Assembly: GCF_003634555.1 (NCBI RefSeq)
Contig: NZ_RBKS01000001.1
Coordinates: 930,001-994,000 of the forward strand
DNA: 64,000 nt
DNA from: Frondihabitans australicus
GTDB taxonomy: Bacteria; Actinomycetota; Actinomycetes; Actinomycetales; Microbacteriaceae
Direction of reading: 5' to 3'
Shown: positions 1-64,000 of the stretch, piece after piece
How positions within the stretch are numbered: the first letter of the stretch is position 1
Layout: every line of letters begins with the position of its first letter
Position numbers and translations under genes: made by a program
Notes under the pieces: generated by a model
The model's database searches: none
Seen by the model: the letters and a program-made list of their open reading frames with translations, nothing else
What the model was told of the DNA's origin: nothing

Positions 1-1371
1 GTAGAGCGTCTGCACCTCTTTGTTGTCGTAGCCGAAGTAGTACGACGGGTCGGCCCACTCTCCGAAGTCGTGCGACTCGGCGTGGTCGACCATGCTCAGC
101 TGGTACGTCGGCAGGCCTGTCTTCGGCACCGTGAACACGTCGTTCAGCCAGGTCGTGAAGTCGACCTGCTTGACCTTGAGGGTGATGCCGACGGCCTTGA
201 GCTGCGTCGTCAGCACGTCGCCGATCGAGGCCGGGTAGATGTTCGGGTACTCGAGCGTGAGGGTGAGGTCGGTCTTGCCGGCCTCCTTCAGCAGCTTCTT
301 CGCGTTCGCAGGATCGTAGGCATCGACCGAGTCGAGGTTCTCGTACCCGGGGTCGAGCTCGGGGATCGGGCCGCCCTGGCGCACGCCGGCACCGCCGAGG
401 GCCTTGATGAGCGCCTTCGTGTCGATCGCCTCGCGGATCGCCTTCCGCACGCGGATGTCGGTGAACGGGGCCACCTTGTTGTTGAACGCGAGCGTGTACT
501 TGTCGGTCGTCTTGCCCGTCTTGAGCGCGATGTCGCTCGAGCCCTTGAGCTGCGCCGACAGTGTCGGATCGACGGCGGTCTGGACGTCGACGTCGCCCGA
601 CTGCACCGCGTTGATGGCGGCGGACGGGCTCGTGTAGTACTTGAAGACCACTCCGGCGACCTTCGCCTTCTTCCCCCAGTACGCCGAGTTGCGCACGAGA
701 TGGATGCTGTCGCCCTGCTTCCAGTTCTGCAGCTTGTACGGGCCGGTGCCGTTCGCCGTCGTCTTGAGGTCGTTCGTCGCGGCCTTCTCGAGCACGAGGC
801 CGGCGCGACCGGAGAGCGCCCAGAGCAGGCCCGAGTCGGGCTGCTTGAGCTTCAGCTGCACCGTGTCGGCCGATGGCGACGAGATGCTGGTGACGTCGGC
901 GAGGTCGGCCGTGTTCTGGAAGGTCGGGGTGTCCTTCACCTGCTCGAGCGACCAGACGACGTCGGCGGCGGTCATGGCTGCGCCGTCGTCGAACTTCACG
1001 CCCTGCTGCAGCGTGAACGTGTAGGTGAGGCCGTCGGTGGAGATCGTGTGGCTCTTCGCGAGCACGTTGACGATGCCGTTCGTCGAGGTGCGCCCGACGA
1101 GTCCCTGGTAGACGTTGTCGATGAGGACCTGTTCGAGCGCGATGCCCGAGGTGGTGCGGATGTCGAGGTCGGTGGGCTCGAGGACGAGCCCCACGTTCAC
1201 CGTCGCGCCCGTGTCGGGCTTGGTCGACGAGCCGTTGCCGCCCCCTGCGCCCGACGTGCAGCCGGCGAGGACGAGAGCGGTCGCGGCGGCGACGGCCGCG
1301 AGGGGGAGGAGGCGTCGGCGGGCGACGGAGAGTCGACCGGAGCCGAGAGCAGGGCGCTGGGACAGGCGCAT
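1..1371 (-). CDS. ABC transporter substrate-binding lipoprotein, peptide/nickel family (partial, C-terminus beyond window)
   Basis: The reading frame runs off the left edge, so 457 N-terminal residues are visible and the C-terminus is missing. It begins MRLSQRPALG, then an RRR-plus-hydrophobic signal ending in the lipobox LAGC (Cys38), so it is a lipid-anchored exported protein. The body has features of family 5 extracellular solute-binding proteins: an early NVGLVLEPTDLDIRT segment, a GTGPYKL motif, and the stretch around IRVRKAIREAIDTKAL. Such proteins deliver oligopeptides, nickel or opine-like compounds to a DPP-type permease. The permease genes are not in view and may lie to the left. 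The ATG at 1371-1369 is preceded by a GAAAGG ribosome-binding site. It is divergent from the iron-box gene at 1681. The substrate cannot be told from sequence. Confidence 0.88.
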   Translation of the reverse strand, partial: MRLSQRPALGSGRLSVARRRLLPLAAVAAATALVLAGCTSGAGGGNGSSTKPDTGATVNVGLVLEPTDLDIRTTSGIALEQVLIDNVYQGLVGRTSTNGIVNVLAKSHTISTDGLTYTFTLQQGVKFDDGAAMTAADVVWSLEQVKDTPTFQNTADLADVTSISSPSADTVQLKLKQPDSGLLWALSGRAGLVLEKAATNDLKTTANGTGPYKLQNWKQGDSIHLVRNSAYWGKKAKVAGVVFKYYTSPSAAINAVQSGDVDVQTAVDPTLSAQLKGSSDIALKTGKTTDKYTLAFNNKVAPFTDIRVRKAIREAIDTKALIKALGGAGVRQGGPIPELDPGYENLDSVDAYDPANAKKLLKEAGKTDLTLTLEYPNIYPASIGDVLTTQLKAVGITLKVKQVDFTTWLNDVFTVPKTGLPTYQLSMVDHAESHDFGEWADPSYYFGYDNKEVQTLY

Positions 1372-1680
1372 GTGCGGGTGCAGACCTTTCGGGACGTGCT
1401 GCGGCGACACAGGGGTCGTGGTCGTCGCAGGACTGACGGACCACCGTGTCGTCGGTGAGCACGGTGCTGCGGAGGGCTCCAGGTGCTGTGGAACGCGTGT
1501 CGCTTGCGGACACGGAGCCGTGCGGAGTCTCGCGTCGCTGGTGAACGCGAGACCGCTCTCCACCACGGGTCGCTGCTGAACCCGAGGCCAGCAAGAAAAG
1601 TACCACGGGGCCTGCGAGTTTCCTCGGATGTGACGCCGCCGGTAGCGACGTAGGTAAGCCTTACCTATAGTGAGAGGGAC
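1372..1680. other. Divergent intergenic region with iron-box promoter at its right end
   Basis: About 309 bases separate the two divergent genes. I see no credible gene here. The right end carries the iron-box palindrome and a TATAGT -10 hexamer reading rightwards; the left end carries the ribosome-binding site of the substrate-binding protein. The middle shows no strong repeat or hairpin. Confidence 0.6.
1651..1671 (+). promoter_or_regulatory. DtxR/IdeR-type iron box overlapping a -10 element
   Basis: Bases 1651-1667 form a perfect 17-base palindrome, TAGGTAAGCCTTACCTA, matching the core of the known DtxR/IdeR operator (TTAGGTTAGGCTAACCTAA type). A TATAGT hexamer (1666-1671) overlaps its right end, ten bases before the ATG at 1681, so the repressor would cover the -10 and the transcript would have almost no leader. 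Iron-dependent repression of the downstream gene is inferred from this layout. Confidence 0.85.
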
Positions 1681-2106
1681 ATGTTCCTCGATACCCGTGA
1701 GCCCGCTCTGCAGCCCAGCGCCACCCGCATCCTGTTCGCCGGCGACAGCTCGTCGATCGACGACATCCAGACGATGCTCGAGGTGCTTCCCATCTGCGCG
1801 CGCGGCCAGGTGTTCATCGAGGTCGCCGACGCGTCCGAGATCGTGCCCGTCACCGCTCCCGGTCGCGTGAGCGTCACCTGGCTCGATCGGTCCCGCCGCT
1901 CCGGCCGGCCGGGCACGGGCGAGCGGTGCACCAGCGGCGTCGCTCTCGACCGGGCCGTCCGCGCCTGGGTGGAGGAGTTCTTCGTCGACCGCGAATCTCT
2001 GGTCGACGGCGACTACGTCTTCTGGATCGGCGGCCCGGCGGGCTTCGCCTACGATCTGCGGCACGACCTCGCCGAGGCGTTCAACGCGGCGCCGAGCGCG
2101 CTCTAG
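1681..2106 (+). CDS. Half-length siderophore-interacting protein (SIP Rossmann-like domain only)
   Basis: This 141-residue protein resembles only the C-terminal pyridine-nucleotide-binding half of siderophore-interacting proteins: a start ATRILFAGDSSSIDDIQTML, then VFIEVADASEIVPV and the late YVFWIGGPAGFAYDLRH segment. The full-length relative at 10738-11688 has an equivalent LLAGDETAVPAI and FLEVPTRADILPL, but here the FAD-binding half is absent. Full-length SIPs reduce imported ferric siderophores in the cytoplasm. The dedicated iron box makes a role in iron metabolism likely. How it works without a flavin domain is unknown; it may partner a separate flavoprotein or be regulatory. The ATG is preceded by GAGAGGG. 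Confidence 0.82.
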   Translation: MFLDTREPALQPSATRILFAGDSSSIDDIQTMLEVLPICARGQVFIEVADASEIVPVTAPGRVSVTWLDRSRRSGRPGTGERCTSGVALDRAVRAWVEEFFVDRESLVDGDYVFWIGGPAGFAYDLRHDLAEAFNAAPSAL

Positions 2107-2180
2107 ATCCTGCGCCCGGGGTCGGCCGCCGCTCCGGCCGTCTTGGCGGTTCCTCAGACTGCGTCTGCCACGATCTTTTC

Positions 2181-3014
2181 GTGGGGATACTTCTTGCGTT
2201 GATCGGGGCGATCTGCCTGGCCGTCGGCACCGACGTGCAGCATCGCGGCGTCCATCAGAGCGCAGGATCGAGGGGCCGCACGACCGAGGGCTCTCTCGGC
2301 AGCCGGGGGCTCGCCCGCCTCCTCGCGAACCCGGTGTGGGTCGGGGGCACCCTCTTGATCGGGCTGTCGACGATCCTGCAGCTGGCGTCGCTCCTCACCG
2401 CGCCGCTCGTCGTGGTGCAGCCCCTCGGCGTCGTGGGGCTCGTCGTCACGGCGTGGCTCACCTCCCGGCGCACGCGGCAGCCGCTGCCGCAGCGGCGGCG
2501 ACTCGGCATCGCGCTGTGCATCATCGGTATCGGCGCGTTCGTGGTGACGGCGCTGGCGGTGGGGCAGGATCCCACGGTCACGAACGGCAGGGTCGTCGCG
2601 GTCGTCGCGGTGCTGGTGGTGTGCGCGGGTCTCGGGTTCGTCGTCCATCGCGTCACCCGGCGAGCCATGTCGTACTCGCTCGCCGGTGCAGTCATGTTCG
2701 GCTTCGTCGCGACGCTGGCGCAGGTGCTGCTCAAGGCCTGGCAGAACGGCGCGCTCGGCTGGATCAGCCTGCTCGCCCTCGCCGGCTGGATCGTCGCGCT
2801 GCTGCTCGGCATGAGCTGGGTGCAGCAGGCACACGCGAAGGGCACCTCGACGCTCGTGCTCGCGGGACTGACCGTGGTCGACCCGCTCGCCGGGGTCGTG
2901 CTCACGGGGACGCTCTTCGGCGAGCTGTCGGCGGCGCCGGCCGGGGCGATCGTCGGGATGCTGGCCGCGGGGGCCGTCGCCGTCGTCGGCGTGACGCTCG
3001 TGCAGCACGACTGA
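2181..3014 (+). CDS. DMT-superfamily (EamA/NIPA-like) membrane transporter
   Basis: With the GTG at 2181 this is a 277-residue protein of roughly nine to ten hydrophobic segments, the first beginning GILLALIGAICLAVGTDVQH. The alternation of short helices and the LAGLTVVDPLAGVVL segment near the end resemble drug/metabolite transporter families, including the NIPA-like branch. It should sit in the cytoplasmic membrane; substrate unknown. The frame is open further upstream, but hydrophobic sequence begins only at this GTG, which has no clear ribosome-binding site. It runs tail to tail with the gene at 3028-3684, only 13 bases apart. Confidence 0.75.
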   Translation: MGILLALIGAICLAVGTDVQHRGVHQSAGSRGRTTEGSLGSRGLARLLANPVWVGGTLLIGLSTILQLASLLTAPLVVVQPLGVVGLVVTAWLTSRRTRQPLPQRRRLGIALCIIGIGAFVVTALAVGQDPTVTNGRVVAVVAVLVVCAGLGFVVHRVTRRAMSYSLAGAVMFGFVATLAQVLLKAWQNGALGWISLLALAGWIVALLLGMSWVQQAHAKGTSTLVLAGLTVVDPLAGVVLTGTLFGELSAAPAGAIVGMLAAGAVAVVGVTLVQHD

Positions 3015-3027
3015 GGGTGCGGGGGCG

Positions 3028-3684
3028 TCAGCCGCCCAGGGCAGCGAGCCAGCAGACGAGTATGACCAGGGCGGAGAACGCCAGGAACGCGATCAGGCAC
3101 GCGAAGCTCACTGCGATGCGTCGTGCCGCGGCACGCCAGCCCGGGACGCGCGCGACGCCCAGCAGGTCCGTCTCGATGGCGTAGTCGTTGTCGCCCATCG
3201 TGTTCGTCGTCACCAGCAGGAAGCCGTGCGGGCGGCCGAACAGAGCCACGAAGTGCGACTTGCCGCCGCGCCCCTCGATGGCGAAACGAAGCACGCGAGC
3301 CGTCGAGAGATCGACGGCACGGCGCCCGAGAACGGTGCGGCCGACCATCAGATCGCCTTCGCGTCGGGTCATCGAGAGCCAGGCGGTCGGCAGCACCACG
3401 TACCACGAGAGGATGCCGAGAACGAGCGAGATGCCCATCGCGGACTGCGAGAGCGGGGTGCCGTCGCCGCCGTGTGCATCGAGGCTGTCGAACGTGGTCC
3501 CCGTGGCGCGGCAGAGACCGATGGTCACGAGCATCGCCGCGATGAGGGCGCGACCGAACCAGATCCAGGTCGTGGGCCACACACGGCGCCACGCGCGGAC
3601 GATCCAGCTCCCCACGAGTTCGAGCCCGTGGAGACCTCGCTCGTCGAAAGGACGCGACTGGCGGGGGTCGGCGGCGTGGCTCAC
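3028..3684 (-). CDS. Hypothetical membrane protein
   Basis: A 218-residue protein with a GTG start at 3684 and about four predicted membrane segments: around residues 40-57, 85-105, and a C-terminal stretch (SFACLIAFLAFSALVILVC). The loop between the second and third hydrophobic regions contains VLRFAIEGRGGKSHFVALFG and a following FLLVTTNTMG segment that looks like a small cytoplasmic beta-rich domain. I do not recognise the family. It is convergent with the DMT transporter and divergent from the SGNH-like gene at 3779. Confidence 0.6.
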   Translation of the reverse strand: MSHAADPRQSRPFDERGLHGLELVGSWIVRAWRRVWPTTWIWFGRALIAAMLVTIGLCRATGTTFDSLDAHGGDGTPLSQSAMGISLVLGILSWYVVLPTAWLSMTRREGDLMVGRTVLGRRAVDLSTARVLRFAIEGRGGKSHFVALFGRPHGFLLVTTNTMGDNDYAIETDLLGVARVPGWRAAARRIAVSFACLIAFLAFSALVILVCWLAALGG

Positions 3685-3778
3685 GGCAGAATCCTAGGTC
3701 TCGGTCGGGGCCGCCACGCCGCGCGGCACCCGCACTGGGGGAGGCGGCGCGCCGGGCCGGTGGCTTAGACAGGGTGGC

Positions 3779-4555
3779 ATGGCATCGTTCACCGACCCGG
3801 TCGTGAGGCCGAGGATGCAGGGCAAGGCGCGTGGGATCCTGCGCGCCGGATTTCCCGTCACACCGCTCACGTCGCCCGTCACAGTCGACGGCACCGCCTC
3901 CGTCTCCACCGCGGGCGAGAACCCCGACCGCGTGCTGCTCGTGGGCAACGGCCCGCTGAGCGGGTGGGGCGTCCCCTCGCAGGAGGAGGCGATCCCCGGT
4001 CACCTCGCCCGCGAGCTCTCGTACCGCACCGCCCGCGCCGTCGAGGTCGACCTCGTCGTCGACCTCGCCGCCCGGATCGAGACGGCCTCGACGCTCGTCG
4101 ACGACGTCGACCTCCACTCGTTCGACGCCGTCGTGGTCGTGCTCGGGGTGAGCGACGCGCTGCAGCTCCTGCCGCAGTCGCAGTGGCGCGACGGGCTCGC
4201 GTCGTTCGCGCAGACGCTCCTCGGCGGGGTGTCGGCGGCCGTCGACGTCGTGTTCGTCGGCATTCAGTCCCCGAGCTCGGTGCCGTTCCTCGGGCTGCCC
4301 GTCGGAGGGCGCGTCGATCGAGCGGCGTCCGACTTCAACGCGGTGACGCGTTCCCTGTGCGGCGACCGTCTCCGCTACCTCGAGCCGCCGGCTCTCGACC
4401 GGATCGGGCCTGCGCGGCCGGACGTGCCCGGGGCTCCTGCGCCCTCGGACCCCCGTGAGATCGCCCAGGTCTCGGCCGGCTACAACGTGTGGGCGGTCGC
4501 GATCGCCGACACCCTGGCGCGTCTTCGGGCGCAGAACGTGGCCTGGTCGCGCTAG
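3779..4555 (+). CDS. SGNH/GDSL-hydrolase-like protein with catalytic motifs degenerated
   Basis: A 258-residue soluble protein with an alpha/beta pattern like SGNH hydrolases. The block I position reads VLLVGNGPLSGWG, where GDS would be expected, and the block III position reads VVVVLGVSDALQLL, where GxND is usual. The C-terminal segment AGYNVWAVAIADTLARL lacks the DxxH pair of block V. The nucleophile Ser, the oxyanion Asn and the Asp-His pair therefore appear replaced, so esterase activity is doubtful. It starts at an ATG at 3779. No operon partner is evident; the next gene begins about 70 bases later. Family assignment is by pattern only. Confidence 0.6.
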   Translation: MASFTDPVVRPRMQGKARGILRAGFPVTPLTSPVTVDGTASVSTAGENPDRVLLVGNGPLSGWGVPSQEEAIPGHLARELSYRTARAVEVDLVVDLAARIETASTLVDDVDLHSFDAVVVVLGVSDALQLLPQSQWRDGLASFAQTLLGGVSAAVDVVFVGIQSPSSVPFLGLPVGGRVDRAASDFNAVTRSLCGDRLRYLEPPALDRIGPARPDVPGAPAPSDPREIAQVSAGYNVWAVAIADTLARLRAQNVAWSR

Positions 4556-4624
4556 AGTTATGCTCCCGCTCGGCGTTCGGCCGGGCCCGGTGATGGCTCG
4601 CGTCCGCCGCCAAGGGCGCTTTCG

Positions 4625-4681
4625 ATGAACAGCATTCGCATCATTTCCGACAGCAGGGGCGGCTTCACGCCCGTCCGGTGA
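4625..4681 (+). CDS. Possible 18-residue leader peptide
   Basis: ATG at 4625 opens an 18-codon frame (MNSIRIISDSRGGFTPVR) whose TGA (4679-4681) overlaps the GTG start (4678) of the next gene in a GTGA arrangement. This could be a translationally coupled leader peptide or a chance frame. No attenuator-like run of one codon is present. Confidence 0.3.
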   Translation: MNSIRIISDSRGGFTPVR

Positions 4682-5094
4682 GTCGCACGGCGCGGTCGCC
4701 GCGCTACCGGCCCGCCATCTGGTCCCCTGCCGGCATCGAGCCGCTCGAGACCGGTACCGAGGCCAGGATTGACGTGGTCGTGGCCGGCACAGAGGTCAAG
4801 CTGGCCGCAGCTGCGATCCACGAGGCCATTCGGCGTCCGCTGCGCTCAGTCATCGTGCACACGGTGGCTGAGCGCGTCGCCGCACTCGACGGATTCGACG
4901 AGTGCGACCGTCTGCTCGACGAGCTGCAGGTCGATACCCTCGTCGCGCGCTTGCGGCTGGCCGAGCTCGCCCGCTGGCTCTGCCGTTTCGGCCCCGACGA
5001 CCGGCACCTCGAGGTCGGCATCCTGCTGCTGTCGAGCCTCGACGCGCCCCTCGATCGGCTGACCCTGGCGCGCCTGGACCCCTGGAGTTCGTAG
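4678..5094 (+). CDS. Hypothetical protein
   Basis: A 138-residue protein starting at GTG 4678. It has a basic start (MSRTARSPRYRPAIWSPAG), then a small strand-rich part (ARIDVVVAGTEVKLAAAAI) and a leucine-rich helical second half (VARLRLAELARWLCRFGPDD). No signal peptide or membrane span is visible. I do not recognise the family. Its start overlaps the stop of the tiny frame at 4625, which suggests coupled translation. It is followed by an imperfect inverted repeat. Confidence 0.55.
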   Translation: MSRTARSPRYRPAIWSPAGIEPLETGTEARIDVVVAGTEVKLAAAAIHEAIRRPLRSVIVHTVAERVAALDGFDECDRLLDELQVDTLVARLRLAELARWLCRFGPDDRHLEVGILLLSSLDAPLDRLTLARLDPWSS

Positions 5095-5107
5095 CCGCAG
5101 CGCTCCT

Positions 5108-5173
5108 GAGACACCCGCGACCCGACGCATCGGGGCGCAGCAGCAGCGAGAAGTGTCGGGTCAAGGGTGTCTC
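5108..5173. terminator. Imperfect 19-base inverted repeat
   Basis: Arms 5108-5126 and 5155-5173 pair at 17 of 19 positions (first arm GAGACACCCGCGACCCGAC) around a 28-base loop. It lies between the hypothetical gene and the kinase-like gene and lacks a T-run. It may be a terminator or a dispersed palindrome. The core GACACC-GCGAC resembles the hairpin at 6016-6073. Confidence 0.5.
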
Positions 5174-5199
5174 GCGCGCGGCGACGGTAGCCTCGGGGG

Positions 5200-5961
5200 A
5201 TGAGCGACGGTTTCCCTCGGGCAGGCGGCGCTGTGCCCTCTGTCCGCCTTTCAGGCGGCAATATGAACGCCGTCCGCCGCGAGGGCGACACCGTCACGCG
5301 CCAGGCCGGGCCGTGGACGCCGACCGTGCACCGCTACCTCCGATACCTCGAGCGGGCCGGCGTCACGTGGGCGCCGAAGCCGCTCGGAGTCGAGGGCGAC
5401 CGCGAACGCCTCACCTTCCTCGACGCCGACGTGCCGGTGTACCCGCTGCCGGAGTGGGTGTGGGCCGACCACGTGCTGGACGAGGGCGCGCGGATGCTGC
5501 GCGAGCTCCACGACGCCAGCGTCGGCTTCGGCCTCGAAGGCGCCGTCTGGCAGTCCGCGACGAGGGTGCCCGCTGAGGTGATCTGCCACGACGACTTCTC
5601 ACCGCACAACCTCGGTTTCCGTGACGGGCACCTCGTCGGGGCGATCGACTTCGACATGTGCTCGCCGGGGCCGCGGCTGTGGGACATCGCGTACTTCGCC
5701 ACGCGCGTCGTGCCGCTGACCGACGATCCGCCGGTCGGGGCGCCGACGATGGGCGACGCTCCTGCGAGGGTGTCTCGGATCCTGCGGGCCTACGGCTCGG
5801 ACGCCACGTACGACGACGTGCTGCGCGTCGCGATCATCCGCCTCTGGGATCTCGCCGAGCTGTCGCGCGACAAGGCACGCGAACTCGGCAAGCCCGAGCT
5901 GAATGGCCACGCCGACATGTACGAGCGCGAGGCGCGCTACCTCGCCGCCCGCCGCCCCTGA
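5200..5961 (+). CDS. Aminoglycoside phosphotransferase (APH)-family kinase-like protein
   Basis: A 253-residue member of the APH/choline-kinase fold. The catalytic loop reads VICHDDFSPHNLGF, matching HxDxxxxN, and is followed by GAIDFDMCSPGPRLWDIAYF, the metal-binding IDxD region. The N-terminal lobe is short. Family members phosphorylate aminoglycosides, other antibiotics or small metabolites; sequence does not reveal the substrate, and a resistance role should not be assumed. The ATG at 5200 lies seven bases after a TAGCCT hexamer (5188-5193), which suggests a leaderless transcript. It is convergent with the gene at 6108-6572, a strong palindrome lying between them. Confidence 0.82.
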   Translation: MSDGFPRAGGAVPSVRLSGGNMNAVRREGDTVTRQAGPWTPTVHRYLRYLERAGVTWAPKPLGVEGDRERLTFLDADVPVYPLPEWVWADHVLDEGARMLRELHDASVGFGLEGAVWQSATRVPAEVICHDDFSPHNLGFRDGHLVGAIDFDMCSPGPRLWDIAYFATRVVPLTDDPPVGAPTMGDAPARVSRILRAYGSDATYDDVLRVAIIRLWDLAELSRDKARELGKPELNGHADMYEREARYLAARRP

Positions 5962-6015
5962 CCGCCGCTTCGATCGCGCGCTCGGGAGGAAATGTCTCCT
6001 GCCGAGCGAGCCGAC

Positions 6016-6073
6016 GCGACAAAACGCGACACCTGCGACGTGCGGGGACGTCGCAGGTGTCGCGTTTCGTCGC
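6016..6073. terminator. Very strong bidirectional hairpin
   Basis: Bases 6022-6041 and 6048-6067 are perfect 20-base complementary arms around a 6-base loop. Pairing continues outward to 6016-6073 with one mismatch. It sits between convergent genes, so it can end transcription from both sides, although no long T-run is present. Confidence 0.8.
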
Positions 6074-6107
6074 ACGGGCCGGGAAGGGGCAAGCGGGAGG
6101 CAGGGCG

Positions 6108-6572
6108 CTACAGCCCAAGCAGCGCACCCCACTGCGACGTCGCCGTCGCGATGTCGAGGACGCGGTGCAGCGCCACCCCGTCGAAGTCCCACAGCTCGAG
6201 GTCGAGGTCGAGGTCGTCGGCACCCGGCTCGGCGAGCGTGATGCGCAACAGCGGCGCGAAGACCTCCGGCTCGATCACGGGCTCGGTGGCGGTCGTGATG
6301 CCGGTGACGCGCGAGGTCTCGATCGACGCGACGCGCCACGTGGGTGCGACGCCGGCGTAGAAGATCAGCGATCCGTCGACGACGACGGCGGTGAGGTAGG
6401 ACTCTCCGACGACCGGCAGCTCGCGGTGCCCGGTCTCCTCCTTCTCGACCGCGCGCAGCACGATCCGTGCCGGGAAGGTGGCCCGCACGTGGTGCCGTTC
6501 CACCCCCGGGTGCATGTCGGCGACCTCGGCGTCGCGGGCGATGGCTTCTTCGTCGTGAGCTTTGGTGGGCAT
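6108..6572 (-). CDS. Hypothetical protein
   Basis: A 154-residue acidic soluble protein starting at ATG 6572. It has an N-terminal charged stretch followed by beta-rich sequence (ARIVLRAVEKEETGHRELPV, SYLTAVVVDGSLIFYAGV) and ends in LWDFDGVALHRVLDIATATS. I do not recognise the family. It lies downstream of the siderophore ATPase on the same strand but is separated from it by a 70-base palindrome, so it probably has its own transcript. Confidence 0.6.
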   Translation of the reverse strand: MPTKAHDEEAIARDAEVADMHPGVERHHVRATFPARIVLRAVEKEETGHRELPVVGESYLTAVVVDGSLIFYAGVAPTWRVASIETSRVTGITTATEPVIEPEVFAPLLRITLAEPGADDLDLDLELWDFDGVALHRVLDIATATSQWGALLGL

Positions 6573-6596
6573 TGCTCGAACCTACGCGCGACTGCT

Positions 6597-6666
6597 GTTG
6601 CTCCTCCCAAAAACGACTCCTCGCACCCGAATCGCGGTGTGCAGAGTCGTTTTTGGGAGGATCAAC
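6597..6666. terminator. Long palindromic hairpin downstream of the siderophore transporter operon
   Basis: Arms 6602-6619 (TCCTCCCAAAAACGACTC) and 6644-6661 pair perfectly over 18 bases; outward pairing continues with one mismatch to 6597-6666. The 24-base loop is partly self-complementary. A five-base A/T tract lies inside the stem. It is placed to terminate the ATPase transcript on the minus strand, but its size also fits a miniature palindromic repeat. Confidence 0.7.
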
Positions 6667-6669
6667 GGG

Positions 6670-7458
6670 CTACCGAACACCCGCACGGGCCAGAGGCACC
6701 ACCATCGGCGTGCCCGTCTGCGGGTCGGGGTGGATCTCGCAGGGGAGCCCGAAGACGTCCTCGACCAGTTCGGCGGTGAGGACTCCGGCCGGATCGCCTT
6801 CCGCGACGATCCTGCCCTCCTTCATCACCACGAGGTGCGTGGCGTAGCGCGCGGCCTGGTTGAGGTCGTGCAGCACCGCGACGAGGGTGCGGCCCTGCCG
6901 GTGCAGCGACGCGCAGAGCTCGAGCACGTCGTACTGGTGGGCGATGTCGAGGTAGGTGGTCGGCTCGTCGAGCAGCAGGAGCGACGTCTCCTGCGCCAGC
7001 GCGAGCGCGATCCAGGCGCGCTGCCGCTGCCCGCCGGAGAGCTCGGCGACGTGCCGGTCGGCGAGGTCGACTACGCCGGTCGCGAGAAGGGCGGCGTAGA
7101 CGGCGGCCTCGTCGGCGGCCGACCACTGCCGGAACAGCGTCTGGTGCGGAAACCGCCCGCGGCCGACGAGGTCGCGGACGACGATGCCCTCGGGCGCGAT
7201 CGGCGACTGCGGCAGCATGCCGATCCGCCTGGCGACGTCCTTGCTGCGGTAGTCGCGCAGCGGTCTGCCGTCGAGGGTCACGGTGCCGGCCGCGGGCTTG
7301 AGGGTGCGCGCGAGCGCCTTCAGCAGCGTCGACTTGCCGCAGGCGTTCGGCCCGATGATCACGGTGAGCTCGCCGTCGGGCACGTCGAAGTCGAGCTCCT
7401 CGGCGATCACCCGGTCGTCGTAGGCGAGCGTGAGCCCGCGGGCGCTGAGGGTGGCCAT
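6670..7458 (-). CDS. Ferric-siderophore ABC transporter ATP-binding protein (FepC/FecE-like)
   Basis: A 262-residue ABC ATPase. Walker A is GPNACGKST (residues 36-44), the signature is LSGGQRQR near residue 140, Walker B is SLLLLDEPT near residue 165, and the switch region is VLHDLNQAARYAT. The layout and the partner permeases place it in the iron-siderophore/B12/heme import family. It powers uptake through the two FecCD permeases encoded just upstream. Its ATG (7458-7456) shares one base with the stop of the preceding permease (TGATG), so translation is coupled. It is the last gene of the iron operon. Confidence 0.94.
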   Translation of the reverse strand: MATLSARGLTLAYDDRVIAEELDFDVPDGELTVIIGPNACGKSTLLKALARTLKPAAGTVTLDGRPLRDYRSKDVARRIGMLPQSPIAPEGIVVRDLVGRGRFPHQTLFRQWSAADEAAVYAALLATGVVDLADRHVAELSGGQRQRAWIALALAQETSLLLLDEPTTYLDIAHQYDVLELCASLHRQGRTLVAVLHDLNQAARYATHLVVMKEGRIVAEGDPAGVLTAELVEDVFGLPCEIHPDPQTGTPMVVPLARAGVR

Positions 7459-8528
7459 CAGACCGTTCCTTTCTTCCACTCGCGCACGAGCAGGTAGCCG
7501 AGGTAGAGCCCGCCGATGCAGGCGGTGAGCAGGCCCACCGGCAGCTGCGACCCGAACGGCGACTGCTGCACGAGGAGGTCGGCGAGCACCATCATGAACG
7601 CACCCATGAGGGCCGAGAGGGTCACGCTCGCCCCGGGGGTCCGGGCGAGACGGCGGGCGACCTGGGGTGCGGTGAGGGCGACGAACGAGATCGGCCCGGC
7701 GGCGGCGACGGCGGCCGTCGAGAGGCCGAGGGCGGTGAGGACCACCAGGGTGCGGGTCCGCGAGCTCCTGCCGCCCAGGGCGTCGGCCAGCTCGTCGCCC
7801 ATCTCGATGAGGTCGAGCCGCCGGGCGAGGGCCAGAGCGCACGGGCCGAGCACCGCGATCGTGATCCAGACGACGGCGACGTCTCCCCACGAGCGGTCGG
7901 CCAGCGTGCCCGAGATGTACGCGCCGAGCACGACGGCGTCCTGCGACGACACCGCGGTGATGACGAACTGCACGTAGGCGAGCGCCATGGCGGCCACGCC
8001 GATGCCGACGAGGATCATTCGCGACGGCGAGGTGAAGCCCCGACCCGTGCCGAAGTAGACCAGCGCGATGGCTGCGAGCGAGCCGAGCAGGGCTCCGACG
8101 GGCAGCGGCAGGATCCCGGGCAGCAGCAGCCCGAACGTCGCGGCCCCCGCGCTCGCCCCCGACGAGAGCCCGATCACGTCGGGGCTGCCGAGCGGGTTCC
8201 GGGTCACCGTCTGGAACAGCGCGCCCGCCACGCCGAACGCCGCGCCGACGCCGATGGCCGTGACCAGCCGCGGCCCGCGATAGACGTTCAGGATGAACGC
8301 CGCCCGCGCGTCCGGGTGGGCGATCGACGCGGCGAGCTGCCCGAGCGGGATCCCGAGCGACCCGAGCGTCAGGGTGAGCAGGCTCGCGGCGAGGAGGGCG
8401 AGGGCGAGCACGCCGCCGACCACCGTCGCCCGGCGGGCGATCGGCACCGCGAGCCAGGTTCCGGCGCGCAGGATCGGGCGGGGGCGCGGCCGTGCCGCTG
8501 CTCCTGCGCCCAGAGGCTTCGCGCTCAC
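7458..8528 (-). CDS. FecCD-family iron-siderophore permease (second subunit)
   Basis: A 356-residue integral membrane protein of the FecCD/BtuC family with about ten hydrophobic segments. Family hallmarks include TRNPLGSPDVIGLSSGAS near residue 110 and the conserved GPISFVALTAPQVARRL segment, the region of the loop contacting the ATPase. The start is GTG at 8528, which overlaps the TGA of the upstream permease by four bases (GTGA). The N-terminus is proline/arginine rich and cytoplasmic. With the neighbouring permease it should form the heterodimeric channel for the ferric siderophore. Confidence 0.92.
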   Translation of the reverse strand: MSAKPLGAGAAARPRPRPILRAGTWLAVPIARRATVVGGVLALALLAASLLTLTLGSLGIPLGQLAASIAHPDARAAFILNVYRGPRLVTAIGVGAAFGVAGALFQTVTRNPLGSPDVIGLSSGASAGAATFGLLLPGILPLPVGALLGSLAAIALVYFGTGRGFTSPSRMILVGIGVAAMALAYVQFVITAVSSQDAVVLGAYISGTLADRSWGDVAVVWITIAVLGPCALALARRLDLIEMGDELADALGGRSSRTRTLVVLTALGLSTAAVAAAGPISFVALTAPQVARRLARTPGASVTLSALMGAFMMVLADLLVQQSPFGSQLPVGLLTACIGGLYLGYLLVREWKKGTV

Positions 8529-9583
8529 GATCGCCCCCGCATCCGCCGCACGGCCAGCAGCAGCACCGGCGCCCCGAGGAACGCCGTGATCACGCCGACC
8601 TCGATCTCGGCGGGGGCCGCGATCACCCGGCCGAGGACGTCGGCGAGCAGCAGCAGGGCTGGCCCGACGAGCGCCGAGAAAGGCATGAGCCAGCGGTGGT
8701 CGGCCCCGGTGAACGATCGCACGATGTGGGGCACGGCGAGGCCGACGAACGAGATGGGGCCGACGGCTGCGGTCGACCCGGCGCAGAGCAGTGCGGCGGC
8801 GACGCCGCCGATGAGGCGCGTCCGGCCGACCTTCGCCCCGAGCGCGGTCGCGGTGTCGTCGCCGAGCGCGAGGGCGTTGAGCGACGACGGCAGGATCGCC
8901 GACAGCGCGAACCCGAGAACGAGGTACGGCAGCACCTGCCCGACGAGCGACGCGTCGCGGCCCGCGAGCGAGCCGACGACCCAGAAGCGGTAATCGTCGA
9001 AGACCTGCGGGTAGCTGAGGCTGACGGCCTGGATGTACGCGCCGACGACGGCGGTGATGACGGCGCCGGCGAGCACGAGCCGCACGGGCGTGGCGCCCCG
9101 GCGGCCGGAGCCGAGGGCGAAGACGGCGGCAGTGGCGGCGAAGGCTCCGGGGAGGGCGAGCCACACGCGCTCCTGTCCGGTGCCCGCGGAGAAGAACGCG
9201 ATGCCGGTGACGAGCGTGGCGCTCGCGCCGACGTTGACGCCGAGGAGTCCGGGGTCACCGAGCGGGTTGCGGGTGAGGCCCTGGACCACCACGCCGGAGA
9301 CCGAGAGGGCCGCGCCGCAGAGGAGGCCGAGGAGGGTGCGCGGGATCCTGCTCTGCACGACCGTGTCGTCGTAGGCGTGGCCTGGGCTCACGAGCGCCTG
9401 CCACACGGTGCCGAGGGGCACGTGCTGCTGGCCGACGGAGAGGCTCAGGAACACGGCGAACAGGAGGACGCCCCCCGCCAGCGCGAGCGCGGGCAGCAGC
9501 GTGCGCGCACGGGGCGACGCCCGTCGCGGGCCGGACTGCGAGAGTCCGGCCCGCGGGGGCGCCGCTGTGGCCGTGTCAGCCAA
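8525..9583 (-). CDS. FecCD-family iron-siderophore permease (first subunit)
   Basis: A 352-residue FecCD-family permease with about ten membrane segments. It has the hallmark VQGLTRNPLGDPGLLGVNVG and the ATPase-contact segment GPISFVGLAVPHIVRSF. The likely start is a TTG at 9583, overlapping the last codons of the binding-protein gene by eight bases; no ATG or GTG precedes the first membrane segment in a better place. It pairs with the permease at 7458-8528. Confidence 0.9.
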   Translation of the reverse strand: MADTATAAPPRAGLSQSGPRRASPRARTLLPALALAGGVLLFAVFLSLSVGQQHVPLGTVWQALVSPGHAYDDTVVQSRIPRTLLGLLCGAALSVSGVVVQGLTRNPLGDPGLLGVNVGASATLVTGIAFFSAGTGQERVWLALPGAFAATAAVFALGSGRRGATPVRLVLAGAVITAVVGAYIQAVSLSYPQVFDDYRFWVVGSLAGRDASLVGQVLPYLVLGFALSAILPSSLNALALGDDTATALGAKVGRTRLIGGVAAALLCAGSTAAVGPISFVGLAVPHIVRSFTGADHRWLMPFSALVGPALLLLADVLGRVIAAPAEIEVGVITAFLGAPVLLLAVRRMRGRS

Positions 9584-10637
9584 CGTTCGAGGCGGCCTTC
9601 TTGATCATCTTCACGTAGCGCGGCAGGGCGTACGGCACGCTCAGCGGCGTGATGAAGGTCGACGCCATGGCGAGCTTCTGGTCGACGTTCGGAACGTAGG
9701 AGCCGCGCTTGACGGCGGGGATCTGCGCGAACAGGGGCTGCGCCTCGATCTGCTTCTCGTTCGCCTCGTCGTTGAACCAGGTGAAGAGGATGTCGGTCTT
9801 GTCGAGCAGGTTCGCCTTCTCGAGGCCGATGTCGCTGGTGAACGTGTCCTTCGAGGCGGGGAGAGCCGCGATGGACGGCGTCTCGGTGAGCCCGAGCGCC
9901 TTGATCACCTCGACCCGGGGGTCGCCCTGCTGGTAGATCGACAGCGATCCCGGCTGAGCCGAGTAGACGTAGGCGAAGGTGAGGCCCTTGAACTCGGGGT
10001 TCTTGGTCGAGTAGTTCGCGAGCGTCGTCTTGAGGTCCGCGATCTGCTTGTTCACCAGGGTCGTCTTGCCGAGGGCCTTGCCGATGAGGCGCATCTGGGT
10101 GTCCCACTTCGTCTGCCACGGCTGGCCGGGGTAGGCGACCGTCGGCGCCAGGGCGCTGAGCGTCTTGTACTGCGCGGCCGTGATGCCGGACTGCGGCGCC
10201 AGGATCAGGTCGGGGTTGAGCGCCGCGATGGCCGACACGTCGATGTCGGGGTAGACGTTGAACGTCGCGGGGATCGCACCGCCCATCTTCTTGATGGCCG
10301 CGGTGTCCCACGGGTAGTCGCCGGTCGAGTCGTTGCCGAACGTCTGCTTCTCGATGCCGACCGGCACGACGCCGAGCGAGATCGCGGTGTCGGTCGAGCC
10401 CCAGCCGATCGTGACGACGCGCTTCGGCGCCTTGGTGATGGTCGCCGAGCCGAGGGCCGACTTGATCGTGACCGGGAAGGCGCCCTTGTCGGTGCCGGAG
10501 GTCGACGACGAGCTGCTCGCCGACGATCCGGCCGAGGTGGGGGTGCTGCAGGCCGCGAGGCCGATCACGAGGCCGGCCGCGACGGCGACGGCTGCGATGC
10601 GGCGCGCGGTCTTCGACAGCGCTGTGGGGGTGAACAC
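9576..10637 (-). CDS. Iron-siderophore ABC transporter substrate-binding lipoprotein
   Basis: A 353-residue FepB/FhuD-type binding protein. The GTG at 10637 gives an N-terminus with a twin-Arg/hydrophobic signal and lipobox LAAC (Cys30), then a Ser-rich linker. The mature part begins with PVTIKSALGSATITKAPKRV, the classic start of the periplasmic-binding-protein-2 (TroA-like) fold, and contains IDVSAIAALNPDLILAPQSG. An AAAGGA ribosome-binding site lies about 11 bases upstream. It captures a ferric siderophore outside the membrane for the two permeases. The siderophore is unknown, and no siderophore biosynthesis genes are present here. Confidence 0.93.
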   Translation of the reverse strand: MFTPTALSKTARRIAAVAVAAGLVIGLAACSTPTSAGSSASSSSSTSGTDKGAFPVTIKSALGSATITKAPKRVVTIGWGSTDTAISLGVVPVGIEKQTFGNDSTGDYPWDTAAIKKMGGAIPATFNVYPDIDVSAIAALNPDLILAPQSGITAAQYKTLSALAPTVAYPGQPWQTKWDTQMRLIGKALGKTTLVNKQIADLKTTLANYSTKNPEFKGLTFAYVYSAQPGSLSIYQQGDPRVEVIKALGLTETPSIAALPASKDTFTSDIGLEKANLLDKTDILFTWFNDEANEKQIEAQPLFAQIPAVKRGSYVPNVDQKLAMASTFITPLSVPYALPRYVKMIKKAASNVG

Positions 10638-10671
10638 GGGAGGGTTGTTCCTTTCGGGAGATCGGGCGGCA

Positions 10672-10692
10672 GGAGCCGAGATTCTCGGCTCC
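10672..10692 (-). promoter_or_regulatory. Hairpin between reductase and binding-protein genes
   Basis: GGAGCCGAG and CTCGGCTCC form a perfect 9-bp stem with a 3-base loop in the 100-base gap inside the iron operon. With no T-run, it is more likely an mRNA processing or stability element that sets the level of the binding protein than a full terminator. Confidence 0.5.
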
Positions 10693-10737
10693 GGGAGACG
10701 CGCCCGGTGGTCTGAGGTCGCCTGGTGCGACGCAGTG

Positions 10738-11688
10738 CTAGTTCTCGGCCTTGCCCTGCCGCCAGTACCCCATGAACGCCACCTGCTGGCGGTCGAGGCC
10801 GACCTCCGAGACGAGGAAGCGGCGCAGGGTCTTGATGGCGGAGGCCTCGCCGGCGAAGAACGCGTAGAGGTCGGCGCCGGCGGCGGAGCCGTCGGGCACC
10901 TCCCAGAGGATCTCGTGGTCGACGTCGATGTCGGCGAGCGTCGAGGCGTCGACGGGGTGCCCGTGATGCTGGGCCGTGACGTAGCGGCCGGTCCAGTCAC
11001 GGACGGCGGCCACGAGGGCGTCGCCGTAGGGGAGCGGGCCGGCCGAGGGAGCGTCGCGGGGGAGCCAGTGCACGTCGACGGCGTCCGGCACGATGAGCGG
11101 CAGGATGTCGGCGCGGGTCGGGACCTCGAGGAAGACGCAGCCCCGTGCATCCTGCGCCAGGGTCTCCAGGATCGCCGCGATGGCCGGCACGGCGGTCTCG
11201 TCGCCGGCGAGCAGCACCGTCGCAGCGTCGCCCGGGTTCCACTCGATGCCCATCGGCGGCTGGCCGCTTCGGGCGTCGGGGCCCACGACGACGAGCTCGT
11301 CGCCGACGCGCGCTCGGCCGACCCAGGCGGAGGCGGGGCCACCGTCGCCGTGGGTGACGAAGTCGACGTCGATCTCGCCCTCGTGGCGGCGGATCGAGCG
11401 GGCCGTGTAGGTGCGGATCGGGTTCTGACGCTCGGCGGGGAGCTCGCGCCACGCCTGCCACCAGCCCCAGTCGTCGCTCTCGTCGTCGTTCGTGGGGAAC
11501 GTGTCGAAGCCCGAGTCGGCCAGGGGCAGCACGACCTTGATCCGCTGGTCGAGGCCGCGATCCGAGAAGTGCTCGAGCTCGGGCGCCGCCAGCGTGACCC
11601 GGACGAAGTTCGGGCTGAGCCTGGAGAGACGGCTCACCTGAACCCGGTAGGGTCGCTGGGTCGGCCGGGTTCGGGTGGAAGTTAGCAC
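10738..11688 (-). CDS. Siderophore-interacting protein (ferric-siderophore reductase, FAD/NAD(P)-dependent)
   Basis: A full-length 316-residue SIP. The N-terminal beta-barrel contains the flavin-binding NPIRTYTARSIRR (RxYT/S motif), and the C-terminal nucleotide-binding half contains ATVLLAGDETAVPAIAAILE and a late LYAFFAGEASAIKTLRRFLV. Family members reduce ferric siderophores in the cytoplasm to release iron. It is the first gene of the iron-import operon and starts at GTG 11688, within iron-box-like sequence. The gene at 1681 is a shorter relative lacking the flavin domain. Confidence 0.92.
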   Translation of the reverse strand: MLTSTRTRPTQRPYRVQVSRLSRLSPNFVRVTLAAPELEHFSDRGLDQRIKVVLPLADSGFDTFPTNDDESDDWGWWQAWRELPAERQNPIRTYTARSIRRHEGEIDVDFVTHGDGGPASAWVGRARVGDELVVVGPDARSGQPPMGIEWNPGDAATVLLAGDETAVPAIAAILETLAQDARGCVFLEVPTRADILPLIVPDAVDVHWLPRDAPSAGPLPYGDALVAAVRDWTGRYVTAQHHGHPVDASTLADIDVDHEILWEVPDGSAAGADLYAFFAGEASAIKTLRRFLVSEVGLDRQQVAFMGYWRQGKAEN

Positions 11689-11716
11689 ACCCTAACTATG
11701 GCATGCCTTACCTAAC
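11684..11716 (-). promoter_or_regulatory. Iron-box-like operator and promoter of the siderophore import operon
   Basis: On the minus strand TTAGGTAAGGCATGCC (from 11715) is followed by CATAGT and then by TTAGGGTGTGCTAAC, which includes the GTG start. TAGGTAAG is the same left half as the perfect box at 1651, and a CATAGT hexamer stands at the equivalent -10 position. This layout suggests DtxR/IdeR control and a leaderless transcript. The right half-site is degenerate. Confidence 0.72.
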
Positions 11717-11734
11717 CTGCTGCAACCCGGCAGG

Positions 11735-12592
11735 TCACAGGTCGCTCGGAATCGAGACAAGCCGACTGGAGGTCTCCCACACCACCTCGGCCAGGATCCG
11801 ATCCTTCGCCTGGGGCGCCTGTCGCCCGTACGGCTTCAGCTGATCGAAGTAGGTGCCGCTCGGCACGCCCACGGTGGTGGGGCCCGAGAGCGTCGCCAGG
11901 GGCACGGCGCCGGCGTCGGCGGAGATGCCGTAGCTGCCGCCGGTGAGCGTGTTCAGCACCCGCATCGACGCCGAGTCGCTGCCGAAGCTCGTCGACACGA
12001 AGCCGGGGTGGAACGCGTAGGCCTGGATGGGCGAGCGGGCCGCGAGCTGGCTGATGAACATGTTGGTCAGGAGCTTGCTGGTCCCGTAGGCGAGCCACCC
12101 ACCGGCCCACGGGCGCTTGCGCCAGTTGAGATCGTCGAGACGGACTCGGCCGAAGAGGTTGGCCGTGCTCGACGTGGAGACGACGCGGCCTGCGCTCTCG
12201 ACGATCCTCGGCAGCAGCAGCCGGGTGAGGAGGAACGGCGCGAGGTGGTTCGACTGCAGCGTGCGCTCGAAGCCGTCGGTCGTTTCGGAGCGGTGGCTCA
12301 CGAGGCCGCCGGCGTTGTTCGCCAGGACGTCGATCCGCGGGTTCTCGTCGAGGAGGCGCTGCGCGAGGTCGCGGACCTCGTCGAGGCGGTCGAAGTCGGC
12401 CACGTGGGCGGTGCCGCCGATCCTGCTCGCCACCTCCTTGGTGCGCGCCGTGTTGCGGCCCACGACGACCACGTGCGCGCCGCCCTCGGCCAGCGTCGCG
12501 GCCGCCTTCGCGCCGATGCCGCTCGACGCACCCGTCATGATCACCGTGCGCAGATCGCTTGGCTGGTGCACTGCCTGCACGTCGTCGGTCAC
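11735..12592 (-). CDS. SDR-family NAD(P)-dependent oxidoreductase
   Basis: A 285-residue short-chain dehydrogenase. The cofactor motif is TGASSGIG (residues 20-27), NNAG lies near residue 92, and the catalytic Ser region (RVVSTSS) and YGTSK pair are intact, so it should be active. The length and the long C-terminus match the retinol-dehydrogenase/WW-oxidoreductase-like branch, but the substrate is unknown. The GTG at 12592 overlaps the stop of the HExxH gene by four bases (GTGA), which implies translational coupling. It ends 46 bases before the iron operon. Confidence 0.88.
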   Translation of the reverse strand: MTDDVQAVHQPSDLRTVIMTGASSGIGAKAAATLAEGGAHVVVVGRNTARTKEVASRIGGTAHVADFDRLDEVRDLAQRLLDENPRIDVLANNAGGLVSHRSETTDGFERTLQSNHLAPFLLTRLLLPRIVESAGRVVSTSSTANLFGRVRLDDLNWRKRPWAGGWLAYGTSKLLTNMFISQLAARSPIQAYAFHPGFVSTSFGSDSASMRVLNTLTGGSYGISADAGAVPLATLSGPTTVGVPSGTYFDQLKPYGRQAPQAKDRILAEVVWETSSRLVSIPSDL

Positions 12593-12945
12593 CGGTAGCC
12601 GCCCTTCTCGAGTCCCGCCTCGACTTCGAACCGGTTCGTGTGCGGGTCACGACCGGCGATGGCGTACAGGATCGGCATCAGCAGCCCGTACCGCTGCCAC
12701 TGGCGCACGTGCACGGCCTCGTGCTCGAGCACGTCGTCGCCGTCGTTGTCGCGCGTCAGATAGACGCGACCCACCGTGGTCCCGCCGCGGCCGAACACCC
12801 ACCGGGGGAGCCCGGTGCAGACGATGAGATCGCCGACGACCCGGATCCGGCCCGTGCTGAGCGGCGCGCCGATGACGAGCACCAGGGCCGTGGCGACGGC
12901 GCAGCCCGCCCGCGACACGGGGGAGTCGAGCAGGGGATTCTTCAC
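12589..12945 (-). CDS. Small membrane protein with HExxH motif (putative metallopeptidase-like)
   Basis: A 118-residue protein starting at GTG 12945 with an AAGG site upstream. One hydrophobic segment (residues 13-30, AGCAVATALVLVIGAPLS) is followed by a compact domain containing VLEHEAVHVRQWQRYG. HEAVH fits the zinc-binding HExxH pattern and a downstream FEVEAGLEKG could supply the third Glu ligand. Proteins of this kind are often left as hypothetical. It overlaps the SDR gene by four bases, so the two are made together. Peptidase activity is an inference from the motif only. Confidence 0.7.
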   Translation of the reverse strand: MKNPLLDSPVSRAGCAVATALVLVIGAPLSTGRIRVVGDLIVCTGLPRWVFGRGGTTVGRVYLTRDNDGDDVLEHEAVHVRQWQRYGLLMPILYAIAGRDPHTNRFEVEAGLEKGGYR

Positions 12946-12981
12946 GAGGGGCCTTCGTCGTGCGACAGGGACCCCTCGTGC

Positions 12982-14385
12982 TTACTCCGGTCGGCCGTAT
13001 GCGTCCAGAAGACGCAGCCACACCTCGGTGACCGTGGGGTACGACGGGACCGCGTGCCAGAGGCGATCGATCGGCACCTCCGCCACGACGGCGACCGTCG
13101 CGGCGTGAAGGAGGTCGGAGACCTCGGGGCCGACGAACGTCGCGCCGACGAGCACCTTGCGCGACTCGTCGACGACGATGCGCGCCTGCCCCTTGTAAGT
13201 GTCGGACTTCAGGCTGGAGCCGGCCACCTGGGCCATGTCGTAGTCGACGACCTTCACGTCCATGCCCTGCTGCTCGGCCTGCGCCGCGGTCAGCCCGACG
13301 CTCGCGACCTCGGGGCTGGTGAAGGTGACCTGGGGGACGGCCGCGTGGTCGGCGGTCGCGACGTGGGCGCCCCACGGCTCGGCGTGGACCGGCTTGCCGA
13401 GCGCGCGGGCGGCGATGACCACGCCGGCGGCTCTTGCCTGGTACTTGCCCTGGTGGGTGAGGAGGGCGCGGTGGTTGACGTCGCCGACGGCGTAGAGCCA
13501 GTCGGTGCCCTCGACCAGGAGGGTGTCGTCGGTGTGGAGCCAGTCGCCGGGGGTGAGGCCGACGGTCTCGAGGCCGAGCGACTGCGTCCGCGGCACGCGG
13601 CCGGTCGCGACGAGGAGCTCGTCGGTGACCACGGTCGTGCCGTCGGACAGCGTCGTGGTGACGAGGCCGTGCTCGTCGCGGTCGACGCGGGTCGGGCTGG
13701 TGTTCAGCCGCAGGTCCACTCCGAGGTCGCGCAGGGAGTCGGCGACCATCTCGCCGGCGAACGGCTCGTTGCCGCCCAGGAGCCCGGAGCGCGCCGCGAG
13801 CGTCACCTTCGCGCCGAGCTGCTGATAGGCCGTCGCCAGCTCGGCCGCGACCACGCCGCCGCCGATCACCATGAGGCTCGACGGGATCGACTGGGCGCTC
13901 GTGGCTTCCTTGTTCGACCACGGCTTGGAGTCGATCAGGCCCGGGATGTCGGGCAGGAGCGCGTCGGAGCCCACGACCGCCGCGACCGCGTGCGTCGCCG
14001 TGTACACCGTGTCGCCGACGGTGACCTCGCGGACGCCCGTGATCGTGGCGTGCCCGCGGATCAGGTCGATGCCGGCGCCGGCGACCCAGTCGGCCTGCCC
14101 CTGGTCGTCCCAGTTGCTCGTGAACGAGTTGCGGCGGTTCAGCACCGCCTGCACGTCGAGTTCGCCGGTCACCGCCTGGCGGGCGCCGTCGACGGCCTTC
14201 GCGCCGTCGAGCACGGTCGAGCTCATGAGCAGCGCCTTCGACGGCATGCAGGCCCAGTACGAGCACTCGCCGCCGACGAGGTCGGACTCGACGAGCGCGA
14301 CCTTGAGACCCCCTCGGGTGGCGTAGTCCGCCACGTTCTCGCCGACCGCGCCGGCTCCGATCACGATGAGGTCATAGGTCGTCAT
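12982..14385 (-). CDS. Pyridine nucleotide-disulfide oxidoreductase (mercuric reductase/lipoamide dehydrogenase-like)
   Basis: A 467-residue FAD enzyme. It starts with the FAD-binding IVIGAGAVGENV, has the redox-active pair in GGECSYWACMPSK (Cys41 and Cys46) and ends with the dimerisation domain carrying HAVPSYPTVTE, the catalytic His-Glu region of the family. The active-site motif differs from the usual GGTCxNxGC, as in several uncharacterised actinobacterial members. It likely uses NAD(P)H to reduce a disulfide or metal substrate. No mercury-resistance genes are nearby, so a Hg role is not supported. ATG at 14385; divergent from the CsbD gene. Confidence 0.87.
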   Translation of the reverse strand: MTTYDLIVIGAGAVGENVADYATRGGLKVALVESDLVGGECSYWACMPSKALLMSSTVLDGAKAVDGARQAVTGELDVQAVLNRRNSFTSNWDDQGQADWVAGAGIDLIRGHATITGVREVTVGDTVYTATHAVAAVVGSDALLPDIPGLIDSKPWSNKEATSAQSIPSSLMVIGGGVVAAELATAYQQLGAKVTLAARSGLLGGNEPFAGEMVADSLRDLGVDLRLNTSPTRVDRDEHGLVTTTLSDGTTVVTDELLVATGRVPRTQSLGLETVGLTPGDWLHTDDTLLVEGTDWLYAVGDVNHRALLTHQGKYQARAAGVVIAARALGKPVHAEPWGAHVATADHAAVPQVTFTSPEVASVGLTAAQAEQQGMDVKVVDYDMAQVAGSSLKSDTYKGQARIVVDESRKVLVGATFVGPEVSDLLHAATVAVVAEVPIDRLWHAVPSYPTVTEVWLRLLDAYGRPE

Positions 14386-14488
14386 GGGTCGAACGTATCG
14401 TGCCGCACGTGGCTCGGCTCGCCGAAGTCCTTACGACGCCGGAACATCGCCTGGGAAGCCGGTGTACCCCGGGGCGTACGGTGCAGGC

Positions 14489-14508
14489 GTCGACGCGATC
14501 GCGTCGAC
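14489..14508. promoter_or_regulatory. Perfect 20-bp palindrome before csbD-like gene
   Basis: GTCGACGCGATCGCGTCGAC is perfectly self-complementary and lies 23 bases upstream of the CsbD ATG, in the gap between divergent genes. It could be an operator for a dimeric regulator or a hairpin in the 5' leader. Confidence 0.5.
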
Positions 14509-14531
14509 ACCACCGACCACAGGAGGTCACC

Positions 14532-14705
14532 ATGGGACTCAGCGACAAGATCCAGAACGCCGCCCAAGACGTGTCCGGCAAGGCGAAGGAAGCCGCCGGC
14601 AAGGCCACCGACAACCCGAAGCTCGAAGCCGAGGGACACAAGGATCAGGCGGCCGCGTCAGCGAAGAAGATCGGCGAGGACGTCAAAGACGCCTTCAAGT
14701 CCTGA
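14532..14705 (+). CDS. CsbD-family stress protein
   Basis: A 57-residue, highly charged protein (MGLSDKIQNAAQDVSGKAKE, ending EDVKDAFKS) of the CsbD type, small soluble proteins usually induced by general stress. The ATG at 14532 has an ideal AGGAGG site at 14521-14526. The molecular function of the family is not established. A terminator follows directly. It is divergent from the flavoenzyme gene. Confidence 0.9.
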   Translation: MGLSDKIQNAAQDVSGKAKEAAGKATDNPKLEAEGHKDQAAASAKKIGEDVKDAFKS

Positions 14706-14719
14706 TCAGCCGCGTTCTG

Positions 14720-14750
14720 AGGCCCGTCGCACTTCGGTGCGGCGGGCCTT
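14720..14750 (+). terminator. Hairpin terminator after csbD-like gene
   Basis: AGGCCCGTCGCAC and GTGCGGCGGGCCT form a 13-bp stem (one G-U pair) closed by a TTCG tetraloop, 15 bases after the stop codon. It can also serve the convergent crotonase gene. Confidence 0.85.
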
Positions 14751-14771
14751 CGCGCATCCTGCGGCCGTGCC

Positions 14772-15596
14772 CTAGTGGCCGGTGAAGGTCGCCTCGCCCC
14801 GCTGCTGGAACGACTGCATGCCCAGGCGGGAGTCCTCGGTCTGCATGAGACGCACGAGCTCGGACTGCAGAAGATTCTCGGCTGCGGCCTCGCCAGCACG
14901 TACGGCGATGCGCGCGTTGGCGAGCGTCGCCTGGACGGCGAGGGGAGCCTGCTCGGCGATGCGGTGCGCGAGGTCGTACGCGCGGTTGTAGACCTGGTCG
15001 TTGAAGACGACCTCCTGCACGAGGCCGATGCGCAGCGCCTCTTTGGCGTCGAAGGTCTCGCCGGTCAGCATCCAGCGCATCGCGTTGCCCCAGCCGACGC
15101 GCGCCGGGAACCGCGTGGTCGCGCCGCCGAACGGCAGGATGCCTCGACGCACCTCCATCTGGCCGAAGCGGCTGGTCTTCGCCGAGATGACGATGTCGCT
15201 CACCAGGGCGAGCTCGACGCCGAGCGTGAGGCACGTGCCCTGCACCGCCATGACGACCGGCTTCGACAGCTGCGTGCCGTCGACCTGCCACGGGTTGATG
15301 CCGCCCTCGGGCACGATGTCGAGGCCGTCCGGGGTCACGGCCTTGGCCACGTCGGCCAGGTCGAGGCCGGCGGTGAAGTGCTCGCCCTTGGCGTGCAGGA
15401 GCCCGCACCACAGGTCGGGATCTCTCTCGAGCAGCCCGTACGCGAGGGACAGCTCGTGCAGCATCCGCAGGTCTGCCGCGTTCCGCTTCTCCTCGCGGTC
15501 GAGCCCGATGATGAGCACGTGGCCGTCGCGTTCGACGGTGACGCGCGGCCGGTCGGGATCGAGGTCGGCGAGCTTCTTAGCCTTGCTGGGGGTCAT
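14772..15596 (-). CDS. Enoyl-CoA hydratase/isomerase (crotonase) family protein
   Basis: A 274-residue crotonase-fold enzyme. The oxyanion-hole segments KGEHFTAGLDLADV and GTCLTLGVELALVSDIVIS are present. Both glutamates used by hydratases have counterparts, one in GVELAL and one in FGQMEVRRGI, so hydratase activity is plausible. The position after the second Glu (LPFGGATTRFPARVG) is typical. It would act on an enoyl-CoA in fatty-acid or amino-acid breakdown. ATG at 15596. It follows the arginase-family gene by 13 bases on the same strand, probably in one transcript. Confidence 0.87.
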   Translation of the reverse strand: MTPSKAKKLADLDPDRPRVTVERDGHVLIIGLDREEKRNAADLRMLHELSLAYGLLERDPDLWCGLLHAKGEHFTAGLDLADVAKAVTPDGLDIVPEGGINPWQVDGTQLSKPVVMAVQGTCLTLGVELALVSDIVISAKTSRFGQMEVRRGILPFGGATTRFPARVGWGNAMRWMLTGETFDAKEALRIGLVQEVVFNDQVYNRAYDLAHRIAEQAPLAVQATLANARIAVRAGEAAAENLLQSELVRLMQTEDSRLGMQSFQQRGEATFTGH

Positions 15597-15609
15597 GAGG
15601 CGATCGTAG

Positions 15610-16446
15610 TCAGCGGGCCAAGGCCCCGACGATGCGGAGGATCGTCCCCATGTCGTCGGCCGCGGCCTCGGGGGTGGCCGGCGCGAACGAGCAGAGGCCG
15701 GCGCCGACGAGCTCGAAGCGGGCCCGCAGCTCCTGGATCGTCTGCACCAGGGTGGCCGGCGCGAGACCGAAGGGCTGCGGGTCGAGGAGGCCGTCGAACT
15801 CCGACGGGTCGAGCACGTCGAGATCGACGTGGATGTACACCGAGGATGCCCCCGTCGCGGCCACGGCCTCGACGACCTCGGCCGGGTCCAGCTCGAACGC
15901 CGACACCGTCGTGATGCCGGCCTCCTCGATGTAGGCGTCTTCGGCGTCGTCGTAGGTGCGGGCCCCGGCGAGGACGACCCGGCTCGGCTCGAGCCGCGGA
16001 GTGCCCGCCGCTGCCGCGGGCAGGGACGCAGCCGCGAACTCGCCGTCGGCGCGCCCCAGCAGAGCCCCGAGCACCATGCCGCTGAACGCGCCGCTCTCGC
16101 TGGTCGCGGGCGAGTTGAGGTCGGGATGCGCGTCGAACCAGACGACCGCCGTGTCGTCGCGCAGAGCGTGCCGGACCGCCGTGAACTCCACACCGCAGTC
16201 GCCGCCGACCACGAGCGCGACCTCGGTCGACTCGTCGAGCACTCGCGAGAGGTCGTTCGACACGGCGGCCACCGACGACAGCCGGTGGATCGCCGTGCCG
16301 AGACCGTCGCCGGCGCCGACCGGCACCTCGACCATCGCGCTCGCCTTCGCGGGCAGGTCTCCGAAGATCGCGTTGGCGCCCTCGGACAGTCTCATCGCAC
16401 GCGGCGAAGGAGACCCCTGCCACTGCGGTACGGCGACGAACCTCAT
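15610..16446 (-). CDS. Arginase/agmatinase/formiminoglutamase-family protein with altered metal ligand
   Basis: A 278-residue ureohydrolase-fold protein. Motif II DAHPDLN (residues 105-111) and motif III HVDLDVLDP keep the binuclear-manganese Asp/His ligands. The first motif, however, reads GGDCGVE (residues 81-87) where GGDHS is normal, so the His ligand is replaced by Cys. This may change the metal or the reaction, or belong to a distinct clade. The substrate cannot be assigned. It starts at ATG 16446, 21 bases after pspA and 13 bases before the crotonase gene, suggesting an operon of four with TPM and PspA. Confidence 0.82.
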   Translation of the reverse strand: MRFVAVPQWQGSPSPRAMRLSEGANAIFGDLPAKASAMVEVPVGAGDGLGTAIHRLSSVAAVSNDLSRVLDESTEVALVVGGDCGVEFTAVRHALRDDTAVVWFDAHPDLNSPATSESGAFSGMVLGALLGRADGEFAAASLPAAAAGTPRLEPSRVVLAGARTYDDAEDAYIEEAGITTVSAFELDPAEVVEAVAATGASSVYIHVDLDVLDPSEFDGLLDPQPFGLAPATLVQTIQELRARFELVGAGLCSFAPATPEAAADDMGTILRIVGALAR

Positions 16447-16467
16447 CCCGTCAGCATGGCATACGGG

Positions 16468-17226
16468 TCAGGATCCGAGAGGCTTCGACTCCCACTCCTC
16501 GACCGGCGCGGCGCCCCCGCCGAGCTTGAGCTGCGCGAGACGGGCCTCGACCTCGGTCTGGGCGTCGAGATTCTCGAGGCTCTCGAACTGCGCGTCGAGA
16601 CTGGAGGCCTGGAGCTCCTGCTGGCCCATGACCTTGGCCTCCTCGCGACGGATCTTGTCCTCGAAGCGGCCGAGGTCGCTGGTCGGGTCGAGCACGTTGA
16701 TGCTGCCGATGGCGTCGTTGACCTTCGACTGGGCCGACGCCATCTTGGAGCGGGCGACGAGCTCGTTGCGCTTGTTGTTGAGGTCTTGGAGCTTCTGCTC
16801 CATCTGCGACAGGCCGGTCTTCAGCTTGTCGACGACCTGGGTCTGCTGGGCGATGGTCGGCTCGGCGTCCTTGGCCTCCTTCTCGCTCGACATCTGGCGG
16901 CCGATCGCGACCTTGGCCAGGTTGTCGAACTTGTCGGCCTCGGTCGTGTTTCCGGCGGTGCGCAGCTCGTCGGCCTTCTTCGAGGCGGCGAGGGCCTTGT
17001 TGCCCCAGTCGGCCGCGGCGTCGACGTCTTCCTTGTGGTCCTGCTCGAGGAGGCGGAGGTTGCCGATCGTCTCCGCGACGGCGTCCTTTGCGTCGGCGAT
17101 GGAGTTCGTGTAGTCGCGGACCAGCTGGTCGAGCATCAGCTTGGGGTCTTCGGCCTGATCGATGAGGTTGTTGATGTTCGCCTTCGTGAGCTGCGCGATG
17201 CGCCCGAAGATCGACTGCTTAGCCAT
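16468..17226 (-). CDS. pspA: PspA/IM30-family membrane-stress protein
   Basis: A 252-residue, almost wholly helical protein starting AKQSIFGRIAQLTKANIN, the amphipathic membrane-binding helix of PspA/IM30. Next come DQAEDPKLMLDQLVRDY and long coiled coils to about residue 220. Family members assemble on the inner face of the membrane and preserve it under stress. The start is ATG at 17226. The gene follows the TPM-domain gene by 81 bases on the same strand, and the two are likely functional partners at the membrane. Confidence 0.92.
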   Translation of the reverse strand: MAKQSIFGRIAQLTKANINNLIDQAEDPKLMLDQLVRDYTNSIADAKDAVAETIGNLRLLEQDHKEDVDAAADWGNKALAASKKADELRTAGNTTEADKFDNLAKVAIGRQMSSEKEAKDAEPTIAQQTQVVDKLKTGLSQMEQKLQDLNNKRNELVARSKMASAQSKVNDAIGSINVLDPTSDLGRFEDKIRREEAKVMGQQELQASSLDAQFESLENLDAQTEVEARLAQLKLGGGAAPVEEWESKPLGS

Positions 17227-17307
17227 CGGTGCTTTCCTTTCGTGATGCCCCGCGTGGGGCGTGAGTGTTCACCTGTCGTCCGAACTGCGCGTCGTGCCGG
17301 TCTCCGG

Positions 17308-19389
17308 TCAGAAGCGGCCTCCGCTGGAGTCGAAGCCGCCGCCGCCGCCTCCGCCTCCGCCGCCTCCGCCGCCTCCGCCCCCGAAGCCGCCGCCTCCGCC
17401 GAAGCCGCCCCCGCCGAAGCCGCCCCCGCCGAAGCCGCCGCCGCCACCCCAGCCGCCGCCTCCGCCGCCGCCGTTGAGGAGACCGCCGATGATGACGCCG
17501 GTGAGGATGCCGCCGAGGTTGGCGCCGCCCTGGCCGCGACCCATGCCGCCGCCGAGACCGCCCATGCCGAAGCCCTGCTGTTGGTACATGCCGACCTCGT
17601 CGTTGGCGTCGTTGGCCGCCGCAGAGGCCATGGCCGCCGCCTGCTGCGCCTCGGCGACCGCAGTGTTCGGGTCGTTCGTGGCCAGGCCGACGGCGGTCTG
17701 CAGGTGCCGCTCGGCCTCGGAGAGCCGGGTGCGCGGCCCCGCGGAGATGGCGCCGCGCCTCGTCTCGATGAAGTCCCGCGCGGCCGAGATCTGACTGCGC
17801 GCGTTGAGGAGGGCCTGGTCGAGCGTGGCCTGGGCGCGCTGCCGAGACACCTCGACGTCGCGGACCGCCGCCATCGCCGTGTCGATCGACGTGTTGGCGG
17901 CCGTCAGCCGGTCGAGCACCGCCAGCGGGTCGTCACGGTTGGCGTCGGCGAAGCCGAGCGCGGCCTGGACCTCCGACACCGCGGGCGCGAGACCCGTGCC
18001 CTGCGTGGCGTCGGCGGCCGGCACCTTCTGAGCGGCCACGAGGTCCTGGCGGAGGTCCTGCGAGGCCGCTTCGATCGAGGCCTGGGCTGTGCCGAGCGAC
18101 GTGCCGGCCTTGTCGATGGCATCGAGCAGCTGGACCACCTGGACGAGCGCCTGCTGACCGCGCTGCACGCTGCCGACGGCCTCGCCCTTATTGTCCGCGG
18201 CGATCTGGCCCTCGGCCTCGGTCGCGGTCTGCTCGACGAACTCGAGCAGGCGGTCGGCCTGGTCGGGGTTCTGGGCGACGCTCGCCACCGCCTTGGCCGA
18301 GTAGGTGGAGGTCAGCGACGCGAGTGTCTTCTCGGCCGAGTCGGCGCGCTGCTTCAGCTCGGCCGCCGACGTGTGCAGGCGCGCGGTGTCGTCCACGACG
18401 GTGGCCTCCGAGGCGCGGAGCTTGTCGTAGGCCTCGGACTGCGCCTCGATGTCGGCGTGCGCGCCCTCGCAGAGCTCGATGATCTGCTCCGTCCACGACC
18501 GGGTCTCCTCGGGCGTGTCGGGAATGTCGTCGTCGAGCTTCTGGCGCAGCTCGAAGGCCTGGCGGACCTTCTGCTTCGCGGAGTCGACGGCCCGCGCGAA
18601 GGGTTCGGCGGCGGCGGAGCCGAACTGAGCCGACGCGAAGTCGACCTCCTGGGTGGCCTGCGTGATCTGGTCGTCGATGCCGACGAGGAGGGCCGCGGCT
18701 CTGCGGGTGAGGTCGGCCTGGGACGCGCGGCTCTTCTCGAGCTCCTGCGCCCTGGAGCGCCGCCGGCGGACCGACACGATGATCACGATCACGACGATGA
18801 TGACGACGACGATGCCGAGGACGATCGGGATCCAGGTGAGGTTCGGCGGCCCTGCGGCCTTGTCGATGCCCGAGGCCATCGCGGTGGCGGCGGCCGCCCA
18901 GTGCGAGTCGCGCAGCTGCGGCACGAGGTCGTTCGTCTCGATCGAGGCGAGGTCGGAGTTGGAGAGCTTCGACGCGGTGTTCTTCTCGACGTCGTACTGG
19001 CGATCCTGCACGGCGATCGACAGGAGGATGTCGTTGGCGCCGAGGTTGTTCAGCTTCGCGGTCGCGGCACCCCACGAGGTGCGATCGGACGGGTTGGAGA
19101 ACGTCGGCACGTAGACGACGAGCAGGTTGATGCCCGTGTCGGAGTTCAGCTTGTTGAGCGACGTCGTGATCGTGGCCTTGTCGCTGCCCGACAGCACGCC
19201 CGCCTGGTCGAGGACGTAGGCGCCGTTCAGGTCGACAGGCGACGTCGCCTGCGCCGCAGGCGCGGGGCCGACGAGGGCGACGGCGGCCGCGGCGACGAGG
19301 AGGCCGTACGTCGCCAGACGGAGGCGGAGAGGGGCGGGCCGGCGCCCAGACCTCGCGCCGGTGCCGATCGGTGTGGGTTCCCGGAACAC
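17308..19389 (-). CDS. TPM-domain membrane protein with coiled-coil region and Gly-rich tail
   Basis: A 693-residue protein starting at GTG 19389 with an AGGAGAG site. A signal segment (residues 24-45, cleavage possible after AQA) leads into a TPM domain (about 50-180, with YVLDQAGVLS and INLLVVYVPTF) that should lie outside the membrane. A single span follows at 186-207, then an RRRR stop and a long helical Ala/Gln-rich cytoplasmic part (210-600). The tail (about 605-693) is nearly all Gly with GGGGFG repeats, ending FDSSGGRF. The TPM family is linked to protein quality control and membrane-complex repair. The neighbouring pspA supports a membrane-stress role; exact activity is unknown. Confidence 0.87.
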   Translation of the reverse strand: MFREPTPIGTGARSGRRPAPLRLRLATYGLLVAAAAVALVGPAPAAQATSPVDLNGAYVLDQAGVLSGSDKATITTSLNKLNSDTGINLLVVYVPTFSNPSDRTSWGAATAKLNNLGANDILLSIAVQDRQYDVEKNTASKLSNSDLASIETNDLVPQLRDSHWAAAATAMASGIDKAAGPPNLTWIPIVLGIVVVIIVVIVIIVSVRRRRSRAQELEKSRASQADLTRRAAALLVGIDDQITQATQEVDFASAQFGSAAAEPFARAVDSAKQKVRQAFELRQKLDDDIPDTPEETRSWTEQIIELCEGAHADIEAQSEAYDKLRASEATVVDDTARLHTSAAELKQRADSAEKTLASLTSTYSAKAVASVAQNPDQADRLLEFVEQTATEAEGQIAADNKGEAVGSVQRGQQALVQVVQLLDAIDKAGTSLGTAQASIEAASQDLRQDLVAAQKVPAADATQGTGLAPAVSEVQAALGFADANRDDPLAVLDRLTAANTSIDTAMAAVRDVEVSRQRAQATLDQALLNARSQISAARDFIETRRGAISAGPRTRLSEAERHLQTAVGLATNDPNTAVAEAQQAAAMASAAANDANDEVGMYQQQGFGMGGLGGGMGRGQGGANLGGILTGVIIGGLLNGGGGGGGWGGGGGFGGGGFGGGGFGGGGGFGGGGGGGGGGGGGGGGFDSSGGRF
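17333..17470 (-). repeat. Gly-codon tandem repeat tract
   Basis: About 140 bases of GCC/TCC-type triplets on the plus strand encode the GGGGFG repeats and poly-Gly at the end of the TPM protein. The tract is highly repetitive and may vary in length between strains by slippage. Confidence 0.85.
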
Positions 19390-19518
19390 TGTTCTCTCCT
19401 GGATCGTCGCGACACGCCGCGGTGGCGCGGAAAAACGGTTGCCTGGCGCCCACGCTATCCGCGAAACGACGCCGATGGCCGGGAGTTTAGCCAGGAGTCT
19501 CGTGCGCTGTATGTCTTA

Positions 19519-20400
19519 ATGGGGAGCGTGCCTCGCGTCCCCGCTCCGCTGCTGGCGGTGGCGGCGATCTTCTCCGTCCAGTTCGGCAGCGCTTTCGCCC
19601 GTCTGCACTTCGACGAGGTCGGTCCGACGGGGGCCGCCACGCTGCGACTCGTCTTCGGTGCGGTGATCCTCGTGGTGGCCGTGCGGCCCCGGGTCGGGCG
19701 CTGGCGTCTGCGGCAGTGGGTGGCCGCGATCCTGCTCGGGTTGGCCCTGGCCGGCATGAACTCGCTGATCTACCTGGCGCTCGCGCGGATCCCCCTCGGC
19801 GTCGCGGTGACGCTCGAGTTCACCGGGCCCCTCGCGGTCGCGCTGGCGCAGACCCGCCGCTGGCGAGACGCCGGCTGGGCCCTGCTCGCGTTCGTCGGGG
19901 TGGTGCTGCTCGGCGTGGGGTCGACCGGATCGATCGCGCTCGGGGGAGTCCTGCTCGCCTTCGGCGCGGCCGCGTTCTGGGCGGGCTACATCTTCGCCTC
20001 CTCGCACGCGGGCCGTCTCATCGACGGCATCGACGGGCTCGTGGTGGCCGTCGTGGTCGCTGCGATCGTCGTGTCGCCGTTCGGCGCCGGTCGCGCCTGG
20101 CACGCGGTGGTGCAGGAGCCGACGCTGGTCGCCGTGTTCCTCGCGGTCGCCCTTCTCACGTCGGCCCTGCCCTACGCCCTGGAGATGGTCGCCCTCCGCC
20201 GCATCGAGACGAGGGTCTTCGGAGTGCTCTCGAGTCTCGGCCCCGCGGTCGCTGCCCTGGCCGGTCTCGTCGTCGTGCACCAGGCCCTCGACGCACGCGA
20301 GATCGTCGCGCTCGTGCTCGTGACGGCCGCCTCCGTGGGCGTTACGGTGACGAGGCGGTCAACCGGTTCTGCGATGTCCCACGATGTCAGCCTCGGCTGA
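19519..20400 (+). CDS. EamA-family (RhtA-like) transporter
   Basis: A 293-residue DMT-superfamily protein with ten hydrophobic segments in two EamA halves. Motifs typical of the RhtA/threonine-homoserine exporter branch include LAVAAIFSVQFGSAFARLHF near the start, PLGVAVTLEFTGPLAVAL and TSALPYALEMVALRRIETRVFG. Export of amino acids is the likely role, by family resemblance. Its ATG at 19519 lacks a good ribosome-binding site; a GTG at 19528 is an alternative. It is divergent from the TPM gene. Confidence 0.85.
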   Translation: MGSVPRVPAPLLAVAAIFSVQFGSAFARLHFDEVGPTGAATLRLVFGAVILVVAVRPRVGRWRLRQWVAAILLGLALAGMNSLIYLALARIPLGVAVTLEFTGPLAVALAQTRRWRDAGWALLAFVGVVLLGVGSTGSIALGGVLLAFGAAAFWAGYIFASSHAGRLIDGIDGLVVAVVVAAIVVSPFGAGRAWHAVVQEPTLVAVFLAVALLTSALPYALEMVALRRIETRVFGVLSSLGPAVAALAGLVVVHQALDAREIVALVLVTAASVGVTVTRRSTGSAMSHDVSLG

Positions 20401-20543
20401 ATCGATGTAACCCGAAAAACCCCGTCTTGCCAGGCGATTCTGGGGATCGGAGGGGTGTTTTGTCCCCCTGGCCGAGGGTACAGTTCTGTCTAGACGGTCG
20501 CTGGTGGTCCCGGCGGCAAACAGCGTCGTTGAGGGAGGACACC

Positions 20544-20759
20544 ATGGGAGCTGTTCTGGAGCGCACATCGCAGGCGGAGGTCGTTCCGCTGGGCGACGGA
20601 TACAGCCGAGTCTCGACGCCCACTGCGGGTGTCATCGGCTTCGTGAAGGAGAGCGCCGGGCGCTACGAGGTCCTGCGCGGTCGGGTGCGGAGCGCCACTC
20701 GCGCTGAGGGTGCCTACGGCTCGCTCGACGTCGCGGTCATCGCACTGACGTACTCCTGA
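20544..20759 (+). CDS. Small hypothetical protein (71 residues)
   Basis: ATG 20544 follows an excellent GAGGGAGG site (20531-20538). The 71-residue product (MGAVLERTSQAEVVPLGDGY at the start, ending DVAVIALTYS) is soluble and beta-rich with no membrane span. The strong ribosome-binding site and a hairpin after the gene support a real, separately transcribed gene. Function unknown. About 143 bases separate it from the EamA gene; that gap holds T-rich, promoter-like sequence near 20460-20490 but no clear hexamer pair. Confidence 0.72.
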   Translation: MGAVLERTSQAEVVPLGDGYSRVSTPTAGVIGFVKESAGRYEVLRGRVRSATRAEGAYGSLDVAVIALTYS

Positions 20760-20789
20760 TCGGCGCCTGCTGATCCATCGCGGCTGCGG

Positions 20790-20807
20790 GGCGACCGACT
20801 GGTCGCC
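20790..20807 (+). terminator. Small hairpin after the 71-residue gene
   Basis: GGCGACC and GGTCGCC form a perfect 7-bp stem with loop GACT, 31 bases after the stop codon. A second imperfect stem at about 20824-20864 may end the tRNA transcript coming from the other strand. Confidence 0.55.
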
Positions 20808-20886
20808 TGCCCTGCGAACACTTCGAGCGGCTCGGAGCCTCACGGTTCCGGGCCGCTTCTCGCTGCCCGGACCGTGGCGTGGAATG

Positions 20887-20958
20887 TGCCCCCAGTAGGA
20901 TTCGAACCTACGCCCCTGCCTCCGGAGGGCAGTGCTCTATCCCCTGAGCTATGGGGGC
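20887..20958 (-). tRNA. tRNA-Arg (anticodon CCG)
   Basis: The minus strand folds into a complete cloverleaf. The acceptor stem is GCCCCCA with TGGGGGC and discriminator A. The D arm is GCTC-GAGC, the anticodon stem CTGCC-GGCAG holds loop CTCCGGA (anticodon CCG), and the T arm is GTAGG-TTCGAAT-CCTAC. It reads Arg codon CGG. No CCA is encoded. A tRNA-Arg close to argS is also found in mycobacteria. Confidence 0.96.
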
Positions 20959-21022
20959 CCAGATGCTTCAACCGTAGCAGTCCTCGAGTGCCCGGTGAGC
21001 CACGACGGGGTTGAGTGGGCGC

Positions 21023-21694
21023 ATGAGCATCGAGACGCGAGACATCCGCCGGATCCTGCGCCAGGCGAAGACCTTCCCGCCCGACATGCCCGCCTTCGAC
21101 GCCGACGCGGCCCCCGACGAGCCGTTGGGGCTCCTGGTCGACTGGCTGTCCGCGGCGATCGAGGCCGGCGTCAACCAGCCGCACGCGATGACCCTGTCGA
21201 CCTGCGACAGCACCGGCCACGTGACGGCCCGCACGCTACTGCTGAAGGACGTCGACGACGCCCTGTGGTTCGCGTCGAGCGACGAGAGTCCCAAGGGGCG
21301 CCAGATGGCCGAGAACCCGCACGTCGCACTGACGCTCTACTGGCGCGAGCAGGGCCGCCAGATCCGGGTCGAGGGCCAGGCGCAGCCGGGCCCGGCCGAA
21401 GTCGGTGCGGCCGACTTCACCGCGCGGCACCCCGACTCGCGCGCTGTCGCGATCGCCCTGCCGCAGTCGAGCGCCTACGACCCTGGGTCGCAGGAGCCGC
21501 AGGCCCGCCTGGCCGCCGCCCGAGAGCTCGTCGCCCAGGACGACGACTTCGCGCCCGACGACTGGACCGCCTACCGGGTCGTGCCCACCGTGGTGGAGTT
21601 CTGGCAGGCGACGACCGGGCGCGACCAGGTCCGCCTCCGCTACGACCGCGTCGGCGAGGGCACCGGCTGGACGAGCACGCGCCTCTGGCCGTGA
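21023..21694 (+). CDS. pdxH: Pyridoxamine 5'-phosphate oxidase family protein (PdxH-like)
   Basis: A 223-residue FMN-dependent oxidase. Characteristic segments are PHAMTLSTCDSTGHVTARTL, the phosphate/FMN-binding LLLKDVDDALWFASSDESPK, LYWREQGRQIRVEG, and the C-terminal WQATTGRDQVRLRY with terminal LWP. The classic enzyme makes pyridoxal phosphate from pyridoxine or pyridoxamine phosphate. The ATG at 21023 (MSIETRDIRRIL) is preferred to a TTG at 21011. The end is convergent with the lipoprotein gene across tandem hairpins. Confidence 0.87.
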   Translation: MSIETRDIRRILRQAKTFPPDMPAFDADAAPDEPLGLLVDWLSAAIEAGVNQPHAMTLSTCDSTGHVTARTLLLKDVDDALWFASSDESPKGRQMAENPHVALTLYWREQGRQIRVEGQAQPGPAEVGAADFTARHPDSRAVAIALPQSSAYDPGSQEPQARLAAARELVAQDDDFAPDDWTAYRVVPTVVEFWQATTGRDQVRLRYDRVGEGTGWTSTRLWP

Positions 21695-21696
21695 GA

Positions 21697-21742
21697 CGCA
21701 GCGGCTGAGAGTCGCCAGCCGCAGCGGCTGAGAGCCGCTAGC
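21697..21742. repeat. Tandem 23-bp repeat forming hairpins between convergent genes
   Basis: Units 21697-21719 and 21720-21742 are identical at 21 of 23 bases, and each contains a stem such as AGCGGCT-GAG-AGCCGCT. The second unit includes the stop codon of the lipoprotein gene. It probably acts as a bidirectional terminator and arose by duplication. Confidence 0.75.
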
Positions 21743-22379
21743 CGCGAGCCTTGAGCACGCCCAGCGCCGAGTCGACGATCGGCTCCGCCCCGCCGGGCTC
21801 GCCGAACGCGGCCGTGTCGGAGATCGCGACGACCCAGTACGACCCGGTGAACGCCTCGGCGGTGCCCGTCTTTCCGTCGAGCGAGAAGTAGCCCTCGCCG
21901 GCGTAGGTGGGCACCTGCTGGCTGGAGGTCACGAGCGCGTTCTTGAGGCGCGTGAGGCTGGCGTCCGAGTACTGCCCGACGGCGAGGGTCATCGTGTCGC
22001 CCGACGACGAGGTCCAGGTGCAGACCGTGCCGTCGTCGGCGGCGATCACGGCCGCGTCGCTCTCGGCCGGCGGCTTCGGCTTCGCGTCGGCGGTCATGCC
22101 CGAGTAGATGGTGAGGACGGACGCGGGTGCGAGCGTGTCGCAGGGGATGCTCAGGGCGGTGGCGTCAAGGGGCGCCGAGCCGGCTGCCCCGGTCGGCGTC
22201 GGCGTCGGCGTGGAGGCGGCGGACGCCTGCGGGGTGTGCGAGGCTGCGCCGGTCGGAGCGCCTGATCCTGTGCACCCGGCCAGGAGCAGCGGGACGGTCA
22301 GCGCGCCCAGCGCCACCGCCGCACCTCGAAGGCGGCGGGCGCGGTCACGGACGGGGGAGTGTCGTGTGGCCGGATGCAT
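21738..22379 (-). CDS. Secreted lipoprotein of unknown function
   Basis: A 213-residue protein with a basic start ([18 protein letters not shown]), a hydrophobic segment and lipobox LLAGC (Cys36), then a Ser/Thr/Pro linker and a folded domain containing [19 protein letters not shown] and [18 protein letters not shown] Cys pair may form a disulfide. The ATG at 22379 is chosen because GGGAAG lies nine bases upstream. It is anchored outside the membrane; I do not recognise the domain. It is divergent from argS. Confidence 0.78.
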
Positions 22380-22435
22380 GCACACCATCTTCCCGTACGC
22401 CCGCCCTGTGCCGAAAAGGGCCGGTCGCGGCCCGG

Positions 22436-22441
22436 TAGGAT
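22436..22441 (+). promoter_or_regulatory. -10 element of a probably leaderless argS transcript
   Basis: TAGGAT lies eight bases before the argS GTG (22450) and no ribosome-binding site is visible, which fits leaderless transcription common in actinobacteria. The -35 region is weak. Confidence 0.55.
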
Positions 22442-22449
22442 TGTCGACC

Positions 22450-24126
22450 GTGACTCCCGCCGAACTTTCCGTCTCGCTGCTCGCCATCGTCCAGGGTGTC
22501 GTCGAGCGCCGACGCGAGGCCGACGCCGAGCTCGCCGAGGTCGCGGTCACCCCCGCCGACGCCGCCCTCGAGCGCCCGAAGAATCGCGACCACGGCGACT
22601 GGGCGTCGAACGTGGCGATGAAGTTCGCGAAGCGACTCGGCACGAACCCGCGCGCTCTCGCCGACGAGATCGCCGGCGACCTCGCCGAGGTCGACGGCAT
22701 CGCCTCGGTCGACGTCGCGGGCCCGGGATTCATCAACATCACGCTCGAGGCCGCCGCCGCCGGTCTCCTCGCGAAGACCATCGTCGACCAGGGCGCCCTC
22801 TACGGCTCGGGCGACTACTACGACGGCGTGACGATCAACCTCGAGTTCGTCTCGGCCAACCCGACCGGCCCGATCCACATCGGCGGCGTCCGCTGGGCCG
22901 CCGTCGGCGACAGCCTCGCCCGCGTGTTCGAGGCGGTCGGCGGTCAGGTGACCCGCGAGTACTACTTCAACGACCACGGCGCGCAGATCGACCGCTTCGC
23001 CCGGAGCCTGGTCGCCTCCGCCCTCGGCGAGCCCACGCCGGAGGACGGCTACGGCGGCGACTACATCTCCGAGATCGCCGCGCGCGTCATCGACACCTTC
23101 GACGGCGACGTCCGCGACCTGCCCCGCGACGAGGCGCAGGAGCTCTTCCGAGCCGTCGGCGTCGAGTTCATGTTCGCCGACATCAAGGCCTCGCTGCACG
23201 ACTTCGGCGTCGACTTCGACGTCTACTTCCACGAGAACTCGCTGCACGAGTCGAAGGCGGTCGAGCGCGCCGTGGCGCGGCTGCGCGAGCTCGGCCACAT
23301 CTACGAGGCCGACGGCGCGACCTGGCTGCGCACCACCGAGTTCGGCGACGACCGCGACCGCGTCGTGATCAAGTCCGACGGCGAGGCCGCCTACATCGCG
23401 GGCGACATCGCGTACTACCTCGACAAGCGCGAGCGCGGCTTCGAGCGCAACATCATCATGCTCGGCGCCGACCACCACGGCTACATCGGCCGCATGATGG
23501 CGATGTGCGCGGCGTTCGGCGACACCCCGGGCGTCAACCTCGAGATCCTCATCGGCCAGCTCGTCAACCTGCTGAAGGACGGCGAGCCCGTCCGCATGTC
23601 GAAGCGTGCCGGTACCGTCGTCTCAATGGAGGACCTCGTCGACGTCGTCGGCGTCGACGCCGCCCGGTACTCGCTGGTGCGCTCGTCGATGGACTCGATG
23701 GTCGACATCGACCTCGACCTCCTCACGAAGAAGAGCAACGACAACCCCGTCTTCTACGTGCAGTACGCCCACGCGCGCACCTGCGCCGTCGACCGCAACG
23801 CGGCCGCATCCGGCGTCGACCGCTCGGCCTTCGACGCGTCGCTTCTCACCCACCCGACCGAGGCTGCTCTGCTCGGCGCGCTCAGCGAGCTCCCGCGCGT
23901 CGTCACGCAGGCCGCCGAGCTGCGCGAGCCGCACCGCGTCGCCCGCTATGTCGAAGAGGTCGCTGGCACCTACCACCGCTGGTACGACGCCTGCCGCGTC
24001 ACGCCGCTGGGCGACGAAGAGGTGACCGACCTGCACCGCACGAGGCTCTGGCTGAACGACGCGGCGGGGCAGGTGATCCGCAACGGTCTCGGCCTCCTGG
24101 GCGTCTCGGCTCCCGAGCGGATGTGA
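22450..24126 (+). CDS. argS: Arginyl-tRNA synthetase
   Basis: A 558-residue class I tRNA synthetase. It has the N-terminal additional domain ([20 protein letters not shown]), the HIGH-type motif in [18 protein letters not shown], the catalytic-domain segment [15 protein letters not shown] and the KMSKS-type motif [17 protein letters not shown]. The C-terminal anticodon-binding DALR domain ends [15 protein letters not shown]. The GTG at 22450 gives the expected N-terminus TPAELS. It opens the conserved argS-lysA-hom-thrC-thrB run; two bases separate it from the next gene. Confidence 0.97.
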
Positions 24127-24128
24127 CG

Positions 24129-24920
24129 ATGAGCGACGAGGCCCGACTCGAAGCCGTACCCGCCGCTGACTCGCCCGGTCGTCGGCGCCGTCGACGCCGC
24201 CGCGTGACGATCCTCGTGATCGTCCTGGTGGTGCTCGCCGCGCTCTGCGTGGCGGCCGAACTCGTCGCGCGCCACGTCGCCGAGGCCGAGGCCGAGAAGC
24301 AGATCGACTCCTCGCTGCCCGCGGGGACGACGGGCACGGTGGGCGTGAAGATCCACGGGTTCTCCGTGATCCTGCAGGCCCTGTCGGGTCATCTCGACGA
24401 CGTCTCGCTGGCGTCGCACGACCTCGTCGTGCAGAAGATCCCGCTGACCTTCGACGCGACCGTGACCGACGTGCCGCTGAAGCAGGGCGGCACGACCGGG
24501 CCGATCGACGCGACGGTCGTCATCGACCAGAAGGCGCTCAACGACTCGAAGCTGCTCCAGAACGCGTCGGGCAACATCGCGCTCGGCAGCGGCACCTTCT
24601 CGTACGACTCGTCGATCAACATCCTCGGCCTGCAGCTGCAGTACAAGCTGACGGCGAAGCCCAGCGTGACGTCGAACGGCAAGTCGGTCGTGCTCACCCC
24701 GACGAACGCGGCGATCTCGTCGTCGAACTCGTCGATCGACGTGTCGAGCCTCCTGCAGTACCTCAAGACCCAGCCGCCCACGATCTGCGTGGCGTCGTCG
24801 CTGCCGACGAGCGCGACCCTCACCGGCATCGGCGTCACGCCGGGCGTGGCGACGTTCCACCTGCACTCGACCGGCCTGCCGCTCGACTCCGCCGCCCTGT
24901 CTGAGAAGGGGACCTGCTGA
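24129..24920 (+). CDS. DUF2993-like (LmeA-type) membrane-anchored protein
   Basis: A 263-residue protein with a basic stretch (RRRRRRRR near residue 20), one membrane helix (about 29-48, VTILVIVLVVLAALCVAAEL) and an exported domain resembling DUF2993 proteins (HIGFSVILQ-like segment KIHGFSVILQALSGHLDDVS). Such proteins bind lipids and, in mycobacteria, include LmeA, which acts in lipomannan maturation. The exact role here is inferred only from resemblance. It starts two bases after argS and its stop overlaps the lysA start (TGATG), so it belongs to the operon. Confidence 0.78.
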   Translation: MSDEARLEAVPAADSPGRRRRRRRRVTILVIVLVVLAALCVAAELVARHVAEAEAEKQIDSSLPAGTTGTVGVKIHGFSVILQALSGHLDDVSLASHDLVVQKIPLTFDATVTDVPLKQGGTTGPIDATVVIDQKALNDSKLLQNASGNIALGSGTFSYDSSINILGLQLQYKLTAKPSVTSNGKSVVLTPTNAAISSSNSSIDVSSLLQYLKTQPPTICVASSLPTSATLTGIGVTPGVATFHLHSTGLPLDSAALSEKGTC

Positions 24921-26341
24921 TGCCCGGAGCGAACCCGCTCGCACCCGACTGGCTCGACCTGCCCGACGACGCCAACGACCTCGTGCCGTCGGTCTGGTCG
25001 TCGACCGCGTCGCGCGACGCGGCGGGCGCGCTCACGTTCGGCGGCGTCTCGGCCGAGGCTCTCGCCACCGAGTTCGGCACGCCGCTCTACGTCGTGGACG
25101 AGGCCGACTTCCGAGGGCGCGCCAAGGCTGCCATCGAGGCCTTCGAGCAGGAGCTCGCGCGAATCGGCTCACGGGCCAAGGTCTACTACGCCGGCAAGGC
25201 CTTCCTCTCGGCGGAGGTCTGCCGCTGGGTGAGCGAGCTCGGCCTGAACGTCGACGTCTGCACCGGCGGAGAACTCGCCGTAGCCCTCGCGGCCGGCGTC
25301 GACCCGGCCCGCATCGGATTCCACGGCAACAACAAGTCCCGCGCCGAGATCGACCGCGCGGTCGCCGCCGGCGTCGGCGCCATCGTCATCGACAGCCTGG
25401 TCGAGATCGGCAGGATCGCCGAGGCCGCACGGCGACACGGTCGCGTCCAGCCGGTGCGCCTCCGCGTGAACAGCGGAGTGCACGCGTCCACGCACGAGTA
25501 CCTCGCCACCGCCCGGGAAGACCAGAAGTTCGGCATCACGCTCGCCGACACACCCGCCGCCGTGCGCGAGATCCGAGGCCACGAGGGCCTGACGTTCCTC
25601 GGCCTGCACTCGCACATCGGCTCGCAGATCTTCGGCACCGACGGGTTCGCCGAGGCCGCCCGCCGCCTCCTCGCGGTCCACGCCTCCCTCCTCGAGGGCG
25701 GCGCGGTGCCCGAGCTGAACCTCGGCGGCGGCTTCGGCGTCAACTACACGCGAGTCGACGACGCAGCCCCGATCGCCGATCTGGCGCGCGGCATCGCCGA
25801 CGTGGTGGCGGCCGAGTGCGCGGCGCTCGGCATCGACGTGCCGGTGATCGCGGTCGAGCCGGGCCGGGTGATCGCCGGGCCCGCCGGCGCCACGCTGTAC
25901 ACGGTCGGCACGGTGAAGGACGTCCAGGTCGCGACCGACGACTCGGGTTCCAGCGCGGTCCGCCGGTACGTGAGCGTCGACGGCGGCATGAGCGACAACG
26001 CGCGCACGGCGCTGTACCGGGCCGACTACTCGGTGCGGATCGCGAACCGGGTGAGCACGTCGGCTCCTGCGCTCGTCCGCATCGCCGGGAAGCACTGCGA
26101 GTCGGGCGACCTCGTCGTCCTCGACGACTACCTCCCCGGCGACGTCGAGCCCGACGACCTCGTCGCCGTGCCCGTCACGGGCGCCTACTGCTGGAGCCTC
26201 GCCAGCAACTACAACCACGTCGGCCGACCGCCGGTGGTCGCCGTCCGCGACGGAGCGGCCCGCGTCATCGTCCGGGGCGAGACCGAGAGCGATCTGCTGG
26301 CGCGTGACGCCGGCCTCGACACAGAAAGCACCACAGCATGA
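24920..26341 (+). CDS. lysA: Diaminopimelate decarboxylase
   Basis: A 473-residue PLP enzyme of the ornithine/DAP-decarboxylase fold, catalysing the last step of lysine synthesis. KVYYAGKAFLS holds the PLP lysine; further motifs are GFHGNNKSRAE, LGLHSHIGSQIF, ELNLGGGFGV, VEPGRVI and the C-terminal active-site HCESGDLVVLDD. The ATG overlaps the preceding stop, and its own TGA overlaps the hom ATG (ATGA), giving continuous coupling along the aspartate-pathway genes. Confidence 0.97.
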   Translation: MPGANPLAPDWLDLPDDANDLVPSVWSSTASRDAAGALTFGGVSAEALATEFGTPLYVVDEADFRGRAKAAIEAFEQELARIGSRAKVYYAGKAFLSAEVCRWVSELGLNVDVCTGGELAVALAAGVDPARIGFHGNNKSRAEIDRAVAAGVGAIVIDSLVEIGRIAEAARRHGRVQPVRLRVNSGVHASTHEYLATAREDQKFGITLADTPAAVREIRGHEGLTFLGLHSHIGSQIFGTDGFAEAARRLLAVHASLLEGGAVPELNLGGGFGVNYTRVDDAAPIADLARGIADVVAAECAALGIDVPVIAVEPGRVIAGPAGATLYTVGTVKDVQVATDDSGSSAVRRYVSVDGGMSDNARTALYRADYSVRIANRVSTSAPALVRIAGKHCESGDLVVLDDYLPGDVEPDDLVAVPVTGAYCWSLASNYNHVGRPPVVAVRDGAARVIVRGETESDLLARDAGLDTESTTA

Positions 26342-27690
26342 TCGAATACCGCAACGTCCGCGTCGCCCTCCTCGGCGCCGGGTCCGTCGGCAGCCAGGTC
26401 GCACGCCTCCTGCTCGAGCACGGCGACGAGCTCGCGGGGCGCGCGACCGCCGGCCTCGAGCTCGTGGGCATCGCCGTCCGCGACCTCGACGCGAAGCGCG
26501 ACGCCGACCTGCCGCGAGAGCTGTTCACCACCGACGCGCACTCGCTGATCCTGGGCGCCGACATCGTCGTCGAGCTGATCGGCGGCCTCGAGCCCGCCCG
26601 CACCCTGGTGCTCGAGGCTCTGGGCTCAGGAGCCGACGTCATCACCGGCAACAAGGCCCTCCTCGCCAACCACGGCCCCGAGCTCTTCGCGGCCGCCGAG
26701 CAGGTCGGCGCGCAGCTGTACTACGAGGCCGCCGTCGCCGGCGCGATCCCGATCATCCGCCCGCTGCGCGAGAGCCTCGCCGGCGACCGCGTCAAGCGCG
26801 TCATGGGCATCGTGAACGGCACGACGAACTTCATCCTCGACCGAATGGACACCCTCGGCGAGTCCCTCGAGGACGCCCTGGCGACCGCCACCGAGCTCGG
26901 CTACGCGGAGGCCGACCCGACCGCCGACATCGAGGGCTACGACGCGGCGCAGAAGGCGACGATCCTGGCGAGCCTCGCCTTCCACACCACCGTGCCGCTC
27001 GTGGCCGTGCACCGCGAGGGCATCACGCAGGTCACCCGCGAGCAGGTCGTCGCGGCGCGGAAGGCCGGCTACGTCGTGAAGCTCCTCGCGATCTGCGAGC
27101 GGCTCGTCGACACCGACGGCACCGACGGCGTGAGCGCGCGGGTCCACCCCGCCCTGGTGCCGCTCGGCCACCCGCTGGCCGCCGTGCACGGCGCCAAGAA
27201 CGCCGTCTTCGTCGAGGCCGAGGCGGCCGGCGACCTCATGTTCTACGGCGCCGGCGCCGGGGGAGTGGAGACCGCGTCGGCGGTGCTCGGCGACCTCGTC
27301 TCCGCCGCCCGCCGGCACGTCATCGGCGGGCCGGGCCTCGCCGAGTCCACCCACGCCAACCTCCGCGTGCTGCCGATGGGCAGCGTGACGACCAGCTACC
27401 AGATCACCCTCGACGTCGCCGACCAGCCCGGCGTCCTCGCGACCGTGGCGGGGCTCCTCGCGCAGCACGGCGTGAGCGTCGAGACGGTCGAGCAGACATC
27501 GGGCGTCGTGTCGTCGGGCGTCACGGCGTCGTCCGGCGTCACAGGGCAGGGCGCCGGCGAGGCCACCGCTACGCTGGTGATCGGCACCCACCCGGCCCGA
27601 GAGTCCGCTCTCGCGGCCACGGTCGAGGCGCTGACCACCGCAGCCGTCGTGAACTCCGTCACGAGCGTGCTCCGGGTCGAAGGGGCCTGA
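26338..27690 (+). CDS. hom: Homoserine dehydrogenase
   Basis: A 450-residue enzyme reducing aspartate semialdehyde to homoserine with NAD(P)H. It shows the nucleotide motif [11 protein letters not shown], the conserved GNKALLANHG, the catalytic-domain signature IVNGTTNFILDRM and EADPTADIEGYDAAQK. A C-terminal ACT domain (from SYQITLDVADQPGVLATV, residue 359 on) is the expected site of threonine feedback. That domain carries a Ser/Gly/Val insertion with a duplicated SSGVT. ATG overlaps the lysA stop by four bases. Confidence 0.96.
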   Translation: MIEYRNVRVALLGAGSVGSQVARLLLEHGDELAGRATAGLELVGIAVRDLDAKRDADLPRELFTTDAHSLILGADIVVELIGGLEPARTLVLEALGSGADVITGNKALLANHGPELFAAAEQVGAQLYYEAAVAGAIPIIRPLRESLAGDRVKRVMGIVNGTTNFILDRMDTLGESLEDALATATELGYAEADPTADIEGYDAAQKATILASLAFHTTVPLVAVHREGITQVTREQVVAARKAGYVVKLLAICERLVDTDGTDGVSARVHPALVPLGHPLAAVHGAKNAVFVEAEAAGDLMFYGAGAGGVETASAVLGDLVSAARRHVIGGPGLAESTHANLRVLPMGSVTTSYQITLDVADQPGVLATVAGLLAQHGVSVETVEQTSGVVSSGVTASSGVTGQGAGEATATLVIGTHPARESALAATVEALTTAAVVNSVTSVLRVEGA

Positions 27691-27744
27691 CGTGCCCCGC
27701 CGCACCACCGAACACGACAGTCATAACGAAGCAAGGGGAGCCTG

Positions 27745-28827
27745 ATGGCCCACCAGTGGCAGGGTGTCCTGCGCGAGTACGCCGACCGCCTCGACGTGAC
27801 GGAGGCGACTCCGATCGTGACTCTGGGCGAGGGCGGCACGCCGCTCATCCCGGCGCGCGCCCTCTCCGAGCGCACGGGTGCGAACGTCTACGTCAAGTAC
27901 GAGGGCATCAACCCCACCGGCTCGTTCAAAGACCGCGGCATGACGATGGCGATCTCGAAGGCCGTCGAGCACGGCGCGAAGGCCGTCATCTGCGCCTCGA
28001 CCGGCAACACGTCGGCCTCCGCCGCCGCCTATGCCGCGCACGCCGGCATCACCGCCGCCGTCCTCGTGCCCGAGGGCAAGATCGCCATGGGCAAGCTCAG
28101 CCAGGCAGTCGCCCACAACGGCCAGCTGCTGCAGATCCAGGGCAACTTCGACGACTGTCTCGACATCGCCCGCGACCTCGCCGCGAACTACCCCGTGCAC
28201 CTCGTCAATTCGGTCAACAACGACCGCATCGAGGGTCAGAAGACGGCCGCGTTCGAGATCGTCGACGTTCTCGGCGACGCGCCCGACTTCCACTTCCTGC
28301 CGGTCGGCAACGCCGGCAACTACACCGCCTACACGCGCGGCTACCGCGAAGACCTCGAGGCCTCGCGCGCGACGAAGCTGCCCCGCATGTTCGGCTTCCA
28401 GGCCGCGGGCAGCGCCCCCATCGTCTCGGGCGAGGTCGTCAAGCACCCCGAGACCATCGCCAGCGCGATCCGCATCGGCAACCCCGCGTCGTGGCAGCTC
28501 GCCCTCGACGCGCGTGAGCTGACCGACGGCTACTTCGGTGCGATCGACGATGCGGCGATCCTGCGCGCTCAGAAGATCCTGTCGAGCGAGGTCGGCGTCT
28601 TCGTCGAGCCGGCGTCGGCGATCAGCGTCGCCGGACTCCTCGAGCGGCACGAGGCCGGCCAGGTCCCCGCAGGAGCAACCGTGGTGCTGACGGTCACCGG
28701 CCACGGCCTCAAAGACCCCCAGTGGGCCCTCCGCACCGACGACGGCGGCGAGGTCACGCCGACCGTGGTCCCCGTCGACACGGCCGCCGTCGCCGACGTG
28801 CTCGGCCTCGCCCGGGCGTCTGCATGA
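27745..28827 (+). CDS. thrC: Threonine synthase
   Basis: A 360-residue PLP enzyme converting O-phosphohomoserine to threonine. The PLP lysine is in [14 protein letters not shown], and the phosphate-binding Gly loop in [15 protein letters not shown]. It is of the short (class II, Corynebacterium/Mycobacterium-like) type. The ATG follows an AAGGGGAG site. It lies 54 bases after hom, and its stop overlaps the thrB start (ATGA). Confidence 0.96.
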
Positions 28828-29786
28828 CCCACATGCCCGAGGCGGCATCCGTCCTCGTGAAGGTGCCCGCGACCAGCGCCAACCTCGGTCCGGGCTTCGA
28901 CACGCTGGGTGTCGCCCTGTCGCACTACGACGAGCTCGTCGTCACGGCGACCCCGGTCTCCGAGGGCGTGCCCCGCACGGTCTCGGTCGAGGTCCACGGC
29001 GTCGGCGAGGGCGAGGTGCCCACCGACGAGTCGAACCTCGTCGTGCGCGCGATCGACTACGCCTTCACACAGCTGGGCGTCGACCTGCCGAGCCTCGCGC
29101 TGGTCGCGCACAACTCGATCCCGCACGGCCGCGGCCTCGGGTCGAGCGCCGCCGCGATCGTGTCCGGCATCATGGCGGTCAAGGGTCTGCTCGAGGGAGT
29201 CGTCGAGGTCTCGTCGTCGACGCTGCTGGGGCTCGCGACCGATCTCGAGGGTCACCCCGATAACGTCGCTCCGGCACTGTTCGGCGGCCTGACGATCGCG
29301 TGGACCACGCCCGAGGGGCCGTCGCACAAGCGCCTCCTCGTGCACCGAGGCGTGTCGCCCGTGCTGTTCGTGCCCGAGTCGACCCTCTCGACGAAGGTGG
29401 CCAGGGCGCTGCAGCCCGCGTCCGTGCCGCACGCCGACGCCACCTTCAACGTCTCGCGGTCGGCGCTGCTCGTCGCGGCCCTCATCCAGAGCCCCGAGCT
29501 GCTCCTTGCGGCCACGGAAGACCGGCTGCACCAGAGCTACCGGGCGAGCGCGATGCCCGAGACCGACAGCCTGATCCGGGTGCTGCGGGAGGCGGGGCTG
29601 GCCGCGGTCGTGTCGGGCGCAGGCCCCTCGATCCTGGTGCTCGGGTCGGACCCCGCGCAGAGGCTGCTGGCCGCCGATCTCGTGGCCGAACACGCCGTCG
29701 GCGCCTGGCGGCCGCTCATGCTGGCCGTCGACCTCAGGGGTGCTACAGTGGTGCCGCACCCGGTAGAAGCCGAGCCGCACGCGTAG
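28824..29786 (+). CDS. thrB: Homoserine kinase
   Basis: A 320-residue GHMP kinase. The N-terminal [20 protein letters not shown], the ATP loop [17 protein letters not shown] and the late [13 protein letters not shown] motif are all present. It phosphorylates homoserine, feeding ThrC encoded just upstream. The ATG at 28824 overlaps the thrC stop. It ends the threonine gene run; a small stem (CGTAGC-AACC-GCTACG) overlaps its stop codon at 29782-29797. Confidence 0.96.
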
Positions 29787-29993
29787 CAACCGCTACGCCG
29801 CGACCGTTGCAGGCCCGGGTTGCACGTTTCTTCTGTACTCACCCAAGCGCGCACTCTCCTTCGAATCGCTGTGCACCCGTACAGCTTCATCGAGTCGCCG
29901 TGTTCCCACGCGGCAGTCGCGTGGTCGTCGCCCGAGGCGCGACCGGCTCACCCCCGCCGATCCGTGCGGGGGCGCGAAAGGAAACCACTCAAC
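29787..29993 (+). promoter_or_regulatory. rho leader/promoter region
   Basis: A 207-base gap between thrB and rho. It contains a 7-bp stem (CCCCCGC with GCGGGGG, about 29951-29972) just before the GAAAGGAAA ribosome-binding site. Rho often controls its own synthesis in the leader, so this region is a candidate for such control. No clear -35/-10 pair is visible. Confidence 0.4.
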
Positions 29994-32243
29994 GTGACCG
30001 ATATCACCACCGATCAGACCGCCGACCTGACGTCGAGGCGTCTGCCCGAGCTCCAGGCTCTCGCCTCGACCCTCGGCATCAGCGGCATCTCCAAGCTCCG
30101 CAAGGGCGACCTCGTCGCCGCCATCGTCGCCGCGCAGAGCAGCGCCGGCGACGCGGCCGCCGAGCAGCCCGCGGCCGCTGCGCCCGAGGCCGCCGCCGAG
30201 CAGGCCGCCCCCGAGGCGACCGCCGCCGAGGCCCCGGCCGCGGAGGCCCCCGCTCGCGCCAAGCGCGCTCCGCGTCGAGCGACCTCCACCAGCACCGCAC
30301 CCGTGGCGGCCGCCGACCACAGCCACCAGGGCGAGTCCGGCGTCCAGCCCCTCCTCGACCTCCCGACCGAGACGCCCGTGAGCGTCGAGGCCGAGGCCGC
30401 CGAGGCCGACACCGACTCCGAGGTCGTCTCCGGCGACTCCGCCGCCGCGTCGACCGGCGGATCGAACCGCCGCCGTCGCGGATCGCGCCGTGCCACCGAC
30501 CAGACCGTCGCGGCCGAGCAGGCTGCGGCCCCGGCCGGCGAGTCGGCTGCTCCTGCCACCCCCGCCCAGATCGACCTCGATCTGCCCCCGCGCCAGTCGC
30601 GCGCCGACCGAACCCGCGCCGAGCAGGCGCGCCTCCGCGAGCAGCGCGAGGCCGAGGCCGCCGCGTCGGCCGCCGTCGACTCCGCCGCCGACGCGCAGCA
30701 CGGCAGCGCCCAGCAGGGCAAGGACGCCCAGGGCAAGGACACGCAGAACAAGGAAGCACAGGGCAACAGCCAGCAGGGCAACGGCAACCAGGCCGAGGCC
30801 CAGGGCGACCAGCCCACCGGCGGAAGCCGTCGCAGCCGCAACCGCAACCGCGGCGGCAACCAGAACCAGCAGAACCAGCAGAACCAGCAGGCCGGTCAGG
30901 CCGCCGAGGGCGACGACGAGTCGCGCAAGCAGGGCGGCAACCAGCAGCCGCAGCAGAACGGCGGAAACCAGAGCCAGGCCGCCGCTCAGCAGGCCGAGGG
31001 CGAGGGCCGCTCGGCCCGCAGCCGCCAGCGCGACCGCAAGCGCGGCCGCTCGAACCAGAACGACGACTTCGAGCCCGAGATCACCGAGGACGACGTGCTG
31101 ATCCCGGTCGCCGGAATCCTCGACGTCCTCGACAACTACGCGTTCGTCCGCACCACCGGCTACCTGCCGGGTGCCAGCGACGTGTACGTCTCGCTCGGCC
31201 AGGTGAAGAAGTACCACCTGCGCAAGGGCGACGCGATCGTCGGCGCGATCCGCCAGCCGCGCGAGGGCGACAACCAGCAGGGTCGCCAGAAGTACAACGC
31301 GATCGTCCGCATCGACTCGATCAACGGCCAGACCATCGACGACGCCTCCAAGCGCGTCGAGTTCTCGAAGCTGACGCCGCTCTACCCGCAGGAGCGCCTG
31401 CGCCTCGAGACCGACGCGTCGAAGCTCTCGACCCGCATCATCGACCTGGTGTCGCCGATCGGCAAGGGCCAGCGCGGCCTCATCGTCTCGCCGCCCAAGG
31501 CCGGCAAGACGCTCGTGCTGCAGGCAATCGCCAACGCCATCGCGCAGAACAACCCCGAGGTCCACCTCATGGTCGTGCTCGTCGACGAGCGCCCCGAAGA
31601 GGTCACCGACATGCAGCGGACGGTCAAGGGCGAGGTCATCGCCTCGACCTTCGACCGCCCCGCGGAGGACCACACGACGGTCGCCGAGCTCGCCATCGAG
31701 CGTGCGAAGCGCCTCGTCGAGCTGGGCCACGACGTCGTCGTGCTGCTCGACTCGATCACCCGCCTCGGCCGCGCCTACAACCTCTCGACCCCGGCCTCGG
31801 GCCGCGTGCTCTCGGGCGGCGTCGACTCGTCGGCGCTCTACCCCCCGAAGCGCTTCTTCGGAGCCGCGCGCAACATCGAGAACGGCGGCTCGCTGACCAT
31901 CCTGGCCACCGCCCTCGTCGAGACCGGCTCGAAGATGGACGAGGTGATCTTCGAGGAGTTCAAGGGCACCGGCAACATGGAGCTCCGCCTCTCGCGCCAC
32001 CTCGCCGACAAGCGCATCTTCCCCGCCGTCGACGTCAACGCCTCCGGCACGCGTCGCGAGGAGATGCTGCTCAGCCCCGACGAGGTCAAGATCACCTGGC
32101 GTCTGCGCCGGGCCCTCGCCGGGCTCGACCAGCAGCAGGCCCTCGAGATCATCCTCCGCAACCTCAAAGAGACCCAGTCGAACACGGAGTTCCTCGTGCA
32201 GGTGCAGAAGTCGGTCCCGGCGGCCTCGGGTCACCAGGAGTAA
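29994..32243 (+). CDS. rho: Transcription termination factor Rho with long N-terminal insertion
   Basis: A 749-residue Rho, far longer than the 419 residues of E. coli Rho. Residues 12-45 form the Rho N-terminal helical domain ([20 protein letters not shown]). About 46-360 is an inserted disordered region, first Ala/Glu-rich, then Arg/Asn/Gln/Gly-rich with runs such as [15 protein letters not shown]. The RNA-binding domain starts near 365 ([19 protein letters not shown]). The ATPase has Walker A PPKAGKT near 500 and the Q-loop region [18 protein letters not shown]. The GTG at 29994 follows GAAAGGAAA. Large insertions are known in actinobacterial Rho and extend RNA contact. Confidence 0.95.
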
Positions 32244-32245
32244 TC

Positions 32246-33328
32246 GTGTTCGAGTCAGTAGCCGTGCTGCTGGCCGAGCACGAAGATCTGCAGAATCAGC
32301 TCGCTGATCCTGCCGTTCACGCGGATGCGGCCCGGGCTAAGAAGATCAACCGCCGGTACGCCGAGCTCAGCCGGATCGTCGCCGCGCACACCGCGTGGCA
32401 GGGCGCCGGGGAGGACCTCGAGGCCGCTCGCGAGCTCGCCCGCGAGGATGAAGCGTTCGCCGACGAGGTGCCCGCGCTCGAGGAGGCGCTCGACACGGCG
32501 CAGGAGAAGCTGCGTCGCCTGCTGATCCCGCGCGACCCCGACGACGGCCGCGACGTCATCATGGAGATCAAGGGCGGCGAGGGCGGAGCCGAGAGCGCGC
32601 TCTTCGCGGCCGACCTCCTGCGCATGTACACGCACTACGCCGAGTCGAAGGGCTGGAAGACCGAGCTCCTCGAGCGCGACGAGTCCGACCTCGGCGGCTA
32701 CAAGAACGTCCAGGTGGCGATCAAGTCGAACGCCTCCGACCCGTCGCAGGGCGTCTGGGCGCACCTGAAGTACGAGGGCGGCGTGCACCGCGTGCAGCGC
32801 GTGCCCGCGACCGAGTCGCAGGGGCGCATCCACACCTCGACGACGGGCGTGCTCGTCTTCCCCGAGGTCGACGAGCCCGAAGAGGTCGAGATCAACCAGT
32901 CCGACCTCAAGATCGACGTCTACCGCTCGTCCGGCCCCGGCGGCCAGTCGGTCAACACGACCGACTCCGCCGTGCGCATCACGCACCTGCCGACCGGCAT
33001 CGTCGTGGCGATGCAGAACGAGAAGTCGCAGCTGCAGAACCGCGAGGCCGGCATGCGCGTGCTGCGTGCCCGCATCCTGGCGCGTCAGGCGGAAGAGCAG
33101 GCGGCCGTGGCCTCCGACGCGCGCAAGAGCCAGATCCGCGGCATGGACCGCTCCGAGCGCATCCGCACCTACAACTTCCCCGAGAACCGCATCGCCGACC
33201 ACCGCACCGGCTACAAGGCGTACAACCTCGACGCCGTCATGGACGGCGCCCTCGAGCCCGTCATCGATTCCTGCATCCAGGCCGACGAAGAGGCGCGTCT
33301 GGCAGAGATCGGCGATCAGGGGGAGTGA
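32246..33328 (+). CDS. prfA: Peptide chain release factor 1
   Basis: A 360-residue class I release factor. The stop-codon recognition tripeptide PAT sits in [14 protein letters not shown] (RF1 type, UAA/UAG), and the peptidyl-transfer motif GGQ in [20 protein letters not shown] at 32246 follows AGGAG by five bases and lies two bases after the rho stop. No rpmE lies between rho and prfA, unlike in mycobacteria. The downstream prmC methylates the GGQ glutamine. Confidence 0.96.
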
Positions 33329-34218
33329 CCGCAGGCGATCTGCCCGATCCTGCGTCCGCCGCCCCGGTGACGATCTCGTCGCTGGTGGAGACAGGGCGCA
33401 GGATCCTCGCCGAGGCCGGCATCCCGACCCCCGCCGTCGACACCGAGCTGCTGCTCGCGCACGTGCTCGGCAGGTCGCGTGGCGAAGTGGCCGTCCAGTC
33501 GCTCGTCGGAGGCTCGGCCTCGGCTGACCAGGCCGCCGCCTTCACCGCCCTGCTCGCACGCCGCGCCGCGCGCGAGCCGCTGCAGCACCTCACCGGGCTC
33601 GCGCCGTTCCGGGCGCTGGAGCTGCGGGTCGGCCCCGGCGTGTTCGTCCCGCGCCCCGAGACCGAGGGCGTGGCTCAGATCGCGATCGACGCGCTCACCG
33701 CGCGCGCCGAGGAGACCCCGATCGCGGTGGACCTCTGCACCGGCAGCGGCGCCATCGCGCTCGCGCTCTCGACCGAGGTGCCGCGCGCCCGGGTCTACGC
33801 CGTCGAGCTCTCGACGGAGGCCGCCGTGTGGACGCAGCGCAACATCGACGCGGTCGACCCGTCGGTGACCCTCGCCGTCGGCGATCTCGCCGACGCTCTC
33901 CCGGAGCTCGACGGGACGGTCTCGGTCGTCGTGTCGAATCCGCCGTACATCCCTGTCGGGATGGTGCCGCGCGACCCCGAGGTGCGACTCCATGATCCTG
34001 CGCTCGCGCTCTTCGGCGGACCCGACGGGCTCGACGTGGTGCGCAGCCTCTCGCAGCGGGCTCTCCGCTTGCTCGTGCCCGGCGGCACTCTCGTGATCGA
34101 GCACGGCGAGGAGCAGGGGAGCGCGATCCGCGACCTGCTCACGGCCGACGGCTGGCGAGCCGCCGCGACGTTCCCTGATCTCACCCGCCGCGACCGGACC
34201 ACGACGGCGCTCCGATGA
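33325..34218 (+). CDS. prmC: Release factor glutamine methyltransferase
   Basis: A 297-residue SAM-dependent methyltransferase. The helical N-terminal domain ([19 protein letters not shown]) is followed by FVPRPETEG, the SAM loop [14 protein letters not shown] and the catalytic VVSNPPYIP. It modifies the GGQ Gln of release factors, consistent with its overlap with prfA (GTGA at 33325). Active-site residues are intact. Confidence 0.95.
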
Positions 34219-34234
34219 AGTCGCTCGGGTGACG

Positions 34235-34248
34235 GCCAGTACACTGGC
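34235..34248 (+). promoter_or_regulatory. Inverted repeat around a -10 element before tsaC
   Basis: GCCAGT-AC-ACTGGC is a perfect 6-bp inverted repeat enclosing the hexamer TACACT (34240-34245), ten bases before the ATG at 34256. It suggests a near-leaderless internal promoter. Confidence 0.45.
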
Positions 34249-34255
34249 GCACGAC

Positions 34256-34933
34256 ATGCCTACGATCTACGACTGCTCCGTCGACGCCGACCTGCTCACC
34301 GGAATGCGACTCGCCCGCCAGGCGATCTCGCGCGGCGAGCTCGTCGTGCTCCCCACCGACACCGTCTACGGTCTCGCCGCGGACGCCTTCGACGCGGCCG
34401 CGGTGCAGCGCCTCCTCGACGCCAAGGGGCGCACGCGCCAGTCGCCGCCGCCGGTGCTGGTCAAAGGCCCCGAGACGCTCGCCGCGCTGGCGGAGAGCGT
34501 CCCGTCGCTCGTGCAGCCGCTCATCGACGAGTTCTGGCCGGGCGGACTCACGGTGATCCTGCGGGCTCAGCCGTCGCTGATGTGGGATCTCGGCGAGACC
34601 CGCGGCACCGTGGCGCTCCGCCAGCCGAGCAACCACCTCGTGCTCGAGCTGCTGGAGGAGACCGGGCCCCTCGCCGTGTCGAGCGCCAACCTCACCGGCA
34701 AGCCCGCCGCGACGACCGCAGCACAGGCCGCGCAGATGCTGGGGGAGGCGGTCTCCGTCTACCTCGACGGCGGCGAGGCCGGCACCGCGTACGAGCAGCG
34801 CCCCGGGGCGAACTCCGGCTCGACGATCGTCGACGCGACCGGCGCCGACGACGGCGTACTGCGCATCGTGCGACACGGGGTGATCTCCGACGACGACATC
34901 CGCCGAGTGGCGGGAAGCGACGTGGTCGTATGA
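34256..34933 (+). CDS. tsaC: L-threonylcarbamoyladenylate synthase (TsaC/YrdC family)
   Basis: A 225-residue YrdC-domain protein. It makes threonylcarbamoyl-AMP for the t6A37 modification of ANN-decoding tRNAs. The family start LVVLPTDTVYGLAADAF, the substrate site KGRTRQSPPPVLVKG, the WPGGLTVIL motif and PLAVSSANLTGKPAATT are all present. ATG 34256 is chosen because a -10-like TACACT lies just before it; a GTG at 34229 is also in frame. It keeps its usual place between prmC and wecA. Confidence 0.94.
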   Translation: MPTIYDCSVDADLLTGMRLARQAISRGELVVLPTDTVYGLAADAFDAAAVQRLLDAKGRTRQSPPPVLVKGPETLAALAESVPSLVQPLIDEFWPGGLTVILRAQPSLMWDLGETRGTVALRQPSNHLVLELLEETGPLAVSSANLTGKPAATTAAQAAQMLGEAVSVYLDGGEAGTAYEQRPGANSGSTIVDATGADDGVLRIVRHGVISDDDIRRVAGSDVVV

Positions 34934-34961
34934 CCTCCGTCGCACCCCCGAGGTCCGGGCC

Positions 34962-36341
34962 ATGAGGTACTACCTGCTCGCGGCGGCGATCTCGGCCGTC
35001 GTCAGCTTCGCGCTCTCCGTGCTGGCCTGGCGGCTCGGCACGAAGTACCGCCTGGCCCCGAAGATCCGAGAGCGCGACGTCCACACCAACCCGACGCCCC
35101 GGCTCGGCGGCGTCGCCATGTTCGCCGGCGTCGTGGTGGCGCTGCTGTCGGCCTGGCTCGTCTTCCCGCTGATCGCGCACGTCGACTACTTCCGGCTCGT
35201 CTTCGAGTCGCCCGGCCACGTGATCGCGATCCTCGCGGCGGCCGCCATCATCGTCGTGATCGGGGTCATCGACGACCTCTTCGACCTCGACTGGATGACC
35301 AAGCTCGCGGGCCAGATCATCGCCGCGGGCCTCCTCGCCTGGCAGGGCGTGCAGCTGGTGTCGCTTCCGATCGGCGGGCTCACCATCGGGTCGAGCTACA
35401 TGTCGCTGATCCTGACGGTCCTCGCCGTCGTCCTCGTCATGAACGCGGTGAACTTCATCGACGGGCTCGACGGCCTGGTCGCCGGCGTGACGATCATCGC
35501 CAACGGCGTGTTCTTCATCTACAGCTTCGTGCTCGCCTCCACCAGCGAGTACGGCTACTTCAACCTCGCCGCCCTCATCACCGCGGTGCTCATCGGCGCC
35601 TGCCTCGGCTTCCTGCCGCTCAACTGGCACCCGGCCAGGCTCTTCATGGGCGACGCCGGCGCGCTGCTCACCGGCCTCCTCATGGCGACGAGCGCCATCT
35701 CGGTCACCGGCAACATCGACCCGGCGTCGACGGATCGATCGACGCTGCTGCCGGCATTCCTGCCGATCCTGCTGCCCTTCGCCATCCTCATCGTGCCGCT
35801 GCTCGACTTCGGCCTGGCGGTCCTGCGCCGGGTGAGCGCGGGCAAGTCGCCGTTCAGCGCCGACCGCAAGCACCTGCACCACCGGCTGCTCGACATGGGG
35901 CACTCGCACTTCCACGCCGTCCTGATCTTCTACGCGTGGACCGCCGTCGTCGCCGTGAGCTGCCTGCTCTTCGTCTTCGTGCCGGCCCACGTCGTCGTGC
36001 TCTTCTTCGCCGTCGGTTTCGTGGTCTGCGCAGCTCTCACGCTCGCCCCGCTGAGCCGGCGCAAGCGCGTCGAGGCGGCGGTGCAGAGCGCCCGCAGCGG
36101 CACGACGGCCCCGATCACCGCGGGGCTGACCGAGCCCCAGCGCTTCGACGCCCTCGACGAACGCGGGCAGCGAGCGGCGCTCGCCCCAAAGCCCAGCCTC
36201 GACGAGGAGCGCACGGTCGTCACCGCGCTCCGGAACCCCACCGGCCCGGCGCCGCGCGTGCCGTCGACCCCGGCGAGCCACGCGCCCGCCACGCCTCCCA
36301 GCCGTTCGTCCGGCAACGACTCCGAGAGATCCTCCGCATGA
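34962..36341 (+). CDS. wecA: Undecaprenyl/decaprenyl-phosphate GlcNAc-1-phosphate transferase (WecA/Rfe family)
   Basis: A 459-residue polytopic membrane enzyme of the MraY/WecA family with about eleven spans. Key sites are RERDVHTNPTPRLGGVAMF, VIGVIDDLFDLDWMTKL (Asp pair), NAVNFIDGLDGLVAGV, RLFMGDAGALLTGL and DRKHLHHRLLDMGHSH. It starts linkage-unit or glycan assembly on polyprenyl phosphate, as Rv1302 does in mycobacteria, and is in the same genomic place next to the ATP synthase operon. A Pro/Ser-rich cytoplasmic tail of about 75 residues ends the protein. The stop overlaps the next start (ATGA). Confidence 0.93.
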   Translation: MRYYLLAAAISAVVSFALSVLAWRLGTKYRLAPKIRERDVHTNPTPRLGGVAMFAGVVVALLSAWLVFPLIAHVDYFRLVFESPGHVIAILAAAAIIVVIGVIDDLFDLDWMTKLAGQIIAAGLLAWQGVQLVSLPIGGLTIGSSYMSLILTVLAVVLVMNAVNFIDGLDGLVAGVTIIANGVFFIYSFVLASTSEYGYFNLAALITAVLIGACLGFLPLNWHPARLFMGDAGALLTGLLMATSAISVTGNIDPASTDRSTLLPAFLPILLPFAILIVPLLDFGLAVLRRVSAGKSPFSADRKHLHHRLLDMGHSHFHAVLIFYAWTAVVAVSCLLFVFVPAHVVVLFFAVGFVVCAALTLAPLSRRKRVEAAVQSARSGTTAPITAGLTEPQRFDALDERGQRAALAPKPSLDEERTVVTALRNPTGPAPRVPSTPASHAPATPPSRSSGNDSERSSA

Positions 36342-36841
36342 CTCCCCAGACCCCGCCCGCGGGGCCGCTCCGGCCCGCCACGATGAACCCCGCGAACAAC
36401 CGCATTTACCTCAGGATCCTGACCCTCGGCTCGCTCCTGGCGCTCGGCATCGCGGTCGTCGGCTGCATCGTCGGGGGAGTGACCGTCGGTGTGACAGGCG
36501 TCGTCGGGGCCCTGATCGGGACCGCCCTGGCCCTCGTCTTCACGGGTCTGACTGCGGTGAGCATCCTCCTCGGCCTCAAGGCCTCGGGCGGCACGCTCAT
36601 CAGCGGAGCGTTCTTCGGGATCGTCCTCGGCGGGTGGCTGCTGAAGTTCATCCTCTTCCTTGTGATCGTGATCCTGTTGAAAGACGCGGCCTTCGTGAAT
36701 ACGCTGGTGATGTTCCTGAGCATCGTGGTCGGTGTCGTGGGCAGCCTGGTGGTCGACGTCGTGGTCGTCACCCGATCGCGCATGCCCTACGTCAGCGACA
36801 TCGCACTTCCGGGTGACTCGACGTCGAGCGAAGACGCCTGA
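36338..36841 (+). CDS. AtpI-like small membrane protein
   Basis: A 167-residue protein with four hydrophobic spans (about 29-50, 52-77, 85-110, 118-145), in the place of AtpI/Rv1303 directly before atpB. Such proteins are thought to help assemble the c-ring or bring Mg2+ to the ATP synthase, though their need varies. The ATG overlaps the wecA stop. The sequence is poorly conserved and the call rests on size, topology and place. Confidence 0.78.
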   Translation: MTPQTPPAGPLRPATMNPANNRIYLRILTLGSLLALGIAVVGCIVGGVTVGVTGVVGALIGTALALVFTGLTAVSILLGLKASGGTLISGAFFGIVLGGWLLKFILFLVIVILLKDAAFVNTLVMFLSIVVGVVGSLVVDVVVVTRSRMPYVSDIALPGDSTSSEDA

Positions 36842-37039
36842 AATCCCGCGAAAAACCTGCCATCCGGCCCGTCATTGGTGCAATCGCGCGTCATTCTGTT
36901 GATAGGCTGTACGTGTTCGTGTCCCCGGCCTGTGAACTGCCGAAGGGTCGCTTCCCCATAGATCATCGCCGCGTCGCGCGGCAGCGTGTGGGGGCTGTTC
37001 GACAACAGCTGTTGGCTGTTGACCAGGAGCCCGTGCCCG
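36842..37039 (+). promoter_or_regulatory. Leader/promoter region of the ATP synthase operon
   Basis: The 198-base gap contains a TAGGCT hexamer (36903-36908) as a possible -10 with no clear -35. CAACAGCTGTTG is a perfect 12-base palindrome at 37003-37014. A competing stem GCTGTT-CGAC-AACAGC overlaps it. An AGGAG at 37025-37029 serves the atpB start. Confidence 0.45.
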
Positions 37040-38183
<1,144 letters not shown>

Positions 38184-38189
38184 GGCTGA

Positions 38190-38756
<567 letters not shown>

Positions 38757-38758
38757 CC

Positions 38759-39553
38759 ATGGGCTCCATGACCAGAGAGGCCACCGCCGCAGCGCGCGGC
38801 GTGCTCGCCGACCTCGGTGGCGCGGTCGACCTGGCCACCGGCGAGCAGCTGCTCGACGCGGGCCGAGTCATCGGCTCGAACTCGAAGCTGCTCGGATTCC
38901 TGGCCGACCCGGCCGAGGACGCCGCCAACAAGAAGGCTTTCATCGACCGGCTCTTCGCCGGATTCGGCGAGCCCACCCGTGCGCTTCTCACCGTCATCGC
39001 CGGCAGCCGCTGGTCTTCGCACACCGACCTCCTGGCCGGCGTGGAGGAGATCGGCATCCGTGCCATCGCGCGCAGTTCGTCGAAGGACGTCTCGATCGAG
39101 GGCGAGCTCTTCGCCTTCGGTGAGATCGTGGCGTCCGACGCATCCCTCGAGCTGGCGGTCGGCACCAAGCTGAGCGACGGTCCGGCGAAGGCCGCCCTCG
39201 TCGAGAAGCTCCTCGGCGGCAAGGCATCCGCGGGTACGGTCGCGATTGTGTCGCAGCTGGTGCAACAGCCCCGCGGGCGGCGTATCGGCGAGCTCCTGCG
39301 CAACGCATCGGCCATCGTGGCCGACGAGGCGGGCGAGCTCGTCGCGGTCGTCACCAGTGCCGCACCGATCGGCGCCGAGCAGGTCGCGCGGCTCGAGCGC
39401 GGGCTCGCGAAGCAGTTCGGCCGCAGCCTCACGGTGAACATCGTGATCGACCCCTCGATCCTCGGAGGTCTCCGAGTCCGGGTCGGTGACGAGGTCATCG
39501 ACGGTAGCGTGTCGACCAGGCTCGCCGACCTCCGCCTCCAGCTCGCCGGCTGA
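38759..39553 (+). CDS. atpH: ATP synthase F1 subunit delta
   Basis: A 264-residue peripheral-stalk subunit. The N-terminal helical domain is followed by the family segment QQPRGRRIGELLRNASAIVA and the C-terminal VNIVIDPSILGGLRVRVGDE. It is longer than the roughly 180 residues of E. coli delta, as in other actinobacteria. ATG 38759 is two bases after the atpF stop; an ATG at 38768 is an alternative. Confidence 0.95.
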   Translation: MGSMTREATAAARGVLADLGGAVDLATGEQLLDAGRVIGSNSKLLGFLADPAEDAANKKAFIDRLFAGFGEPTRALLTVIAGSRWSSHTDLLAGVEEIGIRAIARSSSKDVSIEGELFAFGEIVASDASLELAVGTKLSDGPAKAALVEKLLGGKASAGTVAIVSQLVQQPRGRRIGELLRNASAIVADEAGELVAVVTSAAPIGAEQVARLERGLAKQFGRSLTVNIVIDPSILGGLRVRVGDEVIDGSVSTRLADLRLQLAG

Positions 39554-39634
39554 CACCGGCATCAGTCATCGGGGCACTGTTCCGCCAGGCACTGCCGCCC
39601 TCCACGCACTACCCAGTTACGACAAGGAATCACG

Positions 39635-41269
39635 ATGTCAGACATCAAGATCAGTCCTGACGAGATTCGCGACGCCCTCAAAGACTTCGTCTCGGCGTAC
39701 GAGCCCTCGCAGACCTCGACCGAAGAGGTCGGCCACGTCATCGACGCCGCGGACGGCATCGCCCACGTCGAGGGTCTCCCCGGCGTGATGGCGAACGAGC
39801 TCATCCGCTTCTCGAACGGCGTCCTCGGCCTCGCGCAGAACCTCGACGAGGACGAGATCGGCGTCATCGTGCTGGGTGAGTTCTCCGGCATCGACGAGGG
39901 CATGGAGGTGACCCGCACGGGCGAGGTCCTGTCCGTGCCGGTCGGCGACGCCTACCTCGGCCGCGTGGTCGACCCGCTGGGCAACCCGATCGACGGCCTC
40001 GGCGAGATCGCCTCCGAGACGCGTCGTGCGCTGGAGCTCCAGGCTCCCGGCGTCATGCAGCGCAAGTCGGTGCACGAGCCGATGCAGACCGGCATCAAGG
40101 CGATCGACGCCATGATCCCCGTCGGCCGCGGCCAGCGCCAGCTGATCATCGGCGACCGCCAGACCGGCAAGACGGCCATCGCGATCGACACGATCATCAA
40201 CCAGAAGGCCAACTGGGAGTCGGGCGACGAGAACAAGCAGGTCCGCTGCATCTACGTCGCCATCGGCCAGAAGGGCTCGACCATCGCCTCGGTGAAGGGC
40301 GCCCTCGAAGACGCCGGCGCGATGGAGTACACCACCATCGTCGCCTCGCCCGCCTCCGACCCGGCCGGCTTCAAGTACCTCGCGCCCTACACCGGCTCGG
40401 CCATCGGCCAGCACTGGATGTACGGCGGCAAGCACGTCCTCATCATCTTCGACGACCTGTCGAAGCAGGCCGAGGCCTACCGTGCCGTGTCGCTGCTCCT
40501 GCGTCGTCCGCCGGGACGCGAGGCGTACCCGGGTGACGTCTTCTACCTGCACTCGCGTCTGCTCGAGCGCTGCGCGAAGCTGTCGGACGAGCTGGGGGCC
40601 GGCTCGATGACCGGTCTTCCCATCATCGAGACCAAGGCCAACGACGTCTCGGCGTACATCCCGACCAACGTGATCTCGATCACCGACGGCCAGATCTTCC
40701 TCCAGTCCGACCTGTTCAACGCGAACCAGCGTCCTGCCGTCGACGTAGGCATCTCGGTGTCGCGCGTGGGTGGCGACGCCCAGGTCAAGTCGATCAAGAA
40801 GGTCTCCGGCACGCTCAAGCTCGAGCTGGCCCAGTACCGCTCGCTCGAGGCGTTCGCGATGTTCGCGTCCGACCTCGACGCCGCGTCGCGCCGTCAGCTC
40901 GCCCGTGGCTCGCGCCTGACCGAGCTCCTCAAGCAGCCGCAGTACTCGCCGTTCCCCGTCGAGAAGCAGGTCGTCTCGATCTGGGCCGGCACGAACGGCA
41001 AGCTCGACGAGGTGCCGGTCCCCGACATCCTTCGCTTCGAGGCCGAGTTCCACGACTACCTCGAGCGCACCGGCGACGTCCTCACGAAGCTCCGCGACAC
41101 CAACGTGCTCTCCGACGACATCGTCGAAGAGCTCGAGAAGAGCGTCGACGGCTTCAAGAAGGAGTTCCAGACCGGCGAGGGCAAGCCCCTGGCCTCGGTC
41201 GGGACCGAGCAGTTCGAGGCGACCGCCCGCGAGGACGTCAACCAGGAGAAGATCGTCAAGTCGCGCTGA
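39635..41269 (+). CDS. atpA: ATP synthase F1 subunit alpha
   Basis: A 544-residue non-catalytic nucleotide-binding subunit. Walker [20 protein letters not shown] and the family signature region [17 protein letters not shown] are present. The C-terminus is extended by about 30 residues after the helical domain ([20 protein letters not shown]), a feature known in actinobacterial alpha subunits and linked in mycobacteria to suppression of ATP hydrolysis. ATG with an AAGGA site. Confidence 0.98.
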
Positions 41270-41323
41270 GCTCCGGCTCACCCCGCTTGACGACCTGACC
41301 CTCACCGACACAACAGGAGACAC

Positions 41324-42229
41324 ATGGGAGCGCAACTTCGGGTCTACCGACAGCGCATTCGCTCTGCCCAGACGACCAAGAAGGTCACCCGGGCGATGGA
41401 GCTCATCTCGGCCTCGCGCATTCAGAAGGCGCAGGCCCGGATGGCCGCGTCGGGCCCGTACTCGCGTGCAGTGACGCGTGCCGTGTCGGCCGTGGCGACG
41501 TTCTCGAACGTCGACCACGTGCTGACCACCGAGCCCGAGACCATCGACCGCGCGGCGATCGTCCTCTTCACGTCCGACCGAGGCCTGAACGGCGCCTTCT
41601 CGTCGAACGTGCTGAAGGCGGGCGAAGAGCTGGCGACCCTGCTGCGCAGCGAGGGCAAGGACGTCGTGTTCTACCTCGTCGGCCGCAAGGCGCAGAGCTA
41701 CTTCTCGTTCCGCAACCGCGAGTCGGAGCAGATCTGGACGGGCAACACCGACCAGCCCGAGTTCGCCACCGCGAAGGAGATCGGCGACGCGGTCGTGTCG
41801 AAGTTCCTCACGGACTCGAACGAGGGCGGCGTCGACGAGATCCACGTCGTCTACAACCGGTTTGTCAGCATGGTCACGCAGACGCCCGAGGTCGTCCGCC
41901 TGCTTCCCCTCGAGGTCGTCGAAGGCATCGACGAGCCGGAGGAGAACGCGATCCTGCCGCTCTACGAGTTCGAGCCGGAGGCGGAGGACGTCCTTGACGC
42001 CCTTCTTCCCGTCTACATCGAGAGCCGCCTGTTCAACGCCATGCTGCAGTCGGCCGCCTCCGAGCACGCCGCACGCCAGAAGGCGATGAAGTCCGCGAGC
42101 GACAATGCCGACACGCTGATCCGCGACTTCACCCGGCTCGCCAACAACGCGCGTCAGACCGAGATCACGCAGCAGATTTCCGAGATCGTGGGCGGCGCCG
42201 ACGCCCTCAGCTCGGCCAAGAAGAAGTAA
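41324..42229 (+). CDS. atpG: ATP synthase F1 subunit gamma
   Basis: A 301-residue rotor shaft subunit. It starts [20 protein letters not shown], the long N-terminal helix, has the [13 protein letters not shown]-type Rossmann part ([18 protein letters not shown]) and ends with the helix [23 protein letters not shown] after an ACAGGAGA site. Confidence 0.97.
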
Positions 42230-43708
<1,479 letters not shown>

Positions 43709-43710
43709 TC

Positions 43711-43968
43711 ATGCCGCTGACCGTGAACCTCGTCTCGGCCGACCAGCAGGTCTGGTCGGGCGAGGCGGCGCAGGTCACCGCCCGCACCACCGAGGGCGAG
43801 ATCGGAATCCTGCCCGGGCACCAGCCCGTGCTGGCGATCCTCGCCTCCGGCCAGGTGCGCGTGCGCGAGACCGGTGGAGGCATCGTCGACGCGACCGCGG
43901 AGGACGGCTTCCTCTCGGTCGAGAACGACACCGTCACCATCGTGGCCCGCAACGCGGCCCTCGCCTGA
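43711..43968 (+). CDS. atpC: ATP synthase F1 subunit epsilon, short form
   Basis: Only 85 residues, from ATG 43711, two bases after atpD. It contains the N-terminal beta-sandwich (LTVNLVSADQQVWSGEAAQV, EIGILPGHQPVLAIL) but ends at IVARNAALA, so the usual two C-terminal helices (total about 120-140 residues in many bacteria) are absent. These helices can block ATP hydrolysis, so this enzyme must be regulated differently. The stop is clear and a strong terminator follows, so this is not a frameshift near the window edge. Confidence 0.95.
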   Translation: MPLTVNLVSADQQVWSGEAAQVTARTTEGEIGILPGHQPVLAILASGQVRVRETGGGIVDATAEDGFLSVENDTVTIVARNAALA

Positions 43969-43983
43969 TTCTCTCTTCTTCTC

Positions 43984-44034
43984 ACTGAGCCGCTCGGCTC
44001 CGGGGCTTCTGCCACCGGAGCCGAGCGGCTCAGT
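43984..44034 (+). terminator. Terminator of the ATP synthase operon
   Basis: Arms 43984-44003 and 44015-44034 form a perfect 20-bp stem with an 11-base loop, followed by TCGTTCC, a weak T tract. It lies 15 bases after atpC and is one of the strongest hairpins in the window. Confidence 0.92.
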
Positions 44035-44052
44035 TCGTTCCCCGGGGTCACC

Positions 44053-44817
44053 GTGCTGTTTCTTCTCCCACCGTCCGAGACCAAGCGCGAGGGCGGATCG
44101 TGCGCGCCGCTCGACTTCTCGGCGCTGTCGTTCCCGTCGTTGGAGCGCCAGCGGCGATCGCTCGCGACCGCCGTCGTCCGACTCGCCCGCGACGCCGACG
44201 CGTCGATGCACGCGCTCAAGATCGGCGAGCGGCTGAGGTTCGAGGTCGACCGCAACCGGGCGCTGAAGACGTCGCCGACGCTCCCTGCGCTCCAGAGGTA
44301 CACGGGCGTCGCCTTCGACCCCATCGGGGCGGACGATATGACGCAGGAGCAGACGGCGTGGGCGGGCGAGCACCTCGCCATCCACTCAGCCCTCTTCGGC
44401 GTCGTGGGGGCCCTCGACCCCATCCCCGCGTATCGGCTCTCGCACGACTCCCGGCTTCCGTCACTCGTCGAGAAGGGCGTCAGCCTCCGTTCCGTGTGGG
44501 CGCGGCCCGTCGCTCGCGCGCTGGCGTCGAGAGGTCGTCCGATCGTCGATCTCCGGAGCGAGTCGTACACCGAGCTCGGCCCCGCCCCCGAAGGATCCGC
44601 GTATGTCCGCGTGGTCTCCGACGACGGCGGACGACGCCGTGCCCTCAACCACTTCAACAAGAAGACGAAGGGCACGCTCGTCCGCATGCTCCTCCGATCG
44701 CGACCGGAGGTGGACTCCGTTCGAGACTTCGTCGACTGGGCTGGGGGCGAGGGCATCGTCGTCGAGCAGGCCGGGGACGAGCTGGTCGTGGTGTCGGAGA
44801 GCGTTCTCGACGAGTGA
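44053..44817 (+). CDS. yaaA: YaaA/DUF328-family peroxide-stress protein
   Basis: A 254-residue protein. The N-terminus LFLLPPSETKREGG is the family signature, with PALQRYTGVAFDPIGADDM in the middle and the conserved ALNHFNKKTKGTLVRML near the end. E. coli YaaA lowers intracellular free iron under peroxide stress and binds DNA. GTG start at 44053, just after the atp terminator; convergent with ogt, 15 bases apart. Confidence 0.9.
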   Translation: MLFLLPPSETKREGGSCAPLDFSALSFPSLERQRRSLATAVVRLARDADASMHALKIGERLRFEVDRNRALKTSPTLPALQRYTGVAFDPIGADDMTQEQTAWAGEHLAIHSALFGVVGALDPIPAYRLSHDSRLPSLVEKGVSLRSVWARPVARALASRGRPIVDLRSESYTELGPAPEGSAYVRVVSDDGGRRRALNHFNKKTKGTLVRMLLRSRPEVDSVRDFVDWAGGEGIVVEQAGDELVVVSESVLDE

Positions 44818-44832
44818 CCACGCGGGGATCGC

Positions 44833-45357
44833 TCAGCCGACGAAGTCGATGCCCTCGTGCTCGAGGAGCCACCTCTTCGTCGGCACACCCCGGCCGGGTG
44901 TGTAGCCGGTGAGCCGGGCTCCGGCGCCCAGAACGCGGTGGCAGGGGACCAGGAGCGCGACGGGATTCGCCCTGATCGCCCCGCCCACCGCTCGGGCGCC
45001 CAGGGGTCTGCCTGTTCTCTCGGCGAGTTCGCCGTAACTCGTGGCTGTTCCCCATGGGACGTCGGTGAGGGCGTTCCAGACCTCCTCCTGGAAGTCGGTG
45101 CCGTAGCTGTCGAGCGGAAGGGTGAAGCCGAAGCGGCGCCGGGCGAAGTAGTCGTCGAGCTGGCGGCGGGCCTCGTCGAGGAGCGGTGTCGGCTGCCACG
45201 ACAGCTCGTCGGCGCAGGGCGGGAGGGCCGGGTTCTCGTCGGCCTCGATGTCGAGACGCGAGATCGCGGGCCCTCGGGCGTGGATGGTGAGGACGCCGAT
45301 GGGCGAGTCGTGTCGGGCGACGCTGACGGCGGTACGGGGATGGGTGGCTGTGGTCAT
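44833..45357 (-). CDS. ogt: Methylated-DNA--protein-cysteine methyltransferase (Ogt type)
   Basis: A 174-residue suicide repair protein that removes alkyl groups from O6-alkylguanine. The DNA-binding helix-turn-helix region (TSYGELAERTGRPLGARAVG) and the active-site VPCHRVLG with the acceptor Cys are present; the end WLLEHEGIDF is typical. ATG 45357 is preferred; the frame extends to 45504, but the added part is Pro-rich and unlike the family. Confidence 0.93.
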   Translation of the reverse strand: MTTATHPRTAVSVARHDSPIGVLTIHARGPAISRLDIEADENPALPPCADELSWQPTPLLDEARRQLDDYFARRRFGFTLPLDSYGTDFQEEVWNALTDVPWGTATSYGELAERTGRPLGARAVGGAIRANPVALLVPCHRVLGAGARLTGYTPGRGVPTKRWLLEHEGIDFVG

Positions 45358-45545
45358 GGCGTCACGGTAGGGGTCAGGCGTCCTCGGCGGGTCGGCCGGC
45401 GGCCCACTCTGTGGACAGCTGCTCGGCCGCACCGGATGTGGGGGACCGGTGCTGGGCGTGACGGGGACGCGCTGGGTCGGCGCGAGTTGGTACGGTGTGA
45501 GCACCGTGAGCCGCTCGGCTCGCTCTGTCTGTGCCGGGAGGGTCC

Positions 45546-45935
45546 ATGACGACCTCGTCGCCCGCGCGATTCCACAGCGTCAGGATCGGCGCAGCGACGT
45601 TCGCGCTCGACGCCCCGCTGATCGTCGGTCGGCGCCCCTCGCCGCCGCGGATCGTGCGGGGTGCGGTGCCGCGACTCGCGGCCGTGCCCTCCGCTCGCGG
45701 CGAGGTCTCCGCGACGCACGTCGACATCCGGCAGGAGGGGACGGCGGTGGTGGTGACGGACATGCGGTCGACGAACGGCACCCGCGTCGTCATTCCGGGC
45801 CGACTTCCCGTGGCTTTACGGCAGGGCGAGTCGATCGTGGTGCTCGCGGGCACGATAGTAGACATAGGTGACGGGAACCATCTCGAGATCCTGCCCCTGA
45901 ACCGCCTCGTCCCCCAGGAAGAATCAGCCCTGTGA
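45546..45935 (+). CDS. Small FHA-domain protein
   Basis: A 129-residue protein that is essentially one FHA phosphothreonine-binding domain: APLIVGRRPSPPRI (the Gly-Arg of the loop), SATHVDIRQEG (Ser-x-x-His) and STNGTRVV (Asn-Gly-Thr). The ATG at 45546 sits after GGGAGGG. The gene overlaps the PP2C start by four bases (GTGA) and heads the kinase/surface-protein cluster, so it probably reads phosphorylation by the membrane kinase. A palindrome (GAGCCG-CT-CGGCTC, 45508-45521) lies before it. Confidence 0.88.
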   Translation: MTTSSPARFHSVRIGAATFALDAPLIVGRRPSPPRIVRGAVPRLAAVPSARGEVSATHVDIRQEGTAVVVTDMRSTNGTRVVIPGRLPVALRQGESIVVLAGTIVDIGDGNHLEILPLNRLVPQEESAL

Positions 45936-46762
45936 CCCAGATCGGCCGCCCCACGACCGCACACACCATCCGCCTCGGCGACGCGTCGAGCGTCGTCCTC
46001 GACTGGGCGGGCGCCACCGACGTGGGGCTCCGACGCGCTCACAACGAGGACAGCTTCGTCGCGCGCTCACCGCTCTTCGTCGTCGCCGACGGCATGGGCG
46101 GTCACAGCGCCGGCGACGTGGCCTCCGACGCCGTGGTCCGGCGGCTCGACGAATCGGCCACCGGCGATTTCTTCGACACCGAGTCGCTCGAGGAGGCTCT
46201 GCGGCTCGCCACGGACGACATCGAGGTGGCCGCCGTCGGCACCGAACTGGGCGTCGGCACCACCGTCACCGGCGCGATCCTCACGCGCGAGGGCGACTCC
46301 GCGTACTTCACGATCTTCAACGTCGGCGACTCGCGCGTCTACATGCTCGACTCCGGCCTGCTGAGCCAGGTCACCGTCGACCACTCGGTCGTCCAGGAGA
46401 TGGTCGCGGCCGGCATGCTCCACCCCGACGACGCCGAGAACCACCCGGACAGCAATGTCATCACCAAGGCGATCGGGTTCGGCGCCGAGCCGAGCCCGGA
46501 CTACTGGCGGGTTCCTGCGCGAGCCGGGCTGCGGCTCCTGATCTGCTCGGACGGTCTGACGAAAGAGCTGCCGACGGCAGCGATCGCCGCGGGCCTCGCC
46601 GAGCACGCGGACACCGAGGAGGCCGCCACGGCTCTGGTCGCGGCGGCGGTCGCGGCGGGCGGTCGGGACAACGTCACCGCGGTCGTCGTGGACGTGCGCA
46701 AGGTGGTCGAGAAGGCCGACCTGGAGGCCACTCTGCCGACCGATCGGCTGCCCCGACCCTGA
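45932..46762 (+). CDS. PP2C-family Ser/Thr protein phosphatase
   Basis: A 276-residue PPM phosphatase. Metal-site motifs are intact: RRAHNEDSF, FVVADGMGGHSAGD, NVGDSRVY, LLICSDGLTKEL and GGRDNVTAVVV. It is soluble and should reverse the action of the kinase encoded next. GTG 45932 overlaps the FHA gene. It is a PstP-like single domain without the membrane segment found in mycobacterial PstP. Confidence 0.94.
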   Translation: MTQIGRPTTAHTIRLGDASSVVLDWAGATDVGLRRAHNEDSFVARSPLFVVADGMGGHSAGDVASDAVVRRLDESATGDFFDTESLEEALRLATDDIEVAAVGTELGVGTTVTGAILTREGDSAYFTIFNVGDSRVYMLDSGLLSQVTVDHSVVQEMVAAGMLHPDDAENHPDSNVITKAIGFGAEPSPDYWRVPARAGLRLLICSDGLTKELPTAAIAAGLAEHADTEEAATALVAAAVAAGGRDNVTAVVVDVRKVVEKADLEATLPTDRLPRP

Positions 46763-46767
46763 CCCAC

Positions 46768-46785
46768 GCCCCCCGAAGTGGGGGC
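46768..46785 (+). terminator. Small hairpin after PP2C gene
   Basis: GCCCCC and GGGGGC form a 6-bp stem with loop CGAAGT six bases after the phosphatase stop. It may only attenuate transcription into the kinase gene. Confidence 0.5.
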
Positions 46786-46792
46786 CAGGCAG

Positions 46793-46801
46793 TTGTCCAC
46801 A
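46793..46801. promoter_or_regulatory. DnaA-box-like nonamer
   Basis: TTGTCCACA matches the DnaA-box consensus of high-GC actinobacteria exactly. It stands between the PP2C and kinase genes, 41 bases before the kinase -10 element. A single box may bind DnaA or occur by chance. Confidence 0.45.
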
Positions 46802-46841
46802 GATGCCCCCCAGGCCCCCCGGTGGGGCGGGGGTGTCCGCA

Positions 46842-46847
46842 TACAAT
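46842..46847 (+). promoter_or_regulatory. -10 element upstream of the kinase gene
   Basis: TACAAT, one of the best -10 hexamers in the window, stands 66 bases before the kinase ATG. Its -35 region is GC-rich and weak. It suggests that the kinase-to-FHA part of the cluster can be transcribed separately. Confidence 0.6.
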
Positions 46848-46913
46848 GCTGAGGATCGGCAATCCGACGCGGGCGCCTCGGGCGTCCTCCACCCAAGCAT
46901 CCGAGGGGGCGAC

Positions 46914-48350
46914 ATGGCACGGCGCCTGCCGTCGCAGCCCCCTGTGCTGCCTGGCTTCTCGCACATGCACGTGCTGGGTTCCGGCGGCTTCGCCGACGTC
47001 TTCCTCTACGAGCAGAACATGCCGCGCCGGCAGGTCGCGGTCAAGGTCATGCTGAGCGAGGTCGTCAACGACCAGGTCCGGCAGATGTTCCAGGCCGAGG
47101 CCAACCTCATGGCGCAGCTCAGCGGTCACCCCTCGATCCTCACCGTGTACCAGGCGAGCGTGTCGGCCGACGGGCGGCCCTACCTCGTGATGGAGCTGTG
47201 CTCCTCGTCGCTCAGCGAGCGCTACCGTCGCGAGCGGATCCCCGTGGCCGACGTCATGCGCATCGCGGTGAAGATCGGCAGCGCCATCGAGACCGCGCAC
47301 CGTCAGGGCGTGCTCCACCGCGACATCAAGCCGTCGAACATCCTCATGACGGCCTACGGCCACCCCGTGCTCTCCGACTTCGGCATCGCGGCCTCCCTCG
47401 GCGAGAGCGAGCCGACCGAGGTGGTCGGCCTGTCGATCCCGTGGTCCGCTCCCGAGGTCCTCCGCGACGACACGTCCGGCACCGTCGCCAGCGAGGTGTG
47501 GTCGCTCGGGGCGACGGTGTATTCGCTCCTGGCCGGCCGCAGCCCCTTCGAGGTCATGGGCGGTGCGAACACGTCGGCCGACCTCATGCAGCGGATCGAG
47601 AAGGGCCGGATCCAGTCCATCGGCCGCACCGACGTCCCGCCGAGTCTCGAGGCGGCGCTCCAGCGGTCCATGTCGCACCGGCCGGAGCAGCGGCAGGCCA
47701 GCGTCCTGGAGCTCGTACGCGACTTCCAGCAGGTCGAGTCCGAGCTCGGTGTCGCGCAGACGCCCATCGAGGTCGCGGTCGACGACTGGGCGCTGGCCAC
47801 CGTCGCGGACCTCGAGGATCGCACGCGGGTGCGCGGATCAGAGGGCGCTCCGGTCGCCTCCGGCGCCCGTCGACGCCGGCGCCGCTCGCTGGAGGGCTCC
47901 GCCGCATCCGGCGGGCTCGACGCGGGTGTCCGCAACAGCAAGGCGATCCCGCGCAGCACGGGCACGCGTCCGGAGGCGAAGAGCCCGAAACGGTCGCAGT
48001 ACCTCGCCTGGGCGGTGATCGCCGCCGCGTTCGTCGCTCTCGTGCTCGTCGGCATCTCGTCGCTCTTCCTGATCCGGTCGTCGTCCTCGGACATCCCGCA
48101 GGTCTCGAACATCCACGCGTCGGTCACCGGTTCGTCGGTCCGGTTCAGCTGGACTGATCCAGGGCTCCGGTCGGGCGACACCTATGTCGTCACCTCGGGC
48201 ACCGACAACAAGAGCACGCAGACGTCCTCGACCTTCCTCGCACCCATCACCGACGGCCAGCAGGTCTGCATCACCGTGACCGTCAACCGCGCCGGGAAGA
48301 ACGGTCCCGCCAGCGCCGAGAAGTGCGCGGCGGCGAAGGGCTCTTCGTGA
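46914..48350 (+). CDS. Membrane Ser/Thr protein kinase with extracytoplasmic FN3-like domain
   Basis: A 478-residue eukaryote-type kinase. The kinase domain (about 16-280) has the Gly loop GSGGFADVF, catalytic Lys44, HRDIKPSN (Asp137) and DFGIA, so it should be active. A basic linker with RRRRRR follows, then one membrane helix (363-387) and an outside domain of about 90 residues with an FN3-like strand pattern (SNIHASVTGSSVRFSWTDPG). ATG after GAGGGGG. Its stop overlaps the giant protein start (GTGA), so kinase and surface protein are made together. Confidence 0.93.
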   Translation: MARRLPSQPPVLPGFSHMHVLGSGGFADVFLYEQNMPRRQVAVKVMLSEVVNDQVRQMFQAEANLMAQLSGHPSILTVYQASVSADGRPYLVMELCSSSLSERYRRERIPVADVMRIAVKIGSAIETAHRQGVLHRDIKPSNILMTAYGHPVLSDFGIAASLGESEPTEVVGLSIPWSAPEVLRDDTSGTVASEVWSLGATVYSLLAGRSPFEVMGGANTSADLMQRIEKGRIQSIGRTDVPPSLEAALQRSMSHRPEQRQASVLELVRDFQQVESELGVAQTPIEVAVDDWALATVADLEDRTRVRGSEGAPVASGARRRRRRSLEGSAASGGLDAGVRNSKAIPRSTGTRPEAKSPKRSQYLAWAVIAAAFVALVLVGISSLFLIRSSSSDIPQVSNIHASVTGSSVRFSWTDPGLRSGDTYVVTSGTDNKSTQTSSTFLAPITDGQQVCITVTVNRAGKNGPASAEKCAAAKGSS

Positions 48351-51300
48351 GTCGACTGCTCCGCTGGCTCCTGGCGCACCGCTCGGCGGCCGCCACGGGT
48401 CTTCTCGCCGTCGTCATCGCGGCGGTGTGCGCCACGATCGGGCTGACGAGCTCCGGCTACCAGGCGCAGCGCGTGAGTCTCGACGACGGCACCGTCTGGG
48501 TCGCGAACGACTCGCTCACGGCGATCGGCCGAGCCAACCCCGCCGTGCTCCAGCTCAATTCGGCGGCGCGGAGCACGGGCAGCGACCTCGCGGTCGTCCA
48601 GGACGCCTCGCACGTCCTCCTCCTCGACCAGAGCGACGCCACGGTCGGGGCCGTGAACACCAGCACCGCCTCGGTGTCGCAGACGGTGCCGCTGCCGCCG
48701 AACAGCCCCGACGTCCTGCTCTCCGGCGACACCGTCGTGATCGTGTCGGGCAAGACGGGCGAGTTCTGGTCGACACCGGTCTCGTCGCTCGACGCGTTCG
48801 ATGCGACGTCGCAGGCGGACCTCAGCCTGGGCTCCAACGTCGTCACGGGGATGACGCCCTCGGGGACCCTCGTGGCGTACTCGCCCGACAGCTCCGAGAT
48901 CTCGCGGGTCGACGACGTCACGACGTTCGGCGTCTCGTCGACGACGCGGGTCACGAGCATGAAGAAGTCCGATTCCTTCCAGGTGGCGTCGATCGGCAGC
49001 CACTGGGCCGTGCTCGACACGACTCGGGACGTCCTGGTGGTCGACGGCCACCGGGTCGACCTCTCCGGTGACGTCACCGGCCGCGTCGCGCTGCAGGAGT
49101 CCGCCGACTCCGGCAGCACGGTGCGCGTCGCGTCGGCGTCGGGGCTCCTCGACGTCTCGTTCTCGGGCTCCGTGTCGACCCGGGTCTCGGGTCGGGGCGG
49201 CGATCCCGCGCGTCCGGTGACCGTCGGGGGCTGCACGTACGCCGCCTGGGCGGACGGCGCCGGCTGGAACGACTGCTCCTCGTCGGGGCGCCTCCAGAAG
49301 CTCGCCTCCATGCCCGCTTCGGCGTCGCTCCAGTTCCAGGAGAACGGCGGCCGGGTCGTCCTCAACGACACGGCAGGCGGCTCCAGCTGGGCCGTCCAGA
49401 GGTCCGGTCAGCTCATCGACAACTGGAGCGACCTGATCACGAACGACAAGGAGCAGCAGAAGAACCCGATCAAGGACGACAGCGACCAGCAGAAGCTCGA
49501 GGTCCAGGAGAAACCGCCCGTCGCCGTCGACGACTCGTTCGGCGCGCGGCCCGGCAGGGCGACCGTCCTGCCGGTCCTCCTGAACGACTACGACCCGAAC
49601 GGCGACCCGCTCGTCATCACCGCCGTGACTCCGGTGTCGGCCTCGGTCGGCAAGGTCGAGATCATCGCCAGCGCTCAGCAGCTCCAGCTGACCCTCGCGG
49701 CCAACGCCTCCGGCGTCGTGACGTTCGACTACACGATCACAGACGGCCGGGGCGGCAGCGACAGTGCGCGCGTCACCGTGACGATCCGGCGTCCGGGCGA
49801 GAACTCCGCGCCCGAGCAGGTCCGCGCCACGAAGGCCGTGGTCGCGTCCTCCGGCCGGGTCACCGTCGACACTCTCGGCGACTGGGTCGATCCCGACGGG
49901 GACCCGTTCTACCTCACCGGCGCCACCGGGGCATCGGGCGGCACCGTGACGTTCAAGCCCACCGGCGAGGTGGTCTACCAGGACTCCGGCAAGGGGCCCT
50001 CCACGCAGGAGATCCTCCTCACGGTCTCCGACGGCACGGCGGTCGGAAGAGGCACGCTCACGATTACCGTCGACGCCGCCGGCCAGGTGCCCCTCACCGC
50101 GGAGTCGTTCTCGGTGCAGGCGTACTCGGGCGAGGTCACCACGGTGAGTCCGCTCCAGTACGCCCAGGGCGGCACGGGCACGATCAAGCTGAACAGCGTG
50201 CCGGCGAAGACGGGGGCGACGATCACGCCCAGCTACTCGGCGGGCACGTTCACCTTCGTCAGCACCGTGGTCGGCACCCACAACCTCGAATACACCGTGA
50301 CCGACGGCGACAAGACGGCCACGGGCACCGTGCGCGTCGACGTGCAGGCTCCGCCGCAGCCGAACACCCCGCCGATCACCACTCCGAAGACCGTGTTCGT
50401 CCAGAGCCTCAGCACTCAGACCGTCGACATCACGGCGTCCGACTCCGACCCGGCCGGAAACGTGCTCATGGTGACGGCGTCGAGCGCCCTGCCCGCGTCG
50501 TCCGGGGTGCAGGTGCAGATCCTGGAGCAGAGATACCTGCGCATCACTCTGACCGCGCCACTGGACCGGGGGCCGGTGTCGTTCACCTACACGGTGACGA
50601 ACGGGCTGGCGTCGGCTCAGGGGTCGGTGACAGTGGTCCAGATCCCGCGACCGACGACCCTGCAGCCTCCCATCGCGACGAACGACCAGGCGACCGCGCG
50701 TGTCGGCGAGACGATCGACATCGACGTCCTCGCGAACGACGAGCAGCCCGACGGCGAGGCGATCACTCTCGAGCCGAAGCTCGTGAAGAACGTCTCGTCG
50801 GGCGGGGGCCTGCTGTTCGTCTCGGGGGACCAGCTCCGCTATCTCGCCCCGAAGAGTCCGGGCAACTTCACCGCCGAGTACGCCATCGAGGGCGCCGACG
50901 GGCAGAGGGCGACCGCGCAGGTGAGCATCGCGGTGCGAGAGGCCGACGCCGCCACGAACAACCCTCCGGTGCCCCAGGCGCTGACCGCGCGTGTCGTGGC
51001 CGGTCAGACCGTCCGGATCCAGGTGCCGCTCGGCGACATCGATCCCGACGGCGACTCCGTGCAGCTTCTCGGCGTCGACTCGAACCCGCAGAAGGGCAAC
51101 GTCTCGTCGGTCGGCTCGAACTACATCGACTATCAGGCGGGCACCTACTCGGCGGGCACGGACTCCTTCACGTACACGGTGATCGACAGTCTCGGCGCCC
51201 GAGCGACCGGGACGATCCGCGTCGGCATCTCGCCCAAGGCACAGGACGCCCGCAACCCGATCGCCGTCGCCGACGCGGTCACGATGCGACCGGGCGGAAG

Positions 51301-54193
51301 CATCCAGGTGCAGGTGCTGGCGAACGACTCCGATCCCGACGGCGGCAGCCTGCACGTGGTGGCCGTGAAGCCCAACGACAAGGCCGTGAAGGCGACCATC
51401 GAGGCCGGAGGCGTGGTGCGGGTCACCCCGCCCGACCGGGCCGGCACGTACGGCCTCGTGTACACCGTCGCGAACGACCTCGGCGGCGAGTCGTCGAACT
51501 TCATCACGGTCAAGGTCGATCCGAAAGCCGCACTCAACTACCCCGTCGCTCAGGACAGCGATCTGACGCTGAACAACATCCTGAACCGCAAGACGATCGA
51601 CGTGAACGTCCTCGCGAACGTCTTCTTCGCCGACGGGAACGTGTCGACCCTAGGCCTCGGGGTCCTCCCCGGGTACGGCAAGACGGCTCAGGTCACTGCG
51701 AACCACCGGATCCGGGTGACGATCACCGACAAGAGTCAGATCATCCCGTTCTACGTCTCGCACCCCGGCGACCCCTCGATCCGGGCCTACGCGTTCATCC
51801 GCGTGCCAGGCTTCGACGACGCGCTGCCGCAGGTCAACGAGGCCGCCGCCCCGCTGACGGTCGTCAGCGAGAAGACCCTGACGATCGACCTCAACAAGTA
51901 CGTCATCTCGACGAGCCCGAGCGGCGTCCGACTGACCGACACGTCCACGGTGCGGGCCACGCACTCCGACGGCAGCGATCTCGTCGTGAACTCGACGACC
52001 CTGCGCTTCACCTCCGCGGCCGCGTTCTTCGGACAGGCGTCGATCTCGTTCCAGGTCACCGACGGATCATCGGCGACCGACCCCTCCGGTCACACGGCGA
52101 CGCTCGTGCTGCCCATCACCGTGTCCGCGCGTGCCAATCAGCCACCCGTGTTCGACGGCGCGACCCTCGACCTCGAGCCCGGCGACTCACGCACCCTCGA
52201 CCTCACGAAGCTCACGACCTACAACTATCCGAAGGACGTCGGGGAGCTTCGCTACGCGGCCACGACGAGCGACGTGCCCGGCTTCACGTTCTCGATCTCG
52301 GGCCAGCAGCTGACGATCCGGGCCGACGCCGATGCGGCCAAGGGAACGAGCTCCCGGCTCGGGATGACGGTCCGAGACTCGGTGTCCCAGGGCCAGGCGG
52401 GCACGATCAGTCTGACCGTCGTCGGCTCGACGCGCCCGCTGGCGATCGCGGCGGCCGACAGCGCGGTGACGAAGCGCGGCTCGACGACGGTGATCAACGT
52501 GCTCGCGAACGACCAGGCGACCAACCCGTTCCCGGGCTCGCCGCTCAAGGTGATCGCGATCCGCGGTCTCGGCGGCGCGTCTCTGCCCGCGGGGGTCTCC
52601 GTCACGCCGAGCGGTGACGACTCGCGGCTGACCGTTCACGTCTCGGCCGACGCGAAGCCGCTCGACACGCACCTCCAGTACGAGGTGGCCGACGTCACGA
52701 ACGATCCCGACCGCTACGTCTGGGGCGACGTGACCATCTCGGTCGAGGACGTCCCCGACGCGCCCCCGGCGCCCATCCGATCCGGCACGTTCGTCGGCGG
52801 CCAGCTGACCCTCTCGTACTCGGCTCCGCGGGCCAACAACTCGCCCATCACCGACTACCGTCTGACGGGCTCGTCGACGGCCGGGAGCTACACGAAAGAC
52901 TGCGGCATCTCGACGGTCTGCACGCTGACCAACCTGAATCCCGCCACGCCCTACACGTTCACCGTCGCTGCAGTGAACGCGATCGGAGCCTCCGCCGAGA
53001 GCCCCGCGTCGGCGGCGTACAGCGCCGACTACGTGCCGGCGAGCCCCACCGGGGTCTCCGTCACGCCGTCCTCGTCGACGCCCGATGCGTTGAACGTGAG
53101 CTGGAACACGGTGCCCACGCCGACGAACGGCAGCAAGGTCACCGGGTACGTGGTCGAGATCGCAGGAGCCGGTGCTCCCGGCACACAGACCGTGCCGGCG
53201 GGCACCACCTCGACCACGATCGCGGGCCTCCAGTCCGGGGCGCAGTACAGCGTGCAGGTGTACGCGACGAACTCCGCGCAGGTCTCGAGCACGGCGGACT
53301 GGGCGCGGAGCCCCGTGTCGACCGGGGTGGCAGTGGGGGTGCCGTCGACCGTGACCGTGACGGCGACCCTCCTGACGGACGGCACCGGTGACGTCAAGGT
53401 GTCGCACTCTGCGAGCGATCCTGCGGGCGCAGCCGGGGTCACGTACACGGTCGCGCGGGCGAACGGCGCGGACGCGGCAGCGCAGGCCTGCTCGCCGTCC
53501 TCGAAGCCGGGTGCGATCTCGACGAGCAACGGCGTCGACACCACGGCTCAGGACGGCCAGCAGTACACGTACTTCGTCTACTCCGACAACGGTCTCTTCT
53601 GCTCGACGTCGAAGTCGAACAGCGTGCAGAGCCTCCAGGCTCCCGGGCAGGCCACGGGCACGGTGCAGCTCGCGGCGAACGGCACCAGCGGCTACTTCGA
53701 CGTGCAGGTGAGCGGTCTCTCCGTCGCGTCGGGCACGGCGGTCGTGTACCAGGTGTCGGGCGACGGCGGGTCGACCTGGGCCACCGTGAATCCGAACGAC
53801 TTCATCACGAGCGTCAACGCCGACGGGACCTCGATCTACGGCACGTCGCAGAGCTTCTGGTTCCGCGGCTGCCGCGACAGCGCCGGCGCCATCTGCGGCG
53901 CGAAGTCCGATCCGGTGGCAGCGACGCCGATCGCCACCCGTGCATCGGTCGCGCAGTGCACGCCCGGTCAGCCGCTGGTGGTCAACGATCCGGTCAACGG
54001 CGGCGGGATCACGCCGTCGAGCTACCTGGTCCGGTTCCAGGACGCACTCGGTCTCTGGTCGAGCGGCCCTGTCGGCGGGGGTGCGTACACCACGTCTAGT
54101 ACCGTTCCAGACGATGCGGTCAACGTGCAGGTCACCGCGACCGTCCAGGGCAACACCGATCCGAATCCTCCGATCGTGGCGTGCGGCAACTGA
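48347..54193 (+). CDS. Giant membrane-anchored protein with Ig-like and FN3-like repeats
   Basis: A 1948-residue protein. One N-terminal membrane helix (about 14-33) with positive residues before it places the rest outside. Residues 40-380 are beta-rich, possibly propeller-like. From about 386 to 1467 come some eleven tandem Ig/cadherin-like units of 95-105 residues, several with the motif VLANDxDPDG. From about 1468 come FN3-like domains (VPDAPPAPIRSG, YVPASPTGVSVTP) and a Cys-containing tail. No LPXTG or C-terminal helix is present. It likely acts as a rod-like envelope scaffold or adhesin. GTG 48347 overlaps the kinase stop; 36 bases separate it from the MoxR gene. Confidence 0.9.
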   Translation: MSRLLRWLLAHRSAAATGLLAVVIAAVCATIGLTSSGYQAQRVSLDDGTVWVANDSLTAIGRANPAVLQLNSAARSTGSDLAVVQDASHVLLLDQSDATVGAVNTSTASVSQTVPLPPNSPDVLLSGDTVVIVSGKTGEFWSTPVSSLDAFDATSQADLSLGSNVVTGMTPSGTLVAYSPDSSEISRVDDVTTFGVSSTTRVTSMKKSDSFQVASIGSHWAVLDTTRDVLVVDGHRVDLSGDVTGRVALQESADSGSTVRVASASGLLDVSFSGSVSTRVSGRGGDPARPVTVGGCTYAAWADGAGWNDCSSSGRLQKLASMPASASLQFQENGGRVVLNDTAGGSSWAVQRSGQLIDNWSDLITNDKEQQKNPIKDDSDQQKLEVQEKPPVAVDDSFGARPGRATVLPVLLNDYDPNGDPLVITAVTPVSASVGKVEIIASAQQLQLTLAANASGVVTFDYTITDGRGGSDSARVTVTIRRPGENSAPEQVRATKAVVASSGRVTVDTLGDWVDPDGDPFYLTGATGASGGTVTFKPTGEVVYQDSGKGPSTQEILLTVSDGTAVGRGTLTITVDAAGQVPLTAESFSVQAYSGEVTTVSPLQYAQGGTGTIKLNSVPAKTGATITPSYSAGTFTFVSTVVGTHNLEYTVTDGDKTATGTVRVDVQAPPQPNTPPITTPKTVFVQSLSTQTVDITASDSDPAGNVLMVTASSALPASSGVQVQILEQRYLRITLTAPLDRGPVSFTYTVTNGLASAQGSVTVVQIPRPTTLQPPIATNDQATARVGETIDIDVLANDEQPDGEAITLEPKLVKNVSSGGGLLFVSGDQLRYLAPKSPGNFTAEYAIEGADGQRATAQVSIAVREADAATNNPPVPQALTARVVAGQTVRIQVPLGDIDPDGDSVQLLGVDSNPQKGNVSSVGSNYIDYQAGTYSAGTDSFTYTVIDSLGARATGTIRVGISPKAQDARNPIAVADAVTMRPGGSIQVQVLANDSDPDGGSLHVVAVKPNDKAVKATIEAGGVVRVTPPDRAGTYGLVYTVANDLGGESSNFITVKVDPKAALNYPVAQDSDLTLNNILNRKTIDVNVLANVFFADGNVSTLGLGVLPGYGKTAQVTANHRIRVTITDKSQIIPFYVSHPGDPSIRAYAFIRVPGFDDALPQVNEAAAPLTVVSEKTLTIDLNKYVISTSPSGVRLTDTSTVRATHSDGSDLVVNSTTLRFTSAAAFFGQASISFQVTDGSSATDPSGHTATLVLPITVSARANQPPVFDGATLDLEPGDSRTLDLTKLTTYNYPKDVGELRYAATTSDVPGFTFSISGQQLTIRADADAAKGTSSRLGMTVRDSVSQGQAGTISLTVVGSTRPLAIAAADSAVTKRGSTTVINVLANDQATNPFPGSPLKVIAIRGLGGASLPAGVSVTPSGDDSRLTVHVSADAKPLDTHLQYEVADVTNDPDRYVWGDVTISVEDVPDAPPAPIRSGTFVGGQLTLSYSAPRANNSPITDYRLTGSSTAGSYTKDCGISTVCTLTNLNPATPYTFTVAAVNAIGASAESPASAAYSADYVPASPTGVSVTPSSSTPDALNVSWNTVPTPTNGSKVTGYVVEIAGAGAPGTQTVPAGTTSTTIAGLQSGAQYSVQVYATNSAQVSSTADWARSPVSTGVAVGVPSTVTVTATLLTDGTGDVKVSHSASDPAGAAGVTYTVARANGADAAAQACSPSSKPGAISTSNGVDTTAQDGQQYTYFVYSDNGLFCSTSKSNSVQSLQAPGQATGTVQLAANGTSGYFDVQVSGLSVASGTAVVYQVSGDGGSTWATVNPNDFITSVNADGTSIYGTSQSFWFRGCRDSAGAICGAKSDPVAATPIATRASVAQCTPGQPLVVNDPVNGGGITPSSYLVRFQDALGLWSSGPVGGGAYTTSSTVPDDAVNVQVTATVQGNTDPNPPIVACGN

Positions 54194-54229
54194 GCCGTCC
54201 GGCATCCCACCGAAAGTGACACCGAGAGC

Positions 54230-55201
54230 ATGAGCATGACGCCCGAGCAGGCCACCTGGTTCGCCGACATCTTCGCGCGCCTCGTGGCCAACGTCGACAA
54301 GGTCCTCCTGGGCAAGTCGTTCGTGATCAAGCTCTCGTTCTCGGCGCTTCTCAGCGAGGGGCACCTGCTTCTCGAGGACTTCCCGGGCACCGGCAAGACG
54401 AGCCTCGCCAGGGCGATCGCCCAGACGGTGCAGGGCGCTTCCTCACGCATCCAGTTCACGCCCGACCTCCTTCCCGGCGACATCACCGGTGTGAGCATCT
54501 ACGACCAGAAGTCCGGCGACTTCGAGTTCCACGCCGGCCCGGTGTTCGCGAACATCGTGCTCGCCGACGAGATCAACCGGGCCTCGCCGAAGACCCAGTC
54601 GGCGCTGCTCGAGGTCATGGAGGAGTCCCGAGTCACGGTCGACGGCGTGACGCACTCCGTCGACGCGCCGTTCATGGTCATCGCGACGCAGAACCCGATC
54701 GAGCAGGCCGGCACGTACCGCCTGCCGGAGGCCCAGCTCGATCGCTTCATCATGAAGGCCTCCATCGGCTATCCCGACCACGCCGCGACGCTCCGGATCC
54801 TCGAGGGCTCGGCGACGCGGGTGCACGAGGGCTCACTGTCGCCCGTGGTGGAGGCCGCCGTGATCGTCGAGATGGCTCGGCTGGCCCGCACCGTCCACGT
54901 CGACCCGACCGTCGCCGACTACGTCGCCCGGCTCGTCGACGGCACGCGATCCGCCCCGGAGGTCCGCCTCGGCGTGAGCGTGCGAGGTGCGTTGGCGCTC
55001 GTCCGCGTCGCGAAGACCTACGCGGCATCCACGGGGCGTCACTACGTCACCCCCGACGACATCAAGCTCCTCGCGGAGCCGGTGCTCGCCCACCGGCTCG
55101 TGCTCGACCCCGAGGCCGAGTTCGACGGCGTCACGCCGTCCAGCGTCATCAGCCAGCTGCTCATCGAGATCGCGCCGCCCGCCGAGCGGGTGAGCGCGTG
55201 A
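54230..55201 (+). CDS. MoxR-family AAA+ ATPase
   Basis: A 323-residue AAA+ protein. Walker A is FPGTGKTSLA (residues 51-60), Walker B and its partner read VLADEINRASPKTQSALLEV, and sensor 1 lies in MVIATQNPIEQAGTYRLPEA. MoxR ATPases act as chaperones for vWA/DUF58 partners, and the next gene is such a partner. It is cytoplasmic. ATG 54230 is in a short gap after the giant protein. Confidence 0.95.
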   Translation: MSMTPEQATWFADIFARLVANVDKVLLGKSFVIKLSFSALLSEGHLLLEDFPGTGKTSLARAIAQTVQGASSRIQFTPDLLPGDITGVSIYDQKSGDFEFHAGPVFANIVLADEINRASPKTQSALLEVMEESRVTVDGVTHSVDAPFMVIATQNPIEQAGTYRLPEAQLDRFIMKASIGYPDHAATLRILEGSATRVHEGSLSPVVEAAVIVEMARLARTVHVDPTVADYVARLVDGTRSAPEVRLGVSVRGALALVRVAKTYAASTGRHYVTPDDIKLLAEPVLAHRLVLDPEAEFDGVTPSSVISQLLIEIAPPAERVSA

Positions 55202-55226
55202 CCCGAGCCCGTCGCGGTCCGACGGC

Positions 55227-56714
55227 ATGAGCCTCGACCGACCCCCTGTGGCGCCGGACACCCGGCCGCCCGGGCAGTCGCGCCCCGGGGCGGCGGCGCG
55301 GCGGGGGCAGACACGGCCACCGGGCGGGGTTCGCCCGGCTCCTGCGCGCTCGACCGCGTCGGTTCGGGAGCCGCGGGCCGACACGCTTTCGAGCACGCAG
55401 GGCCTCACCAACGCGCGCACGCGCATCGTCGGCAACCGGACCGGCTTCGGCGCCGACCTCGTCATCGTCCTCGTGCGGGTCTGGCGCGCCGTCGCGGCCT
55501 GGTGCGGTCGAGTGGCGGCGGTCGCGTCGGGAATCGTCACGCCGGTGGGCTGGTCGATGCTCGTGATCGCGCCGGCCTCGCTGATCGCCGGGTACCGACT
55601 CGGCTGGCTCGAACTCGTCGCGGTCGGCTACGCGGCCGTGGTCCTGCTCTGCCTCGCGGCCCTGTACGCGATCGGGCGCAACGCCTTCACCGTGTCGCTG
55701 ACGCTCCCGCATCAGCGCGTGGCGGTCGGCGACGACGCCGACGGCCGGGTGACGGTCGCGAACCCCACCAGGAGGCGCGTCCTCGGCGTCACGGTCGAGA
55801 TCCCCATCGGCCAGGGCCTCGCCGAGATCTCGCTGCCGGGCATGCGGGGCGGCGACTCGGTCGAGGAGTCGTTCGCCGTGCCCACGGGCCGTCGCGGCGT
55901 GATCCCGGTCGGCCCCGTGCGCACGGTGCGCGGCGATCCGATCGGTCTCGTGCGGCGCGAGCTCGAGTGGACCGGCGTCACCGAGCTGTACGTGCACCCG
56001 AAGACCATCGGCATCCAGTCCACGAGCACGGGCCTGATCCGCGACCTCGAGGGCACGGCGACGCGAGACCTCACCGCGAGCGACATCTCGTTCCACGCTC
56101 TCCGCGAGTACGTCCGCGGCGATGAACGACGACACATCCACTGGAAGTCCACCGCCCGTGCAGGCCAGTACATGGTGCGGCAGTTCGAGGAGACCCGCCG
56201 CAGCCACCTCGTCATCGCGCTGAGCCTCGCGAACGTCGACTTCGCCACGGAGGACGAGTTCGAACTGGCCGTGAGCGTCGCCGCGTCGCTCGGCATCCGT
56301 GCCATCCGCGACGCCCGCGAGGTCACGGTCGTGGTCTCCGAGCGGACGCCCGAGTTCGCCAAGCGCAAGACTCTGGCGGTCAAGCCGCTGAGCACGCTCA
56401 CCCGCGACCGCCTGCTGGACGAGCTCGCCGTGGTGACCTACTCGGAGTCGTCTCTCGCGATCACCGACGTCGCTCGCGTCACGGGCGAACAGGTGTCGGG
56501 CATCTCCGTGGCCTTCCTCGTCGTCGGCTCGACCACCCGCATCACGGATCTTCGCGCCGCGGCCGCCGCGTTCCCTCCCGGCGTCGAGGCCGTGGCCATC
56601 GTCTGCGACCCGGAGTCGATCCCCGGCATGCGCCGGGTGGCCGACCTCACGGTGCTCACCGTCGGCTACCTCGACGACCTCAAGCAGTCTTTGGCGAAGG
56701 TGGTGAGCGTGTGA
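55227..56714 (+). CDS. DUF58-family membrane protein
   Basis: A 495-residue protein with a long Pro/Arg-rich cytoplasmic start, two membrane helices (about 110-130 and 131-153) and a beta domain (VSLTLPHQRVAVGDDADGRV) before the DUF58 signature REYVRGDERRHIHWKSTARA (293-312). In the following vWA-like fold the usual DxSxS metal site appears as A331-L-S-L-A335, so a MIDAS metal is unlikely. DUF58 proteins work with MoxR and transglutaminase-like partners. It is close behind moxR, and its TGA overlaps the next GTG. Confidence 0.9.
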   Translation: MSLDRPPVAPDTRPPGQSRPGAAARRGQTRPPGGVRPAPARSTASVREPRADTLSSTQGLTNARTRIVGNRTGFGADLVIVLVRVWRAVAAWCGRVAAVASGIVTPVGWSMLVIAPASLIAGYRLGWLELVAVGYAAVVLLCLAALYAIGRNAFTVSLTLPHQRVAVGDDADGRVTVANPTRRRVLGVTVEIPIGQGLAEISLPGMRGGDSVEESFAVPTGRRGVIPVGPVRTVRGDPIGLVRRELEWTGVTELYVHPKTIGIQSTSTGLIRDLEGTATRDLTASDISFHALREYVRGDERRHIHWKSTARAGQYMVRQFEETRRSHLVIALSLANVDFATEDEFELAVSVAASLGIRAIRDAREVTVVVSERTPEFAKRKTLAVKPLSTLTRDRLLDELAVVTYSESSLAITDVARVTGEQVSGISVAFLVVGSTTRITDLRAAAAAFPPGVEAVAIVCDPESIPGMRRVADLTVLTVGYLDDLKQSLAKVVSV

Positions 56715-59101
56715 GCGCGCCCGCGGCAGGGATCGCGGCGAGGCGGACGGCCTCAGAGGCGCAGCCGCTCCGGCCCCGTCGGTCGCGCCCGCGTGTCTCA
56801 GCGGGCTTCGCCCTCGCGCAGGCACTCGCCTTCGCGGTGATCATGGCGATCGCGTGCGTGACGCTCTGGCCGGTGTACGTCAGCGTCGACTTCGTCGTGC
56901 TCGTCGTCGTCAGCCTGGTGGTGGGCGCGGCCATCGCTCTCGCGGGGACGTTCCTGCGGCTGTCGAGCTTCTGGCTCCTGCTGGCCACCGTCGTCGCCTT
57001 CGGGCTGTTCGGCGTCGCGGTCGCCGTACCGAGTCAGGCCCAGTACGGCGTGCTGCCCACGGTCGACGGGCTCCGGGAGCTCGTGCAGGGCGTCGCGCTC
57101 AGCTGGAAGCAGCTCGTCACGATCACGCTCCCGGTCGGCAGCTACCAGGCGCTCCTCGTGCCGGCGTTCGTGCTCGTCCTCCCGGGCACGGTGATCGGCC
57201 TCTCGACGGCCCTCCGGTCGTCGCGCGCCGAGCTCGCGCTGGTGCCGCCGGTCGTCGTCTTCGTGGCGGGGATCATCCTGGGGTCGAGTCAGGCGCTCCT
57301 GCCCATCGTCACCGGTCTCGCCCTGCTGGCGGCGTCGGTGCTCTGGCTCGTCTGGTGGCGCCTTCGCCGCCGACGGCTCGCCATCGACCGCCTGACCCGG
57401 TCAACACTGCGTGCGACGGGTGCGAGCGCAAACCCCCACCGCTCCGGCAATCGCGCCGTCGCGCGTCGCGCCCTCGGCGGCACGCTCGCGACCCTCGCCA
57501 TCGCGTCGCTCGTCGCGATCGCCGCCGCCACGGTCCTCGGCCCGGCGGGCGCCCGATGGGTGGCCCGCGACGCCGTGGTGAAGCCCTTCGACCCGCGCGA
57601 CTACGTGAGCCCGCTCAGCGGGTTCCGGGCGTATGAGCAGAAGCCGAGGGTCGACTCGCCGCAGTTGACCGTGACCGGTCTGTCCTCCGGAGACTTCGTC
57701 CGGATCGCCACTCTCGACACGTACGACGGCGTCGACTACTCGGTCGGGTCCGCTCGCGCCTCCGGAGACTCGGGCACGTTCACCCGCGTCCCGACGTCGT
57801 TCGACCAGTCCAAGGTGCGCGGCAGCCAGGCGTCGATCCAGGTCACGGTCGACGGGTACGACGGCGTGTGGCTGCCCACCGTCGGCAAGCTCGAGACGAT
57901 CGACTTCGCGGGCGGCAACGCCGCGAACCTCCGCGACGCGTTCTTCTACAACGACACCACCGGCACGGCGGCCGTCGTCGGCGGCGTCTCGAAGGGCGTG
58001 TCGTACTCGCTGACGTCGGTCGTCCCGCGACAGCCGTCGAAGGCCCAGCTCGAAGCGCTGACCCCAGGATCCGAGACCGTCCCGACGCCGACCGGTGTGC
58101 CCGCGACTCTGAAGTCCGCCCTCGCGGACTACGTCAACGGCGTCACCGGCCAGGGCGCCCGCCTGCAGGCGGCGCTCGACGGTCTGAAGAAGAACGGCTA
58201 CGTCAGCCACGGAGTGTCGAAGAACGAGCCGGTCAGCCGCTCCGGCCACGGCGAGGAACGCCTCAGCCAGCTCTTCACCGACCCTCTGATGATCGGCGAC
58301 GCCGAGCAGTACTCCGCATCCGCCGCACTCATGGCCGACCAGCTCGGATTCCCCGCGCGCGTCGTCCTCGGGTTCCAGGCGAAGCGCGGCGCCGACGGCT
58401 CGCCGGAATCCTTCGTCGGCTCCGACATCACGGCCGTGATCGAGGTCGACACGGCGCAGTACGGCTGGGTGACGCTGGATCCGAATCCCACGCCGCGGAA
58501 GATCCCCGACACGACGAAGACCGATCCCAACAAAGTCTCGCAGCCGCAGTCGGTGGTGCAGCCGCCGCCGCAGGAGGCCGATCCGCCGAACGACCAGACG
58601 CAGCCCCAGTCCAAGCAGGACACCCCGGCTCTTCCGCCGGCATGGATCGCGATCGTGCTGACGATCGTGAAGATCGGCGGCTGGGTCCTGCTGGTCGCCG
58701 GGATCATCATGGCCCCGTTCCTCGCGATCGTCGGGGTCAAGGCGTCGCGTCGCCGTCGGCGTCGACGGGCACGGGACCCCTCGCGGCGAATCACCGGCGG
58801 CTGGCAGGAGTTCCAGGATTCGGTGCTCGACCACGGCGTGACGCCGCCGCCGTCCGCCACCCGGACCGAAGTCGCCGGCGCCGTCGGCGGCAGCCGACCC
58901 GCCGTGCTGGCGCGCGTCGTCGACCGATCGGTGTTCGCGCCCGAGACCGTCGACGAGGGCGACGCCGACCGCGTGTGGAAGGCCGTCGGCGAGATGCGCA
59001 CGCAGCTCGACTCGGGCCTCACCCGCTGGCAGCGCTTCGTCGCCGCCGTCTCGACCCGATCGTTGCGCGGCTACCATGGCCGCAAGGCCTCCAACCGTTA
59101 G
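56711..59101 (+). CDS. TgpA-like multi-spanning protein with inactivated transglutaminase domain
   Basis: A 796-residue protein. About six N-terminal spans (32-225), another at about 255-278, a large outside domain, a Pro/Gln linker, one span (about 645-670) and a basic cytoplasmic tail match the TgpA/DUF3488-transglutaminase family. In the core domain the expected GxCEQY reads GDAEQYS (Ala531 for Cys) and the expected DAHAWVEV reads DITAVIEV (Thr574 for His); the Asp in WVTLDPNP (590) remains. Transglutaminase or protease chemistry is thus not expected, and a binding or scaffold role is likely. GTG 56711 overlaps the DUF58 stop. Confidence 0.88.
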   Translation: MSAPAAGIAARRTASEAQPLRPRRSRPRVSAGFALAQALAFAVIMAIACVTLWPVYVSVDFVVLVVVSLVVGAAIALAGTFLRLSSFWLLLATVVAFGLFGVAVAVPSQAQYGVLPTVDGLRELVQGVALSWKQLVTITLPVGSYQALLVPAFVLVLPGTVIGLSTALRSSRAELALVPPVVVFVAGIILGSSQALLPIVTGLALLAASVLWLVWWRLRRRRLAIDRLTRSTLRATGASANPHRSGNRAVARRALGGTLATLAIASLVAIAAATVLGPAGARWVARDAVVKPFDPRDYVSPLSGFRAYEQKPRVDSPQLTVTGLSSGDFVRIATLDTYDGVDYSVGSARASGDSGTFTRVPTSFDQSKVRGSQASIQVTVDGYDGVWLPTVGKLETIDFAGGNAANLRDAFFYNDTTGTAAVVGGVSKGVSYSLTSVVPRQPSKAQLEALTPGSETVPTPTGVPATLKSALADYVNGVTGQGARLQAALDGLKKNGYVSHGVSKNEPVSRSGHGEERLSQLFTDPLMIGDAEQYSASAALMADQLGFPARVVLGFQAKRGADGSPESFVGSDITAVIEVDTAQYGWVTLDPNPTPRKIPDTTKTDPNKVSQPQSVVQPPPQEADPPNDQTQPQSKQDTPALPPAWIAIVLTIVKIGGWVLLVAGIIMAPFLAIVGVKASRRRRRRRARDPSRRITGGWQEFQDSVLDHGVTPPPSATRTEVAGAVGGSRPAVLARVVDRSVFAPETVDEGDADRVWKAVGEMRTQLDSGLTRWQRFVAAVSTRSLRGYHGRKASNR

Positions 59102-59115
59102 GCAGTCTTCCGTTT

Positions 59116-61230
59116 ATGCGTTGTCCCACCTGTTCGAGCCCTCTGCCCGACGGAGCCATGTTCTGCGGCCAGTGCGGCCGGGCCATCACCGCTGCCGACG
59201 TCGCGGCCTATGCCGCGCGCCAGAAAGAGCAGGGCGCACCCTCGCTCGCGCCCGGCGAGATCCCGGCGTGGGAGCTCCGCGAGCCGCCGGCGGCTGTCGT
59301 GCCGCCGGGCACGCCGTGGTGGCTGGGCGATCGGGTGAGCGAGCCGGATTCCGGCGACGCACCCGAGCGGACTGAGGATGACGTCGAGGCGGGTTCGCCC
59401 GAGCGCGCTGAGCGTGCGGCCGCCGCAGAGCCCGTAGCTGCGGGCGAGACATCCGTGGTGGGCGGATCCGCGGAGATCGAATCGACCGAGGCGTCCGAAC
59501 CGAGTTCGTCGTCTGAACCGGCTGCGACATCCGAGCCGGACGAGGCTTCGAGACCTGATGAGGCGTCCGGACCGGACGACGCGTCCGAGCCGGACGGGAC
59601 GTCGAGACCGGCTCAGGCGTCCGAAGCGGCTGAGGCGACGGAGGGCGCCGGGGAGGCGGTGCCTGCCGAGGGCGGTCTGCGCGACGGGCTTCCTGATCCT
59701 GCGCCAGCCCCGCTGCGCCAGCCCGGGCCCGTGCTGCCCGGCAGCCCGCTGCCGTCGAGCGCGCCGTCCGCCCCGACGCGTGCATCGGGCCGCCCGGTGT
59801 CGGCTCCCCTGTGGACCGCATCCCTGACCCCGATCTCGCCCGAGCAGGCGGCGGCCGACGCAGCGGCGCGGGAAGCCGCCGGCGAGTCGACGGGCGAGGG
59901 GAGCCGTGCCGACGACGAGTCCGTTGCGGGGCGGAGCACGAGCGAGTCCGAGTCGTCGACGGCGCGACCGGCCGAGAGCGCGGGCCCTCAGGGCACGCCG
60001 GCGTCCGGCTCCGTCGACCCCGACGAACCCCGCCCGGGCGACACGAACGTGATCCAGCCGCTCGTCACGCCGGCCCGACCGGGCTCGGACGGTCGGCTGC
60101 GCTGCACCGTCTGCGGTGCGGCCCTCAGCGACGACGACATCTTCTGCGGCGAGTGCGGCACCGTGGTGCAGGCGGTCGCGCAGTCGTTCACCGGCCCCAT
60201 CACGCCGATCCTCACGCACCCGGTCGCGTCGGATGCCGCCGCGGAGCCCGAACCCGCTGCGGACGAACCACCGCTGGCCGAACGGCGAGCCCTCGAGCAG
60301 TCCGAGGCCGACGAGCACCTGAGCGACGGCGACGCTGACGGTGACCGAGGCGACACCTCGCTCGGGGACCACCAGGCGCGGAACCCGGAGACCCGGACCG
60401 ACACGGGCGGCGCGGCCGAGGCCCCCGCACCTCGGCCCGCACCCCTCGCCCCGACGCCCCTGCCGCCGTCGGGGAGCGTGCCGCCGCCGTTCGTGCCGGA
60501 CCCCGAGCCGGCTCCCAAGCAGCGCCGCCGCTTCTTCGGCCGACGTGCTGAGAAGGAGGCGCCGAAGCTGTGGGGCGACGCAGCAGTCGCCGACACGTCG
60601 TCACCGGTACCGCCCGCGCCTCCCGCCCCGCCGGTCGAGACGCAGCCCCTGGACGAAGTCGCGCAACCCGCTCCGCCTCCGGTGAGCGCACGGTCGGTGC
60701 CGGCCGTGCCCGAGACGGTCGAGGACTCGCCTGCTCCTGCGCCCCTCAAAGCCACGCCGGTCGACGACGCGCCCGAATCCGGCCCCGCGGTCATGGCCCC
60801 CGTGCCACCCGCTCCCGAGTCGCCGAGACCCGCTGCTCCGTGGGCGGTCGGTTCGCCGATCGACGACATCGAGCAGACCCGGATCGTCGCGCGACGCCCC
60901 CTCGGCGAGCCGTACACGCTGCAGTTCTCGACCGGCGAGAGCTTCACGGTGCAGGGCACCGGCCTCGTCGGGCGCGCGCCGACGCCGCAGCCGGGCGACA
61001 TGATCGATCTTCTCGTGCGGATCATCGACCCCGGCAAGTCCGTCTCGAAGACGCACCTCGAGTTCGGCCAGGACGACGGCCAGCTGTGGATCTCCGACCG
61101 CTGGTCGGGCAACGGCACCGTGCTCAGGCCACCGGCCGCGCCGGCGAAGCGCTGCGAGCCCGGCAAGCGCGTACGCGTTCCGCGCGGTTCGCGCATCGAC
61201 ATCGGCGAGCAGTTCTTCACCGTCAGCTGA
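59116..61230 (+). CDS. Double-zinc-ribbon FHA-domain protein
   Basis: A 704-residue protein starting at ATG 59116. A zinc ribbon (Cys3, 6, 17, 20) opens the protein. A second (Cys330, 333, 344, 347) lies after about 300 residues of Glu/Ser/Pro/Ala-rich disordered sequence with SEPDEAS-like units. Another Pro-rich linker leads to a C-terminal FHA domain (about 605-700) with LVGRAPTP, SVSKTHLEF and WSGNGTVLR. It is probably a cytoplasmic phospho-reader tied to the kinase. No membrane helix. It lies 14 bases after the TgpA-like gene and ends the cluster. Confidence 0.88.
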   Translation: MRCPTCSSPLPDGAMFCGQCGRAITAADVAAYAARQKEQGAPSLAPGEIPAWELREPPAAVVPPGTPWWLGDRVSEPDSGDAPERTEDDVEAGSPERAERAAAAEPVAAGETSVVGGSAEIESTEASEPSSSSEPAATSEPDEASRPDEASGPDDASEPDGTSRPAQASEAAEATEGAGEAVPAEGGLRDGLPDPAPAPLRQPGPVLPGSPLPSSAPSAPTRASGRPVSAPLWTASLTPISPEQAAADAAAREAAGESTGEGSRADDESVAGRSTSESESSTARPAESAGPQGTPASGSVDPDEPRPGDTNVIQPLVTPARPGSDGRLRCTVCGAALSDDDIFCGECGTVVQAVAQSFTGPITPILTHPVASDAAAEPEPAADEPPLAERRALEQSEADEHLSDGDADGDRGDTSLGDHQARNPETRTDTGGAAEAPAPRPAPLAPTPLPPSGSVPPPFVPDPEPAPKQRRRFFGRRAEKEAPKLWGDAAVADTSSPVPPAPPAPPVETQPLDEVAQPAPPPVSARSVPAVPETVEDSPAPAPLKATPVDDAPESGPAVMAPVPPAPESPRPAAPWAVGSPIDDIEQTRIVARRPLGEPYTLQFSTGESFTVQGTGLVGRAPTPQPGDMIDLLVRIIDPGKSVSKTHLEFGQDDGQLWISDRWSGNGTVLRPPAAPAKRCEPGKRVRVPRGSRIDIGEQFFTVS

Positions 61231-61247
61231 AACCGGCCGGGGTCGGC

Positions 61248-61274
61248 CTGTGGACAACCGCGGGTTGTCCACAG
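61248..61274. promoter_or_regulatory. Inverted pair of DnaA-box-like sequences
   Basis: CTGTGGACAACC and GGTTGTCCACAG are perfect 12-base arms around GCG. Each arm contains TTGTCCACA or its complement, the high-GC actinobacterial DnaA box. It lies 18 bases after the zinc-ribbon FHA gene and could also act as its terminator. Confidence 0.6.
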
Positions 61275-61323
61275 ATCGGCTCAGGGCGCAGGAGCCGAGG
61301 CCGCCATCGGCTTCGATCGACGC

Positions 61324-61848
61324 ATGATCACTTTCGTCGAAGCACGTCGTTCCCGCTCACGCAGCTCCCTCCGCGCCGCCCTCGCCGGCGCGTCGCACGC
61401 GAGGCAGCAACGCTTGCGAGCCGCTCTCGACGAGCTCGTCTGCACGCCCTGCCGAGAGCCCACGACCCCCGGGCGTGAGCTCCTCGTCCTCGGGCGGGGC
61501 GGAGTCGTCGTGCGTGACGGCGACGAGGCGGTGAGCGTCAGCGACGCGCCTCTCATCGTGGAGGCTCGTCACGGCGTGGTCGTGCGGGGCCCGAGGCTGC
61601 TGGCCGAGGCGATGGCGCGTGCCTACCGTGAGCAGCTGGACGCCCGGTACGGGCTTCGAGATCGGCCGGCCGTGAGGTTCGAGAGCGTCCTCAGGCGAGG
61701 CGCGGCCTTCGGCGTGGACGCGAGTGGGGCGGGCGTGCGCGACGATCCGCTCCAGGCGGAGGTGTGGGTCGGCCCCGACGGCTCGGTTTGCGCGCGGGTG
61801 GCGACCGAGTCGCGCGGGCGCTGGGTGGGCATGGACCCGGTCCTGTGA
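61324..61848 (+). CDS. Hypothetical protein
   Basis: A 174-residue protein starting at ATG 61324. A very basic helical start (ITFVEARRSRSRSSLRAALA) is followed by a beta-rich domain (ELLVLGRGGVVVRDGDEAVS, IVEARHGVVVRGPRLLAEAM). Cys residues occur in the CTPC motif near residue 40. There is no signal or span. I do not recognise the family. It is convergent with the asparaginase gene, about 38 bases apart, and separated from the FHA cluster by the DnaA-box-like palindrome. Confidence 0.55.
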   Translation: MITFVEARRSRSRSSLRAALAGASHARQQRLRAALDELVCTPCREPTTPGRELLVLGRGGVVVRDGDEAVSVSDAPLIVEARHGVVVRGPRLLAEAMARAYREQLDARYGLRDRPAVRFESVLRRGAAFGVDASGAGVRDDPLQAEVWVGPDGSVCARVATESRGRWVGMDPVL

Positions 61849-61886
61849 CTCTCGGGCGCGTCCGGAACGCGCTGGCGGGTGCGGTC

Positions 61887-62933
61887 TCAGCGACCGCCGA
61901 AGGCTGCTCCCAGGCGGATCGAACCGACGACCTCGCCTCCGCCGAGCACTCGTTCGAGGGTGTGGTCGACGACCCGCTGAGCGGCGTCGGCGTCGACGGC
62001 CCCGAGGTCGGTCAGCAGCCGGAGCGCGACGAGGGTGCCCGCGCGCAGGTTGCCGTCGAGCATCTTGAGCGCCACGGCCGTGCCGCCCGTCGTCCCGATG
62101 ACCAGGACTCCCTCCGCGCCGAGCTTCGCGACGACGCCGAGCTCCTCGATCGTCACCGTGTTCGCGCGACCCGTGCCGTCGAGAGCCCAGGCGTCGGCGA
62201 GCACGGAACGGGTGAGGTGCGCCGCCGCCGACGACGGGTCGGCGGTCGCGGCCCCCGTGACCCGCGCGATGCCCGTCGCGAGGCCGCGGAGGGTCAGGGC
62301 GTAGACCGGGGCTCCGCAGCCGTCCACGCCCGCGTGATCCGGTCGCTCGCCGGCGAACTCCTCGATCGTGTCGCGGATCGCCGACTGCAGCGGGTGGTCG
62401 AGGGCGTCGTAGGTCTTCTTGTTCCAGCCGTTCCGCTCGCAGGCGAGCAGGAAGGCCGCGTGCTTGCCGCTGCAGTTCATGAACAGGCGCGTCTTCTCAG
62501 TCGCCGTACGCGCGGTCGCCCTGTCATAGGGCCAGTCGGGTGGGCAGAGCAGGTCTTCCGGGCCCGAGTTCGACCGGGCGAGCATGTCGCGGACCACCTG
62601 CTGGTGCGCCGGCGTGCCCGCATGACTCGCCATGGCCAGGACGGCCTGGGCCCCCTCGAGGTCGACTCCGGCCCTGAGCACCGCGAGTGCCTGCAGAGGC
62701 TTGAGGCAGGAGCGCGGATAGATCGTCGCCTCCGCGTCTCCCAGGGCGTCCAGCACGTCGCCCTGCGCGTTCACGACGACCGCGGCGCCGAGGTGGCGGC
62801 TCTCGGCGAGACCCGAGCGTTCGACGACGGCCAGCTCGACGGACCCGTCGGCGTCGAGGGGATGACGCGGTCGAGCTGCTGCGTTCGCGCTGGGAGTCGT
62901 GGGCGAGGAGGGGGCGTGGTGCAGGTCGTCCAT
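61887..62933 (-). CDS. Asparaginase II-family protein (rhizobial type)
   Basis: A 348-residue protein of the asparaginase II family, unrelated to the E. coli type. The family motif YPRSCLKPLQALA holds the Ser-x-x-Lys pair thought to be catalytic, and NCSGKHAAFLLACERNGW the second conserved Ser-Gly-Lys-His segment; a conserved Cys occurs in VDGCGAPVYAL. It would hydrolyse L-asparagine to aspartate and ammonia. The ATG at 62933 (MDDLHHAP) is seven bases after a TACACT hexamer on this strand (62946-62941), suggesting a leaderless transcript. Divergent from the OsmC gene. Confidence 0.88.
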   Translation of the reverse strand: MDDLHHAPSSPTTPSANAAARPRHPLDADGSVELAVVERSGLAESRHLGAAVVVNAQGDVLDALGDAEATIYPRSCLKPLQALAVLRAGVDLEGAQAVLAMASHAGTPAHQQVVRDMLARSNSGPEDLLCPPDWPYDRATARTATEKTRLFMNCSGKHAAFLLACERNGWNKKTYDALDHPLQSAIRDTIEEFAGERPDHAGVDGCGAPVYALTLRGLATGIARVTGAATADPSSAAAHLTRSVLADAWALDGTGRANTVTIEELGVVAKLGAEGVLVIGTTGGTAVALKMLDGNLRAGTLVALRLLTDLGAVDADAAQRVVDHTLERVLGGGEVVGSIRLGAAFGGR

Positions 62934-62940
62934 GCTGGGG

Positions 62941-62946
62941 AGTGTA
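62941..62946 (-). promoter_or_regulatory. -10 element of a leaderless asparaginase transcript
   Basis: TACACT on the minus strand ends seven bases before the ATG, with no ribosome-binding site between. The same hexamer precedes tsaC. Confidence 0.5.
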
Positions 62947-62977
62947 ACGATGGGGTGTCGAGAGGAAGCCCTGATCA

Positions 62978-63457
62978 ATGTTCGACCACCACTACGCCCT
63001 GCGCACCACCTGGACCGGAGACCGCGGCGTCGGCACGACCGACTACGACTCCTACGGGCGTGACCACGTGCTCACCGTCGACGGCAAGCACGAGATCCAG
63101 GGCTCCGCCGACAGGCCGTTCCGCGGCACGCTCGACCGGTGGAACCCGGAGGAGATGCTCCTCGGGGCGCTGTCGCAGTGCCACCTGCTGAGCTACCTCT
63201 GGCTGTGCTCGACGAACGGCGTCGTGGTGACGGCGTATGTCGACGACGCGATCGGCACCATGGTGCAGACGAAGGACGGCGGCGGGCACTTCACCGAGGT
63301 GACCCTGCGGCCACGCGTCACGGTCGCCGAGGCGAGCATGGTCGAGAAGGCTCAGGAGCTGCACCACCTCGCCTCCGAGAAGTGCTACATCGCCTCGTCG
63401 GTGAACTTCCCGGTGAAGCACGAGCCGACGGTCGCGGCTGCGGCGGACGCCGCGTGA
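62978..63457 (+). CDS. OsmC-family protein
   Basis: A 159-residue protein of the OsmC/Ohr fold. The two Cys expected for thiol peroxidase chemistry are in LLGALSQCHLLSYL (Cys68) and ASEKCYIASSVNFPV near residue 132. It probably reduces organic hydroperoxides. ATG after GAGAGGAAG. Its TGA overlaps the GTG of the following lipoprotein gene (GTGA). Confidence 0.9.
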   Translation: MFDHHYALRTTWTGDRGVGTTDYDSYGRDHVLTVDGKHEIQGSADRPFRGTLDRWNPEEMLLGALSQCHLLSYLWLCSTNGVVVTAYVDDAIGTMVQTKDGGGHFTEVTLRPRVTVAEASMVEKAQELHHLASEKCYIASSVNFPVKHEPTVAAAADAA

Positions 63458-64000
63458 TTCGGCGTCGACTCCTCGGTCCGCTCGCCGTCATGCCCCTGGT
63501 GGCGCTGGCACTGGTCGGCTGCACCGGCGGCGGGGGAGGGACGAGCGCGACCGGCGGCGCGTCGACGCCGGCCGCGACCGGCGAGGCGCAGGGCTCCTGC
63601 ACCGGGGCTCCGGCCAGCGGCACGGCCGCGACGTCCGTGAAGGTGCAGGGCACGCTGGGGACGGCGCCTGTGGTGAGCTTCGACAAGGGGCTCTCCGTCA
63701 CGAAGACCGAGCGAACCACGGCGATCGAGGGCACGGGCGTCAAGGCGACGACGGGCACCCTCCTCGACGTCGCCTTCACGATCTACGACGCGACCTCCGG
63801 CAAGAAGATCTCGACGGCCGGCTACAGGGGCATGCCCTCGACGCAGTTCACGGTGAGCAAGAACCTCTACCTGCCGGGGCTCGTCGACGCCATGCAGTGC
63901 GCTCGCGTCGGGTCGCGCACCGTCACGGTCGCCGACGCCTCCGACATGTTCGGCTCGAACGGCTCGGAGTCGTTCGGTGTGTCTTCCGGCGACGACATCG
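63454..64000 (+). CDS. FKBP-type peptidyl-prolyl isomerase-like lipoprotein (partial, C-terminus beyond window)
   Basis: The 182 visible residues begin MIRRRLLGPLAVMPL with lipobox LVGC (Cys23), a Gly/Ser/Thr linker, then a domain in which TLLDVAFTIYDATSGKKIST and LYLPGLVDAMQCARVGSRTV follow the FKBP pattern. Exported FKBPs help fold proteins at the cell surface. This first domain is degenerate; an active domain may follow beyond the window. GTG start overlaps the OsmC stop by four bases. Confidence 0.75.
   Translation, partial: MIRRRLLGPLAVMPLVALALVGCTGGGGGTSATGGASTPAATGEAQGSCTGAPASGTAATSVKVQGTLGTAPVVSFDKGLSVTKTERTTAIEGTGVKATTGTLLDVAFTIYDATSGKKISTAGYRGMPSTQFTVSKNLYLPGLVDAMQCARVGSRTVTVADASDMFGSNGSESFGVSSGDDI

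Follow-up and report, generated by a model that had tools for sequence, protein, structure and literature searches.

Which function brings phosphothreonine signalling genes, a giant surface protein and a MoxR-DUF58-TgpA set together at one actinobacterial locus? We addressed this question in a 64,000-nucleotide stretch of the Frondihabitans australicus genome (the window).

Eight co-directional genes

Eight genes, all on the plus strand, occupy positions 45546 to 61230 in the order FHA, PP2C, membrane kinase, giant, MoxR, DUF58, TgpA-like and zinc-ribbon/FHA (Table 1), and every open reading frame announced by the original prediction is present there. The GTGA overlaps that it had described for the FHA-PP2C, kinase-giant and DUF58-TgpA junctions were found at 45932, 48347 and 56711, and the other junctions have gaps of 14 to 40 bp. 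The overlaps may plausibly serve to control stoichiometry. No terminator-like site was found on the plus strand in 45000-62000, which is consistent with co-transcription and says no more than that, and a promoter scan gave no match. Pfam confirmed the proposed phosphothreonine set of two FHA proteins, PP2C and a membrane Ser/Thr kinase, as well as the Ig/FN3 nature of the 1948-residue protein, and it assigned none of the eight proteins to a vWA family (E 0.01). The kinase start is uncertain, being either 46803 (515 aa) or Met-38 at 46914 (478 aa), and the kinase open frames of many relatives have about 480 aa; the kinase carries the activation-segment signature GLSIPWSAPE and a membrane helix at residues 406-424.

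Table 1. Coordinates of the cluster genes and of the domains discussed in the text
Feature	Positions	Strand	Remarks
FHA-domain protein (129 aa) at the head of the gene run	45546..45935	+	Pfam FHA E 9.6e-5; GTGA overlap with PP2C
PP2C phosphatase, 276 aa, prpC counterpart	45932..46762	+	Pfam PP2C E 1.1e-9
Membrane Ser/Thr kinase, 515 aa, Pkb2 counterpart	46803..48350	+	Pfam Pkinase E 1.1e-42
Kinase ectodomain, one FN3-like domain	48108..48347	+	Two Cys and one Trp conserved in relatives
Giant surface protein, 1948 aa, FN3 counterpart	48347..54193	+	Pfam: 7 Big_9 and 2 fn3 stretches
Giant, N-terminal membrane helix, residues 9-27	48371..48427	+	
Giant, beta-propeller, residues ~43-364	48473..49438	+	Eight-bladed type per best structural matches
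Giant, rod of tandem bacterial Ig/cadherin-like domains, residues ~386-1470	49502..52756	+	
Giant, C-terminal FN3 domains and tail	52757..54190	+	Two Pfam fn3 stretches
MoxR AAA+ ATPase, 323 aa, aaa-atp counterpart	54230..55201	+	Pfam AAA_3/MoxR E 5.7e-63
DUF58 protein, 495 aa, two hydrophobic segments	55227..56714	+	Pfam DUF58 E 1.1e-11
TgpA-like membrane protein, 796 aa, seven hydrophobic segments, tgm counterpart	56711..59101	+	Pfam TgpA_N E 1.1e-16, Transglut_core E 2e-8
TgpA-like ectodomain, TgpA/transglutaminase fold	57554..58558	+	
Former active-site motif GDAEQY	58295..58312	+	Cys position is Ala
Protein with two zinc ribbons and C-terminal FHA, 704 aa, last gene	59116..61230	+	Pfam zinc ribbons x2 and FHA; ATG start 59116

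The cluster is of the PFNA type

Comparison with described operons identifies the window cluster as a Microbacteriaceae member of the PFNA type, an assignment that is well supported. The PFNA operon of Bifidobacterium reads pkb2-fn3-aaa-atp-duf58-tgm, to which some species add prpC, a hypothetical gene and fha. The window matches it in all five core genes, which are arranged alike and point in a single direction, and also has a kinase with one membrane helix and a C-terminal FN3-like ectodomain, a transglutaminase without the catalytic Cys, and counterparts of the accessory genes prpC (PP2C) and fha. The giant is colinear with the FN3 protein of B. pseudolongum and almost equal in length (32% over 1646 columns, E 9e-167), and it has the traits given for FN3 proteins in the available published description: about 2000 aa, a membrane segment at the N terminus, and a pair of fn3 domains around residues 1490-1670. 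The PP2C and FHA genes lie upstream of the kinase in the window but, as far as the available account of B. longum goes, downstream of tgm in that species; the window also differs by the zinc-ribbon/FHA gene after the TgpA-like gene, by an FN3 region without WSxxS, and by a host that is not a bifidobacterium. The signalling genes and the giant-MoxR-DUF58-TgpA genes are conserved neighbours, as originally predicted, but their combination is not new: it is already known as the PFNA cluster of Bifidobacterium, and it is widespread in Actinomycetes.

In the printed descriptions available, PFNA appears as a Bifidobacterium-only, human-immunity operon. This limit was not borne out, since the cluster occurs in Microbacteriaceae, Cellulomonas, Actinomyces, Terrabacter, Micropruina and others. 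The proposed check of gene neighbourhoods for co-occurrence found the giant in 39 of 40 fetched relative loci, and the four core genes stood together in 38 loci, on one strand and in one order in every case; the linkage of the cluster genes is beyond chance. A phylum-level pattern gave three matches outside the order, with L195 and L196 holding no cluster gene, and these two look like chance matches. The pattern count is a lower bound, because G053 was missed though it bears the cluster (L062).

The TgpA-like protein has lost its catalytic cysteine

The transglutaminase had been predicted to be inactivated, and the window protein indeed has Ala at the Cys position and Thr at the His position (58430-58432), with the Asp retained. 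The catalytic Cys is gone in 40 of the 41 TgpA-like proteins of the first set (window counted), whose lone exception has no giant, in all 30 from named records and in all 47 from Bifidobacterium; these sets overlap (G056 is in those of 41 and 47, at least B. olomucense in those of 30 and 47), and the last two counts concern the proteins themselves, their giant linkage not being established one by one. Among the 47, 44 were parsed by a motif pattern and three (L225, L228, L243) were read by eye. Loss of catalysis is well supported by these sequences, and an active transglutaminase is ruled out by the catalytic residues. An invariant G-x-x-E-Q surrounds the lost Cys, with a conserved G and R upstream. 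Because the residues neighbouring the lost Cys are 100% invariant (69 proteins; L067 and the short L049 protein excluded), the TgpA-like gene is present at 39/39 giant loci, and a single change divides the Cys-less from the Cys-bearing forms in a FastTree tree of 75 rows, decay was rejected as the cause of the loss; going by the invariant G-x-x-E-Q, the protein is repurposed rather than decayed. A TgpA-type match was absent in 12 of 60 relatives, 6 of these within Microbacteriaceae.

These residues bear directly on the idea of a covalent assembly line, in which the transglutaminase would cross-link the giant to the wall. The window protein has the TgpA fold, and the P. aeruginosa TgpA ectodomain is reported to be active as a transglutaminase in vitro (PMC3507681), but every giant-linked copy that we read lacks the catalytic Cys. 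Six MoxR-DUF58-TgpA sets of the same gene order (L067, L189-L193) keep both Cys and His, all with Glu at the Asp position, whereas the window has lost both and shows the invariant G-x-x-E-Q instead. The giant is absent beside these sets in all five cases whose upstream side is visible (L190 ends at a contig end just 5' of MoxR and is not scorable), which leaves covalent assembly very improbable.

The giant protein and the host-sensing hypothesis

Across relatives, the giant keeps a near-fixed layout of anchor, propeller, Ig rod and FN3 tail at nearly constant length, and its tree tracks taxonomy. Two of the 100 giants collected (L059, L106) are cut by locus ends; giants below 1500 aa or split in drafts, such as L049 and L115, were left unjoined and excluded from the alignments. 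Pfam has no propeller model at the N terminus, bar one PQQ_2 match among 61 members, and it is structure prediction that settles the predicted propeller there; missing entries in structural-match lists were not counted as evidence. A profile search with PDB sequences carried FN3-like similarity in the C-terminal region past the Pfam fn3 stretches.

The pairing of MoxR with a propeller protein, together with a Pfam bpMoxR match of 36.7 bits (E 2.9e-9), which exceeds the gathering threshold of 27 bits, recalls the MoxR-vWA-beta-propeller conflict (defence) systems. However, AAA_3 scores far higher on the same MoxR (211 bits), the propeller sits within the giant, joined to an exported rod, and the giant is inherited with taxonomy; a defence role is hardly credible.

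As published for Bifidobacterium, the cluster would be a sensor of host immunity, with FN3 domains that bind host cytokines and a kinase that signals. Recombinant FN3 fragments of B. longum are reported to bind TNF-alpha, and TNF-alpha to raise PFNA genes (PMC8430577, PMC10688814, PMC12607495); WSxxS is present in 19/19 Bifidobacteriaceae giants. However, the FN3 region of the window's giant has no WSxxS, 24 of the 82 non-bifidobacterial giants (window counted) do have it, with WSxWS in 8, and the agreement of the giant tree with taxonomy also speaks against this role. The same cluster is found in many genera whose members are generally known as environmental. We therefore consider host sensing improbable as the function of the cluster, and cytokine binding could be a later bifidobacterial use. 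In the published text available, the second-domain motif is reported missing from B. angulatum and B. bifidum as well.

Signalling genes and the core

A more modest reading sees nothing beyond a structural anchor. In it, MoxR, DUF58 and the TG-fold protein would aid secretion or folding of the giant, and kinase, PP2C and FHA would be general regulators that lie nearby for other reasons. These three genes shift position relative to the core between families and are missing from some loci; of the 39 giant loci, 4 have no kinase and 10 no PP2C in the 20 kb fetched. At six Actinomyces loci (L092, L095, L096, L103, L109, L122) kinase and core occupy opposite strands, so that the two cannot be co-transcribed there, and this speaks against a strict operon. 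MoxR proteins, described as chaperones (PMC8430577), would also suit such an anchor. The Actinomyces gaoshouyii locus (L056, L096) has no MoxR.

Against this reading, a search with the kinase segment alone led to loci that contain the giant in 76 of 80 cases (no giant match at L084 and L124, which are contig ends, or at L126 and L130). All four core matches were found in 59 kinase-seeded loci, with order exceptions at L080, L101 and L107, where the TgpA match is at the flank end, at L103, where draft frames are broken, and at L111, where the giant is 3' of TgpA. Most of the relatives' kinases carry an FN3-type ectodomain, according to a survey that kept 104 kinases with at least 50 residues past the membrane helix, 23 of which were aligned; those of L057, L058 and L066 lack it, because almost no sequence follows their helix. 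Furthermore, Pkb2 of B. longum is reported to phosphorylate the operon's MoxR (PMC8430577), the one experimental link to a phosphorylation switch in the published accounts available. A purely structural anchor therefore seems rather unlikely.

A proposed mechanism

We infer the following mechanism. The giant would be anchored in the membrane via its N-terminal helix, its propeller adjoining the membrane and its Ig/FN3 rod extending outward through the wall. The non-catalytic TG-fold ectodomain may be a binding module that contacts the giant or a wall component as receptor or clamp, and the TgpA-like protein would signal to the cytosol, where DUF58 and a MoxR ring could remodel the complex. The kinase would use its FN3 ectodomain to sense this complex and would phosphorylate MoxR and FHA partners, with PP2C as the reset. 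We give about even chances to the overall reading of an old actinobacterial unit for envelope signalling and assembly with a non-catalytic TG-fold receptor or clamp, gated by kinase and PP2C and driven by MoxR; it may be the surface-assembly machine switched by phosphorylation that was originally suggested. More tentatively, the ancestral machine might use its MoxR-driven, kinase/phosphatase/FHA-gated TG-fold receptor to hold or read a propeller-Ig-FN3 rod of fixed span that would serve as a ruler or strain gauge across the wall, and the bifidobacterial cytokine role would then be a late by-use.

The basic job of the cluster is probably not host communication, because the cluster exists in non-bifidobacterial actinobacteria and its "transglutaminase" has no catalytic Cys. 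A cluster promoted as a bifidobacteria-only sensor of human immunity, whose FN3 protein has been proposed for therapy in the literature, is common to many other actinobacteria. This redirects experiments, as the ancestral function is open to gene removal in harmless relatives other than bifidobacteria. The former active site, with its conserved residues (G-x-x-E-Q, upstream G and R), offers a handle on the function of the DUF58/MoxR/TgpA set.

Relation to other known systems

Beyond PFNA, the MoxR-DUF58-TgpA operons (P. aeruginosa TgpA structure 6g49/6g4h) are a known system for comparison. The mycobacterial moxR1-DUF58-vWA operon is said to resemble PFNA (PMC12067865, which terms the role of DUF58 unclear); MoxR adjoins DUF58 in it as in the window, but a vWA gene follows DUF58, and the available part of its description mentions no giant, TG-fold gene or kinase. 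Erythrocyte protein 4.2 has only the TG core fold in common with the window protein, at low Z, and serves as an analogy for how the domain may act, not for membership. HM2192 of strain HM13, in which seven membrane helices are fused to a transglutaminase annotated as inactive, resembles the window protein in having such a domain within a membrane protein, though in a Gram-negative host unlike that of the window, and its disruption led to more vesicles (PMC12096838).

Correspondence of the window cluster with PFNA

In the window, the genes for the kinase, the giant (a 1948-aa surface protein), MoxR, DUF58 and the TgpA-like membrane protein follow the same order as in the Bifidobacterium PFNA cluster. 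In the literature, PFNA is given as pkb2-fn3-aaa-atp-duf58-tgm, to which prpC, a hypothetical gene and fha may be added; its genes are described as co-transcribed in B. longum GT15, its MoxR is phosphorylated by Pkb2 in B. longum, and its FN3 protein has 1994 aa with fn3 domains at 1494-1671 and contains a fragment that binds TNF-alpha (PMC8430577, PMC6803598, PMC10688814, PMC12607495). The window giant shares 32% identity with the B. pseudolongum giant (1966 aa) over 1646 columns from residue 19 (E 9e-167), in an alignment read up to residue ~1483; the best fn3 stretches of this pair are 1486-1555 and 1485-1556, respectively.

The source genome is a single 4.04-Mb contig. Domain search confirmed the domains that the original prediction had claimed for the eight window proteins, and their genes are indeed co-directional and tightly packed, overlapping or separated by at most 40 bp. 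Just 41 bp separate the first of them from the frame start of the divergent methyltransferase gene, so promoters would overlap or sit within genes.

Coordinates of the window features and of additional loci
Feature	Location	Strand	Remark
O6-methylguanine methyltransferase gene	44836-45504	minus	divergent, upstream neighbour of the eight-gene run
Spacing, methyltransferase to cluster	45505-45545		41 bp
Eight-gene cluster	45546-61230	plus	
Second PFNA-type set (L031)	G000:C1:1120400-1140300		window's own genome
Second giant-type open frame (L093)	11121-20167		Propionibacteriaceae MAG, after the first
Another giant-type open frame (L102)	3-4223		Actinomycetes MAG, upstream of PP2C

Conservation and distribution

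A search with the TgpA-like protein found matches in 48 of 60 genomes, the own genome counted; of the 12 genomes lacking one, six are from the window's family, and five of these six are no larger than 1.8 Mb. In a sample of the window's order, the TgpA-like gene alone matched at E ≤1e-15 in 109/198 genomes and 38/73 genera. The neighbourhood search proposed for the giant's relatives revealed conserved linkage: the giant was found in 39 of 40 regions of ~20 kb (38 genomes, picked from places matched by the TgpA-like query); within ~20 kb, 35 of these 39 also have a kinase and 29 a PP2C gene, and giant, MoxR, DUF58 and TgpA kept the same order on a single strand in all 38 loci containing all four. 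In five loci (L039, L040, L052, L054, L059), the core precedes the kinase, PP2C and FHA genes instead of following them, and these genes are reordered yet linked.

A search seeded instead with aligned kinase activation segments yielded at least 564 confirmed relatives in named genomes. The best 80 of these included giant in 76, MoxR in 70, DUF58 in 71, PP2C in 50 and TgpA in 61, the last count being limited by the many flanks that stop within or short of TgpA. Named hosts among these best 80 comprise 17 Bifidobacterium records, Actinomyces, Cellulomonas, Agrococcus, Cryobacterium, Herbiconiux, Knoellia, Terrabacter and Micropruina; the non-bifidobacterial carriers are mostly environmental organisms. 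A host-only role of the cluster is contradicted by this distribution. A scan of a phylum-wide sample of 296 genomes with a strict DNA-level kinase-motif pattern gave eight matches: five among the eight genomes sampled from the window's order, counting the window's own, and three among the 288 others. Of these three, only L194 has cluster genes at the locus (kinase, giant, MoxR, DUF58 and the TgpA edge), none being present in the other two.

A tree of 67 giants, built by a quick method and with long branches flagged, agrees with taxonomy: the 19 Bifidobacteriaceae rows form one clade, and the window giant falls in Microbacteriaceae, close to Galbitalea, Glaciihabitans and Frigoribacterium. The simplest reading is an old actinomycete cluster, mostly vertically inherited, with bifidobacterial PFNA as one branch.

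In the FN3 region, 19/19 Bifidobacteriaceae giants carry the cytokine motif WSxxS, versus 24/82 others (eight of the 24 as WSxWS); it was not found in that of the window giant. In two bifidobacterial rows displayed it falls on an N-x-V-G-W-S stretch, where other rows have N-x-x-G-x-S. The motif is therefore weak evidence for a cytokine-receptor origin.

Kinase and proposed envelope complex

The activation segment of the kinase reads G-x-S-[IVP]-P-W in the relatives examined and, by construction, in the 80 kinase-seeded loci; the usual form at that place is G-T-x-x-Y. The ectodomain, described as variable in the literature, shares one Trp and two Cys across 23/23 aligned sequences (selected from 104). 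It is FN3-like (fibronectin E 1.9e-6) and weakly resembles the giant's FN3 region in a profile comparison (probability 65%, E 6e-5).

Conserved linkage and anatomy suggest that the giant, the pseudo-TG protein (TgpA-like, catalytic Cys lost), DUF58 and MoxR may assemble as one envelope complex, whose display or state would be set by the kinase/PP2C/FHA circuit. The usual transglutaminase catalysis by the pseudo-TG protein is ruled out to the extent that sequence allows. Any ligand, signalling direction or role of the FHA partners in the complex would be inferred. However, six Actinomyces loci (L092, L095, L096, L103, L109, L122) have the kinase on the strand opposite to giant-MoxR-DUF58-TgpA, facing the core, and the L057, L058 and L066 kinases stop right after the membrane helix, lacking the FN3-like ectodomain. 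Both features loosen the kinase-core tie, as expected if the TG-fold protein, DUF58 and MoxR serve the giant in secretion or folding while kinase, PP2C and FHA genes lie nearby for other reasons. Because of them, we give the phosphorylation-governed envelope complex only an even chance and raise this alternative, which we still consider rather unlikely.

Unusual loci

In Actinomyces gaoshouyii (L056, L096), DUF58 directly follows the giant, and MoxR, kept in five other Actinomyces loci, is gone from the locus. Among the Knoellia loci, that of Knoellia remsis (L111) has a giant-type frame downstream of TgpA, and two others (L126, L130) have no detected giant in the kinase-MoxR interval. Bombiscardovia coagulans (L084) carries a PFNA-type kinase with none of the other cluster genes in 20 kb and no TgpA-like genome match, possibly a kinase left behind after operon loss. 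L093 and L102 may contain tandem giants. The second, divergent set in the window's own genome comprises FHA, kinase, giant, MoxR, DUF58, a Cys-less TgpA-like protein and a zinc-ribbon/FHA match, with no PP2C match; the same-genus genomes G001 and G004 each have a second TgpA-type place.
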